A stretch of DNA of 64,000 bases, taken from assembly GCA_947034885.2 (NCBI GenBank), contig OX344754.2:8005001-8069000 (forward strand). The letters are read 5' to 3'. The position numbers and the translations under genes were made by a program. The notes below the pieces were generated by a model. That model was given only the letters and a program-made list of their open reading frames with translations, was not told where the DNA came from and searched no databases. The first letter of the stretch is position 1; each line of letters opens with the position of its first letter. This document shows, one piece after another, positions 1 through 64,000 of the stretch. The stretch is from Thuidium tamariscinum. Lineage: Eukaryota > Streptophyta > Bryopsida > Hypnales > Thuidiaceae.

Positions 1-644
1 AATGACTCAAGATTTCTAGAGAAGGTACTCATGACTATCATACACCCTACATAATTTTTTCATAATTTTCAAAAATAATTTAATAGTAAAATAGTACTAA
101 TGATTAAATGTCACAAATGCCAATTTGGAGGTTTTTAGTACTAAGGAGTATCTTTTTCTAATGATTTTCAGATGAAATTTGGATGAGATGGTCTTCTAGT
201 AGTTTTACATCACTCCACGTGAGGGATTTTGAAAAAAGTTATTTTTATGTGGTGTGGAAGTCTACAAAGTGAGCTTCTTTCTGCTTGAACTTTGAAATAT
301 ATAAAATATTATTTTGGTGGGTTTTTTGGTCGATGACCATCTCCATAGAGTTGTTGCAAATGGCCACTTTTTATTTTTTGTATTTACTTATTTTCGCTAT
401 TTTTCCCGAATTAAAACATGAAGGTATGTATTTTTTTGAGGTTTAACACTTTTTTAATTCTCCTACTTAGAGAATTTTTCTATCAATTTCCTTCAGTGAA
501 AACCTTCATCTTAGAGGTCTATACATTGTTCATATTTTTCAAAAAAATTTCAAATTAATTTTCTAATTTTACAGTACTCCAGAAAAAGTCATGAGTACTG
601 TAGTAAAACGCAACAAATAGTACAAGTGTTTCTTGCATTCACCC
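1..644 (-). mobile_element. MITE family G, copy 1 (cut by window edge)
   Basis: Non-coding AT-rich element. Its right end reads TGTTTCTTGCATTCACCC, the complement of the GGGTGAATGCAAGAAACA start seen in the other copies. Internal sequence matches the complement of the copy at 43730-44462, so it lies in the opposite orientation. The first ~70 bases lie outside the window. No protein is encoded. Confidence 0.85.
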
Positions 645-649
645 ATTAT

Positions 650-970
650 TCTAGTGATTTTTTTGATGAATTACCATCTCCATAAAGTTGTTACAAATGG
701 CCAGTTTTGATTTTTTGAATTTACATAATTTTTCTATCTTTCCCTAATTAAAACATCAAAATATGTATTTTCTTGGGACTTGGCACTTTTCTAGTTCTCC
801 TACTTAGACAGTTTTTTTGTGCAATTCCTTCCATGGGTACCTTCATCTTAAAGGTGTATACATAAGTTATATTTTTTAAATTTAAAAAAAATTAATTTTA
901 TAATTTTAAAGTACTCCTGAAATAATCAGCCAAACGCAATAAATAGGACAAGTGTTTCTTGCAATCATCC
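650..970 (-). repeat. Partial MITE G copy (half element)
   Basis: It repeats the second half of the neighbouring G copy, including the 'accatctccat' and 'cttcatcttaaaggt' stretches, and ends with TGTTTCTTGCAATCATCC. It directly follows copy 1, so it could be a local duplication or a truncated second insertion. Confidence 0.7.
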
Positions 971-1465
971 AATTTATTTTGTAGGATTTTATTGGCTAGT
1001 GGACCAAGAATTCCAACGCAGAGTAATATGCATTATTAGGACGCAGCTCTATTACAGTAATGAATTTTTTCAACATTTGTTTTAAGAAAAAAATTTAATT
1101 CAACATTCAAGCATTTTCTAATATTGTACCAAATATTGACTCTCTTTCATTCTCCTCTTGTAAGCCCTCATTGTCTAATCAAAGCCTTGTGATTGTGGAT
1201 ATTTTGCATATGTGGTAGAGGACCTATAATCAAATAAGCACATTTAGATATGATTTTGGAGTAGTGCAAGGCAAAACAAATATTTTCAGAAGTATTTTGA
1301 CAAAACGAATGGAGATTGCAAATTTATTGGTGATTTAATCTCTTGAATTGAAATTAGTATGAGTTTTGAAAGGCAAAAGTTGGGCTTGACCCATGACCAT
1401 GATATAGAGGTGTTCAATTATGATCATTCAAGAACTACTTTCCTACTCATTGCTTCCTACTTTTG
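971..1465. other. AT-rich spacer, no gene seen
   Basis: No open frame, splice-flanked exon or repeat end that I can support. It could be old intron or upstream sequence of the hAT-like gene. Confidence 0.4.
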
Positions 1466-2180
1466 GGGATGAATGCAAGAAACACTTAGAGTACTATTTG
1501 TTGTGTTTGCATAATTCTTTTGGGGAGTACGTTAAAATTAGAATTTTTAAATTTTTATAAATATGAATAATGTATACACCTTTAAGATGAAGAAAATAAG
1601 TAAAGGAAATTTGTTAAGAAAATCTCTAAGTAGGAGAACTTGAAAAGTGCCAAAGTTCAAGAAAATGCATATTTTTATGTTTTAATTTTTAAAAATAGGA
1701 ATTTTTTTAAAAATAAAAATAAAAATAACCTGTTTGCAACAACTTTATGGAGATGGTCATTCACCAAAAAACTCACCAAAATCATTTCTTACATGTTTCA
1801 AAATGCATGCAAAAAGAAGCTCACTTTGTGAACTTCCACACTATATAAAAATAATTATTTTTAAAAATTCCTTTGTCTGTTAGTTACAATTCTATTAGAA
1901 GACCATCTCATTCAAATTTCAACTCAAATTTTTTGGGGGGGTGCTAAATAGAGCTAAATTCCTCCAAATAGGCAAGTGTGACATTCAATTGGGGGCTATT
2001 TTTAAATATTATATTATTTTTAAAAATTACAAAAGAATTAGGTAAGATGTATAATAGTCATAAGTAGCTATCCTATAAATTTTGAGTCATTCAAAGTCAA
2101 AACAAAAAATTTATGGGTAAAAAACAGATCAACACATATCATGTGAGGCAAAATAGTACAAGTGTTTCTTGCATTCACCC
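1466..2180 (+). mobile_element. MITE family G, copy 2
   Basis: Starts GGGATGAATGCAAGAAACAC and ends TGTTTCTTGCATTCACCC, an inverted repeat of about 30 bp. It is flanked by TTTTG on both sides (a 4-5 bp duplication). Non-coding and AT-rich; the short open frames inside are chance. Confidence 0.85.
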
Positions 2181-2464
2181 TTTTGCTCACTTTATGTATC
2201 ATTAACTTATTGGTCGAAACCTTGAAAAAGTACAAAAACATGCATTTGAAGGAGAAAATGGAGATCTATTCCAATCTTGATTGGAAATAGGATACCCTAT
2301 TGATTGTTGATGGGGCGTCAATAGTAATGGGTCCTTCTAGTATATCTCAATATTTAGACCCGTATTTAGAATTTTGTATTGTTTTTTTGGTCTAAATGTA
2401 GGCCAAGATTTTTGGTGAGTGCTAAATATATAGGTGCATGTACTATACATAGAGCATACTAAAC

Positions 2465-3345
2465 ACAATTTAACCCCTAAAGTCCCAAGGCCATTTTTCT
2501 ACCAAAAGTTGCTCAAAACTGCCATCTTTGTTGTGTTCATTTTGAAAACCAAAAAAAACATTTTTTCTAGAATTTTCATGAAGTTTGACCGTATAGATTG
2601 GAAGATACTACCATTCAAAGTTGAGAAAAAAGTTTTTTTGAACATTGTAATACAATTTCAAATGACTTTGACTACCAATTGTGAAAAGCTTTTGCACTAT
2701 AGAATTCGAATTTGAAAAAATTTATATTGAAAAATTGAGTCTAAATTCTAGGAAACAAATTTCAAAGAAAAATCACTTCATCTTTATTCTTTAAAAAATT
2801 ATTAAATAGAAGTAGGTCTAAGATTGGATAAAAAAACAAATTTTAAATAGCTCCAAGATGGAATTGAAACACATAAATCCAAATTGTGAGATTGTTCTAT
2901 AAATCATACTTAACCTTGCTACACAATTTTTTTTTGAAAAATTGACAATTTTGCATTCAAAAATGAATCCTGTAAGTTATTTTTCAAAAAAATAACTCAG
3001 ATTGCCTGAAAAACAAGATTATTCATAACTTTCTCATCACTTGTCCAAATAGAATGAATCAAAGCTTCACATGAATGAAAAAATGTAATATTTTAGGAAA
3101 ATATTTTGACATTTTGTGATTTTTTTTGGTTGCCTGCTGACCTTCATTTTGAGCTTATTGTGGCATAACTTTTTCTCCCTTGCTTTGATTGAAATAAAGA
3201 TTATATTCTTAAAAAGCTTAAGTAATTTTCTACCTTTATAAAAGGTTTTAAAAAATTATAAAAAATATCAAGAATGTACTAGCCTATCTTAAGTTACATT
3301 TTGACCCTCCTAGGACCAATGGGACTTTAGAGGTTAATTGAACAA
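2465..3345. mobile_element. Inverted-repeat element (MITE-like, family H)
   Basis: Near-inverted ends: TTTAACCCCTAAAGTCCCAA at the left and the complement of AATTAACCTCTAAAGTCCCA at the right. The interior is AT-rich with no credible coding. I could not fix a target duplication, so the limits are approximate and the family is unknown. 2181-2464 and 3346-3501 on either side hold nothing I recognise. Confidence 0.45.
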
Positions 3346-5486
3346 AAAAATTCTGATGGAACTCTTGAGTTTTTTGTTCTACTTGAAATATTTTATTTCA
3401 ATTCATAGTCCAAGATTTAACCCTTAAACAATGAGGTGGACGTTTTGCATCTTATGAATGACAAATGATCTTTCCTTATAGGATAGAAGTGCAATTATTC
3501 AGGGTGATGCAAGAAACACCTATCCTATTTGTTGCACTTGGCTGATTTTTTCGGGAGTACTTTAAAATTAGAAAACTAATTTTTTTTAAATTTGAAAAAT
3601 ATGAATAATGTATATACCTCTAAGATGAAGGTTTTCACGAAAGGAAATGGATAGAAAAATTATCTAAGTAGGAGAACTTGAAAAATGCCAAACCTCCAGA
3701 AAATACATATCTTCATGTTTTAATTGGGAAAGAATAATAAAAATAGATATTTTCCAAAAATAAAAGGTGGCCATTTGAAAAAACTTTATGGAGATGGTCA
3801 TTTACCAAAAAAAACACCAAAATAATATATTATATGTTTCAAAATACAAACAAAAAAGAGCTCACTTTGTAGACCTCCACACCACATAAAATTAACTATT
3901 TTTTAAAATCCTTCCCTAGATAGCTAGAAGTCTACTAGAAGACCATCTCATCCAAATTTCATATTAAAATCATTAAAAAAAGGTATTCTCCAGTACTAAA
4001 AAACCCTAAACTACCAAGTGTGACATCCAATTGGGGTCTATTTTTGGATAGTAAAACATTTTTGAAAATTATGAAAAAAAAATGTAAGGTTTATGATAAT
4101 TATGAGTACCTTCTCTACAAATCTTGAGTCAATCAGAGCTAAAACGCAAAAGTTATGGCCAAAAAGCAAATTGGCATCCAACGTGTGACACAAAATAGGA
4201 CAAGTGTTTCTTGCAATCTGTCGTAGCACAGGAAAACACAATTCCTTCTCTAAGGCTTTAGAATGCACTAAATTAGCCTTAAAGTGACTCGTGTATCGTT
4301 CCCAAGAGATTTGGTCGAAAGTTGACGAAAGACCGGAATACGTTAGTAGTTATTACAACAAAACCCAAGCAAAAGACTGATCCGGTCTGGGTCTCCAACG
4401 TTCCTAAGATTTCCTTGGACCTGACTACCAGATCAATCCTTTATCCTTCCAAACGAAGTCTATCTATTTATACCCGTATGTTCACCACCTTGATGCTTAC
4501 GCTCACTAGATATGGGACTAAAGACCGGATACTAGTAGTTGGTCCAGTCCCTAGTATAGTAACCAAGTGTAAGTTTTACCTTGATAACAAGAGGGATCTG
4601 CTCGTTTGGGCGTTTAGGAAGGAAGCTTACTCCTACCCTTCAAGTTTTAAAGTGTCAGAAGTTCCACTTATAAGTAAAAAGAAACTACTACTGCAAACAG
4701 ACCGGAATACCTCACAACTGGACCGGGACTAATCCGACCCAGCAGGTCACGCAAGCACTCCTGCCTAGTCCTAACAAAGACTACAACGACGGAATAACCA
4801 GTTAGTCTAATCCCTGGTAGAATAAGGGCGGTAGCTTATGCAAGAGAGCTGAATTTCCTCACTTAGTCCTTCTTTCTTCTACAGAGACCGGATCACCATT
4901 CAGTTGGCATTTGGCCGGACGCTCCCGATCTCAAACCCAGACTTTACAAGTGTCTATCTCTATCGAATACTCCCTAGACCTGTTCCAGAAAGCACTGTGG
5001 GATCCAACACAAATTCCCTATCAAAACCGAATTCACTTTAAGTCCAGAGACCGGATAAACTGAACATCCGGGCACACACTTATCCACACAAGGCTGCAAT
5101 CCTAACCATCACCATAAGACTTTGACAAGGTCCCATGCACACAGTCCACTTCAGAGTGAATCAGAAAGGTTCTGACTTGTATTTGCAACACAAAAACTTG
5201 TGAAAGTAAGATAACATAATGCGCGCCCGGATTCAATTACGAACCGGGTTTAAATACTAAACTGCAAGAAAACCTAAAAGTGCAAATGGAATCAACACCA
5301 GCCGCCAAGAATGCGACATCACATTCCTCTACAACTTGGGCAGGTTGACTTCTACAAAACTACAAAACTACCAACAAAATAGGATCACAGATCCTAAATT
5401 TCTGGATCCGGTCTAAGTTCAAAAGTTCCTAACCTAAATATATCCTGATTTAGCCGCCTTCCCATCTACCTGTAATTAATGCTTCC

Positions 5487-7934
5487 CTACTTCCTCGCCT
5501 TCTTGACAGGCGACGCACCTTTCCGGGCTGGCTGCTTCTTCGGAGACCGGTACATCTTGATGGGCTTGGGTTTCGGTTTGGTCTTACCCCGCGCCTTGGC
5601 CCTGGTCTTCGTGGTTTCCGCCAATGCCTGGTCTGCATCTGAGTACTGTTCCGACTCATCACCGGAGTCGGTCTCTTCCTCCGAGTCCTCATCTTCCTCA
5701 TCTGATTCTTCTTCCTCTTCATCCCGGGCCTTCCGCTTCACCTTGGATGTCTCCGTAGTCTTCTTCTTGAATCCGGTGATGGGCGGGTGGTGCACTATCT
5801 TGCTTTGTGGGGTCTGCTCTCCCACTTTCTCGGCAGTCCGGGCTGGTCCCTTGCTTGGTGACCCGGATCCAGATCCGGTCTTCAGTATAGAGCGGACCTG
5901 CACCGTTGCCTTCGCTTCCCCTCCGGTCTTTGGTTGTGTGATGACCGTGGGTGATGACTTGCTTGGAGAATCATCCAACAAGGTGATGAACTTGGTCTTC
6001 TCCCTTGGTGGTGTAGTTCCTCGGATTATCTCCCTCAATACCAATGGACTGGGTTCCGACTCCTTGGTCTTCTCGGGTTGAGAAACCCTGGGCTCTTCAA
6101 TCTGGGTTGGTGGGGCTGGTTCCTCTGCCATGGCTTCAGGCCTAACCTCCTCTTCCTTAGCCGGTTCGGATGGGCCGGCTTTCCCCTCATCAGTAGTTGG
6201 TGGAGGCTGCTCCTTCGGGTGTTCCACCTCCGTCTTCTGCTCTTCCGGTCTGGAGACCGAAGCAGCGCTAGTCTGGACCTCTGTGACGACCGCTCGCCAC
6301 TTCTCCAGGACTGCCTCCATCTTCTTATTGTAGGCCACCAGAGCGATGAGCATCTGTGGACCTACCATTTTACCTGCCTCCAACACCTTCTTGTCGAATA
6401 GCATGGCCTTGTTGACCACCTCGCCCGGGTGCGTGATGAACTCTCGGATCTCCCCGAGTGTGTTCCGGGCCTGTGTGGTGAGGCGTCTTTCCTCGTCCAA
6501 CTCCTCCTGGGTGTGATGGAGCTCCCTCTTCAGGGCTGAGACCTGATTTGTCAACCGGAGTACCTCCTCTCTGTCCCGACTGTCATGTGCCTCCTGGATC
6601 AACTCCCCCAACACCTCCATGATCTTGGAGGGAGGGATAGAGCCTAGGGCTTGGCTTATGCCCCTCAACAACCCTCTCTCTTCCAAGTGGTGCTTCCTAA
6701 AGTCATCCAGGTCTCTCAGGATCTTGAGCAAGGGATCCTGTTCCCAGACCGGATCCACTCGTTGGGCCTCTCCTGTCAACATAGAGGTTTCTTGCGGCAA
6801 ACTTCCTTCTCCTACCTCTGGTTCTTCCTTCTTCTCCTGCCGCTCCTCTTGTTGATCATCCTGTCCCTCTTCGTCCGAGACCTCGTCATCCTGATCCTTG
6901 TCGGCCTCCGGATCATCTATCTGATATTCTATCATGGCGGCTTTCACATCATACGTATCCCTCTCTCTCTCCCTTAGGAGGTCTAACGAGTGATACAAGT
7001 GAAATAAGAATGGTGAAATGGGAGAAGGCTTTGACTTCCCTAGTCCATTCACCATCTTAATCATCTGCTCCCGCATGACTAATCCCCAGTCTATCTTCCG
7101 GTCTCCCGATAGCGCACCAAACACGGTGTTGGCTACGGTGACTGTGATTCTACTTGGCCTCTCCGGGTTTAGGATAGCCATCATGAACCTTAGGAGCCTC
7201 TTGTGCCTAGCTGATATACACTCCGCTATTGAGAATCCATCTTTCGGGTTGGTGGGCCTTCGGAACTTACCCTGGTGGAACTTATCCGTCCGGGTGTCCG
7301 CCGCGTCTCCGCCTTGCTCGAAGGCGTACACCTTGCGCCACATAGCCGCATTCCAATCTCCTGGCAGCCAGGGATGACGGGACGTCCGGACGTCCATGGG
7401 ACGTAGACGCTACCCCTCGGACGTCCTGTGACATTTGAAATTTTTTTTGACATACGTCCAGCGGACGGGCGACCGGACAGCCATGCGGACGGCCTTTCAA
7501 TAAGACAGAAGGCGGACTGGTGGTCGGTCGGACTACGGACGGAGCAGCGGACGGCACCATCCGACCGCAGTCTCCGACCGCCCGTCCGCACGTCTACTTC
7601 CGACGGATGCCGTCCGTTGGTCGCCGAGGACTACGTCCACTGCGTCCACTGCGTCCGGACGTCCGGATTTTGGACGTAATTTTGCCCTGGACATTGCAAT
7701 TCGTCAACCCTGCTGGCAGCGCCCGGACTGTGCCTTTCCATTCGTTGGTCTAGCCATCCAGCAACTCCTCCACCATGGCCTCATCCTTCAGGTTCCAGGG
7801 ACGCGCCATGAAGCCCTCGCAGCCCATCTGCCTGAGGTCTTCCTCCAACTCCAGCTTCTCTTGCTCATTAGTTGGCATGACCGGATTCACATTCCGGAAG
7901 GCTAGAACCATCCCCTCCTGCACTTCACTCGCCA
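5487..7934 (-). pseudogene. Gag-like gene of LTR-type fossil A
   Basis: One long protein frame begins MASEVQEG near 7934. The order is an N-terminal segment rich in conserved aromatic residues (RPWNLKDEA), a helical middle (SPISPFLFHLY), an acidic stretch, a coiled-coil-like region, a proline/glutamate-rich linker, and a very basic lysine tail with KPKPKPIKMYRSPKK. I know no named family with confidence; similar large proteins occur in plant non-autonomous retroelements, so 'gag-like' is inference. It is interrupted by the MITE at 7369-7712, so the gene is broken. Its counterpart in fossil B has the same order of parts. Confidence 0.6.
7369..7712. mobile_element. hAT-superfamily MITE inside fossil A
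   Basis: 344 bp with ends CAGGGATGACG and (reversed) CAGGGTTGACG, flanked by the 8-bp duplication CTGGCAGC (7361-7368, 7713-7720), which is diagnostic of hAT. It is absent from the homologous place in fossil B, giving an empty-site comparison. The interior is GC-rich with many CGTCC/GGACG motifs in both orientations, probably transposase subterminal sites. Non-coding. Confidence 0.92.
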
Positions 7935-8162
7935 TCGATCGCCTCACGCCTCTACTATCTAGGCGCGGTCCAACTTAACTAAACCTTTAACGCTTAGAAA
8001 TCTCTCGGATGGCTTTGTGCTAATCGCTCAATTCTACACCAGACCGGATTGACAGTTTATTTATCCTTTCTCTCTGTCTGTAGACCGAATACTCTATCTC
8101 TGGCCGGAAACCCTTTCTCGAACTGTGTGCAAGAAAGTGGCAGGACCTGGCCCTGCTTCCCT

Positions 8163-8172
8163 GGTTTTATAC
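8163..8172 (-). promoter_or_regulatory. TATA box of LTR-type fossil A
   Basis: On the minus strand the sequence reads GTATAAAACC about 320 bp into the element and upstream of the gag-like frame. The same site is kept in fossil B near 19990. Transcription would run leftward. Confidence 0.5.
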
Positions 8173-8521
8173 TTTTTCCCCCCGGCATTAATTACTGACC
8201 GTTAGGTTTAAACCAGTCTGGTCACGTGGGAGAGATCCCGACGATCTCTAGACTCGATAGCCACTCATTGCCTATCCGGTCTCGGTCGCTAGGTGGGCGG
8301 AATCCGGGATTTCATACGCTGCCCCTTAACGTAGTTTCTGGTTTACAGTCTAGGGTTTTCCGGTTTCCGGTCTTGGTCCTAATTATGCGTAAAAACTAAG
8401 AAAACAACAAAAAAATGGGGATTGAATAGATCCCTCTTCCCGTATTTTGCTTAAGAACCTGCTTAGGTGAATTCTAGGTTGCCACACAATCACCCCTTAC
8501 TTCCTTGATAATATGAGCCTT

Positions 8522-9674
8522 GAGTGTGAAAATGGTCTTGACTACCAATGACATTTCAATGCAGCTCATGGATCATTGCAAGAAACACCTATCGATTTTG
8601 TTGCGTTTCGCAACAATACTCATGACTTTTTCAAAAGTACTATAAAATTAGAAAAATAATTTTTTAATAATGCATATACCTCTAAGATGAAGGTTTTCAC
8701 TGAAAGAAATTGATAGAAAAATTCTCTAAATAGGAGAACTTGAAAAGTGCCAAATCTTAAGAAAATAGGTACTTTGATTCAAAAATTAGGGAAAATTAGT
8801 AAAAATAAGTATGTTCAAAAAATAAAAAGTGACCATTTGCAAAAACTTTATAGAAATGGTCATTCACCAAAAAAACCACAAAATCATATTTTATATGTTT
8901 CAAAATACAAGAAGAAAGAAGCTCACTTTGTAGACCTCTACACCACATAAAATTAACTATTTTTGAAAATCCTTCCCTGGAAAGCTAGAAGTCACTAGAA
9001 GACCATGTCATCCAAATTTCATCTCAAAATCATTAAAAAAAGGTATTCCATAGTACTAAAACCCCCTAAACTACAAAGTGTGACATTCAATCGGGGTCTC
9101 TTCTTAGATAGTAAAATATTTTTGAAAATTATGAAAAAATCAAAGAAGGTGTATAATAGTTATGAGTACGTTTGTTATAAATCTTGAGTCATTTGGATCC
9201 AAAATACAAAAGTTATGGCCAAAAAACAGATCGGCATGCAATAAGTGACACAAAACAGTATATATGTTTCTTGCAATGACCTTCATTTGCTTCGGTGTTG
9301 ATGGGATAGCCACCTTCCAAGGTCACAAGTCTGGAGTTACAAAACAAATCCAAAGTAAGCATGATCTTTTTGTTCAAGGTGTACAATGCATGGCACACAG
9401 ATGTAACTTGGCATTCCAACCTTTGTTCTCTTTGGACATCATGTCATCTATTGAAGATCTGCTAAAAGTTTTCCACAATTATTTTGCAAGCAGTCCAAAA
9501 AAGTTTGCAGAATTCCACAATCTAGTACTAATGATGGAAACAAAAGGCCTCAAACTACTTAGAAATGTCTCCTCACATTGGGTGTCTCTGATAGAACCTC
9601 TCAGGCGGCTGCTTAGTGAGTACCAATCGGTGCTTGCGAAGATGAACATTGACAACAGCAACAACAAAGAAATG
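8522..9674 (+). pseudogene. hAT-like transposase gene, first visible exon
   Basis: After the MITE the frame reads FGVDGIATFQGHKSGV, then CMAHRCNLAF, then a segment with LVLMMETKGLKLLRNVSSHW. This order (D-G-x-A motif, G-x-x-x-G-V, C-x-x-H, W) is the central catalytic region of hAT transposases, of the group related to plant and animal ZNF862/DUF4371 proteins. The exon ends at a consensus donor (ATG then GTAAGT at 9675). The acceptor follows at 9771-9772, and the next exon is split by a 54-kb insertion, resuming at 63802. About 47 bases of coding (VKMVLTTNDISMQL) precede the MITE at 8570. The part further upstream is not recognisable. Whether this was a mobile hAT or a domesticated gene cannot be told here; this copy is not functional. 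Confidence 0.75.
8570..9282 (+). mobile_element. MITE family G, copy 4, inside the hAT-like gene
   Basis: Starts GGATCATTGCAAGAAACACC and ends TGTTTCTTGCAATGACC. Flanking TCAT on both sides suggests a 4-bp duplication. Removing it joins 'ATGCAGCTCAT' to 'TTGCTTCGGTGTTGATGGG', which reads MQLICFGVDG and restores the hAT-like frame, so the MITE lies in a coding exon. Confidence 0.82.
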
Positions 9675-9777
9675 GTAAGTTCTATATTCAAAAAAATTAA
9701 ATGTTATGTTGTAAAGTTATACTTTTTTGGACATTGAAGTTCTATCTTCCTGTTCTTTTACTTTTCACATAGCTAAC

Positions 9778-12700
9778 TGTGGGCACATTATTCCCACCTT
9801 TGGAATAAAGTATATACAACGGATTCTACTATTCTTATGAGTAATTCCTAATGGATGTCTGACCTACATGTAATCTAATTACGCCTTCCAAGCAATGGAT
9901 CTTTCTAAATTCTTACTCCTATTCGGCGCACTTGCAATTGCTAGGTTGAAATAACTTACTCTAAAGTTTGGTTGAATTTGGCTACCACAATTCAACTAAG
10001 TATTACTGAATGATATTCAAAAGTCAAGCGGATTGGGTTAACTTGTAGAATTTGTCTTGTTCTTACCAATTTGCTAAAGAAACTTATGGTTAATCCTAAT
10101 TCCCTACTAAATAATTACAAATGAAGTTTGGATATTTAACCTTCTAAACTTTATTCGTTGACTGCGGATGTTCTAACTATTGAAATTGGATAAGTATTTT
10201 TAGTTGTTTTCTATTTTTTAATATCTATAGGATTTTAAAGTTTCACTTGATTTGGTCAATCCTTTTTGACTTTCATACAAATGAGCAAGTTTTAGCTAAA
10301 ATTTTATTCTATTCCAACTTCTTTGCCGGTTGATCAAATTCAAAGTAGATGTGGGTTTTTTCTGTTCTAAGATGTCTTTTATAGGATTCTAACCATAATT
10401 TGTCCTTCGGTTGTGTTTTAATCTCATTAATGTATTACTTGATTAATTTTTACTACTTTGATTAAACACTAGAATAGGTCATTTGAGTCAAAAGAGGAAT
10501 AATTTTATCCTTTCCAAAGTAAAAACCTCAATATTTGACCTTAGAATAAAAGTGATTCCAAATGGTAAATTTTGACTGTTGACCGGTTCATCAAAATTTT
10601 AACTTGTTAAATTTTTTTTATCTAAGTGGTCAAATTCTTTTGGGTTTGGCCTTTTACCTTCCTTAATTTATGAAAGTCAATTTCCACTAATTATTCATTG
10701 GATAAAATTATCATAAGTAAATTTTGACCGTTATCCGGTTCACCAAATTTACCTATCAATTACTTTTCTTTGGAATTGCTTATGGCTTTTAACTTTCTAC
10801 TTCTACTTCTAATTAAAAGTCTAACATTCAAAAATCTATATTCCCTATTGATTCTACCTGTTTAATTTTTAATGACGTTGTGGGCTTTGGATGGTTCTAA
10901 ATTTGTGTTATTTTCTAAATTGGTGACTAATGGCTAAGTTCTATGTTTAAGGAAATTGTGAAAAAAATGAGAACAAAGGGGATTTTCAAAGACTAACCTC
11001 CATCATGACGACTTCACGGTCTTTGTGTGATTCTATAAATTCTCTACGTTGTGCTCGCTCCACCTCCATCTCGACATTCTTGTATTTGAATATGGTGTTT
11101 GTTACACTCTTGAATACTTTTGAATGGAGTATTTTCCTTCAAAGCCTCATTCTTTTTTTTTAACTTCTTTTTGTAGTTTTCTTTATCTTTTGAGCTCCTT
11201 CCTTTTCCTTTAAATGGCCTCCAAGGTCAACCTATAAAATATCCTAATATATTCTAATTCTTAAAATTAATCACTAAATGGTCTTAAAAGTCAATTTCAC
11301 TACAACTAAAGTTTTCCGACTTTTCTCTAATTTGGCAAACCTCTAAACTTTTCAAAGTCAAACTATTATTTTATTTGTTTTTTCTGTTTGTCTCTAATCT
11401 AAAATATCCAAGGTTAGAGAAGTCAACTTATTCTATATTTTTTTCCGCACCACCCAACTTCCTTCTTCTTCTTCCCCAATTGCTAATGTTTAAACCTTCA
11501 CTCACACTACTTCACTCACAGTTGTGCACTTGATCTTGGAGCTTGCAATTGCAATTTTTGAGAGAAATTTTTGAGAGTGGCTTGTGCTAGACCTTCAACA
11601 AATTGTGATTTCAAGTGGACGTGTGTGTGTCAAGGCTTTGGTATGTTAGCCTACTTCAGTATTGACTTTTAAGCAGCCTATATGCCTTCCAATCAGATTG
11701 GAAGGGCTCTGATTGCAATTGGGCTGGTAGGTTGGTTGGTCAACTTTGGTTGACTAGACCAGACATGCCTTCAACTTACTCCCCCTCTCTCAGTTTGTTC
11801 TGAACTTCTGGCTTCCTAGCAAATTTGGAAATTTTGGAATTTTGGCTTCACTAGGAGTTTCTCTTCACTTCTCACACTGTTTGGCTTACTTCTAATTGGG
11901 ATTTTAATCTCAAATTATTTTCCCACACTCAATCTCAAATTCTAAGCTACAGATTTCTCTTGAAAAATCACACCAAATGGTGAGATTTTTCCAAAAATCA
12001 AAATTGGAACCCCTTGGGGTATCACCCCGTTTGGTTTTCCACAATCTGATGTGGTATGATTAGTTGAGGCCATGCATGGCCAGAGTTTGTACTAATCAGC
12101 TTGTACTAATGGTGGCTTAACAACCTGTGTTGAGGCTGTTAGTCGATGTTGGATCGTGAGGGTTGTGTCGGGTTGGGTTGCTAGGCCGGCTTGGCGGCCG
12201 GTACTGACTGTTCTCCTGGCCTTGGCTGGTCCAATGTTGGAATTTGAACTCACATTTAATCTTAGCAGTTGCTAGCCATAGGTATAACTAAATTTTGGGG
12301 TCTTCTTGGGCGACCCTTTTACACAAGAACAAATTAGAAAATTAATATGAGCAAGTTCAAGGCTTTACTATCCGGGGGTTTTAGGTCCGAATTTTGAAAT
12401 GAATTTGATGGAAAAAATTACAAAGTTCTTAGAATTTTGGCGATAGCTTCGCCGTGTTAGAGGTATTGGCCTCCAATTTTAGGATGATTTTGCCAAAGCT
12501 CCACTCACTTAAAGACTAAAAAGAAGTGTGGATCCTACCCAAACTTCCACAATACAACAACGACCTCAATCATACGTTTAAAGCTTAAAAGGATCTTCAA
12601 TAAGCCAATCTAGGCTGTAGATCCCTTGTCAAAAGACTTAAATTGAATAATTTTGGTGTCAAAGCTTCAAAATAAGAATACTAATGAAATGATTAAGCAC

Positions 12701-12903
12701 TCCAAAGGTACCTCAATATCCTTTGTAAGGGCTTACAACAAGAACTTAAGAATGTAATGGAGATTCAAGTGTATCAAAGAAAACGAGAATGTGGAGAATA
12801 CCAAAAACTTAGCAAGATAGTCATTTGTAACGTGAATTTGGAAAATGAAAAGATGTTTGAATAGATAATGTAGAATATGGATGTAAAGGGTATGTGTGTA
12901 TAT
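9778..12903. other. Non-coding part of fossil I
   Basis: AT-rich, with no open frame of note and no splice-flanked exon. Scattered matches to the first half of fossil C. Confidence 0.6.
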
Positions 12904-13748
12904 CAACGACGCTAGTTTGTGAGCCTAAAAGCATGAGCTGGCGAGCTGTGAGCGTAGGTTTTGTGAGCCCAGAGAATTAACAAAAAAAATTTGTGAATTT
13001 TTTAAGCCAAGAGAAAAAAAAAAGTGAAGTCATTTAAAAAAATCTATTTATAATAAAATTTCAGCTTTATGACCATGGACCTATGACCATGGAAATGTAG
13101 TTAATGTATTTTAAAATTTCAAGCCCAACTATCTCTAAAGGGCCTTTCAATACCTTCCAAATTTTTTTTTGAATTTTTGATTTTTTTTTTGAGGTTCAAA
13201 AGCCAGAATCTAACAAGGAGTTTTTGAGGTTGATGGAGTCGTGGAAAAAAAAAAGTTTTTTTTTTTTTTTTTTTTTTTTTCCCCGACTTTATCACCCTTA
13301 AATTGATCTCTCGGTACCGAGAGAAGGTTTTCGAGGGTGAAATGTTGCAACAAAAATGAACTAGTAACATAGTCGGAAAAAAAGAAAAAAAAGTTGAAAA
13401 AAATGAAAAAAAAAGTTTTGAGAGCTCCAAAGCCCTCTACCTCCAAACCCCTTTCAATATCAAGAGGGATTTCGGAGGGTGATGGAGTTGCAAAAAATTT
13501 TGAAAAATAAAAAAAAGGACTGAAAAAAATTGAAAAAAATTGAAAATTTTTCTTTTGAATTTTTTTTTTGAAAGTCAGCAATTTCAAATCTCATGAGGGG
13601 GATACTAGATATAAAAATCCAAAATTCTTAAAGCATGGTAATAGGTCCATTCCCTAAAAATCATTAAAAATTTCATCAAAAATTCTAGGCTCACAAGTTC
13701 TCAAGCTCATAGGCTTATGCTCACAGGCTCACAAAATAGCATCCCCGG
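12904..13748. mobile_element. MULE-derived MITE, relative of MULE E
   Basis: 845 bp flanked by the 9-bp duplication TGTGTATAT (12895-12903, 13749-13757), the size typical of Mutator elements. The ends read GACGCTAGTTTGTGAGCC and, reversed, GATGCTATTTTGTGAGCC. Both it and the ends of MULE E are built of repeated GTGAGC/GCTCAC modules and carry the 'CCTATGACC' motif (13079 here). The interior is homopolymer-rich (T run at ~13258) and non-coding; its open frames are low-complexity artefacts. Probably mobilised by an E-type transposase. Confidence 0.8.
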
Positions 13749-14684
13749 TGTGTATATGAGAGAAGAGGTGTGAAATGAGGGGAGGGGGAGGCCTTTTATA
13801 CTTTTCCAAGGCCTCCTCCCCCCTCAAGTTACGTTTTAAACTACCTAAGAAAAACCCAAATTAATGTTAAAAAATCTACTCTACTGCTGTGACTACTCTA
13901 ACTTTTGGAGAAATGGTCCGATTGCCAAACGGAAAGTGCCAATAGATTCAAAAGATCCAAATTAGCCTAAAAAATCCCTACCCCTTACTCTCGGAGCCTA
14001 ATTGTGCTCAAAAGCTACCAATTACAAATTGGTAAAAAGGGTAGAAAATCTATCTTTTGGAATTGATTTTTTCCAAAAGTTTTGACTAGCTAGGGTTGTC
14101 TTTAAGGTCCAAAAATGTTAGGAAAGAGTCTAAGTTGACCCAAATCGGACTCCATATGCTCCCCGTATGTTGATCAACTCGCAAGAAATTTGGTAAAACC
14201 ATTAAAATTTGTTGCCATTGTTGGTTCTAGTACTTGTTGATGTCATAATGTCTTGAAATTTGGCAAGACACTTATTTATGCTAAAACATACTATCCTAAT
14301 TTTTAGTGGGATTTTACCATTACCGTAGAATTTTCTATGAATTTCCATTAGCCGGTAAAAGCAGTTGACTTTCCATGGAGTCATTTCCGTAATTTAAAAA
14401 ATTACAAAACTCTTAGGGTATCTTTTAGGAAGCCTCCTAAATACAAGTGCTAAGTTTCACAAAAAAATTACATTGTCTAAATAAAGTAGAGATTGTGCTA
14501 TAGCAGAATTAATTCCTCTGGGGAGGAATCGTTCCCGTACAAGGAAATCTCCATAGTTAGCTTTGCCATGACGCTCTTGGGCGACTATCGGAATCCCATG
14601 GTTTCTAGTTAGCCCAATCCTGCCAGCATCCTTCTCAAGAATTCCGATAAGGCCCGTTTTGATGCTTTTGCGCTTAACTCGTCT
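13749..14684. other. Non-coding part of fossil I
   Basis: Matches fossil C around 'TTTTTAGTGGGATTTTACC' (14299). No gene. 14677-14684 is the left copy of the duplication ACTCGTCT made by transposon D. Confidence 0.6.
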
Positions 14685-14760
14685 CTCGGGGGGGGGGGGT
14701 AGTGCCTTAAAAAAATAAGGATATAGGTGCGACCAACCACTATTTTAAAGGGGGCTATTA
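14685..14760. repeat. Left terminal inverted repeat of D
   Basis: CTC plus G12 plus TAGTGCC, then ATATAGGTGCGA and CTATTTTAAAGGGGGCTAT. It matches the reversed right end at 43605-43680 in order and spacing, with divergence. Confidence 0.75.
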
Positions 14761-15535
14761 CTTTTTTTTTTTTTTTTGACATGCTATTATTATGTAATTT
14801 TCTAATTTGGGATAATAGAAAAGAGGCTTATATTACTTATAATTCCAACTTTCTATGAATAAACTATATGGTATTTTAGATTAAAAAAAATATTCTACTA
14901 TATTATTCAATCTACATGAAATCATGAAAACACATATGAAGTGAATGATGTTTTCAAGTTACAGTAGAATTTGGCAAAAGAAAGTTTTTTTTGTAAATGG
15001 AGTTACAATGATATTACAATTTGAAAACTTTGAAATGTGTATTCCAGTATAGAAAATGTGATGTTATTACATTTTGGAAGCTCATTGTCATACAAAATGG
15101 CATTACAAAACACAACAAACACCAAACATAGTTTGGAAGCCGAAATATGGAGTAAGAAATATAATGTCATTGTGTTTAAAAACACAATGAGTGTATCCAA
15201 AATGTGCATACATGATCAAAACTGAAAGTTTGCACCTTCACCCTAACATTTTCTACCATAACCGCCATCCAAAATTGTCTTCAACTATAAGCCTGTATTG
15301 CAGCAAATACACACAATTGCATCACACACTTGCAGTACACACAATTGCAAACACATAATTTCAATTGATGCAAACATACATAATTGCAAACACGCACAAT
15401 TGCAGCACACACAATTTCAACTGATGCTAACCTACATAATTGCAAACATACAGAATTGAAATTCTAAGGGTTTAGGGGAAATGAAGAACACATGAAGAAC
15501 ACATGCTGCAAAAGATAATCAAAAGAGATTCATAC

Positions 15536-15700
15536 CTAATCAGATAGGACGGTGGGATGGCGTAACCCAAATACGGCTGGAAGGCTGCACTTTGCCTCCA
15601 CGAGGCACTTCAACCTCCTTCCGGTCCCAACCATCTTGCAAAATTTTATGCAATGCCTGCAGCTCAGTAATGGACAAGTCCGCCAAAGCTTTGGACCATA
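15536..15700 (-). pseudogene. Coding remnant in D, unknown
   Basis: On the minus strand one frame reads KALADLSITELQALHKIL, then DGWDRKEVEVPRGGK and ends SSRIWVTPSHRPI. It looks like an exon by composition, but I recognise no family. It may be part of the cargo or the transposase tail. Confidence 0.35.
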
Positions 15701-15716
15701 GTCCCTCACTGATTTC

Positions 15717-16052
15717 CTACTCAAATGCCCATGTGCGAGAAAACAAAAAGAAAGCACTCTCATATAGTGAGAACAGAAAGGAAATGTCTCGGGCACGAGC
15801 TCGTGAAGTCCGGTGAGAGATGGGTCTTCTCTTCACATGATGGAATTCAACCACTGCAATACGGAGTGCAACAAACTCTGGGAGTCCTTGCAATGCATCT
15901 CGCCACTGGGTGCACGTCGCTGCTAGACGTGGTAGAAGTGTCAAGGTTTCCTCTTCGTCCACGAACGCTCGCATCCAAGTGTCTTCAGGAAGTCGCACTC
16001 TGGGGAATAGCACGCAGTCCCAAAGAATGCTTGGGAAGTTCATGACCTCCAT
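15717..16052 (-). pseudogene. F-box-like remnant in D
   Basis: The minus-strand frame reads RLPEDTWMRAFVDEEETL, then LPRLAATCTQWRDALQGLP. This fits the F-box pattern (LP-x-D, hydrophobic spacing, then L-x-x-TC-x-x-W) that binds SKP1 in SCF ubiquitin ligases. Only ~50 residues agree and no substrate-binding repeats follow. Together with the cullin exons nearby it would be a second ubiquitin-ligase piece in D, but chance similarity is possible. Confidence 0.35.
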
Positions 16053-16390
16053 GAATACTTGCGGATCTACAAATCACATCAACACAAATAATTATTTGCC
16101 CAGACAATGCTACAGCTTCCAGCATTGATCCAACGCCCCTTCCCTTCCATTCACAGAGCGGCACCCTAAATCGACAGTAATGAAATTGATATTCAAACTG
16201 CCTCTAAGCAAATGCGGAACCTAGGAAACACTAGATGCACAACACAACTAAAGAAGAGATGTAGTAATTCAAATAGCTGAATTATAGTCGATCAGTTTCG
16301 CTTGCACTCCACAACAACGACATCCAAACCCTTACTCCATCCCAAACGTGAACTTCTAAACCTCCTAGCACTAGATCCCAACCATGCTAG

Positions 16391-19300
16391 TGTCGTAGCA
16401 CAGGAAAGCACAATTCCTTCTCTAAGGCATTAAAATGTACTAAATTAGCCTTAAAGTGACTCGTGTATCGTTCCCAAAGGATTTGGTCGAAAGTTGACGA
16501 AAGACCGGAACACGTTAATGGTTACTACAACAAAACCCAAGCAAAAGACTAATCCGGTCTTGGTCTCAAGGGTTCCTAAGATATCCTTAGACCTGATTAC
16601 CAGATCAATCCTTTATCTTTCTAATCCTAAATAGATATCATACCAGTATGTTTTATTTACCTTTACACTTATTCTTACTAGACATGGGGCTAAAGACCGT
16701 ATACTTAGAGTTGGTCCAGTCCCTAGATTTAGTAACCGAATGTAAGTTTTACCTCGATAACAAGAGGGATCTGCTTGTTTGGGCGTTTAGGAAGGAAGCT
16801 TACTCCTACCCTTCAAGTTTTTAAAGTGTCAGAAGGTCCACTTACAAGGAAAAGAAATTACTACTACGACCAGACCGGATTACCTCACAACTGGACCGGA
16901 ACTAATTCGACCCAGCAGGTCACGCAAGTACTCCTGCCTAATCCTAACAAAGACTACAACGACAGATTACCCAGTTAGTCTAAGTCCTGGTAGAATAAGG
17001 GCGGTAGCTTGTGCAAGAGAGCTGAATTTCCTAACTAGTCCTTCTTTCTTCTACAGAGACCGGATCACCATTCAGTTGGCATTTGGCCGGGTCCTTCCCA
17101 ATCTCAAACCCAGACTCTACAAGTGTCTGTTCCTATAGAATACTCCCTAGACCTGTTTCAGAAAACACTGTGGGATCCTGCATAAATTCCCTATCAAAAC
17201 CGAATTCACTTTAAGTCCAGAGACCGGATAAGCTGAACATCCGGGCACACATTTATCCACACAAGGCTGCAATTCTAACCATCACCACAAGACTTTGACA
17301 AGGTCCCATGCACATAGTCCACTCCAGAGTGAATCAGAAAGGTTCTGACTTGTATTTGCAACACAAAAACTTGCGAAAATAAGATAACATAATGCGTGCC
17401 CGGATTCAATTACGAACCGGATTTAAATACTAAACTACCAGAAAACCTAAAAGTGCAAATGGAATCAACATCAGCCGCCAAGAATGCCACGTAACATTCC
17501 TCTACAACTTGGGCGGGTTGACTTCCACAAAACTCCAAAAATACCAACAAAATAGGATCTCAGATCCTATTAATCTGGATCCGGTCTAGGTTCAAAACTA
17601 CCTTTTCTAAATATATCCTACTTTAGCTGCCTTCCTATCTACCTGGTGTTACTGCTTCCCTACTTCCTCGCCTTCTTGACAGGCGATGCACCCTTCCGGG
17701 ATGGCTGCTTTTTCGGAGACCGATACATCTTGATGGGCTTGGGTTTCGGTTTGGTCTTACCCCGCGCCTTGGCCCTGGTCTGCTTGGTCTCTGCCAATAC
17801 CTGGTTTGCATCTGAGTACTGTTCCGACTCATCACCGGAGTCGGTCTCTTCCTCCGAGTCCTCATCTTCCTCGTCTGACTCCTCTTCCTCTTCATCCCGG
17901 GCCTTCCGCTTCACCTTGGATGTCTCCGTGGTCTTCTTCTTGAATCCGGTGATGGGCGGGTGGTGCACTATCTTGCTTTGTGGGGTCTGCTCTCCCACTT
18001 TCTCGGCAGTCCGGGCTGGTCCTTTGCTTGGTGACCCGGATCCGGATCCGGTCTTCAGTATGGAGCGGACCTGCACTGTCGTCTTTGTTTCCCCTCCGGT
18101 CTTCGGTTGTGTGACGACCGTGGGTGATGACTTGCTTGGAGAATCATCCAGCAAGGTGATGAACTTGGTCTTCTCCCTTGGTGGTGTAGTTCCCCGGATT
18201 ATCTCCCTCAACACCATCGGCTCGGGTTCCGGCTCCTTGGTCTTCTCGGGTTGAGAAACCCTGGGTTCTTCAATCCGGATCGGTGGGACCGGTTCCTTCG
18301 CCACGGCTTCAGACCTGATCTCTTCTTCCTTCGCCGGTGCGGATGTGCCGGCTTCTACCTCGACAGCTGCTGGTGGTGGCTGATCCTTCGGCTGCTCTTC
18401 CTCCATCTTTGGCTCTTCCGGTCCTGAGATCGGAGCAGAACCAGCTTGGATTTCCGTGACTACTGACCGCCACTTCTCCAACGTTGCCTCCATCTTCTTG
18501 TTGTAGGCCACCAGAGCTGTAAGCATCTGGGGACCCACCATCTTGCTTGCTTCCAACACCTTCCTATCGAAAAGCATGGCCTTGTTGACGACCTCGCCCG
18601 GATGCGTGATAAACTCTCGGATCTCCCTGAGTGTGTTCCGGGCCTGCGTGGTGAGGTGTCTCTCTTCATCCAGCTCCTCCTAAGCGTGATGGAGCTCCCT
18701 CCTCAGGGTTGAGACCTGATTCGTCAGCCGGAGTACCTCCTCTCTGTTCCGGCTGTCATGTGCCTCCTGAATCAATTCTCCCAACACCTCCATAATCTTG
18801 GAGGGAGGGATAGAACCTAGGGCTTGGCTTATGCCCCGCAACAACCCTCTCTCCTCCAGGTGGAGTTTCCTAAAGTCATCCAGGTCTCGCAGGATCCTTA
18901 GCAAGGGATCCTGTTCCCAGACTGGATCTACCTTCTGGGCTTCCCCGGCTACTACAGGGTTTTCTAGAGGTGGATTCTCCCCTCCTACCTCGGGAACGTC
19001 GTCTCCCTCCTGCGTGTCTCCTTGCTACCCCTCCTGACTCTCATCGTCGGAGTCACCCTCATCTTGGTCATTCTCAGCTTCCGGGTTTGCAATCTCGTAC
19101 TCTATCATTGCAGCCCCTACCTCGTAATCTTCCCTCTCCTTCTCTCTCAAGAGGTCTAACGACTGGTATAGATGAAACAGGAATGGTGAAATGGGAGAGG
19201 GTTTAGACTTCCCAATCCCTTTCACCATTCTGCCCATCCGGTCTCTCATGACTAACCCCCAATCTATTCTTCAGTCCCCCGATAGCGCACCAAAGACTGT

Positions 19301-20306
19301 GTTGGCTACGGTGACCGTAATCCTGCTAGGTCTATCCGGGTTCAAGATCGCCATCATGAACCGCAATAGCCTCTTGTGTCTAGCAGATACACACTCGGCC
19401 ACTGTAAAGCCGTCCTTCGGGTTGGTGGGTCTGCGGAACTTCCCCTAGTGGAATTTGTCCGTCCTGGTGCCCGTCGCATCTCCGCCTTGCTTGAAGGCGT
19501 ACACCTTGCGCCACATAGCTGCGCTCTACTCCTTTAGCAGCGCCCGGACCGTCCCCTTCCACTCGTTGGTTTGCCCGGTCAGCAGCTCCTCCACCATCGC
19601 CTCATCCTTCAGGTTCCAAGGATGAGCCATGAACCCCTCGCAGCCCATCTGTCTGAGGTCTTCCTCCAGCTCCCGCTTCTCTTGTGCGTCAGTCGGCACG
19701 ACCGGATTCACATTTTGGAAGGCTAGAATTAGCTCTTCCTGCACCTCTTCTGCCATCGCTCACTTGACGTCTACACTATCTAGGCGCGGTCCAACTTGAC
19801 TGAATCTCCCGCGCTCAAGAACCTATCAGCTAGCATAGGGCTAATCGCTCAACTATGTACCAGACCGGATTGACAGATTATCTATCCCTTCTCTCTGTCT
19901 GTAGACCGAATACTCTATCTCTGGCCGGAAACCCTTTCTCGAATTGTGTGCAAGAAAGTGGCAGGACTTGGCCCTGCTTTCCTGGTCTTATACTTTTCCC
20001 CCGGCATTAATTACTGACCGTTAGGTTTAAACCAGTCTGGTCATGTGGGAGAGTTCCCGACGATCTCTAGACTCGGTAGCCACTCATTGCCTATCCGGTC
20101 TCGGTCGCTAGGTGGGCGGAATCCGGGTTTTCTTACGCTGTCCCTTAACGTAGTTTCTGGTTTACGGTCTGGGGTTTTCCGGTTTCCGGTCTTGGTCCTA
20201 ATTGTGCGTAAAAACTAAGAAAACAACAAAAAAAATGGGGATTGAATAGATCCCCCTTTCCGTATTTTGCTTAAGGACTTGCTTAGGTGAATTCTAAGTT
20301 GCCACA
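16391..20306 (-). mobile_element. LTR-type retroelement fossil B
   Basis: Same family as fossil A: starts TGTCGTAGCACAGG, ends AGTTGCCACA (TG...CA on the minus strand), flanked by the 5-bp duplication GCTAG (16386-16390, 20307-20311). It lacks the hAT MITE of A. Parts: TATA box near 19990 and a gag-like frame. Broken, with roughly four breaks in the coding frame. It was inserted into transposon D and is therefore younger than D. Confidence 0.85.
17660..19756 (-). pseudogene. Gag-like gene of LTR-type fossil B
   Basis: Same order of parts as in fossil A: N-terminus MAEEVQEE, the RPWNLKDEA-like segment, acidic and coiled-coil middle, proline-rich linker, and basic C-terminus KPKPKPIKMYRSPKK. 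Broken in several places. Function unknown; a nucleic-acid-binding structural role is inferred only from the basic tail. Confidence 0.55.
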
Positions 20307-20311
20307 GCTAG

Positions 20312-21029
20312 ACTGCGAGAATTGAAACTATTGCAAATGATTGAACCCAACGCAAGAAGTCATTGTTGTGCCAGGACTGAGAAGCGGACCAGCTTTGGCG
20401 CAAGTGTTCAAGGTGATTACCTTTTTCGGCAAGCTGGAAACTGCAGTAGCGTAGTCTAAACGCGAAATGCAGAACTCTAATCCCGACGTCTCCCCCACCA
20501 CCACTCGGAATGCATACAAAACCACTATTCAGCTAAACACAAAGAATGCCCACAATGGAGGCTAGTCACTATATATGGATGTCTGCTATAAGAAACAACC
20601 TGCAAAACAAACAACTGATAGGATTAGTTCAGACTAGGATTTAGGGTTTTTGGTTGATGAGATTGCCAACCACCAAAGATAACCTGCAGCGCCCAAATTT
20701 GAATATGCAACGCCAGAATCTGGAGAATCTCCACAGTGCAGCATCCTTGCACAATCAATCACACCCAATAGTCTAGCAGGCACACCATGCAATCAGCCAA
20801 ATCAAGAAGGGATAGTTTGGGGCCCTTTTTACATCCTCTCAGTCACATCAGCACCTACTGAGGTTTAGGGTGTCACAACTCTGGGTTTAGGGCTGCCCTA
20901 TATAAAATTTTCCAAAATTTTAAACCAAATCCTATGCCATTCTAAACTTCAAGCTTGGGAGTAGTTTAGTAACTACAGTTCAATGCATAGGTGAGGGGAT
21001 GTAAGTCTTTATTACTTTAAACCGTGTAC
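20312..21029 (-). other. Part of D without a recognised gene
   Basis: Minus-strand frames such as RVVVGETSGLEFCISRLDYA exist, but I recognise nothing. It probably holds intron or decayed cargo sequence between the cullin exons and fossil B. Confidence 0.3.
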
Positions 21030-22250
21030 CTTAATACATGGATACATTCAACTCATGCTTGTTACCATCCCCAAAAGTGGCCTTCAAATCGGCAGTGCCC
21101 ATATTCGTTTGCCATGTTAAGCGCCGACCACTCTGAGTTCACAGATAGTACATCTTAAACTTGTTGCACATAGCAAGAATCTTAGTTGGCATAGTATACC
21201 TGGCACCGGACTGAGTAGGCCATGACCCCGTGGTTGAATACTTGCACAGTGAGCGTTGGCCCTTCATTCCTTTCCGCACCAACCCAAGTTGTGTTAAATC
21301 CTTGCATGGTGTCCCGAGATGTCTTCATGTCTGTAAACATGCCTTCCAGTTTCGACGTAAACTAGTATCCACGCTCCATCTTCAGCTTCACGATAAGACT
21401 ACGCTGTACATCATCTGATGCATCCTGCCAGACAACAGCCCACCAGTCCAAGTGCTGCTTGTAGTATTTTTCAAAGACATCCTTCTCTTGAAGGTACCGA
21501 AACAACATCATAACCTTGTCCAATACCAACTCGACTGAAAGCAACAACGATAAACTTTATCAATACAATGCAACTGCCTTCAGCAACCAGACTACTAAGA
21601 TCCAGACGTGGCACTTATCGACAGCCCCATTGAGATCAGTTGTTCAACAATCCAACAAGTAGGTGTTGAATCTCAACGTACCGGTTCGTATTTAGTTATT
21701 GCATACTAACATCCTAGTCCCACTTCTTCATATAGCGCCCTAAAAGCCTTCACAACCCCATCACCAGAAACAGAGGTAGTTGATGAGAAACTGAAAGAGA
21801 ATACTTGAAAGCTGTGAACATACCGATCGCTAACACAAAACTAGAGAAAAATGAGCTTGTACCGCACTGGATTCTTCAACCTTTCTGGATCAATGACAAA
21901 CTGTCTTCCTATCTCACGAAGATGAGTAGTCATGAGCTCCCTCATTGTCTCCAAACCTGTAGAAATCCGACGGAACAAAATGTACATTCTTCCTAGATCA
22001 TCATACCGAGGAAGTCGATCAACATCGAGATCAGACCAGAATTTTCCATCTCTACTAGCAGTTTCAAGCCGTTCCCGATAACTTCTCTCTCCACAACTTG
22101 CGTGATCTTTGGCTCGCTTTTGGAATCCAAATAATGTGCTACTCTGTCGATTTCCTCATTCAGTCGTTTATCTACTTTTCAAAGATAGTCCGGGCAGTTG
22201 CTAGTCTCAATGAGCTGCTGAGATTGCAGTCTATAGAAAACCTCCACTTC
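21030..22250 (-). pseudogene. CUL3-like: Captured cullin-3-like exons (pseudogene)
   Basis: Minus-strand pieces in cullin order: EVEVFYRLQSQQLIE, RLNEEIDRVAHYLDSKSEP, VEMENSGLISMLI, ELMTTHLREIGRQ, VLDKVMMLFRYLQEKDVF, then KLEGMFTDMKTSRDTMQGFN, GPTLTVQV and GRRLTWQTNMGTADLKATFG. These are characteristic of plant CUL3, the scaffold of BTB-type ubiquitin ligases, and cover roughly residues 200-540 of ~730. The N-terminus and the RING-box/neddylation end are missing. A GTATAC donor follows the TQSG segment, so introns were copied and this is not a processed copy. It has several stops and frameshifts, for example CGA to TGA after NCPDYL. It lies inside D, directly after the transposase reading frame. 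Capture by D is the simplest reading. Confidence 0.85.
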
Positions 22251-23294
22251 TCATGGAGTTTTTGACACAAACTCATCTAGAACCTGTCGATCACTCTCTC
22301 GCAGAGTATAAACAATGCTATGAGAATTAAATGACAGTGCAATAGTGCAAATAACGCTGTCAATGTCAATCCATTGGGTGTCTGTCACATCATACTTATA
22401 TTTGTTCCTCCCTGGCGTAGATTTGAACCAATTGAGCATAATTTGAATAGAGGGTGGAGAACTTACCTTCTTACCTGCTGAGGTGTGAGCCATGAGGTCA
22501 ATTGGATTCCTACACAACCCCCACGTTTTTCCAACCCTCCTACGCATCTTCTGCACTCTACCTAGCCACCAAGTGCCAATGTCTGGGCCACTGGTTACAG
22601 CAGCTGGGCGTCCCACCTGACCACTGCAGCGGTTCCGCTTTTGTGCTGCTGTTACTCCCGAACTCTGACCTAAAGTACGTGATTGCATGAAGAAAACACC
22701 ACAATCAGTTCCTAGCCCCAGGAAAGCAGTTGTTGTGGAGTTCGCAGCAGAAAGGTAATCCTCTGCATTGTTGAAGTAGACTGAATTTTTGATCCTTGTC
22801 AACCTATCTTTGGACAAAAAGGGATTTCCATTCAACTCGCCTACCAACGTTGATTTGTAAATGGCCCTACTGTTGTACAAAACCACTGGCTCTATTTTCT
22901 GAGCACGGTTTCTAGAAGTGACCTCCACTTCAGCCGAATCTAGCATTTGGCTAATAGCATGTCGGCATTCATCCTCAACAACCCTCAGAATTTGTTCCCT
23001 ATCTTCTGATGTCTCCTCTACAGCAGTCATATTGGCATCAACATTGGCACTCTCAGTGTCCAGCAAACTGTCACCCGGTTCTCTGTCTTCAGCATCCGAC
23101 TCCACATTATTTGCCTCCAACTGCACCGCAAGATCCTCCCTCATGACCTCAGCATCGCCGTCTTCACCTGGGACAGGTTTTTCAGGAGCCACATATGCCC
23201 GATGCTTGGGATCTGCCCTCTCTACCGTCCAAGGCTGCAAGAACCACTGTTTTTTTCTAGCATAAGTGGATGGAGCCATATTCAACGCCTTCAA
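22251..23294 (-). pseudogene. C-terminal part of D transposase
   Basis: A 347-codon frame continuing in the same phase as 23295-24348 after one TAG. It opens MAPSTYARKKQWFLQPW, has a long acidic linker (residues ~50-110), then SRAIYKSTLVGELNGNPFLS, a WWLGRVQKMRRRVG segment and YDVTDTQWIDIDSV. No named domain recognised. It runs in frame into the cullin-like exon except for one TGA, so a transposase-cullin fusion transcript may once have existed. Confidence 0.5.
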
Positions 23295-24348
23295 CTAGGC
23301 TTGGGCAGCCTTTAGACCCTCCTTCAACGCCTCCACAAAGTCATCATCTGTGAGAAGGGCACTATAATCTCCCAAATCAGCAGGGGATTGTCCCCGTTCT
23401 AGAGGATGCAAGTCCGCCCAGATGTTCTTCTGCTTGTTATGTGCTCTAGCAAATTGCAGTCCATTGGGTCCATACTCAATTGTAGCAAGCTGATTCACTG
23501 TGTTTGCACAACCAACCAGCTCCTGAAAATTGTAAGCTCTCTCCATACCCTGCATTCCCCCCACCTTGCTAAAAAAAATTTCACATGAGTCAGATCTTGT
23601 GAGGTGCAGTGGAACCGGCAAGTGAGAAAATGCATCACGAAAATACCTTATGAGTAAGACCACAAAATGGCAAGAGAGCTGCACATCAAGGTAGCATTGG
23701 TTGCTTACAAAGCACTCCTGCAATGTGAGATTCTTTGTGTTTCCTCCTACACCATGGTCACCATGGACAAACCACAACTTCCATATCCTAAAAAAGAATG
23801 ACACTTTGCTAGCAAGCACCACTCTCTCCCTCAAAGTCAAAAACACGGAAAGGAACAATGATATATAATCAGCACATATAGACAAATATAGCTCAGTCCC
23901 CAAAGTTCTCTCCTGATGTGCATCCCTTCCAGTTCTCAGTTCCTGCAAACAATTTCTTGCCTTTTTGGCACAAATGCGTTGTGCACTCGCCCAGTTTTGT
24001 CTATCTGTTCGCTCTACATCTTCCTTTCTAATTCCATGTTGATCAATCCCAAACCTTTGATACACTTGACCAAGGTGATCTAGGTAGCAAACATCAGCCT
24101 CCAATTGAAGATTCTTTATAGCCGAGTCAAGTGGGTTTATCAATTTTTTCCCATTATGGATAAAATCCTGATCATGCAACCCTCTAACTTTATTCTCCCC
24201 AAGCCATTCACAAGACAAGGACCAACCTTCCCATGGAATTTCATACCTTAGGCCTACCTTACTGCGATAGTCTTGAACCATAAGCTGCCTCTTCCTTGAA
24301 TCCCCATCTGAAGCATGCCCTATAATAGGTCCAAGAATCGGCCCACAA
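23295..24348 (-). pseudogene. D transposase, second half
   Basis: The frame opens GPILGPIIGHASDGDSR, followed by DQDFIHNGKKLINPL, GIRKEDVERTDRQNWASA, a leucine-rich section (LSVFLTLRERVVLA) and RSDSCEIFFSKVGG. The SDGDSR and HD-x-D-x-IHNGKK motifs look like conserved catalytic segments of a DDE/RNase-H-type transposase family that I remember from unnamed proteins in algae and animals; this is memory, not a search. At 24348 it is cut by the CACTA element. The other side resumes at 40497 and the join reads TLWLDSCGPILGP without a break. It ends in TAG at 23295-23297, where the downstream frame continues in phase. Confidence 0.6.
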
Positions 24349-24850
24349 CACTACAAAAAATTGCATGTATAAATGACTGCAATAAATGACTGGAAACAAG
24401 TCATTCCGGACCGTGACAACTAAAAAATGACTTGGGGCTCTGCAGTCATTGTGGACAAGTCATTCTTTGAATGACTGCGGGTGTATTATCACCATCCATT
24501 TGGAAAGGGGATGACTAATGGACGAGTCTGTCCAAGGGAGAAAGAAATTTCACTCAAATTTTCAAGGAAAGGGCGGGCAGCTACCCTTTTTTTGGGGGAA
24601 ATTCAGCTACGTGGCCGCCCACATGGGTCGAATTTCAAGTCATTTTGGAGTTGCGTCATAGTTGAAATTGCAGTCATGTGTCAGTCGATGTCAGGTTATT
24701 CTGCAGTCATTTTTCAGTTGTCAGACAGTCTGACAACTACTGACGTGGACAACGATGTCAGTAATCCGTTCAGTCATATTCCAGTCACGAGACAGTCATG
24801 TCCAAGGACGGGGTCACAGACACGTGGCACTTAATGGTAAGAGGTTTTGT
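24349..24850. repeat. Left subterminal repeats of the CACTA element
   Basis: Dense copies of AATGACT and AGTCATT in both orientations (for example 24372, 24400, 24426, 24447, 24461, 24470). These are the presumed binding sites for the TNPA-like protein. The mirror set lies at about 39540-40496. Confidence 0.75.
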
Positions 24851-26240
24851 AAGTTGCATCTCAGTCATTTCTGAGACATTTGTGGTCGTGGAAGAATCAT
24901 ATTCCAGTGATACTTGAGTTTCAATGGCGTTGTATACAGTTACAAGAGTAGCTGAAGAAGTCATGCTTCAGTGACTTCAGTGGCCGCTAAGTCACTATGT
25001 ACACAACTGGGTGAAGCATGCCACTTTAGGCTTTGAACTACCATTTCGGCAGTTCTAATCTATCACTCCAGCGTGACTCATTACTACCACATTCATTCAA
25101 ACTATCCCACCTGAATCCACCAGTCTAATGAATACACCCACCAAGTGCTAAGCATTCACATGGCATGATCAAGAAATATGAATAGGCGTTAATGCAACAC
25201 AACGATCACAAGATGCCAAAAACTTCAGAGACTCCAGAAAATCATACAACCAAGCCCCAAAGAGCAGATTGGAAACATAGATTCAGAACTTGCAACTTAT
25301 ATTGCACTTAGAAAAAATACTGAAAGTGGCACTTCAGATGGAAAATGCCATGGGCGCAATTGAACCTGGCTATTTATAATAGCATTGTTATCAGAGGACC
25401 GTTCCACAAATGCCACAAGACTCTACGCCCTCCAAAATACCAAATTCAGCACTGCCACTTTACACTGTAATCTTCAGATACTTCTGATTCCAAATTGTAC
25501 TGGTACCCTTCACATCTCCGACCTTCTCCTGATCATCTGACTTGTTTGGAAACATGAGCACCACCTCCGGGTGAAAAATCTCCTTAACATCAACCTTGAA
25601 CCATGCCTCCGGAATTTCACCACAATGAAACCTGTGCTTCCCTGGGATACCACTAATCTTCCCTACTGCCACTCTTTGCCTTGTTGCCCGCGGGTTGATG
25701 AGGAAAACTTCGTCTCCGATCCGATACTACAAGGAGGGACACAAATTACTTTAAGGACAACGACGTAGAAATTAGTACCTATGCAAGACATTCTTACTGC
25801 TTTACGACTTGTAGATGACTGGAACCTAAGTGTCATGTAACACAAATTTCACTTGTAAATGACTTCTACGCTTTCAGTAACTACTATTTCACTTAAGCGA
25901 GATAATACAAGGACAACTGCGCCACAATTAACAAGTCGCAAGAAGTTAACAAGGCTATTGAATTTGATACACTGACTGCTCGAAAGGTACCACATGCTAC
26001 AAGAATTATTATACTACTGTGGATGCCTGTGGTGCAACAACAAGGGAAAATACTCAAAATTGATCGTACATCATGAGGGTCTGAAAAACCTAAGTTCTCT
26101 ATGACTACGCTACATTAATGTTCGTGACTTGCTAAAGGTTTGACTAACTCATATTTAACTCTCTCTTCACTAGAACCTAACTACAATATGACTACGCTAT
26201 AACTAGTACGTCACTCGGTGAAGGTTTTATTGACTCCTAT

Positions 26241-29200
26241 TTGACTCTCTCTTCACTGAAACTTAACTACACTATGACTTTGTCTACAGAAAGAAGGCAA
26301 GGCGTATTTGGTTGCGAGGTTACTGAACGCACCTGCTTCGTGGATGGTGCGGAAGCTTTTTTGGGAGGTGTGGATGCATTCCTTGTCTTTGCCTCCCGCT
26401 TCTGGCCCTTGATCTACAGACACATTAACACATAGTCAGATAGGATGACCTACAGAAGGTGAGGGGACACCTTCACGTGTGCAACCAAGTGGTTTGGTAG
26501 TCCCCTCACCTTCCACAATGTCTAGGAACTCATAAGCATGTCCGAGTCGGCGTCTTTCCAACATTTGTGACGTGGATTCGTTCACTATTTGAGGAAATTT
26601 GGACCGAAAGGCACCAACATCCGGGCATTGGTGGAAAGCCTCCAAAAGTAGCCACATGTATCTTTTCAAGTACTCCCTGTCATCTGCCAATGTACACATT
26701 CACTTCACGTAGAAAGGGGTACTGATAATGATATTAGGATCTGGATTGCACTCCACCCTACTTGCCTTACTATTTATTATAATAGTATTGGCTGCACAAA
26801 AAAAGGGCCAAGTCGCATAAACCAATTCTAACTGCTTGCCCCGCTCTGCTGAACTACCATCTCCCACGTTAGCACTTCCGAAGTGTTCACCTGACCATGT
26901 AAATAAGGGTTTGGGTTTAACACCCTTCAAGACCTCCAAAACTGTAGGCAATACGTCACCTAAGTGTTCACCACTACCGCTGCTCTAGAACCCAACCGAA
27001 AAACTATCAAAGCAACGGCTAAGGAAAGATTTGAGCCAAGGACGGAATACTATTCTTCTGGATGCAGTGCAAGTGCTACTACGGATCCGAGAGTTCGGAT
27101 TTACCTCACAGAGCATGCTGCTATCTAATAAGGTCCCATGCACATTGAAGATTACTAACTTCGGATGGAAACATGCATGCAATCCATTGAAGAGCAAGCA
27201 ATCACTGGAAGGTCTCACCTCACGCGGCGTATTTTGGCAAACGCCAGGTGGGGGAGGTACCTTCTACGGTGACTTTGGCGGTTTCTTGCTCTTCTTTGGC
27301 GAGGCTTCCTGTATGACTGGTACTACCACTGCAGGCTGCACGTCTACACACTCTTGAAGTGGGGCCTCCACATCGGCACCTGCTAGTCCGTCTCCATCCG
27401 CGGTCTCCTCGTGGCTACCTTCGCCATCACTACTTAGGGGTGAAGCACCACCACTGCTTGGCGTCCTTTGGCCTTCTTCTTCTCCCACTCCATCTTCATC
27501 CACCGCGTTCTCCTGTACGGTGACCGTCTTGGCCTCAGCGATAGTGGTCTCCGCTTGTTTAGGGTCATCTTGCGTCTTTGTTTCTTCTGTAGGCGCTGCA
27601 ACAACTTCGGAAGGCGCGTTGCTTTCACCACCTTGCACCTCCACTCTACACTCCTGCGCCACCTCGATCTGGGACTCTGTTCCAACCTGCGGTTTAGAAG
27701 GATTAGTCACACTCGACTCGAGGAAGGTCGGTGCAATCCCAATAGGCCCTTCCCGCTCCTTCACAGTGGGCGCTGGAGTGGCTTGGACAATCTCCATGGG
27801 TTGCACGTCAGAATCTGAAGAACATACAGTAAAGTCCGGCGACTTCACTACTAGTCGGGCATCCCGCTTCTTAACTGCTCCAGCAGCAGAAGCTTTTCTC
27901 ACTTTTGGAGGTGGGCATTTAGCCCCTTCCCTGGCGATGTTTTTGGACTTTGCCTTCGGCATCAACTCAGTACTGCGAGCAAGGGGCAAGTCTCCTAATT
28001 TGCGATTCTCCAACGCTGATTGCCCTATGGAGGGGCTGCCTTCATCGCGTTGCTTTGATTTGCCCAATAAGGTAGAGCACATGGAGCGCAAATCTTCTAA
28101 TGCCGCGGCTTGGGCTCTTGAGTTGTCCAGAAACTGGCTGAACTTCATATCAACGTCCTCCTTCCAGGACTGCATAACTGCCCATGGAGAATGTGCGTCC
28201 CCCGACCCTACCATCTAGTCTCAGACAAACATACCAGAGAGTAAAATCAGTCGTGAAGGAGTTCAAAAAATATCATAAAAGACAACTGCTACACACCTGC
28301 TTTACCTGCTACATAACAGACAAATGGTACACACAGACTCTATAGTGACACTCCTATTGTTAGGGGAAGACGCCTACTGTATATACTGTATGTGACTAAA
28401 ACTCGACTAAAATTTGACTACATTATGTCTAACATTCAACTTCATCACGACTATAACTTCGTGAAGCAATACTCAATCGTGACTGTATGACGACTCAACT
28501 TTCACTAAACTGTACTGAATCTTGACTACAACGTCACTAAAATTGAACATACCGCGACTATAGCTTTATTGCACTAAAACTCATCCAAGCCCCCCCCGGA
28601 TAAATTACAGCTACAGAACAAGCCAGAATCTAATCAATACTGGAAGAAGCTAACATCTTTAAATTGAAGTTGCCCTTGGCTTATGCAACGCCAGTTCTGA
28701 GCTTCTCTCCTAAACAACTGCATACTTGAACGCCCTCTAGTGTTTCACAACCTACTAACAATGCACATGCAACAATACTTGGAATATAGTATTCCCTCAT
28801 TCCCATTCAGCTATCTAATATTCCCTGGAAAATGGAAGCTTGTACTTCAGCATGGAAGGTAATCAAACATGGAAGAAAGAGAGGACACTGGAATACATTC
28901 AGTAAGTGAGGTGGGCGGGGTAAACACGAAAAAATAGGCATCCGAAGCGCAAGACAATGGGAGAAACTTTGAAAGACTTTATAGTGACTCCCCCGTTTTG
29001 AATTTAAGACACCTACTCTATACACATGTGACTAAGCCTCGACTACAATTTGACTAAATTATGTCTAACATTCAACTTCATCACGACTATAACTTCGCGA
29101 AGCAATACTGAAGAATGACTATATGACGACTCAACTTTCACTAAACTGTACTCAATCTTGACTACAGCATCACTAAAATTTAACATACCGCGACTATGGC

Positions 29201-31120
29201 TTTATTGCACTAAAACTCATCCAAGCCCCCCCCGGATAAATTACAGCTACAGAAAAAGCCAACATCTAATCAATTTTGGAAAAAGCTAACATCTTTAGAA
29301 TGAAGGTGCCCTTGGCCTATGCAACGGGAGTTCTGAGCTTCTCTCCTAAACCTACTAACAACGCACATGCAACAATACTTGGAACATGTTCTAATGTACA
29401 AGAATACTATGAAGACCACTGTCAGTTCTTCTGTGGACCTCAGCCAACAAAGAGTTCACCACAGCAATTCCACGAAGACAACACTAAACCAGGTTTAAAA
29501 TCAGACTTACAGTGCCTTGGAATTCAGAACCTCCGCTTCCACGCCTGGCTTCTGCAAGTTCTGTCAAACCGGCACTTATTTCTCCACCCTACAGATGTCC
29601 AAAAACAAAGCAATGTGCAATTACTTGGCACGATATGACAACTTCCCACAAGAATGTGCATGCTGCTAGATAGGGGAGATAGTCCAAAAACAAACTCAGC
29701 AATGAATGAGGAGTACATGTGGCAAAACCAACACTTACCAGTACACCTTTCTTCCCTGCCTTTCCTCTCCTCCCCACAAGCGTGTAGTTCTTCACGTTCT
29801 TCCGTGCCTTGGCCATTTTTTGTGCCTTCAACTTCTGCGCATTGGTATTCCAATAGTCCTTCAATCGATCCCACTCTGGTTTGTCAATGTGAAGGGGAGC
29901 TTTGTCAATGCCCTTCAGGTAACGGTTTTTCAAGCGAGATCTCTCGGACTTCATATACCTCATCACTGAAGTTCGGAATCCTAACATGCTTAATGGATGC
30001 CCGAGGTACTCAAACTCATTGTCAAGGGCAGCTCTCAGTTTCTTCACCGTATGTGGTTGGTGCTTCTTCCAAGACACAACACTCATGTCCAAGCATTTGG
30101 GAACCAAATCCCGAAGCGCTTCGTCCCACGCATTTTTACCTTCATAGCTAGCGTCCACCTCCCCACCCTCCATGACATAGACGCGATTTGGCTTAGTCCC
30201 TGTTGTAGCACGTTGACGACTAACTAAGTCGTACTCATTTTTTCTCTTCCGCCGAGAGAAACGGTCTTCAGTGTCATCAGATCCGTGAACTCTTGAGTGC
30301 AAGAGCGGGGCAAAAGTTTGGACAGGCCATGCACCACCCAAAGATGGTGGAGCATTCACTGTCCAAGGCCCTGGCGGGGGTTGAGACTGATTGGAGACGT
30401 AGTGACCTGGGATCCACTGGAGTGCAGGTTGCCCATACGCGCCATCAACTGGTTGAGGGGGCAAATTGGGTGCAGCCTTTGCTGGTGCTTCCTCGAGCAT
30501 GTGAGTCTTAGTACGCTTTGTCCTGCAGTCAACGAGAGGTTCTTCCATCTCGAGAGAGACCTCCTCCTCTGACGAATCAAAGACAATGTTCTCGTAGTCT
30601 GCACATGTGTGAGTGTTACACGCTACGAATTAGCCAATGCATTGATGTTTAGGGTTGCTAATGATGCTATGCACAGCTTCTCGAATGTAAATGAAAAACA
30701 ATTGCAATGCGGGGGTTTGACCCCTGAACCCTAACCCCAACTCCAAATCAAATAAGCGTGATGCCAATTACCTGTGGCAGGTGCCTCCGAGGTGGATTGA
30801 CGCGCAACATGGTTACAAGCAATTGCGAGATTCATCATACCTGTGGCGATGGCCTCGTCATCGGACTTGGTCGCCTGTGATGAAGAATCGCATCCACTAC
30901 CTATGGCGTGCTTGTCTCCACCCTTTTCTCCACGGCCCTCCTTTCCTTGCACCTTGCTCGCCGTTCGTCCTCGAAGGCCTCGCCTTGTACTCCTACGCAA
31001 TGGACTAGTGTCCTTCTTCACGACATCGGGAGACTTTGCGGGGTTTTCCGGCGCATTTTGTTTGTCTCTACGCCGCCACACTCTAGTAAGCCTAAAACCC
31101 TGAACCCTCGCACAAACAAT
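26241..31120 (-). CDS. TNPA-like (Ptta/En/Spm plant transposase) gene of the CACTA element
   Basis: Multi-exon minus-strand gene. First exon near 31.1-30.84 kb: basic, ending DEAIAT at a donor. Second exon from ~30598 to 29723: acidic start (VFDSSEEEVSLEMEEP), proline-rich middle, then the conserved part KKLRAALDNEFEYLGHPLSM, YMKSERSRLKNRYL, EWDRLKDYWNTNAQKLK and VKNYTLVGRRGKAGKKG, which fits the plant transposase (Ptta/En/Spm) family; donor GTAAGT follows. A further exon at 28214-27264 is alanine/glutamate/proline-rich with a basic KKSKKPPKSP end. The last pieces (26951-26436) contain YLKRYMWLLLEAFHQCPD. It probably binds the subterminal repeats, as TNPA does in En/Spm. Exact splice joins after 29723 are not resolved. 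Confidence 0.6.
28375..29332. repeat. ~320-bp direct duplication inside the CACTA element
   Basis: 28375-28693 and 29020-29332 are near copies, both containing CTAACATTCAACTTCATCAC, a run of C (CCAAGCCCCCCCCGG) and GATAAATTACAGCTACAGAA. They lie in non-coding parts of the TNPA-like gene and have diverged little. Confidence 0.8.
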
Positions 31121-34100
31121 AAGAAGACGGAGTGATGGCAGACTATAAATCAACACCGAAACCGCAAAAGCATCGGCGGAAGGAACTTGTATCGGCAGCA
31201 GGAAAAAGAACATGGCATAGGGTTTTTGAAGCGAAGGGGACCAAGTGCTTGCATACAGCCTTGCGTCCTACGTGGCTATTGGTAATGATGCTTGAGCTAA
31301 TTTACCACTTCCACATGACTGGAAATTGACTTGTAGACGACTCAAGAATGACTCCAAAAGAGTCGTGCAGAAGATTTCAGACATTTTATATGACTAAAAT
31401 GAAACTAAGTCACGACTACAGAAGAGTGCAACAGCGCAAAATGCATATGGCGCTGCTTTCCACAAGGAAAACCCTAGGAAAGCGCCGCCATTATACTTGG
31501 GGATCTGTGCCACAGTTCTTACAGTTCTGCAATGGTTAAGCAGGCACGCGCTCCCAAGTCACACGACTCCAATATAGTGACTACTGCTTGCTAGTACTGG
31601 GACCACTCGCTACAACTGCACGCAAAGCTATGACTTGTTGGAAGGACTTGTGACGCCCTCACTGGAGCACCTAAGCTGCAATCGCGTGAAGTTTCCATCG
31701 TGATTGTGTAGACCAACTTACAGAGCCGCTCACGCAGCCAACGGTAGCTGGAACCTCTTCTGCACTTCGGCGACGTTCCGATCCCTTGCGAGTTCATATT
31801 CCCCTTTCTCCGGTGGCGGACTGTCCGGAGCCTCCTCCATTGTGCTTGGTAAGTGCACTCTCCTCCTAAGAAATCTTGCACTCTCTTAATGGCTACAGCA
31901 CAGATGTAGAATTGGTACTCCTCAAACCAGGGCGCCGGTCATGTAAGAGAGCGACTACGTCGGCAAATGTCGCATGCAGATGAGTTGCGGCAGCACCCCT
32001 CGAGCGCTCTCTCCGCGTGGAGTGATTTCCCTCCTACTCTGAAATGCAAATGAAGCTTGCAGGTTTGGAAGATGGTGGAGTCAAGGCATATGGAGCACTT
32101 TCTTTGCATGATGAGGGACTCTCAAGTTGGCGGCTAGCATTTAATTCCTAGATTTCGTAATTACTGTCATACATTGCAATGAGTAGACAACTTGTGGTGG
32201 GCGAAATCTTTCCTTCATGAGTGCAAATCAAGAAGCCCAAGTGATTGTAAAGATTTGAGTATAGTGCGTAGTAATTACCCTACCAACCTTGAATCCTTTT
32301 TTTTAAGTCTGAAATTCAATTCCCATGCATGCAATACTGTGTGGCATGAAACCAGAGCCTGTTTTCGGCCGATGCCAATGACATCTGTACTTGTAGTGAT
32401 GTCCAAGTTGGGAGTTGTTTTTAATGACTAAAAAGTGACTAGTACTAGTCACTTTGTAGTTACAGTATCTACAGAATGACTTGAAAATAACTTCTAGGCT
32501 GAACTTACGAAATGAACGGCCACTTCAGCGGCTATAGTCATATTAAAACCTAGTTTCGATATAAATTCTTTCAAAGACATGTTTTGCTAGAGACTTAGAA
32601 TTTCCTACATCTCAACAGTTGCATTCTGTAGTGAACTGAAGACCTCGTTGAAAAATGGCTTTCATTTCCAATATTTTTTACACGCATTGTTCTACAAGCA
32701 CATGTGTGAGTGTTACAGTTTCCCTACCCTAAACCTGGGAACTCAATGCTGAACATATTTGCATAATGTGCTCAAGTTAATCTACAAGTGGTACGTGTTC
32801 TTCTTGAGGTGCATGGCCAATATATACAAGTAGACTTGCTGATGATGGGAAGTGCAAGGCATAGAAGGCATGTCACGTTATGTTTATAGTCTTCTAGCAC
32901 ATCATCATTACATTTCCTATTTTTTTTGGCATTCACAAGGTAGGTTCTTTCATTACATTTCCTATTTTGGGGGGCATTCACAGGTGAGGCTCATTCATTA
33001 CATTTCCTATTTTATTTGGCATTTACAGGTGGTGCTCTTTCATTACATTTCCTATTTTTTTTGGCGTTTGGGGACGACAGGTTCTTCCACTGCATTTCCT
33101 ATTTTTTTGGGTCTTTGGGGTGGGGAGTTTCTTCCATTACATTTCCTATTTTTTTTGGCGTTGAATAACAATTCAGATTTCAGAAGCCACATTCCTGGAA
33201 AGGGAATTATTAGATTCATTCAGTGTCCCACTCCATACTAGTTTGAGGCATGTGCTTAGTTCATTCTCTGCCATTTTTTTCATGACTTTGATTTTGAAGA
33301 GCACATCCAACAGAGATTCGTTTCATTAATGTTCCGGAGATGGGTTTCTACTAAGCAGGTTAGGAAGGATCTCTCATTATTCATTTCATTCCCACTGTTA
33401 TAAACAATAGTGAATGCATGTATTGTTCATAGTAACAGTAACTTGAAATTGACTGGAACATGACTTTCTTGAAGTCATGCTTGCTTAATAAATGACTCAT
33501 GAATGACTTATTTCAAGTCACGTCTGTTGAATAAATGACTCAAAAATAACTTGAATGAAGTCATTTCGGACAAGTGAATTACTGCAAAATGACTTCTCTG
33601 AAGTCATGTGTGGTATATGAAAGAGTATTGCAGTCATTGAAGTATAGTCATGCCCCTTCCTCCTTTTGGGGGGTTTGGGCTCTTGTTCGGACATTTAGTC
33701 TTTGACATTCTAAGATGAAGACATAACTTTGTGTCAAATGTAACGAATACGGTCATATGCAAGTGTAGGATTCATTTTATTCATTGCCCTTTTAGCTTTG
33801 TCATGTCACAAGTATTCACCTACCAAGTTCTTCCGTTCCTGTTGTAGATGAATACTGTATTTGGACAATTTGAATTCCGTATCTGATTAAGAAAGTGGAC
33901 CCTTATCATTGAAAAGAAGGTAAGTGTGCATCTCATCGTGTGGAAGAGTCTGGATTAATTTGTATTCAGTACATGGCCAACAGATGCGGTGCGTAGTGCA
34001 TTAGTTTTCCCCTTTTCCGTGAGGTTGAAATGCATTGCTTTCACTGACGATAATGTACCTGTTCTCTGTCGATTGCACAGACATAGAAACCGGCGAACCC

Positions 34101-34293
34101 CCTGCAATAAAATTGGCCATCACTCTGCTGAAAGGAGAACACAATGCTCAAAAAACTAGAAGGTGTCCTCAAAGTCTCTACTTCAGTTTGCGTTGAGGTA
34201 TTCTACATTTCCACGAGCCTGCTGAATAGGTTCTTTCATGTATAGGGAAACATTTACTACTGCCTAGAACGATACAAAGTATTCCATTTCCCA
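31121..34293. other. Region between the divergent CACTA genes
   Basis: It holds scattered CACTA-type GTCATT motifs, a minisatellite at 32905-33165 and no open frame I would call a gene. Probably promoter and leader introns of the two gene sets. Confidence 0.5.
32905..33165 (+). repeat. Minisatellite, ~50-bp unit, about six copies
   Basis: Each unit contains ATTACATTTCCTATTTTTTT followed by a GG-rich stretch (GGCATTCACAGGT or GGCGTTTGGGG). Units vary in the second half. Only in the CACTA element. Confidence 0.85.
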
Positions 34294-34909
34294 ATGCCAA
34301 AGCAAAGACGCCTAAGAACTGCACCACTAGTTCCTCGTAAGAGGCATAGAATGTTGTCCCCAGATTTTGACGAACAGGTAGATCAACCTCACATAGTACA
34401 GCCTCTGCTGATTTGTAGTTCAAACCAGATGCCAAGTGCATTGCTGCAGAGTCCGAAATCAGGGGATGAACGAAAAGATACATGTGTCGCACTAGTGCCC
34501 CTGCACTGCACGAAACCACATGTGTTGCCTAATAGTTCTCTTTCCATGAATCCAAACCTAGAAGAACGCTTTGAAGCTTGGCTAGCATTGGCATTAGGAC
34601 ATACTTCTTCACTAGTCGAAGTTGAGTGTAATGCAGCCATGGACCCATCAATCATAACGGCTCCCATCACTAGTAGAAATCTGCGTTTGCCTCAACAAAA
34701 TCTACTTGACATGTTTATTGAGGCAAACGCAAAAACTGCGTTTTCTATGTTTTTCAACGCAGTTTTTGCGTTTGCCTCAACAAACACGTCAAGTAGATTT
34801 TGTTGAGGCAAACGCAAATTTCTACTAGTGCATGGTTGTATCGGCTAGTAGTGCACCTTTGCCCAATAACTCAGCAGGGTCCTGTACCTCCAGTCTACAT
34901 AAGATCTGA
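34294..34909 (+). CDS. Small unknown CACTA protein, interrupted by a MITE
   Basis: The frame starts MPKQRRLRTAPLVPRKRHRM and continues SPDFDEQVDQPHIVQPLL to DPSIITAP, where the MITE at 34668-34830 enters. With the MITE and one CAT removed it continues MVVSASSAPLPNNSAGSC and stops at 34907-34909, about 150 residues. The frame being kept open on both sides of the MITE argues that it was coding. Basic N-terminus; no domain recognised. It may be an upstream exon of the TNP2 gene, since it lies 0.6 kb before it on the same strand. Confidence 0.5.
34668..34830. mobile_element. Palindromic CACTA-type MITE
   Basis: 163 bp, ends CACTAGTAGAAAT and ATTTCTACTAGTG, 3-bp duplication CAT on both sides. The two halves are near-perfect inverted copies built of TGCGTTTGCCTCAACA modules, so its transcript would fold into one long hairpin. 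Confidence 0.92.
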
Positions 34910-35515
34910 GGATGAACAACACCATCATTGATGGGAACATAGATCTCAGTATTTGTTCTGAAGCCGCGTTGTTATTGTGATGAGAGGTTCTTTAAAGTGT
35001 ATTTGTGATCAATAAATGAGTAATTCCGGTTTATAATGGTGTATTTGTACTCCTAATATGTACAGTACTTGTATGTTCATATATCTTGTTGTAGCAATTA
35101 TAGTTTCATACCCCAATCTGAGGATTGGCATTCCCAATTTTCAATACCCAGGGACCCTAAATGTCCTACAAGTTTCAAAATCACGTACAAGGTTTGCGGT
35201 CACTTTGAGTGGTCAGAAGTTTCCATTGTGAATTCAGTCATTTACCCGTGGAGTGTGATGATGATACAGTCATTCAGAAGTCATTCAGAAGTGGCATAAG
35301 TCATTCTCAAGTGGACTTGAAGTAGCGGGAGTCATTTATGAGTCACCTATTTCTTCACTCAGTGATTACGACGAAGGCTTCTTCACATTACGTCCTCGCC
35401 TCTTTGTGGTCGTGGAACACGTTTCGAAGAATTAGTAATCTCGGAAGAGATGATCCCGGCCAGACTACCCCTCTCAGATGCTTAGAGGCAACGACTCCGA
35501 GATGACCGGCTCTGG

Positions 35516-38329
35516 ATGAGAGAGTTGCAGAGGGCCACTGAGCTGAATGTCAGAAAAATACATTGCCCATGCATCCATTGTCGTGGCCGTAAGAAGTTGT
35601 TACTACGCAACGTTCGGGAGCACCTAATACGCTTTGGGAGACATCCAGATTGTAGGATGTGGAGAGGTCCAGGTGCACGGGACTCATCTGATGAAGAATG
35701 GGAGCAACAATTCTGGGGACCGAGGGAAGAAGAACCACGAGATGTGGACGCCACAGTTGACGTTCGTGGTATGGTCAACCAAGCATTGCAACCAGAGGCA
35801 GCTCCTACAGATTCAACGGAGACTGCGGAGCGAGTCCAGGAAGAAGTGCGAGACGCTTTTGGCTTGGCAGATTCTATCCATGAAGAGTTCATGGAAGTAG
35901 TTTCGGGCGACGCTGCAGAGGAGGTTGAATGTCGTGATGAGGTGCATCCTGTTGATATGGACACAAGCAGTGACCAACGTGACCCCAGTTTCGATGCCCG
36001 TGTATTGGAGGAGTCACTGGGCCATCTGTACGATGGTGCCCGAAGCAGCAAGCTTGCAGCGACGGTGCTATTGATGAACTTGTGCACTGTGCACGGCGTT
36101 AGCAATAATTGCGCAAACGAACTCTTCAGTATATTGCATTCCCATCTTCTACCAGAAAACAATACTTTGCCGAGAACCTACCACGCCGCAAAATCCCTTA
36201 CTAACAAGTTGGGGTTGACATATAAGACCATCCATGCATGTGAACACGGGTGTGTCCTCTTCCGTGGACCCCATGAGAATGCCCTACGCTGCCCTAAGTG
36301 TGGTGGTCGAAGATATAGAGATGAGGAGCGGAAGTGTTTCCCACTGAAGGTGCTTCGTCATTTTCCAATCATTCCACGACTCCAGAGGATGTTCATGAGT
36401 CCTAGTATCTCTAAGTTGATGGTATGGCATTCACAGAACCGGAGCGACCGTGAGGGTGGGGATGGACTAGTCCGCCATCCATGCGACTCCAAAGCATGGC
36501 ACCATTTTGAGGAGAACGTGGATCCTTCTTTTGCGGGAGATGCCCGCAATGTCCATTTTGCCCTTGCCGCAGATGGAGTGAATCCTTACAAGCAAAACCG
36601 AACCTCATGGTCGACGTGGCCGGTAGTATTGTTGAATTACAACTTACTGCCATGGTTGAGCACAAAGAAGTTTTTCATCATGTTGGCTCTCTTGATTCCA
36701 GGCAGAGAATCTGTGACATCGGATGTATTTGACGTGTACTTGGAGCCACTCGTGGAGGAGTTGTTGGAGTTATGGGATGGTGTTCCAGCATATGATGTAT
36801 CAAAAGATGTAGGCTCCAAGGCTTTCCAATTGAGGGCCATGTTGTTGTGGACTATCCACGACTTTCCCGGTTATGGCACTGTAGGAGGTTTCTCCCATCA
36901 AGGGTACGCGGCATGTCCATGGTGTGGTGAGGACTTAGGTGCTGATCATTCTACGGAGTTGGGTAAGCAAACTTACGGTGGAACTCGACGTTGGCTCCCT
37001 GAAGATCATCCCTACAGGTCAGAAGAGATGAAGGACCACTTCGACGGTCAAATTGAAAATCACCCAAAACCACGTTCAGTAACGGTGGAGGACCAAATAC
37101 GGCATGCTCTAGAGTGCCAGGCATGGAAGGCAGCTGGTCATAGAGATGGAGCTATAGGGGACCCTTCCAAAATATACGACCTAAAACGTCTGAGCATTCT
37201 ATTTCGCTTGCCATATTGGAAGGTGAGTGTGACTGTTCTCTATCATAGTTATAAAAAATGACTTAGACATGACTGTAAGGTGACTTTGGAGCCAGCGGAC
37301 AGTGTCCTTGAAGTCATAATGTAGTATCCGTTATTTTGAAGTCATAAACTATGACATCCTAGTGACTATTGTATGACTTCTTTTACTGTATGATATACTC
37401 ACTCTACATGTCTGTACCATCAGCTCCTCCTTATTCGCTACACACTGGACCTGATGCACTGTGAACTAAACCTAGCCAAGAACTTTATGAAGACCATAAC
37501 AGGGAAGAAGGACACTGTGAAAGTCAGAAGAGATTTGCAGCGACGGAATGTGAGGCCGCATTTGTGGTTGACCCCGCATCCACGCAGAGCAGGGAAGATG
37601 GTCAAGCCTTGTGCATCATATGTGCTGGCGGATGACGAGTTTGAGATATTTGCCAAGTGCATCGAGTCATTAAAAAACTCCAGTGGATATTCATCTGATC
37701 TTGGCAAGTGCATCCGGAAGAAGAACTTTGGAGGCTTGAAGTCCCATGATTATCATGTGCTAATGCAACAAGTGATGCCACTAGCTCTCCGTGGGCTGAT
37801 GCAACCCGATCCACGCATAGCTATCATGAAAATGTGCAAGGTCTTTCGCCGCTTGTGCACCAAGGTGTACAATCCCGTAGACTTTGCCTCACTTGAAGCA
37901 GATGTTGCTGAAAGTATGGCATTGCTAGAGATTGAATTTCCACCATCTTTTTTTGATATTATGACTCATCTTCCCTACCATCTTGCAAAGGAGCTTGATT
38001 TGTGTGGACCGGTTAGCGCTAGGTGGATGTATCCAGTGGAGCGCTATATGAAGGTATTGAAGGGTCATGTCCGCAGTCCGCAACATGGCACAACCAGAGG
38101 CTTGTATGGCAGAGGGCTATTTGAAGGATGAGTGTATTGGATTTATTACAGAGTACATACACAGATTTGAAGCCACAGAAAGACGTGTGTGGGATGAAGA
38201 TGAAGAGTACGGGGATGTTGAGGATGTTTTGCAAGGCTTCGGAAGGCCGTATGCAATGAGTCCAGAATTCAGAGACTTAGCACACCAATATGTGCTCTCG
38301 AATACATCTGCTATGCAAGACCTTGTTGC
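35516..38329 (+). pseudogene. tnp2-like: TNP2-type CACTA transposase (one frameshift)
   Basis: Catalyses excision and insertion of CACTA elements. Exon 1 (35516-37222): N-terminal transposase-associated zinc domain (HCPCIHCRGRKK, then REHLIRFGRHPDC), an acidic spacer, then the Transposase_21/TNP2 core with CEHGCVLFRGPHENALRCPKC, ALAADGVNPYKQNRTSWSTW, ALLIPGRESVTSDVFDVYLE and HQGYAACPWCGEDL; it ends at AAG then GTGAGT. Exon 2 (37424-38329, after CAG) opens LLLIRYTLDLMHCELNLAKN and contains SARWMYPVERYMKVLKGHV. A 7-bp tandem copy of GTCCGCA at ~38068 shifts the frame; the correct sequence RNMAQPEACMAEGYLKDE goes on in another frame. Donor GTAAGT at 38330. Confidence 0.88.
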
Positions 38330-38645
38330 GTAAGTTCTTTCTCGACCCATCTATGGATAGGATAGTACAAAATATACCAGCATTGAGGACGCCCATGTTT
38401 TCAAGGATCACTTGCTCCCAGACGTCTTTCTAGTAGTGTACAAGATACAATTAAGTCATTTTAAAGTTCTATTAATAAACAGAGACTAGAAAATGACTTT
38501 ACCGTGACTAGGAGAAGTAACGCGCGAGTTGCAGTCCTGCGATCACCGTTCGGAAATATCTTAGATAGCCTGAACATGACTGCATGTAAAAATGGTGTGC
38601 ATCAATACTGCCACATGTTTCTCATTATTGTGTTGCACTTGTAAG

Positions 38646-39374
38646 GAGTGGACGACAGAATCGGAATTAAATCCTAATACTCCCGCATTGGCAGATTGGA
38701 TTCAGAGGACCGTGCAAGATTCAGAGTCAGATTTAGGTAACCCGGAGAACATGGACAGGTTTCTATTAAGCAAGAAACCTAGTCAAAGAGCCTCTCGCTT
38801 TGCACGCATGATTGCTTTTGGTAACCACTTCCGAGTGGAAGATGATAGTACTTTGCACTTGGTCACCTACAACAGTGGTGTGGCTTCAGTTTTTTGGGAG
38901 CCAGCAGGAGTAGCTGAGGATTTGAATGTGAACTATGTAGGTGTCTTGAAGGACATACTACAATTGGACTATGGTGCACTCACTACACCGATCATTCTAC
39001 TGCGATGCGAGTGGATTAAAACCCAAGATAATCGAGGTAATGCAACGTATACTAGAGACGAGTCGGGATTCCTTGTGGTAAACTTCCGACACAAACTGCC
39101 TCGCATGGCTGAGCTATTCATTTTTCCAAGCCAGGCCACACAAGTGTTCTTTTCAGATGTCACAGGTAGACCTGGTTGGAAAGTCGTGTTACACAAAGAA
39201 GCTCGAGCTAAATGGCAAGTTGCAGAGACGACAGATGCATTCATTAGTACTACAGTAGAGACTGCAGGACTAAGAGCTCTGCAGAGGGTGCCAAATCTTC
39301 CAACAACGGCAAATCTAGTAGGAGCTATAGACTTGTCTGAGGCAGACAACTTATTGGCTCAAGAAGGCTACTGA
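38646..39374 (+). CDS. C-terminal DUF4216 exon of CACTA transposase
   Basis: Preceded by acceptor TGTAAG. The frame reads EWTTESELNPNTPALADWIQ, then YNSGVASVFWEPAGVAEDL, VNYVGVLKDILQLDYG, LLRCEWIKTQDNRG and QVFFSDVTGRPGWKVVLHKE, the pattern of DUF4216 found after the TNP2 core in plant CACTA proteins. It ends with TGA at 39372. The reading phase into it from the previous exon is not settled because of the upstream frameshift. Confidence 0.75.
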   Translation, partial: EWTTESELNPNTPALADWIQRTVQDSESDLGNPENMDRFLLSKKPSQRASRFARMIAFGNHFRVEDDSTLHLVTYNSGVASVFWEPAGVAEDLNVNYVGVLKDILQLDYGALTTPIILLRCEWIKTQDNRGNATYTRDESGFLVVNFRHKLPRMAELFIFPSQATQVFFSDVTGRPGWKVVLHKEARAKWQVAETTDAFISTTVETAGLRALQRVPNLPTTANLVGAIDLSEADNLLAQEGY

Positions 39375-40496
39375 CATGCAGTTTTGCAATTTCTGAACAT
39401 TTCGGGGTAGTGTATTCTGCCTCCGATTCTAATTTGGTACCGTGATACTTTCCTAGTAACTTCATTTTGTCTACGGAAAAGATTCTATGAAATCTTAATG
39501 ATCGGGCCTAGCAATGAACCTGCATTAGACCAAGCTCATTATTTCAGTGAATGTTCAGTGCAAGTGTAGTCGTCACAAAGTCGTATCACAGTCGATATAA
39601 GTCATTGTTTAGTTAAAATCCAGTCATTAAAGAGTCCCAACTCGGGCCTTGGAGTCATTGTTCAATGGAATTGTAGTCACAATGTAGTCGCAGTCTGCAA
39701 ATGTGGGCCACCTCCGGAAGATGTGACATGAATACACTGGAAAGTGTATGCAGTCTTCCCCAAAAAATTGTATCCTCAAGCAGAAGACATTGTAGTAGCA
39801 AAAAAGTGACGGCAGACTCTAAATCCGCATGTATGCTACTGTTATGTACGATTATTTCCTAGTTGTGGTAGTGGACCAAGAATGGTGAAAAATCATAACC
39901 TTTTTACGTAAGATTATGCAATGAATTTCACAATGCAACAGCCGATGAGCACTGTGTGAGTAATGAGGGAGTGCAACCTAAATCGCTGAACCCTTATCTG
40001 AATATATAAGTTCCAAATGAGTGGTACTCATATTAGCGTATATGACATCATACCAGTCCCTAGAGTCATATATGAGTAGCATGAAAATGACTGCCTTCAC
40101 ACCTCAACGTGCTGCCCTGCCCGTTAGCTGCCCGCAAAATCTTCCCCACTCACCATTTCTAACGTACAGTCATTCCTTAGTCATTATCCAGTACCTCCTA
40201 GTTATAATTAATCGGTCACAATGACTAAAGAATGACTAAATCCTCCACGTAGGATCTGCCCCTGTACTTGCGCCCCTCTGAACGACTGTTAGAACAGAGT
40301 AACGTCAACTAAAAACTCCATCCGAGGTTTCTTCATCCACAAGTTGCAGAGATGACTCAAGAATGACTGGGACTTTGTAAATTCCACAGTGCTAGTGCAA
40401 TTATAGAGGTCACAGTCACGGTTTAGTCAAACCGGACATTTAGTCATTCTGAAGTCACCCCTCTACAGTCATTTATACCCCCCTTTTTTTGTAGTG
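39375..40496. repeat. Right subterminal repeats of the CACTA element
   Basis: Many GTCATT/AATGACT motifs up to the end (for example 39598, 39622, 40088, 40171, 40227, 40364, 40442, 40469). No gene. Confidence 0.75.
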
Positions 40497-41669
40497 CAAC
40501 TATCTAGCCAAAGCGTGTCAATCAATGTCCATTGATTACGAACCCAATCAGAATTAAAACGATTGCAAGTGCTGGAACAAACAAGTACTAGTCTAGGCAA
40601 TTTATCATGCAACGGATTTACCATGATCACACGAGCAAAACTGCCCTTGGCATTCTGCCTGAAAGAATCAACAATGGCTGCATACCTACTCTCACCGTTC
40701 CCTACCAACGGCCTGAAACTGGGGATGCACTGATGATCCTCTTTCACTCCACAGAAGCCCACCAGTCCATCATCCCGGGCGTCCCACGAGATTCGGCATT
40801 TGACTTTGGTCTCGTCCTCCGCCAAGATCACAGGGACAGGTCCCTCCACTTCGTGAGTCACTTTGGCCTCCCTATAAATTTCAGCCACAGCAGCAAACAA
40901 CGCGGAATGCTCACCTGCAACAAACTGAACTCCTTTTTTGTTTTCTCTTTTAGTACAATCATATGATGGCCCACCAAAATTCAAACTAAATAAATCACAC
41001 ATTCGTCTGCCACCATAAATCCTCATAGCTTGAGCAAATGACTTTGAATTTTTAGAGAATCTGTGACCCTGCCTCACACGATTCAAGTTTGTGGCAACAT
41101 CCCTGAGGAAGTCCCATAGAGCTGGTTTCCCCCCGAATGCATTGGTTCTGTGAGCCACCAGAATGTTGTTACAGAAAGAAATAACATCCTTCCTATTAAA
41201 ACTTTCTACAACACTAAGTTTCAATCCACGTTGACTTACTTTCAATTGTGCTACCCTGGACTTCATGAGCCAATGCCTAGCCTTTTCATCACGGTATTTC
41301 TTAGCTGACGTCCTAGACTGTGAGGCCAGTTCAACGCCTTGCAAGTAGCCTATTCTTCTTTTAGGCTGTATATCCCTGCAGCCACGTTTAACAATAGCAC
41401 GACCTTCCCGCTGCACCCTAAGCCTAAAATCATTGGCCTGCTCAATTTCCATGCATTTAGAACAAGTGAAATCTGGGAAGGGTTTCCTGGTGCCACAAAG
41501 ACGTTTACACTCTACATGGCGGAAGCATCCTCTAACAAGAACAGTTTCACCTTCAAATATAAAATCAGCATTTGTGCTAGGCTTCGCCCTCCACACCAAT
41601 CCAGGCATTGAATCATTCAACAACGAATCGACTCTATAGGACTTCCCAGCATAAGCAGTTGTTGTTTTC
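40497..41669 (-). pseudogene. D transposase, first half
   Basis: The exon opens after the acceptor at 41670. Parts: a zinc-finger-like CFRHVECKRLCGTRKPFP, with FTCSKCMEIEQAN next (CxxC); a basic DNA-binding-like stretch RVQREGRAIVKRGCRDIQPK; then GGRRMCDLFSLNFGGPSYD; and the conserved AEDETKVKCRISWD, then DGLVGFCG. The D/E pattern followed by V-x-G-F resembles an RNase-H-type transposase active site (P elements have a comparable D-x-x-x...VGF), but superfamily assignment is inference. It is interrupted by the CACTA element exactly inside a codon run at DSC. Confidence 0.6.
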
Positions 41670-41799
41670 CTAAATCTCCAACAGAGCAAAGACAAAATTG
41701 AATCTCAGTACATACCTTCCCGACATTCACCTGGTGCTTCGATATCTGCACTGCCTCTGGGAGTACCGCTGAACCAAGAATGGAGGTCCCGCTAATCAC

Positions 41800-42450
41800 C
41801 TGTGGTTGATCTCGACCTCACACTAGGTCTCCCTCGTTTTCCCGAGCTCAATGCATTTGAGAATTTTGAAGAACTGTTTGCTGCAGACAAGTCTTCGCAG
41901 CACTTAGCATGAATGAGGCCATGGACGTGATGCTCTAAATTACCTTGGAGGTTCCCCTTCTGCGGGCACAGGAGCATGAGTTCTCCATCAATTTTGCAGC
42001 GCACCTTGAACCAGAAGGACTTCAATTGAAGAGCAGCCACATCTTCTACAATCACAAATGGAGGATCATTCGAGGAGATGTTGTCATTCACGCTTTGGAG
42101 AATGCTGACACCTTCCTCCACAAGCCGCCTGTGATCTGCTGGTGTCAAAATTGCAAGTTTGCTCGACTTTCCATCCTTCTTCGGGTGATTGCTGTACAGG
42201 ATCTCCCTCTTCCTACACCACTCCTTGATATAGAGAGCTGAATGCAGATGACTCTTCTTAAAATTAGCAAACAGATTTTGCACGACACTCCGGGAGTGAT
42301 CACGGCCGGTACCTCCAATTTCTCTCTTGCACTCCCCGCACAAGATTTTGACAACTGCCACGCCATGATGATCGTAAGTCTTCAGATTCCAGTGGTGATT
42401 TGCGAAATCCATGGCCTGCAGCTCCCTTCTCAGCTTCTCAGCACCTACTT
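41800..42450 (-). pseudogene. D transposase N-terminal exon
   Basis: The frame contains RRELQAMDFANHHWNLKTYD, VVKILCGECKREIGG, SHLHSALYIKEWCRKR and LEHHVHGLIHAKCC, histidine/cysteine-rich like a degenerate zinc finger. It has a serine/arginine-rich end at a donor (ACAG then GTGATT). The preceding frame (42445-42969) abuts it with a change of phase, so one indel or an unrecognised short intron lies near 42450. Confidence 0.5.
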
Positions 42451-42969
42451 GTAATTTTGAAGCACATCAGTAGGTAAGAGGGTCGACTGCAAGAAAGTCT
42501 CTTCGTCAGCCTCAACTTCAAGAAATTCTATAGGATTCCTTCGAACGCCATCTTCTGCCTCTTCTAACGTTGGGGTAGCACCGACTTGAAGGACATCCGG
42601 GAGATAGGGATGGACAGCTTCATCGACCCTAACTTCCACTTGTGGCTCCATCGTGAACCTTAAACTGCTTGCTTCGCCCTGGATTCCAAGACGACGACGT
42701 TTGTGAAGTGCATCATCACCTTCCAATGCAGGAATGACATAAACACATTCAGATACAAGATTCATGGCCTCAAATCTCTTCAAAATCCGACATCCATCTT
42801 CAAAGTCCCAGAAAAAGAAGGGCCACTCCACGCATCCCCTATTCTCCAACAGTGTGTGCAAATCAGCGTAATTGTCACCTGAATGGCAGAAAAATGGACT
42901 CAGTAGCTCCGGTCGCCCACCATCCTCTTCCACCAAATACAATCGAATTTTGGAATTTAGTGCCATCAT
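42445..42969 (-). pseudogene. First exon of D transposase gene
   Basis: Begins MMALNSKIRLYLVEEDGG close to the right end of D. It contains FFCHSGDNYADLHTLLENRG and VEWPFFFWDFEDGCRILKRF, then an acidic linker. No family recognised. Its place at the outer end of D and strand agreement with the next exons make it the 5' end of the gene. Confidence 0.5.
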
Positions 42970-43604
42970 CCGCGCCCCTAAACTCTAAACCCTCGACACA
43001 AAGATTCGTGGGTTACACGTACCATGTACAAGAAAGCGTACGGAAAGGAAATTCTCGAACCCTAAACACCTCATCCAAACCAAAACTAAGTTCTCTTCTT
43101 GCACATACGCAACAGTCAGGTTCGGCGAGGCAGTTCTTTCTCCAAACCCTAAACCAGATTGGCGATGGAGTTTAGCCAACTGCACTAACGGTAAACTCAA
43201 AGTGGTACAATACTGTACAGGTAGACAGACAGTAAATCACCCAGTCACTTCTGTACAGTGTACACTATACAATGTCTAGACAGTAGTTAAGTCACACTAA
43301 GGATCCTAAGGAAGTAATTGAACTAGAAGTATGTTTGCTATAGTACAAATTATGTTCCTAGTAATAGGAATTTTTATTTTTTTAATTCTTAAGAACATGC
43401 CACTCATGAAATATTAGAGAAAGTCTCGGAGAAAGTAGCTTTTTCATACCTTTGGCCAATAAAATTAATATATAGGGGGCTATATTACAACTAATGCAAT
43501 TTCTAATGGAACCTATTAATCCGTACCCTATAGTACTTTAAGCACTTCCAATGTCATTTTTATACCCTATATTACTCCAAGCCCTTTTATAATTTTTTGG
43601 CCCT

Positions 43605-43680
43605 ATGATTTTAAAATACCCTATAATTTGTTCGCACCTATATTGCTACTCCGTGCGCTCACTGCCCCCCCCCCCCTGAG
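43605..43680. repeat. Right terminal inverted repeat of D
   Basis: Ends CACTG plus C12 plus TGAG; inside it are TCGCACCTATAT and TTTAAAATACCCTATAA, the complement of the left end features. Confidence 0.75.
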
Positions 43681-43729
43681 ACTCGTCTTCCGAATATTAA
43701 CTAGTGCAACCTCGTGGTAACTACTTAAT

Positions 43730-44462
43730 GGGTGAATGCAAGAAACACTTGTACTATTTGTTGCGTTTTACTAAAGTACTCATGACTTTTTCTGGAGTAC
43801 TTTAAAATTAGAAAATTAATTTGAAAAAAATTTGAAAAATATGAAAAATGTATAGACCTCTAAGATAAAGGTTTTCACCGAAGGAAATTGATAGAAAATT
43901 TCTCTAAGTAGGAGAATTTAAAAAGCTCCAAACCTCAAGAAAATACATACCTTCATGTTTTAATTTGGGAAAAATAGTAAAAATAAGTAAATACAAAAAA
44001 TAAAAAGTGGCCATTTGCAACAATTCTATGGAGATGGTCATTCACCAAAAAAAACACCAAAATAATGTTTTATATGTTTCAAAATTCAAGCAGAAAGAAG
44101 CTCACTTTGTAGACTTCCACACCACATAAAAATAACTTTTTTCAAAATCCCTCACGCGGAGAGATGTAAATCTATTAGAAGACCATCTCATCCAAATTTC
44201 ATCTCAAAATCATTAAAAAAAGGTACTCCTTAGTACTAAAAACCTCCAAATTCTCATTTGTGACATTTAATCACTAGTACTATTTTAGTATCAAAATATT
44301 TTTGAAAATTATGAAAAAATTATGTAAGGTGTATAATAGACATAAGTACCTTCTCTAGAAATCTTGAGTCATTTTGAGCAAAAATGCAAAAGTTATGGCC
44401 AAAAAACAGATCAGCACTTAGCTTGTGACGGAAAATAGTACAAGTGTTTCTTGCATTCACCC
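43730..44462 (+). mobile_element. MITE family G, copy 5 (best preserved)
   Basis: GGGTGAATGCAAGAAACACT at the start, TGTTTCTTGCATTCACCC at the end, ~31-bp perfect inverted repeat up to GTACTATTT, flanked by TAAT on both sides. Non-coding. It lies in fossil I; MULE E was inserted directly at its right border, sharing the last C. Confidence 0.9.
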
Positions 44463-44470
44463 TAATATCA

Positions 44471-44640
44471 GGGTTGCTAGCGTGTGAGCCTGGGAGCGTG
44501 AGCCTGTGAGCAGGAACTTTTTTTTGCCAAAAAAGTGGATTTTTTTTCCAAAAAAGTGGATGAGGATCTGTAACCGTGGATTTACCTATGACCGTGGTTT
44601 TGAAAAATCTATACTGTTTTTGGATTGTTAGAGTTTTGGG
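44471..44640. repeat. Left terminal inverted repeat of MULE E
   Basis: GCTAGCGTGTGAGCC, GGGAGCGTGAGCCTGTGAGC, T-rich spacer, then ACCTATGACCGTGG. Mirrors 63380-63576 in order. Confidence 0.75.
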
Positions 44641-44814
44641 TTAGAAATTCTTATCTAAAAATTTGGGGTTCATCAAAATAGCTTGTATTTCCAAATTTTG
44701 GATGAAAAAAATTGAGTAGCCTTAGGATCATACGTTTGTTTCCATTCTTCACCATTTATTTCTTGGAAGTATACTGTATTTCGAGAAACATGAAATATTG
44801 TATTCACTCACCCA

Positions 44815-45385
44815 TTATTGAAGACGGAGACCTTATAAGAAGTGAATATTTATTTCATTCCCCATTTTTTTGGTCAGAGACATTGTAGGAAGTCAATATT
44901 GATTTCAGTCCCCATCTCGTTTGGTAGAGACATTCTAGAAGGTGAATATTTTTTCTTTCCCCATTTTTTTTGACGAAGATTTTCTAGGAGGTGAATGTCT
45001 ATTTCAATGCCCATTTTTTGGGATGGAAGCATGGAAGGAGGTAAATATATATTTCACTCCCAATTTTTTTGCCATGAAGACAATGTAGGAGGTTTATATT
45101 TATTTCACTCCCCATTTTTTTTTAAGATATTCCAAGAGGTGAATATTTCTTGGAGTTCACCTTTTTTGGATGTAGATGCAGGGTTTAAGGGTCTAGGGAT
45201 TTGACTCCCCATTTTTTTTATGAAGACAATGTACAAGGTGATTAGCTATTTCACTCCCCATTAATTGCATAGAGACTTTAAAGAAGGTTAATATTTATTT
45301 AAATCCCCATTTTGTTGGATGCTAACTTTGAAGGATATGAATATTATTTTTTTGATGCTAACTTTGAAGGATATGAAAATCACTC
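44815..45385 (+). repeat. Minisatellite in MULE E, ~50-bp unit, about ten copies
   Basis: Units contain TATTTCACTCCCCATTTTTT followed by a variable GAAGACATTGTAGGAGGTGA-like part. It lies just downstream of the stop of the methyltransferase-like gene. Strongly diverged between units. Confidence 0.8.
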
Positions 45386-45821
45386 AACATGTAGCCATAA
45401 AGCACACAAATCCAATCATAATGAAAATCCAAACATACTGATTTGACTTATGAGATACGTCAATCTCATGAGTCTAATATGCAGTAGACTCCGCTGTAGA
45501 GTCCCTATCACTAGAAGAGTCTGAAGTCTCTCTACCTTCCGATGCTGATCCATCTATGAATTCTAAGACATTTAGAGCGTACGAAGGTTTATGGGATTTG
45601 GGTTTGGAAGTGCCAAACTCCGCAAACGCTGATGCTAGCTGCTCTGCATAGACTGGAAGATCGAATGGCTTCTCTGGGCTCAAAATGAGTCTTCGTCTCT
45701 TCTTGACTTGGTCCTGCGCGATCACTCCCTCGCTGCTGTAAATTCAATGGAAACATTGTTAGATGTATGAAACATAACAAATATCAAGAATTTGAGAAAA
45801 TTGAATTTAGGAAAAACTTAC

Positions 45822-46854
45822 TTACTAGGTTTAGGGCGCCGAACAAATTTTCGAGGTACTATCACCATGGCCTCTTGGTCTTGTGATAACACAACTGTGG
45901 GCTCCTCCACACTTGGATTTGCGGTCACTGTAGAAGCAGACTTCTTCATTGGCAAGAGGACATGCTGGAAAATCCTCTTATCTTCCTCCAACGCTACAAT
46001 ATGCCTCCCGATAGCACGGCAAGCAGTAATGGATGCACCTGCCAAAAACCATAATTTACATCATCTACATAATGTTCTTGTATAAAAATAATTTCATTGT
46101 GCAAAAGTCGTAGAACAAGAATTCACCTGTAGAGGCAGTGCAGTCTACCACAATGTCCCCTTCATCCGTGGTGCCCTCAATGATGAATTGAATGAAGCGC
46201 GGATCCTTCTCTCGAGCTCCTCGCCATGCCATTCGATCCATCTCATTCACCAACATCGTGTCCTCTGGGGTGTAGTTCATGAGCAAGTCATCATGCCGAA
46301 GGCATACCTTTGCCTTCAGCATGGTCTGAGAGCGCCTGAATTCAAAGTTCGATTTCCCCTTGGCTCCTAGATGTTTGACAAAAAGGGTGATGCCAAACTT
46401 CAATGTCTGCAGGCATAATCAAAACTCACATGAGATTAGAAAACAATAAAAAGCAACAAATTCAAATATATAAAATTATTATAATGAAATGATAGAGTCT
46501 TACCGTTTGGTCGGGGTGAACTGCCGATGTAAGGTGCATCCGATGCATGCCCATCCAGTCCTTCTTCTTCTTGATGTTTGGATACTCCTGAAGAAGTCCT
46601 GCAATGGTTTCCAAGGAGTCCTGGCCCCAAGAATGAAACACTACAAGGCACCCATCGTCCTGCAAATGTTTGTGTGCAAAGTTGAAAGTCTGGAAAATTG
46701 TAAAGTAGTCCTTATCTACGTTCCAATAAGGAATGTGCTTCGACCCCCCTATCTCTGGCACTGGGAGGTTCTCTTGGCAGTCAAAGATCATGAGATCAAA
46801 TCCTGGCTGTCGATTGACGACCCCGTCATACACCCTAGCCTTACCTATGACCAT
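45822..46854 (-). CDS. Methyltransferase fold exons (9-11) of the MULE E gene
   Basis: Exon 9 (46854-46504) carries the position of motif IV: FDLMIFDCQENLPVPE followed by YFTIFQTFNFAHKHLQDDG and CLVVFHSW, as in D-P-P-Y...ve..RvLkpgG-x-hvh of beta-class amino-MTases, but with DCQEN instead of DPPY/DPPW. Exons 10-11 hold RRSQTMLKAKVCLRHDDLL (target-recognition-like), DPRFIQFIIEGTTDEGDIVV and motif I DCTASTGASITACRA, then GRHIVALEEDKRIFQ. Motif IV before motif I is the permuted order of N4/N6 DNA methylases (PF01555-like). Loss of the catalytic prolines suggests a non-catalytic or altered enzyme. Confidence 0.75.
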
Positions 46855-47601
46855 CTGCAAGAACATTTATTCAATACATGAGTATTTCCAAGAACAAGTT
46901 CAGAAAATAAGCGCTTTGTTAATCAAATAACAATCTCCATTGCTAAGAGAAAGAAGAATATTACCTTTTGTAGAAAATCCATGACCTCTGTATAAGGGTT
47001 TGGTCCCCGGACTCCTTCGTTGTCCACCACCTCTGAAATTGAGACATCAAGAAGCAATTCCTCTGAGGTGACATCATCGTCATCTCCAAGAGCAATGACT
47101 TGTGTACCTTGTGTTATAACCTCCTCCGAGAAGTCTGGAAGTACAGACTTCCTCTTCAACCCACCTTGTGATGCACCCTGCATCTGGGAGCCCTCATCCA
47201 CTGCAGACGACGTTGGAATGCCACTTCCTTCTTCCTTCTTCTTTTCCTTACCTTTCTCCTTCTCCTTGTCCTTCTCCTCCTTCTCCTTCTCCGCCAATTT
47301 GGCCAAACGCTCCGCCTCCTTCTTCTCCTTGTGCTCCAAAGCCAGTTGAATCCGTGCTGCCTTCCTCTTGTCCATGGTCTCCCTCTTTGCAATAGCCCTC
47401 TTCCTCTCATTCTCACTAAGTCCTGGAAACTCGTCAACATCCATGTTGATGGTGCCTTGTCCTTCCAAAGAAGCCCGCAACTCTACCTCTGACGGATGCG
47501 TGTAGGAGATGGGGCAGTCAATGTACCATCCACCACCACTGAGATGTAAGGTAGTGAAGGTCTTGAGCTGAGTCGGAGTATACATGCAGTCTTTGGAGTT
47601 G

Positions 47602-50600
47602 TGTGGGCGCTTCATTCCCACCCTTGGAATTAAGCGATCACAACCAGGCTCTTACTAATTCTACTACCTACGGGTGTCTAAGCATCAATCCATTGTGCCT
47701 TCCAAGCAATGGATCTTTTTTACTATCCTAACTAAGGTTTGTTTCGTTCTCTTGTCCTACTCTTAGTTGCAACTACTCTAGGTGTTTCGTTCTCTTGTCC
47801 TACTTTGCTTATGGCATTTCCTATCCCATCTCTACGTCTTTGTACTTGTCTAGTCTACCTCTACATGTTGGTATTCTTTTAGTCTATACTATATCTTCGT
47901 ATTTGCTTGGTTTTAATCTACTCTACGTATTTTAATTGAGTACCTCTACTCTACGTATTGGTATGGTTCTACTTCTACTTTACGTATTTTCATTGAGTAC
48001 CTCTACTCTACGTATTGGTATGGTTCTACCTCTACTTTACGTATTTTAATTGAGTACCTCTACTCTGCGTATTGGTATGGTTCTACTTCTACTCTACGTA
48101 TTTTAATTGGGTATCTCTACTCTACGTTTATGTATTTGCCTTGGTTCCTTCTACTCTACTTCTCCATATTTTATCCTATGTTTGGTATTTGTTCGGCTCA
48201 TTTCTATTCTAGTTGTGGTTATCTCCCTATTTGTATTTGCTAATTACCGGACCTTAACCCTACTCGGGATGTAGGCTTTTCCACTAACCAATCTCCTATT
48301 GCATTAATTAATCCAAATCAAAGGTAGGGTTAGATGCCCACCTCCGTTCCATGGATCCGGTCTTCTTCACTCCACGCTACGTCCATCATCGCCATGTCTT
48401 GGACCCGGCTCTTTTTATTATCCCCTTCCGGGTGCTTTTTACAATCAAGTCTTTTTTGCGATAGACTCTAGTTCCACTAATTTCTAGTCTATCCCCTTAA
48501 CTACCTAGGTTCTATATTTCCCCCTAAGCTATCTAATTTCTATATTTTCCCCTAAACTATCTACTTTCTAGATTTTTCCCTAAACTATCTACTTCCTATA
48601 TTTTCCCCTAAGCTATCTATTTTTTCTATATTTTCCCCAACTGCTGCGGCCCTTCCCCCCTCTGCTGCGGCCCTTCCCCCCCCCCTTATACCCGGCCCCC
48701 CCCCCCGATACCCGGCCCCCTCCAATACCCACGCGGGCGGCTCTGCGGGACGGCTCTGCGGGGCTCGGCTCTGCGGGGCTGGCTCCGGGGCTGGCCTGAA
48801 CTAGGGCTGGCTCCTAAATGGGGCTGGCTCTGGACTTGGGTTGGACCTTTGTTTTTGACTTCTCATACAATGCTAGTTGGTTGAGTGGGTACCAATTGTT
48901 CCTAGTTTAGGTGAGGACTTGCTTACTAAGTTGTTGGAAGCTAAATGTTGGGTTAGTTTCCAATGTGTTGGAAACTAAACGTTGTTGCTATTGTGGAGGG
49001 ATTTGCATTTGACAACCCGCTAAGACTTAGGGGGTTCAAAGCTTCGCCGTGAGGATGTATTTTTGACACTTGACTAAGACTTTCTAGTGGCCTAGAGACT
49101 TGGGAGGGCCATAGCTCCGCCGTCCCTATGGGACCTAATTAAATGCCGTGACTAAGAGAAGAGGGAGAAGAGAGTAGTTTTAGTTGCTTGACCCTTAGGG
49201 GGTCAAAGCTTCGCCGTCCCTATGGGACCTAATTAAATACCATGACTAAGAGAAGAGGGAGAAGAGAAGGTTTACAAAGTGCAAGCATACGTTCGAAGTC
49301 ACCTCTCAAGTTACCCCTCGGTTCCTCACAATACTCTCCCACAACAACCCTCAATGGTACACAACACAATGGATAATCAAGTTTGGATTGCGACAAGTTC
49401 CACCACTTGAGGGGGTCTCAAGTCCCCAAGTAAAGAAATCACACTTACCAAAGGGGTGTAAAAACCCCAAAAGACCATCAAAGGCTTCCTTGGCATCAAA
49501 GGCTTCCTTGGCATCAAAGGCTAAAGGAAATCCGGCATAACCCGGGCCCAATAGTCCTCCTCCCTTAAATGGGTAGGAGTTAGAGAGAGAGAGAGAATGA
49601 GAGGAGAATGCCGCCCCTTTTATACCCAAAAGGGAGCAACACCCCCCCCTTAATCTACTAAGAATAACTAGATGAGGAAAATTAGGAGGTCCGTACATGT
49701 TTATCCTTCCCAAATCTAATTATCCACCTAAAATCTACACAATTTGAATTGGGAAATTCAAATCTTACCTAACCTCACAAGAACTTGCAAAACCGTCAAA
49801 TTTACCTTCCCCAAAATCTACAAGTTCTCACATGGGAGAAGTTCCCATGTGTTCCCACCTACTTAATTTGAAATTACTTACACCAAAGCACATGAGCCAC
49901 CTCCACTAACTTTTTGAGGTGGTACTTGCTCCCACATGTGCGCAAAGTTCCCCACACGTTCCCTACGCGTTCCCCACGGCTAATAGGGCCCAAACTCCCC
50001 AAAAATGCATTGGGGGGCCTAAAACCCCCATTTCTTCTCCATGTGCTGTCCCCAAAAGGCTAACTTTTGGAGTTTAGCTCCAAATGGCAAACGGATTGCG
50101 CCATTGGCTCCGGAAGGCCATAATTAGTCTAAGAGGAACCCCATACCCCTTAAATTATGTCCAAATTCTCGAGGAATCTTAGCGTAAGCTAGGATCCAAG
50201 TTGGGGTAAATTCCCAACTTTTGGAGTTTAGCAATTTTGGACCCCAAACCCTCGCCAATCTTCCAAGTAGGTGGAAGGGGGTAGGAATAGATCCAAAATA
50301 GACTCCGTTCCGATGTCGTATGGCCCCGGTATGCCGGTCAACCGCCGCTTTCGTCATTTAATTTGTCAGTTGGGGAGGAATGTCGCCGATTCGGGATCTT
50401 CTAACTATCGTTTCGTCTTGAAACTTGGGGAAGCGCTCCGTTGGTGTGAGACCACCTCGCCCGATTTTTAGTGGGATTTTACCGCACTTTGCGATATTCT
50501 TTCGAATTCCCACCCAAAGTCCACCGCGGTTGACCGTCCGGGAAAATATCCAACCAATGTCGGAAAATTCCCAAACTTTAGAGGGGACCACCCATGGGGT

Positions 50601-51018
50601 CCCCCCACTCAGATGCAACTCTGCATCCCCACTACGTGCTCCTAGAATTAGGAAATTGCCGGTACTTGCATTTCAAGGTTAGTATTTTATTCGTATTCTC
50701 TTTGATGCTATGGGGAGTGGGAGATTCCTCCTAGATCCCCCTATGAGGACTTCCTAGCCTAGACAGGGCCTTCTTAGGCTCTTTACCCTAATTCTGCACA
50801 TCTCCATCAATTTGGCGTCTATTTAGCTAAGACTGGGCCTGTTTCGGATGTAAACTATCCTAAATCCCACCTAATGACCAAATGGCACATTGGTATGTGT
50901 AATGCCAATATAGGTTTAATGCCCTTTTGTGGGTGTTATGAGCCTAAATACGCCTTAGTTTATGCATAAATGCAAAAAAAGAACCCGTGAGTCCCCGGTG
51001 ACGAATCGGGGATTCACA
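47602..51018 (-). mobile_element. LTR-type retroelement fossil C
   Basis: 3417 bp, starts TGTGGGCGCTTCATTCCCAC and ends GAATCGGGGATTCACA, 5-bp duplication AGTTG (47597-47601, 51019-51023). Same family as fossil I. No coding region seen; minus-strand TATA (GGGTATAAAAGGGG, ~49615) suggests leftward transcription. Probably a solo LTR. It was inserted in exon 8 of the ParB-methyltransferase gene and is younger than MULE E. Looks whole end to end. Confidence 0.85.
47925..48130 (+). repeat. ~57-bp tandem repeat within fossil C
   Basis: Four units of TACTCTACGTATTTTAATTG followed by AGTACCTCTACTCTACGTAT and TGGTATGGTTCTAC. A second array of ~33-bp units with CTATCTA...TATTTTCCCC lies at 48505-48640, and a GC-rich stretch of GGCTCTGCGGGGCT units at 48720-48850. 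Confidence 0.8.
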
Positions 51019-51270
51019 AGTTGCGGTCCAGAAAATTCTTCAAGAAGGTAGGTAGGTCCTCAGTCTTGATTGCTTCTTTACCTTCGAGCTCATATTTGAA
51101 GTACCTGCAGTTCCAAGAGGACTCAATAAATACAAATGATAAAATTCAATCTCAACTACCAAATGATTTGACAACCTCTTTGAAAGGATACCAACTACAA
51201 AGTATTTTTTCTAAATTCTCAATTTGAGATGGAAAATTTTAACTTCAAAGTCTGTAAGAGACAAGAACTA

Positions 51271-51348
51271 GGGGGGTCCTTCAGCAACGTCCTTGAGGTA
51301 GCTCGGATCCGAGCTAAGTCTTAGAGGTAGGTGAAGGACCCCCCTAGT
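51271..51348. repeat. CTCGGATCCGAG palindrome, copy 1
   Basis: TAGGGGGGTCCTTCA at the left and its complement at the right, core TAGCTCGGATCCGAGCTA; the ~15-bp spacers in the two arms do not pair. In the intron between exons 7 and 8. Confidence 0.85.
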
Positions 51349-51507
51349 TTTTGATATCCTACATGATTTTTTGATTTCTACAAAAAAAAATTTTGGTGAT
51401 CACATGCAAGAATGGACTTTTCATTCCTCATAATTTACTATAAAATCGCAGTTTTACATGAAAAAAAATTATACTTTGAGACTTCAAGTTCTGCAATGGG
51501 CATGAAC

Positions 51508-51586
51508 TAGGGGGGTCCTTGAGCATCTTCCTCAACATAGCTCGGATCCGAGCTATGTCGAGGAGGATGCTCAAGGACCCCCCTAC
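51508..51586. repeat. CTCGGATCCGAG palindrome, copy 2
   Basis: Same ends and core as copy 1. Here the arms pair almost fully (GGGGGGTCCTTGAGCATC against its complement). Same intron, 160 bp away. Confidence 0.88.
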
Positions 51587-52689
51587 TTTTTCATTTCCTA
51601 CTTCAATTCAAGATTTTTTTGAAATTTTTTTTTTTTGCCCCAATGCAAAGATTGACTTATAGGACATTCAATAACAATAATGTCAAACATGAGCTATGAT
51701 TTTTAGAGACTCACCGGAAAAGAACCCTTCTTACTGCCTGCTTTGATCCCTCAAAGGTGTTGAAGTTATCGCTTTTCTTGAAGTAGTTAGCTCCACGAAG
51801 ATGAGCTAGAAATCCTTGATCCCAGATCTTAGTTCTCCAACCTTCCAAATAGTCAAGGAGAGTCTCTGGTTTCTGTGGAACGTTCATATCTATAGGTATG
51901 TTGTCATGCCTCACAACACCCTCAAAAATATCCACCACTGCATCCTCAATCTGGATCAAAGAAAAAAGAATTACAATTTACATGATTCAAAGTACTATGC
52001 CTCATGAATAGAAAATTCAAATTATTATAAATATCAAATGCAAAAATTGTTAAACTTGAAAACAAACTTCAAGTAAGTTACTTACCCCAGCATACCAAAC
52101 ACAACGGTTTAGAAATGGTCCAAGTAGTAGCTCAGACACTGGCCTAGGTGGGAAACGCCTTGCATCACGTGAGGGAATAGAAGAGTTCCACCACTGCAAG
52201 AATTTGATCTTGTGAGCTGCCGTTGTATTGCACGTTACAACCATTTGGAGTTTCTCCAGAGTCATCTCGGGAACCTCATTTGTAGTCCAGTGTTTCTCAA
52301 CCTGAAAAAAATGATGTGAGATTCACACTTCTAATTTTCAAGGTATAAACCATTTGCTTAATTTTTTGAAGTATGCAAAGTAGTTACCTCTTTCAAAAAG
52401 TCGGGCTCATTAGCCGGATTAGCAACGGCGGCCAATTTTGACATCTTCACATTGAGTTTCCCAGTCCTCTCATGTGCTGCAGATCTCATAGCGTGAGCAA
52501 GTCCCTCCGCAGTTTTCTTTTCCTCTGGCGTGATCTCGTTGTACTTTCGTACTGCAGCATCTGCGACTTGAGAAATCTCTTGCTGCACATTTCCAAGGCC
52601 AATCAATGTGAACAAAAGCTTTAAGAACAAAACTGAATATACTAAAATACATTGTATTGAAAAGAAGAATTTTCACAATAATTTCATAC

Positions 52690-53685
52690 CCAAAAAACGA
52701 AGGATGTGAAGACCTCCAGTGGCATAGAATATCACGTCTTCCTCAATTTCTGTGCAGAATAGCGTTTCAGCTCAGATGGCCTCAACATTTCGTTGAAGCG
52801 CTCTATGGGTAAAAGCCCATACTTCTGAACCCTATAAAGGGTATGAACCAAATTGGTCTTCACGTGTGAGCCCTCTGTAGACCTGAAATTCAACAAGGCT
52901 TTATAAATATATGCATTTCATATTATATAAGCAAAGATGAAATAGTTTCAAAATTTTCTAAAAACATAAAACAAAACTTCAAAGACCAAATTCAAGTAAA
53001 CAACTTACTTGTTAATGTCATGCATGACATGCATAGCTACCTCGATTTTGCCCTTTGTGTCCAACACAATTGAGTCCACTGCATAGTGCCAAGTTATGTC
53101 CTTGGAGTGCAGCCGGGAAATATGATTCATCCATGACAGCAGGCGGTGATTCCCGTCACACACAAAGAACTTCAAGTTCTTCAAGAAACTCAATTCGGGA
53201 ACAGACTGGATGTGGGCTTCAAAGATCTCATTCTTCTCTCTCCATAAAGGCCCCCATTTCTCTATCTCCTCCTCTGTGAATTTGGAGCTTTCTCCGGCTT
53301 CATTTGTGGTTGTGACATAGAAAACTGCTGCCCCGTCGAGGTAGCCCTTTGCAAATTCGTGTTCAAGCAATTCAAGATCGCAAGACAAAGTAGGTCTTAC
53401 CATGGGCATCGCTACCATCCAGCACAAGGGAATTTGAAGCCGAAACAGATGATCAGGCTTCATCCTCAAGCCTGCAATGGTATTCACAGAGTCTACCTTG
53501 TGATATTGGCGGAGGTCATCCTCCAACAAGTCCTTGTCATCTTCATCCATGAATTCCTCCACCACGTCTTCACTTGTGACTCCTCTCCTCGCTTCACCAC
53601 CAATGGGGGGTTGACTTGTAACATCCATGTTTTGGGTTTCCAAGATAGTTTCTTCTTGGGAAAGAACTACTGGAGACACTTCCAT
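52690..53685 (-). CDS. ParB-like domain exons (3-4) of the MULE E gene
   Basis: Exon 3 (53685-53009) begins MEVSPVVLSQEETILE, passes an acidic stretch (EEFMDEDDKDLLEDDL), then HKVDSVNTIAGLRMKPDHLF, KFTEEEIEKWGPLWREKNEI and KFFVCDGNHRLLSWMNHIS. DGNHR with a preceding hydrophobic strand is the signature of ParB/sulfiredoxin-fold domains (DG-x-HR), which bind DNA or nucleotides in ParB and in phage methylase fusions. Exon 4 adds KTNLVHTLYRVQKYGLLPIE and, in a shifted frame, EIEEDVIFYATGGLHILRFL. Confidence 0.65.
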
Positions 53686-53876
53686 CTGCAATAATAAAAC
53701 ACCCATAAATGTATGACCACAAGCCTACCTTTATAACACAAAAATGCAAAGAAAAATTCAAGTTGAATTGAGAGATAAACTTTCATAAGATATAGTACAT
53801 AAGTAAAACATTAATTTTGAAATATGTAAGGCTTTATAGTGCCATTTGAATATAAAACTTTTTGGAAGAACAGAAC

Positions 53877-54353
53877 CTAGTCAATCTCTACATCTTCCTC
53901 AGAATCTGAGCTGAGGTGAATGAAGACTGGAACCTGTGGACCTATAGGACCACTGCAAGCACAAGTACATGTCTCTTGCAGTGGTGGACCATCAACAGTG
54001 ATGGAGACCTGCGACTCAGAGCTATACTCAGTCTCTGAGCTCTCTGAAGACAAACACCTAAATCCCTTTCTTCTAGCAATCTCAGCAAGCCTCAAGGCAT
54101 GCCTTCGCCTTCCCGCATTTGGGTCACTGACACGACTAAGCACAGAGCTCTGGAAAGCATCTACCGCACACTCAGCGGCATCCATGACATCTCCAAAACT
54201 TACCAAGTCTGGTCCTCCTGCCTCCCCCTTATCACTAGAGACCTCCTTACTTGGGCGCCTTGATGTAGGAGTCTGTGAGGATCCTGCTTCATGAACAATA
54301 GGGCCTCTTGGGGGCTCTACTACAGGTGAAGATGAGCCTGCACCATCACCTCT
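53877..54353 (-). CDS. Acidic exon with alternative end
   Basis: Opens after CAG at 54354 with RGDGAGSSSPVVEPPRGP. It can splice at 54204 (GGPDL then GTAAGT) into the ParB exon, phase 0 on both sides. If the donor is ignored the frame stays open: VSFGDVMDAAECAVDAFQSS, RRRHALRLAEIARRKGF, CTCACSGPIGPQVPVFIHLS and an acidic end SDSEEDVEID before a stop. Two products (a ~140-residue acidic protein or the long fusion) are possible. Confidence 0.55.
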   Translation of the reverse strand, partial: RGDGAGSSSPVVEPPRGPIVHEAGSSQTPTSRRPSKEVSSDKGEAGGPDLVSFGDVMDAAECAVDAFQSSVLSRVSDPNAGRRRHALRLAEIARRKGFRCLSSESSETEYSSESQVSITVDGPPLQETCTCACSGPIGPQVPVFIHLSSDSEEDVEID

Positions 54354-54657
54354 CTGTTTGAAAAAAAAATACAGAACAATACCTCATATTAGCTTCCACT
54401 ACCAGAAGAGAGAAGTATGCAAAGAATTTTGATTGAAATTATTTTTTAAAAAGAAACAAAGGTTTTGCAATGGCAAATAATGAATTGCGAAATTGAACCC
54501 TCCTAAAATATAAACTTTGAGGTCTTATCAAACAAAAAACTCTAGAGGATATAAGAATTTTATAAATTTTACCAATTTTTTGATTTTCAAAGAAAATTAT
54601 CATAAAACTACCTAAAATTGTCTTTTTCTTTAAAAAAATCACTCCACGAAGACAAAT

Positions 54658-54779
54658 TTTTTTGCTTGGTCAGCAAAGTGCGGGGGTTCGGCCACGTCAT
54701 GGTTGACTAGGCTCGGATCCGAGCCTAGTCAGCCGTGACGTGGCCGAACCCCCGCACTTTGCTGACCAAGCAAAAAAAT
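54658..54779. repeat. CTCGGATCCGAG palindrome, copy 3 (long)
   Basis: The longest and most perfect: arms of ~60 bp from TTTTTTGCTTGGTCAGCAAA through GTGCGGGGGTTCGGCCACGT to the core GGCTCGGATCCGAGCC. In intron 1. An extra half-copy (CACTTTCTGGCC arms) follows at 54780-54830. Confidence 0.9.
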
Positions 54780-54968
54780 TCCAGTTGGGCCAGAAAGGGA
54801 CGTGGCCGGACCCCGTCACTTTCTGGCCCGGCTGAGAAAGAGGCGCCGCAGCCTGTCGTCAACTTCGGAAACAAATTTCGGAAACAAAAACTGATTTGCA
54901 CAATAGCGGAATTCGGAAGCAAGAATTTAACACAAAGATTCTGGAGCAAGTACAACCTAAATCTTGAA

Positions 54969-55455
54969 CTGAGGGGGTTCGGGTGAATTCGGTAGGACCT
55001 AGCTCGGATCCGAGGCAGGTCAGACTGCATTTGTCTGGACCCCCTCGCATTTGAGCATTCGGGAGAATTTGAGAAGCACGGTTGGATCTGGAAAGAATCT
55101 CGAGCAGGTAAGAATCTTGAGCAGGCATCGCGTGGAAAGAATCTCGAGCAGGCTTTCGGACTGATCTCGAAGAAACTCCGAACTACTTCGAAACACGGGG
55201 GTCCTGCCAAGGTTGAGCAGTTCTAGCTCGGATCCGAGCTACAACAAGCCAGACTGCTGAAGACCCCCTCAATGAATGGAAATTTTGATTTCAAGGAAGC
55301 AAAAGTCCAGAATCGCGTGGACAGTTCTTAAGCAGGCACTCACACACGAGAAAGAATAACTCGGAACGCTTGCAAACCAGGGGATCCTCATGTACTTGAT
55401 CTGTACTACCTCGGATCCGAGCTAAAGGAAGGCAGACTGACGAAGACCCCCTCAC
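54969..55455. repeat. CTCGGATCCGAG palindromes, copies 4-6
   Basis: Three copies in intron 1 at 54969-55046, 55198-55271 and 55379-55455. Each has a GGGG-rich left end, core CTCGGATCCGAG and a right end of GACCCCCTC type. Left arms differ among copies while right arms share GCAGACTG-like spacers, so they are related to each other more closely than to copies 1-3. Confidence 0.82.
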
Positions 55456-56118
55456 TTCTTGAAAACTCTGATTTCGTATGCAAGACTTTTAGATTCGGTT
55501 GACAGCTTGATCTCAAGAAATCAGGACTTCACAGTACCCAAAACCCTCGTTCAACATGCCTTGTTGAGGGCATCCCAAGTTAGGAATCTAAATCTGTAAA
55601 CATTAACAAGGTCACAACGCAGAGCCTGAGACTGAGAAACAAAAAACGAAAAGAAAAGAAGTGTGTACCTGCTCTGTCATTTGAATCTTGTTTCGTGGAG
55701 TTGGCGGATCTCCAGCGCCATCCCTTGCGCGACTCCGTGTAGATCTCCTCATGATGGTCTCCTGGTGGTCCAACAATACTGAAGATAAGAACCTCAAACG
55801 GCAGGTAGGAGAAAGAGAGACGGACATTGTGAGATCGAGAAGTGAAGGCACCGAGGGAAACAGCCGCGCCGCCATAACTTGCGGCTTTCTCCGCATTCCA
55901 AGCTCAGCCAGTCATGAAAGTGGATTCAGTGGAGAGACACAAGCAAGTCCAGATTCATCTGCATGCCGAAGTGCAGGGGTGCAGGCGCGCGGAGAAGTGG
56001 AATCAGCGCCGAAAAAAGAAAAGGGAATTGTCGATCAGAATTCGGGATCAGACTCCAATGCGATCACCTGCCGTTCCGGTGTGGTCCGCCACGTCGAGTC
56101 CTGGCTTGCGTGGCTGAA

Positions 56119-56198
56119 GGCGCCACGTGTCAGTCTCTGATTCGGAGATTTTGGCGTGGACAAGTCCAGCTCAGATCCCGGTCGACTGACACGTGGCG
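56119..56198. repeat. Hairpin with GCGCCACGTGTCAGTC arms
   Basis: GCGCCACGTGTCAGTC at 56120 pairs with GACTGACACGTGGCGC at 56183. Contains G-box-like CACGTG in both arms. It lies upstream of the first exon of the minus-strand gene, so it could be a promoter element or a small foldback repeat. Confidence 0.6.
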
Positions 56199-56269
56199 CA
56201 ATGTTATTCGTGAAAAGATATTTTCTCTTGCTTCTTTTTTTAATTAATTTAACGGCCTTGAACACATGG

Positions 56270-57194
56270 ACTGAACTTTGAGGTATAAAGAATGGAAAGG
56301 AGAATCTTATTCTTATATGAGATTATTATTTATTTCCAATGTAATGCTGGAAAGAAAATATTATTGTTGTATTAGGATTCTAACTTTAGAGATTTTCTTA
56401 TTTAGGAGATGATATGTGGAAAGACAAGGAAGAAAGTAAAGAGCCAGCAAAGCATAGAATGTTCTTCAATTTAGAGAGGCCTATTTTAAAAGAGCATAGA
56501 TTTAGTACGGAAAAACAATGTCACTCAAATAGTTTTGAAAAGGATCATATAATTTTAATTTGTAGTTTTGATGCTTAAAGTGTTTAGGGTTTCTAAGTTT
56601 AAGGTTGTTTCTTAATTTGAAAGGAAAGCCCATTGATGTGTTGAATACCAAAGAATTAAACTATGCAAAAGAATTGGAAAACAAGAGTGTGGTGTCAAGT
56701 ACTTCATAGCATTCTCAAAACTTTGGAATGATTTCAAAAGTTTCCATCTATAGTTTCAAGCAACTATGGACATAGATTTAGTATTTGCCTTCAAATATGA
56801 TAGAGCGGTAATATCAAATGTTTCTTCTCTCACATTGACTGTTCTCATTTTGTCCTTCTTGAAAATGGAATTACGAACGAAGAGTGGGATTACTATTAAC
56901 AGTATCATGTTTCTCCTATATTGGAAGCTCATCTATCAATGACACTCAATCATGTTACTTTTAAACTTGGACTATACCTAGCCTACCAAATGATGGTCAT
57001 CTTTCCCATTGCGTAGACAGGGGATGGCTATGTGGATCACGATCCTTTTCATCGTATTGAATTCTATTCACTAGAAGTCTAGAACTGAAATAAAAACTTA
57101 GAGTACTTCAACATTACAGAATCTGTGTAGCCGTTTCATCAGTAGTGCAAAACTAAGGGAGGAGACAAGAAGTGGAGTTTCTAAAGAGTCTTAC
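56270..57194. other. AT-rich intergenic stretch in MULE E
   Basis: No open frame or repeat recognised. It lies between the start of the methyltransferase gene and the upstream exon at 57195. Confidence 0.5.
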
Positions 57195-57501
57195 ATTTCC
57201 GGAGTCTAGCGCCCTCGCTTCTTGCTGAATACTTGTGTTGTCCACAACCGTCTCCTCCACTTCCTCTGTGTTGTCAATCGGAGCATCACCCTCCCCGGCA
57301 GTACTCCCTGTTTCGAAACGCAAAGTTCGACGAAGATCTCTGGCTCTGGGTTGGGTAGTTTTCGGTGCTAACCTACTTCCTTTCTTCATTCTAGCACTCT
57401 TCAAAGCCTTAGAAGATGAGAAATAGAGAGACCTACGGCGCTTCCGTGTTCTCCCTTGTTGCAAACTAACAAGAGGAAGTGTCCTATCTTCTACGAGCAT
57501 G
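57195..57501 (-). CDS. Upstream exon, possible alternative first exon
   Basis: ATG at 57501 opens MLVEDRTLPLVSLQQGRTRK, then a basic stretch RKRRRSLYFSSSKALKSARM and acidic NTEEVEETVVDN, ending DSGN at donor GTAAGA. Phase 0 at the donor matches the acceptor at 54354, so it may replace exon 1 of the methyltransferase gene. It resembles a nuclear-localisation leader. Alternatively it belongs to a third small gene. Confidence 0.45.
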
Positions 57502-57545
57502 AAGTGAGAAGCAAAAATATGGCTAGCTATCAATCTCTCGCGCAA

Positions 57546-58259
57546 CTTGTAAAGAAAAGTAGAAGAAGAACTGTGAAGACGCTTGGTGGTGCCTCCCTCT
57601 TATGGCATAGTAGAGAATTCCAGTGAATTCGTCACATTAGGGTGACTTCAATGGAGGAGCGTGGGAGTATGCCGCCACATGTGTGAAGGGACCTGATTGT
57701 AGGGGCGCCGCCCAAATCCAATTGAAAGATGCAGCGGTGGCCGTCTTTTTATTGTCAAGGTCTTTAAATCGCCGCATCCTTGCAATTCAAAGTTCTTCCG
57801 CGTGAGCTTCTATGAGCTCTGTCCTGTCAGATATTGAAGTAAAATTCCTGCAGTATTTTGCCGGCGTTATGAAATCGATCACATTTGAAAAATACAAATC
57901 AATAATCGGATTCCAGACGCCATTTTAGGCGTACTACTACGCAATTAATCAGATGTGTCTGGCCTTCTCTAATGAATACTTTATCGTACAAAAGTGCCTA
58001 TGCTAGGCAGGAACGTCTTCCTATTAGGCTAATTGATTTTATTATGTATTCTACTTTGAGCTGTAGTGAGATCATGGTCATTATTGAAATTTTTAAAAAA
58101 TTCGGCGGACATTCATACAGGAATAGTGAATATATATCAGAGAAGGGGAGAACATGGTAAAGCTCTAATGAAGTGGTAGTTGTATTCCCTCTTACCTGAT
58201 TAGCTATGTAGATTTCATTGTCTTCTCTTTCTTCTTCAATCCCTTTGCAAGGTTCCACG
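57546..58259. promoter_or_regulatory. Divergent promoter region of MULE E genes
   Basis: Lies between the minus-strand exon and the plus-strand transposase start. No repeat or open frame of note. A shared bidirectional promoter is inferred from the arrangement only. Confidence 0.35.
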
Positions 58260-61200
58260 ATGGCTTCCATTCGAGTAGAGGGGTATGCGGTTCCTATTGT
58301 GTTTCCGGTAGTAGATGGTGGATGTGCTAGAGTAGCGAGCCACCTTCTCCACGTTCAATTTAAGTTCCTAGAATGCTCTGTATATGTTGAGGAAGAAAAA
58401 ATATCAGAATCAGGTGAAGTTTATCAGTCTGTTCCTATTGACATGTCTATAGAAGATGGATCACGTTGCTGGTACCTTCCTCCAAGAAACTACAGAGCAT
58501 ATGGGCTTCCATTGTCTGCACTGAGTGCATCTACTGAAATCCTCAATCGCCAATCAGACAATTCCACTGTAGATATGCCAAAACCACCACATGCCGTTGC
58601 ACTTAGCCCACCTGTACATGCTTTACCAATGAATGAGATGCGTACACTACTTCGTAAGGTGAAAGTAGAGAGATTAGATACTATCATAGAGTTGTCTTCG
58701 AATTCCGAAGGAGAGCCTGTACATTGCAAGTCCAAAAAGCCTCAGGCTTTTGTTCCCCTCGAATCGTGCAAGATGGAAAGAGTAGAATCATTTTCCGATG
58801 CTCCATCTAGAAGTCCCTCAACTTCGTCACTTCCACTTCCTCTTGTACACCCGTATGTAGGAGGGAGAGAAAGCATTATGGAATGTTTGAAGAGACTCGC
58901 TACAATGCGCCGGTCTCGCAACGAACTGTCGACAATGAATCTGGATACTCTGAAGCACCTTCAAGTTCCATACCTTCCAGCAGTATTTGATGGAGATGTC
59001 ATCTTTGAACTGCCCCCGTGTCGCTCATCTTCTTCCTCGACAGGTGCCCAAAACTTGGAGGGAATGGACAAGCGGTACGACGGACATCCGTGGTGCAAGC
59101 TCATGACAACTAACATCCACAACTCTGACAACTTGAAATTTCGTAAGTCGTATTGTGCTGGCCATCTCAGTTGTGAAAATCCAAATTGTGATTATTTGAA
59201 GAGAGCTTCTAAGAAAAATGAAACAGAGTGGATTGGCTATACTGTGTTTCCTTTTAGTCCGGGGGAGTGTCCACCAGCAGATTCAACTCTAGTATGCAAA
59301 GTCTGCAAAACTTCACCATCCTGTCTTAGCGAATGCAAGGCTAGGATTTACTATGCATATGCTGATAACCCAGAACTTAGTAGGGCTGCAATTCACTTTG
59401 GAAAGCACGAGCACCCTGTTACTAAGGGGATGTATAGGGATTCCGCGGAAAAAATTTGCGGACTCATAGCAGAGCAAGTGGAAAAGACACCCATGGCCAC
59501 GAACTCTGCTATTGCTCTTTCTGCTAGTAAAGAGTTCTTAACGAGCTACTTGTTTCACAATGGAGAGGGCGAGAAAAAGATGTTGAGGGAGGAAGAAATG
59601 GAGGAGGTCATGGATCGCTTTCAATACCTAAGTAGTCCAAGTATTCGCAATGTTATTTCTTCTTTCCGTTCTAACAACCGAGGAGGAATGATCGACAACA
59701 TTATGACTATGAAGAGAGAGTTCAAGTTCGAATTCATACACGACAGTGTCTTCCCTGGGCAAGGGAAGGAGAAGGTATACATCTTCAAGATGCTTACTGA
59801 AGGCCCAGGGAGTGGGGTGGACCTCGTCAAGCGCATGCAAGAAGGAGGTGATCTTCAGAATGCTTGGTTGATGTTTGACCACGTGAAGCGCGTGAAGGAC
59901 TGGACCACAATGGCTTGCCACGTGTATGATACTCAGTACAAAAAGGTGATGACCATTGCAATATGCGATATGCAATCCGAAGACACCGAGATTCAAGTAC
60001 AGTTCTGGAGAAGCTTGAATATGGTAATGCATTCACATGGGGTGACTAATCCAAACTTCAAGGGATTTATGGCGGATAATGCCATGGCCAATTGGAATGC
60101 GGTACGCATTGTGTACGGAAGCGGTTCTGCCAATGTTGCCATGGAGAATCGAGAAAGAACATGTTTGCTGCATTGGAGTACCTCTCTCCATAAGCATACA
60201 CAGAAGTACATCAAAGAAGCATTCCATCAACAACACATGTCATTGTGCAAGCAGTACAAGGACTCCAAGAATATGGACCAAGCAGAGATACGGTACCTAG
60301 CCATCCGGTCATGGTGGCTATCATCTGGAGCTGCCAATGAAGATGCACTTCATCACTTGGACCATTGGCTAGCTTTTTGGCATTTTCGTTACCGGCAATG
60401 GGGAGGCTTCATGGACATGGTATGTTTAATCAATAATTGCAATTTGTATATGAATTTGAAGTTTGAATTTACATTCTCTAATACAAAGTTCACTTCAATG
60501 TAAAATCTGATCTTTGTTGAAGTGGAAGTGTAATTTTCTTTTCGAGTTTTTTTTAAAATTTTTTTTTTAATTTTGTACTTCAAGATATGGAAAATAAGGG
60601 GGTCCGGGTAATACTCAATCTACATGCCTCGGATCCGACGGTTAACATCCGAGTATTAGCATGACCCCCTCAATTTTATTCCTAACCTCAAAAAATGAAC
60701 ATCAGTAGGTATGCAATTCAAATATATTTGTCTATGTAGACTAGATTTTTTTTGAATTAGTCTGATTTTTAGGAATTCAATACGGATATATCTTTCTACA
60801 ATGAGAAGTCCTTGGAAGTCATAATTACTATTGAAATGTGTATTCAATAGTGACCCTAATATTACAATCTAGAAGTTTGTTGTCTTTGGACTATAAATTT
60901 CTAACTATTTTGGTGAATTTTTGTTCATTTGTAGAAGCTGAATCTTGAAGAGATGTTGGACTTACCATCGTGCAATCTATCTGAAACGGTGCATAACAAG
61001 TGGCTACAAATGTCTGGAAAGCGAGGGAACAACTTGTTTGATGCAACATGTGATGACAGTATCCGTGCTTGGATGCAAATGACAAACTATCGTGCCTATT
61101 TGAGAGGTCATGCATCAAGATCAGGGCCGTCTAAGGGTGAGTTGAAGCTCAGAGCTGCTAGAAGGAGCGGGGATCCCAAAAAAATTGCAGATGCTTTGAA

Positions 61201-62323
61201 TGAATTGCCTGGTTCAGAAGGTGTTGGAACTAGAGTACCGCACTTGGAGGGAGAAGAAATATTTGGGAGTATGAAGAAGAAGTTGGATGTGCCCATTGGC
61301 GATGCAGGAGATTCACATAGACCGGACAAAGTGAACTTTTCTCAACCCCGTGTTCGAACAAGGTCCACAACAACTTCTTCACCTTCTTTGCAAAATAAGG
61401 GTAAAGAATTAGAAGATTCTACTGTAGGACATGTTACGATTGCATTTGAAAGTGACTGCGACATATCTAAGTGGCATATAGCACGGATTAGCCACAAATC
61501 CAACGCAAGATGTCAAGCTCAACAACAGAGATCCAGCATAAAGTGCACGTCAAAAATTGCGAGAGGAAAGAAGGGAACTCCAGCTCCTACCTATCGTGGA
61601 CGAAAAGAGGAATATGGCAGTAAGCGAGAGGTTGTGGCAGATTTCTGGTTTTTTTGGGACGACATTGAGCGATGTGTGAAAGGTACAAAGCGGAAGTAGG
61701 TAATTGATTGGCCACAGGTCCCGGAGGTATGGCCTGTTTTGAGTGGAACCAATCTCAACCGTGAAGAGACTTTGCTCTTGCAGCATGCGGGATTCCACCT
61801 CCAAGTATGTCCAACATTATCACCACGGCGATTGTTCAGCATGTCAAAGATTTTCACCACTGTTTTCTATGACGAACCTTCACCAAAGAACCCGGACACG
61901 TATCCTACAGTCAGGAACAATCGAACCATTCGAAGGACGGTAAATGCACCAACTACAGAGCAACGGAATAAATGGGAAAGTACAGGGAATGTCAGAGGAC
62001 AAATTTTGGAGGTCACATTACTCCCTTTTCCTGGACTTGGTGCAATTGTGGTACTTGAGACAGGGTCAGATTCTAACAGGAATGCATATCGAGTTACACT
62101 AGGAATGTTCCCAACGTGCACATGTCCAGATTTTGTGAATATGGCTGTTTCAGCTATTGGTGGTCGTCAACAGTACGTGAATTGCAAGCACTTGTACTAT
62201 TTGTATAGGTACTTTTGCAAGATGGATGTCCACAAAGACAAATTCATTCATGCACCAAGTTATAGCTTCAATGAGTTGAAGCTACTTCTACTCCGAGCGG
62301 GAATTATTGCAATTCCAGAATAG
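58260..62323 (+). pseudogene. MULE transposase with SWIM finger (one in-frame stop)
   Basis: Catalyses cut-and-paste transposition of Mutator-like elements. Exon 1 58260-60419 (720 codons, start MASIRVEGYAV), intron 60420-60934 (GTATGT...TTGTAG), exon 2 60935-62323; phases fit, about 1180 residues. Order: variable serine-rich leader; zinc-finger-like part (FRKSYCAGHLSCENPNCDYL, CKVCKTSPSCLSECKARIYY, HFGKHEHP); a helical part (REEEMEEVMDRFQYLSSPS); DDE core with YDTQYKKVMTIAICDMQSED, FKGFMADNAMANWNAV and TCLLHWS; basic linker; SWIM finger FPTCTCPDFV with YVNCKHLYYLY (C-x-C...C-x-H). A single TAG at 61697-61699 interrupts an otherwise open frame between linker and SWIM; CAG (Gln) to TAG would explain it. 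The alternative start at 58218 is TTG, so ATG at 58260 is preferred. Confidence 0.85.
60598..60672. repeat. CTCGGATCCGAG-type palindrome, copy 7
   Basis: GGGGGTCCGGGTAATACTC at the left, core CCTCGGATCCGACGG, right end GAGTATTAGCATGACCCCCT. It lies in the single intron of the transposase gene, so both E genes carry the family. Confidence 0.8.
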
Positions 62324-62512
62324 GCATGGCTAGATATGTTTATGTACTTCAATTGCATTTATAAGTATATATTATGATTGCCATTTGGAGTGAATTCTCT
62401 CGTATTACAAAAGTATTCAAAACTATTAATGCATTCACAAAGTGTCACAGAATGTTTTATCAAAAAAATTTGTTGAATTAAATTGAGATGCATGAATACA
62501 ACATTTTTTCTT

Positions 62513-63244
62513 GGGTCATTGCAAGAAACACCTGTACTATTTTGTGTCACACGTTGCATGCTGATCAGTTTTTTGGCCATAACTTTTGTGTTTTAGCTCC
62601 AAATGACTCAAGATTTATAGGGAAGGTACTCATAACTATTATACACCTTCCTTGATTTTTTCATAATTTTCAAAAATATTTTACTATCCAAAAATAGCCC
62701 CCGATTGGATGTCACACTTGGCAGTTTAGGGGTTTTTAGTACTATGGAGTACCTTTTTTTAATGATTTTGAGATGAAATTTGGATGATATGGTCTTCTAG
62801 TATATATCTAGCTTTCCAGGGAAGGATTTTAAAAAAAAGTTAATTTTGTGAGGTGTGGAGGTCTACAAAGAGAGCTCCCTTCTGCTTGTATTTTGAAACA
62901 TATAAAATATTATTTTGGTGAGTTTTTTTGTGAATGACCATCTCCATAAAGTTGTTGCAAATGGTCACTTTTTATTTTTTTTAAATACTTATTTTTACTA
63001 TTTTTCCCTAATTTTTGAACCAAAGTACCTATTTTCTTAAGATTTGGCACTTTTCAATTTCTCCTACGTAGAGAATTTTTCTATCAATTTCCTTCGGTGA
63101 AAACCTTCATTTTAGAGGTATATTCATTATTATTATTTTTTAAATTTTTTTAAAATTAGTTTTCTAATTTTATAGTACTCCTAAAAATTTCATGAGTACT
63201 GTTGCAAAACGCAACAAATAGGACAGGTGTTTCTTGCAATGACC
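62513..63244 (-). mobile_element. MITE family G, copy 6, in MULE E
   Basis: Starts GGGTCATTGCAAGAAACACC and ends GTGTTTCTTGCAATGACC; flanked by TTCTT (4-5 bp duplication). Same orientation as copy 1. It lies between the transposase stop and the right end of E. Confidence 0.88.
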
Positions 63245-63379
63245 TTCTTATAAATCCCTTGCTAGTTTTTTAGATAATGGATAAACTACATGCTGAAAAT
63301 TTTCCCCTAAACCTTGAAAGGCCTCATCCCTTAGCGAATAAAAGTTAAACTCAAAAATATAACATTTCACCTAAACCAC

Positions 63380-63576
63380 GGTTATAGGTGACACGGTCAT
63401 AGGTCATATTTTCACTATTTTTCGTAAAAAAACCAACTTTTCAACCCAAAAAATTGGAAAAAAAAAATTTCAAAAAATTTTCAATTTTTTTGGTTTCCAG
63501 GCTCACAGGCTCACAGGCTCCACGTTCGCAGCTCACAGGCTCACCGCTCCAAGCTCGCACGCTAGTGTCGTTGACC
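63380..63576. repeat. Right terminal inverted repeat of MULE E
   Basis: Contains AACCACGG, ACACGGTCATAGGTCAT, an A/T-rich stretch, then GGCTCACAGGCTCACAGGCT and GCACGCTAGTGTCGTTGACC. Complement of the left end in order and motif content. Confidence 0.75.
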
Positions 63577-63801
63577 CTAATATCATATCTAATCATCTAA
63601 TAAGATGTAGAAATTGGCTCTAAGGAGTCTTTTAAGGTATTCCGTAAAAATTGTAACCAATTCCTCGTAATTATAGGGAATTGTATCAATCCTACTTTGA
63701 ACACTCTTTTTAGTTGATTTTTTAACCATAATAACCCTAAATATGAACAATAAGCGAAAAAAGAAAACCTCGAGGCCTAAGTGACAATGACAGGCCTCAC
63801 A

Positions 63802-64000
63802 CTAACTGGTTTTCTTTTTTCTTTTGTCATGTGGAAACGTGACAGACTCAAAGCCCAGGGCGTCTTGACTAAGCTTATAGACCCTTACGTAATGTTCAGC
63901 ATGACGTGCTTGCTACCGTTACTGGAGAGTATCGACCATCTTGTTTTGTTTGCTCAAAAGCGTGACATGTTCATCTATGATATTGTGGCAACTCTTCAAA
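63802..64000 (+). pseudogene. hAT-like transposase gene, next exon (continues past window)
   Basis: Directly after fossil I the frame resumes as LTGFLFSFVMWKRDRLKAQG, then DPYVMFSMTCLLPLLESIDH and LVLFAQKRDMFIYDIV, still open at the window edge. LLPLLESI and F-A-Q-x-RD-x-F-I-x-D are typical of the hAT group also seen at 8522-9674. The first five coding bases (CTAAC) are the duplicated target, also at 9773-9777 just after the acceptor CACATAG, so both exons belong to one gene. Confidence 0.75.

Follow-up and report, generated by a model that had tools for sequence, protein, structure and literature searches.

A moss MULE-like transposon with a ParB-like/methylase-like gene and recurrent 72-bp dyad sites in predicted introns

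The window, i.e. the whole 64-kb stretch of DNA that was analysed, contains a transposon whose limits were refined to positions 44469-63574, with CAGGGTTG as its 5' letters and CGTTGA as its 3' letters. The following ends, genes and insertions were recognized:

44460..44468, unstranded: left target-site duplication CCCTAATAT, perfect 9 bp
44469..44605 (inner limit approximate), plus strand: left terminal inverted repeat, starting with CAGGGTTGCTAGCG; 40 scored places genome-wide
45474..53685, minus strand: ParB-like/methylase-like gene, 10 predicted exons, conserved exon by exon in copies A-G, M and N as far as these were fetched
~53685-53009, 52882-52690, 52582-52388, 52301-52086, 51950-51715, minus strand: exons 1-5 of this gene
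51104-51019 and 47601-46965, minus strand: coding parts separated here by an insertion and continuous in other copies
46854-46504, 46406-46127, 46038-45822, 45736-45474, minus strand: remaining exons of this gene
53009..53685, minus strand: exon 1, predicted ParB/sulfiredoxin-fold domain with DGNHR (AlphaFold2 and structure searches)
46504..46854, minus strand: exon 8, methylase motif IV region with FDCQENLPVP in place of DPPY (alignments)
45822..46406, minus strand: exons 9-10, SAM-binding motif I region GDIVVDCTASTGASITACRAIGRHIVALEED (PF01555 and DpnA matches)
47602..51018, unstranded: nested TG...CA insertion, 3417 bp, putative LTR type, with the duplication CAACT (5 bp)
53877..55752, minus strand: third gene, UP, with predicted exons 55752-55669 and 54353-53877; small protein ending in VFIHLSSDSEEDVEID
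58260..62323, plus strand: transposase gene, exons 58260-60419 and 60935-62323, SWIM-like segment near the end
62513..63244, unstranded: nested MITE-like insertion, 732 bp, with inverted ends; missing in copies B, C and D
63367..63574 (inner limit approximate), minus strand: right terminal inverted repeat (end alignment)
63575..63583, unstranded: right target-site duplication CCCTAATAT, perfect 9 bp

The 9-bp duplication reported in the preliminary description of this DNA is present, and perfect 9-bp duplications, each of them different, flank all seven delimited copies (the window copy and six others). Its frame as given there, CTAATATCA, was however two bases late; it is the same repeat as CCCTAATAT read late, because CA follows the duplication at both sides. 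The diverged inverted ends that had also been noticed are borne out by a local alignment score of 129, versus a maximum of 73 among 100 shuffles. They share 83% identity over the outermost 35 bp, and diverged similarity extends further inward. Target-site duplications of MULEs are reported to range from 8 to 11 bp (PMC6446971), and the 9-bp duplications of 7/7 copies, together with the long terminal inverted repeats, support the assignment of the element to the MULE-like DNA transposons. The 3417-bp insertion is missing in copies A-F.

The genome (363 Mb in 19 contigs), whose introns and CACTA-type proteins agree with a plant source, contains dozens of closely related copies, and blocks of more than 2 kb from relatives A-F align to the window element at 84-97% DNA identity. 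A divergent ParB-like exon was found at most 40 kb from the transposase in 53 of the 62 scored transposase places, versus 1-3 in shifted controls; the remaining nine had no ParB-like exon among the matches listed. Seven of the first 34 ParB-exon places had no transposase nearby among the 62 scored transposase places. The methylase-like exon lay inside 38 of the 40 scored left ends. This count drew on the upper methylase-exon matches plus two from further down, on ParB-exon matches 1-34 plus two from further down, and on 32 of the 62 transposase matches. The recurrence of both genes within the same ends, by which the association was to be judged, is thus seen in these counts and in the 7/7 duplications, and ends without the methylase-like gene, which would have spoken against it, are rare (2/40). 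Chance neighbourhood was rejected on the same counts (53/62; 38/40). The data support the ParB-like/methylase-like gene as a regular, co-mobilised part of the transposon. Its capture, if a recent event was meant, is unsupported, because methylase-like exons down to 46% identity occur within the same genome and public protein sets are rich in relatives of exon 1.

This gene is multi-exon and divergent, with DGNHR and methylase-like segments, as first described, but our model gives 10 exons instead of about 12. In the model, which was built without transcripts, the introns are predicted and the last two exon limits are approximate. A frame change in exon 2, present in an early gene model, was rejected: this exon is open throughout in the relatives, and a nonsense codon interrupts it in the window. 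The full-length protein search with that early model gave no matches; single-exon searches did, and Pfam and PHROGs scans revealed no convincing family for most exons. In the window the gene is broken by the nested 3417-bp insertion and by a nonsense codon; the preliminary description mentions neither of these, nor the nonsense codon of the transposase, nor the MITE-like insertion. Each of copies A-F has one or more nonsense codons or frame breaks in the portions read. The dN/dS ratio was 0.08-0.11 for A-F versus the diverged copy G, and 0.23-0.42 among close copies (five pairs computed). Judged by sequence comparison with the diverged copy, the gene is under purifying selection.

The AlphaFold2 model of exon 1 had a mean pLDDT of 74.4; 93 of its 226 residues reached a value of at least 90, while residues 1-53 stayed below 50. 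Its best matches in Foldseek and VIA-align were ParB/Noc types, and this modelled structure supports a predicted ParB/sulfiredoxin fold, so that the ParB-like segment proposed earlier was recovered by structure comparison. Pfam families were absent from exon 1 of the window, and among 67 members DUF1015 (6/67) and DndB (2/67) matched weakly; matches to KMP-11 and tryptophan hydroxylase were judged to be due to chance. In the 67-row alignment N179 is invariant, D177, G178 and H180 are nearly so, and the arginine is less conserved. Public protein sets contain 486 relatives at E up to 1, the best 120 of which all have E values of at most 4.6e-62. ParB carries GERR at the position of DGNHR, and CTP switching is therefore only putative here; the fold group also includes ATP-binding enzymes.

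As regards the methylase-like domain, PF01555 (N6_N4_Mtase) matched all four members of its alignment (best E 1.9e-5), the window score (E 1.3e-4, 22.4-23 bits) being below the curated cut-off of 26.7. The best PDB match was DpnA, a GATC-type adenine methylase (E 7.7e-4 for the whole sequence); two stretches aligned, the first of them weakly, and the best single stretch had an independent E-value of 0.27. The motif order, IV and then I, is the beta order (exons 8 to 10), with PF01555 positions 166-217 matched. The catalytic (D/N/S)PP(Y/F/W) is absent from the 16-row alignment, which reads DCQEN, DCPEN, DCSKN, DFPEN or DSPEN at this position; subfamily N has DCPEN. The N4/N6 methylase originally announced is partly supported: its SAM-binding half matches PF01555 and DpnA weakly, but since DPPY is replaced by DC[QP]EN or a close variant, methylase activity is doubtful.

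The transposase lies on the plus strand in two large exons, the second with a nonsense codon in the window copy. Its designation as SWIM-type is upheld only as a likeness: the zinc finger model gave E 0.016 for the window; of two relatives, one had a match at E 0.17 and the other none, and both matches fall below the Pfam cut-off. Exon 1 of the window transposase matched no Pfam family at E up to 10 and no DDE model, and the sole family among four members was QueF (E 0.17, 1/4, chance-level). The AlphaFold model (pLDDT 28.6) was unusable.

Between these two genes sits a separate small gene, UP, absent from the preliminary description. Of the ten copies read, nine have it at this place, and no match to it was found in subfamily N. 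Exon 55752-55669 was found only in W, A, C and D; the second exon has a dN/dS of 0.17-0.23 (A-F versus G).

The predicted introns of all three genes contain a 72-bp dyad site, GGGGGTCC-N22-CTCGGATCCGAG-N22-GGACCCCC, with constant spacing, which had previously been missed. All seven window sites (7/7) are intronic in the predicted gene models:

51272..51343, unstranded: 72-bp tripartite dyad site, intron 5 of the ParB/methylase-like gene
51511..51582, unstranded: 72-bp tripartite dyad site, intron 5 of the ParB/methylase-like gene
54682..54753, unstranded: 72-bp tripartite dyad site within a 126-bp palindrome, predicted UP intron
54973..55044, unstranded: 72-bp tripartite dyad site, predicted UP intron
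55197..55268, unstranded: 72-bp tripartite dyad site, predicted UP intron
55380..55451, unstranded: 72-bp tripartite dyad site, predicted UP intron
60598..60669, unstranded: 72-bp tripartite dyad site with core CTCGGATCCGAC, transposase intron

The predicted UP intron alone holds four of them. Dyad sites were found in 10/10 copies read. A diverged subfamily has the same 72-bp frame with the core GTCGGATCCGAC instead, a copy at 70% has one core of each kind, and no dyad site was found in intron 5 of subfamily N. Genome-wide the two cores occur at 292 and 655 places, versus 4 and 1 for reversed controls; by copy, cores were listed for C1 alone, and for GTCGGATCCGAC up to 34.7 Mb. Nearly all sites listed for the subfamilies read contain GATC in the core. 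The 12-bp core was also seen within a different repeat (L026-L028, L031).

The site profile excluded 8 of 62 core matches that lacked a minimum of four G and four C in the outer blocks. For the arm-pairing analysis, 19 representatives with <70% arm identity were drawn from 60 sites, and its own outer-block filter removed the sites of subfamily N. Within individual sites, complementarity of the arms extends further than the shared motif, and two dyad sites were the sole palindromes above threshold in a scan of the window. Arm pairing was low (0.36-0.50) in 8/19 representatives, several of which keep the core, the outer blocks and the exact spacing. CpG decay did not differ between site cores (2/28), introns (3/28) and exons (23/299), and therefore leaves no footprint of local protection.

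It had been speculated that the protein marks the ends of the element. This does not agree with the position of the sites, as the recurrent palindromes are internal, in predicted introns; in the window the nearest lies 2.9 kb from an element end, and the inverted ends have none. The protein and the dyad sites differ together between subfamilies, which suggests a built-in self-recognition, perhaps resistance to silencing.

Based on these observations, we tentatively favour, at slightly under an even chance, a module for self-recognition, probably anti-silencing, which would work like VANC but with a ParB fold as its basis. The sequence-specific reader of the dyad sites would be the ParB/methylase-like protein, either by itself or together with UP. 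It would be loaded at these sites as a dimer or a larger assembly, in the way that ParB is loaded at palindromic parS. The loaded protein would then spread or bridge along the element, and the coating would keep related copies open for transcription and transposition. For the methylase-like half, a role as a binding domain, SAM-dependent or non-catalytic, would be more likely than one as a canonical DNA methylase. The anti-silencing step is proposed because VANC of the VANDAL elements is analogous, its motifs also lying within the element's introns; VANC is not known to contain a ParB or methylase-like domain.

Several observations do not sit easily with this self-recognition module: the dN/dS of close copies (0.23-0.42), the nonsense codons and frame breaks in A-F and the missing CpG footprint; the mixed cores of the 70% copy and subfamily N, with neither a UP match nor an intron 5 site; DGNHR in place of GERR; the places where one of the two genes has no listed partner (9/62 for the transposase, 7 of the first 34 for the ParB exon); and the intronic placement and dyad arms, also compatible with an RNA hairpin. 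Going by sequence, the candidate binder could be any of the three proteins. A more specific version, a parS-like miniature diverted from chromosome segregation to coating the element itself, in which a ParB-type clamp loads at the 72-bp dyads, spreads with its SAM-binding domain and shields or re-marks the element, protein and site having co-diverged, is possible but doubtful.

It is unlikely that a working DNA methylase marks the element, e.g. at GATC in a GGATCC core, with the sites as its targets and the transposase or host treating marked DNA differently. The PF01555 matches in 4/4 members, DpnA as best PDB match and the GATC of nearly all listed cores fit such an enzyme; however, DC[QP]EN or something close to it stands in place of DPPY, the window PF01555 score is below cut-off, the best DpnA stretch reaches only E 0.27, and a 72-bp tripartite site much exceeds what a methylase requires.

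Somewhat less probable again is a role in transposition itself, the sites and the ParB-like protein pairing or bridging copies or sister DNA, or the sites being enhancers for the transposase complex. ParB-family proteins do bridge DNA, sites are present in every copy read, and with the methylase-like exon in 38/40 left ends no large ends-only class was seen, but the sites are internal, at least 2.9 kb from the window ends, and missing from the inverted ends.

We give a small chance to the sites acting as RNA, i.e. as intronic hairpins that produce or block small RNAs or control splicing of the three genes. Their placement (7/7 in predicted introns), the arm complementarity beyond the motif and the two palindromes standing out in the scan are in line with this, whereas the several sites that keep core, blocks and spacing despite weak arm pairing (8/19 at 0.36-0.50) fit protein-DNA contacts better than a stem. 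A passive Pack-MULE-style cargo gene with palindromes from a separate fold-back element favouring the transposon, conceivable in that fragments captured from the host are frequent in MULEs (PMC6446971) and that the core recurs in another repeat, is already disfavoured and very improbable given the low dN/dS versus G, the recurrence of the gene at most scored places as well as among diverged copies, and a 72-bp frame identical across subfamilies.

How transposons escape silencing is a long-standing question. If the self-recognition module is real, a ParB fold joined to a methylase-like fold enters eukaryotic transposon biology, and clamp loading with spreading could explain how few sites protect a whole element. 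The model is directly testable, as the protein, the sites and their subfamily-specific variants are in hand.

Our literature search, mainly of openly accessible papers, found no MULE with a ParB or DNA-methylase gene. Extra ORFs of MULEs (mudrB, MutB, vanB/vanC, SET, PMD) resemble the present case in being an antisense or additional gene; no ParB or DNA-methylase ORF was found among those in PMC6446971, the main text of which does not contain the word 'methyltransferase'. Phages and prophages encode fusions of a ParB-CTPase fold with an N6_N4 methylase (PMC12704722), which, like the element's protein, combine both folds in one protein linked to mobile DNA. The moss protein differs in being eukaryotic, intron-rich and part of a DNA transposon, with DGNHR and a DC[QP]EN-like motif IV; the main text of that survey contains no word that starts with plant, transpos or moss (PMC12704722). 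The fungal TET/JBP dioxygenase transposons (PMC12730594) similarly carry, in several lineages, a gene for an enzyme that probably counteracts silencing by methylation, but the enzyme is different and their abstract does not mention recurrent internal dyad sites.

The closest parallel is found in the VANDAL elements of Arabidopsis with VANA, VANB and VANC (PMC5735166, PMC10398659). Both systems are MULE-type with extra genes, short motifs recur in the introns of their own genes (predicted introns in the moss), and the motif type shifts between subfamilies and the motif number between copies. VANC21 has a tandemly repeated 9-mer as its motif, in contrast to the 72-bp tripartite dyads of the moss element, and anti-silencing was demonstrated for VANC (PMC5735166, PMC10398659), whereas we infer it here. 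If our interpretation is correct, the moss element would be a second, independently built case, beside VANC, of a transposon reading its own DNA.

The transposon in the window (copy W) measures 19,106 bp between its target-site duplications, or about 15 kb without two younger nested insertions:

44460-44468 and 63575-63583, perfect 9-bp target-site duplications CCCTAATAT
47602-51018, nested TG...CA insertion of 3417 bp with a 5-bp duplication, absent from copies A-F
62513-63244, nested MITE-like insertion of 732 bp, absent from copies B-D

In the assembly used for the genome-wide searches (363 Mb, 19 contigs), where the window corresponds to C6:8005001-8069000, six further copies (A-F) were delimited on contigs C1 and C2, with the same ends and each with its own perfect 9-bp duplication. 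As the ends are shared and the duplications separate, these limits are genuine and the element has transposed as one piece, which bears out, for W and the six copies, the MULE-type ends with a 9-bp duplication proposed in the preliminary description. The left flank (44300-44462) is a partial copy of the MITE-like insertion at 62513-63244 (86%, inverted), which puts the transposon at, or next to, an insertion of this kind. The window also contains a CACTA-type element at 35486-39371 (Transposase_21, 1.1e-64; DUF4218; DUF4216).

The element carries three genes, whose exons were predicted from the DNA alone, on conservation and splice-like borders:

58260-62323, + strand, transposase, predicted exon structure
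55752-53877, - strand, UP, a small gene, predicted exon structure
53685-45474, - strand, ParB/methylase-like gene of 10 exons, predicted exon structure

As far as the copies were fetched, these genes were matched exon by exon in A-F and in three more distant copies:

C1:15.9 Mb, copy G
C11:6.83 Mb, copy M
C1:22.8 Mb, copy N

No match was found for UP in copy N, and the first exon of UP was matched only in W, A, C and D. W is broken by a nonsense codon in each of the two large genes and by an insertion within an exon, and in each of A-F the sequence read contains one or more nonsense codons or frame breaks; no stop occurs in any matched exon of the 10-exon gene of G or of N. Between UP and the transposase, a minus-strand open frame (MKKGSRLAPK..., 57153-57599) is conserved in A-G, with dN/dS of 0.29-0.47 in all computed pairs except A-W (1.2); it possibly belongs to a fourth gene, as its first exon, or gives UP an alternative start. 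All three proteins contain a hydrophobic-acidic stretch that we take to resemble a SUMO-interacting motif, i.e. VFIHLSSDSEEDVEID in UP (53880-53930; kept in G, slightly altered in M), TIIELSSNSEGE in the transposase (58680-58715) and TQVIALGDDDDV in the ParB/methylase-like protein (~47070-47110).

Comparison of A-F with G gave dN/dS ranges of 0.08-0.11 (10-exon gene), 0.10-0.19 (transposase) and 0.17-0.23 (UP, exon 2), ratios that are rough because dS ranges from about 0.8 to more than 2 in these pairs. Between close copies the constraint on the 10-exon gene is weaker, with dN/dS still below 1 (0.23-0.42, five pairs).

The element groups with the MULEs, as had been proposed, on its 9-bp duplications, its long inverted ends and a weak SWIM-finger match below Pfam's cut-off, but no Pfam DDE model matched; we therefore call the element MULE-like. 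The product of the 10-exon gene is, on its predicted structure, a ParB-fold protein, in agreement with the ParB-like segment noticed earlier. We do not class it among the N6/N4 methylases, as its match stays below the score threshold and the canonical catalytic motif is missing.

The exon searches gave 1073 candidate places for the transposase, 638 for the ParB-like exon and 597 for the methylase-like exon, among which 62, 150 and 150, respectively, were scored, as were 40 of 204 candidate left ends. A divergent ParB-like exon lies within 40 kb of 53 of the 62 scored transposase places (51 of the 53 at 4.4-9.4 kb), against 1-3 places after shifting positions (five shifts, 0.2-1 Mb). In the reverse direction, a scored transposase stands beside 27 of the first 34 ParB-like exon matches listed. 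The joint recurrence of both genes with the same ends, which the preliminary description proposed as a check, was seen among the 40 scored left ends: 38 enclose a methylase-like exon, 33 a ParB-like exon, 29 a transposase and 26 all three, and since only part of the candidates was scored, some missing partners may be unscored places. The shift control and the left ends rule out a chance neighbourhood; the association of transposase, ParB-like and methylase-like exons is structural.

The scored ParB-like exons are unevenly spread: contig C11 (17.5 Mb, ~5% of the assembly) holds 51 of the 150, many in open frames and at 71-73% identity, and is possibly a sex-linked or otherwise TE-rich chromosome. 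Six copies of a subfamily with 47% methylase-exon identity, all open and scoring 112.7 or 114.2 bits, lie within 0.7 Mb (C6:24969598-25633791), perhaps through recent local amplification. The methylase-like match at C4:185628-185978, reported in a 21516-aa open frame, perhaps marks an N run or masked stretch and not a protein.

The 12-mer CTCGGATCCGAG has six exact occurrences in the element and a seventh that differs at one position; five more matches in the window have two mismatches each. Genome-wide it has 292 places, versus 4 for the reversed control. All seven sites follow one 72-bp pattern with the 12-mer as its central core, GGGGGTCC-N22-core-N22-GGACCCCC, and depart from it only slightly; this frame surrounds 54 of the 62 core matches in W and A-G. 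For cores with at most one mismatch in these copies, the spacing is 24 nt from GGGGGT to core (46/46) and from core to ACCCCC (42/42). Sites in G and M lie at comparable positions, i.e. in the exon 5/6 gap, upstream of UP exon 2 and in the transposase inter-exon gap.

Subfamily N keeps the frame with the core GTCGGATCCGAC, or one close to it, and outer blocks like GGGTACC/GGTACCC; its sites lie upstream of exon 1 and between transposase exons, and none was seen between exons 5 and 6. Genome-wide, GTCGGATCCGAC has 655 places versus 1 for the reversed control. Among the matches listed on C1, ParB-exon copies of 57-61% identity have 5, 2, 4 and 5 GTCGGATCCGAC places within 10 kb and no CTCGGATCCGAG, a 70% copy has one of each, and two 97-98% copies have no GTCGGATCCGAC beside them. 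On this contig the site core changes along with the ParB-like exon.

The 22-nt arms vary among sites yet pair within a site (0.656 versus a shuffled mean of 0.395 and maximum of 0.548, N excluded), and on the same set pairing drops to 0.20-0.30 when slid by 1-3 and is at most 0.50 in 8 of 19 representative sites with the frame intact. Constant spacing with free arms would suit the demands of a symmetric protein assembly on DNA; the pairing may be a relic of site origin by inverted duplication, or serve a second function. Some CTCGGATCCGAG places outside the element belong to a different repeat in other contexts (like GGCTCCTCGGATCCGAGGAGCC, lacking GGGGGTCC blocks), at L026 4565/4639, L027 4218/4292, L028 4879/4953 and L031 4750 (four loci read), the pairs in the first three being 74 bp apart; in L026 the 12-mer is flanked by fragments of a diverged gene for a transposase.

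A MULE-like transposon with a ParB/methylase-like gene was not found described in the literature searched. Passages of a MULE survey list SET, PMD and FAR1 among extra ORFs and none of ParB/methylase type, and the word methyltransferase is missing from its main text (PMC6446971). The main text of a 2026 review of plant gene capture has no match to methyltransferase, moss or ParB (PMC13317346), and that of a 2025 ParB-fold survey no word starting with plant or transpos (PMC12704722).

Beyond the observed element, genes, low dN/dS and sites, the VANDAL-like anatomy led us to choose a self-recognition and anti-silencing system as the most likely reading, tentatively and at a chance just short of even. 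The ParB-type protein would recognise the palindromic sites and spread over the element, and recognition with spreading would counter its silencing. No CpG footprint was found at the sites, which counts against anti-silencing; methylation of the element, a role in transposition or a role as RNA are the rival explanations.

For the self-recognition reading, known systems offer two comparisons. ParB loads at parS and then spreads as a CTP-dependent clamp, and fusions of a ParB fold with an N6_N4 methylase are commoner in phages than in bacteria (PMC12704722). VANC21 of the VANDAL MULEs binds short motifs that lie upstream of VANA21 and within VANC21 and VANB21 introns, and non-CG hypomethylation extends over entire elements (PMC5735166, PMC10398659). 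The moss element likewise has three genes, motifs in (predicted) introns and a motif type that depends on the subfamily, whereas a ParB-type protein and palindromic sites stand where VANDAL has VANC and 9-mers. By this analogy, the element may work like VANDAL/VANC.
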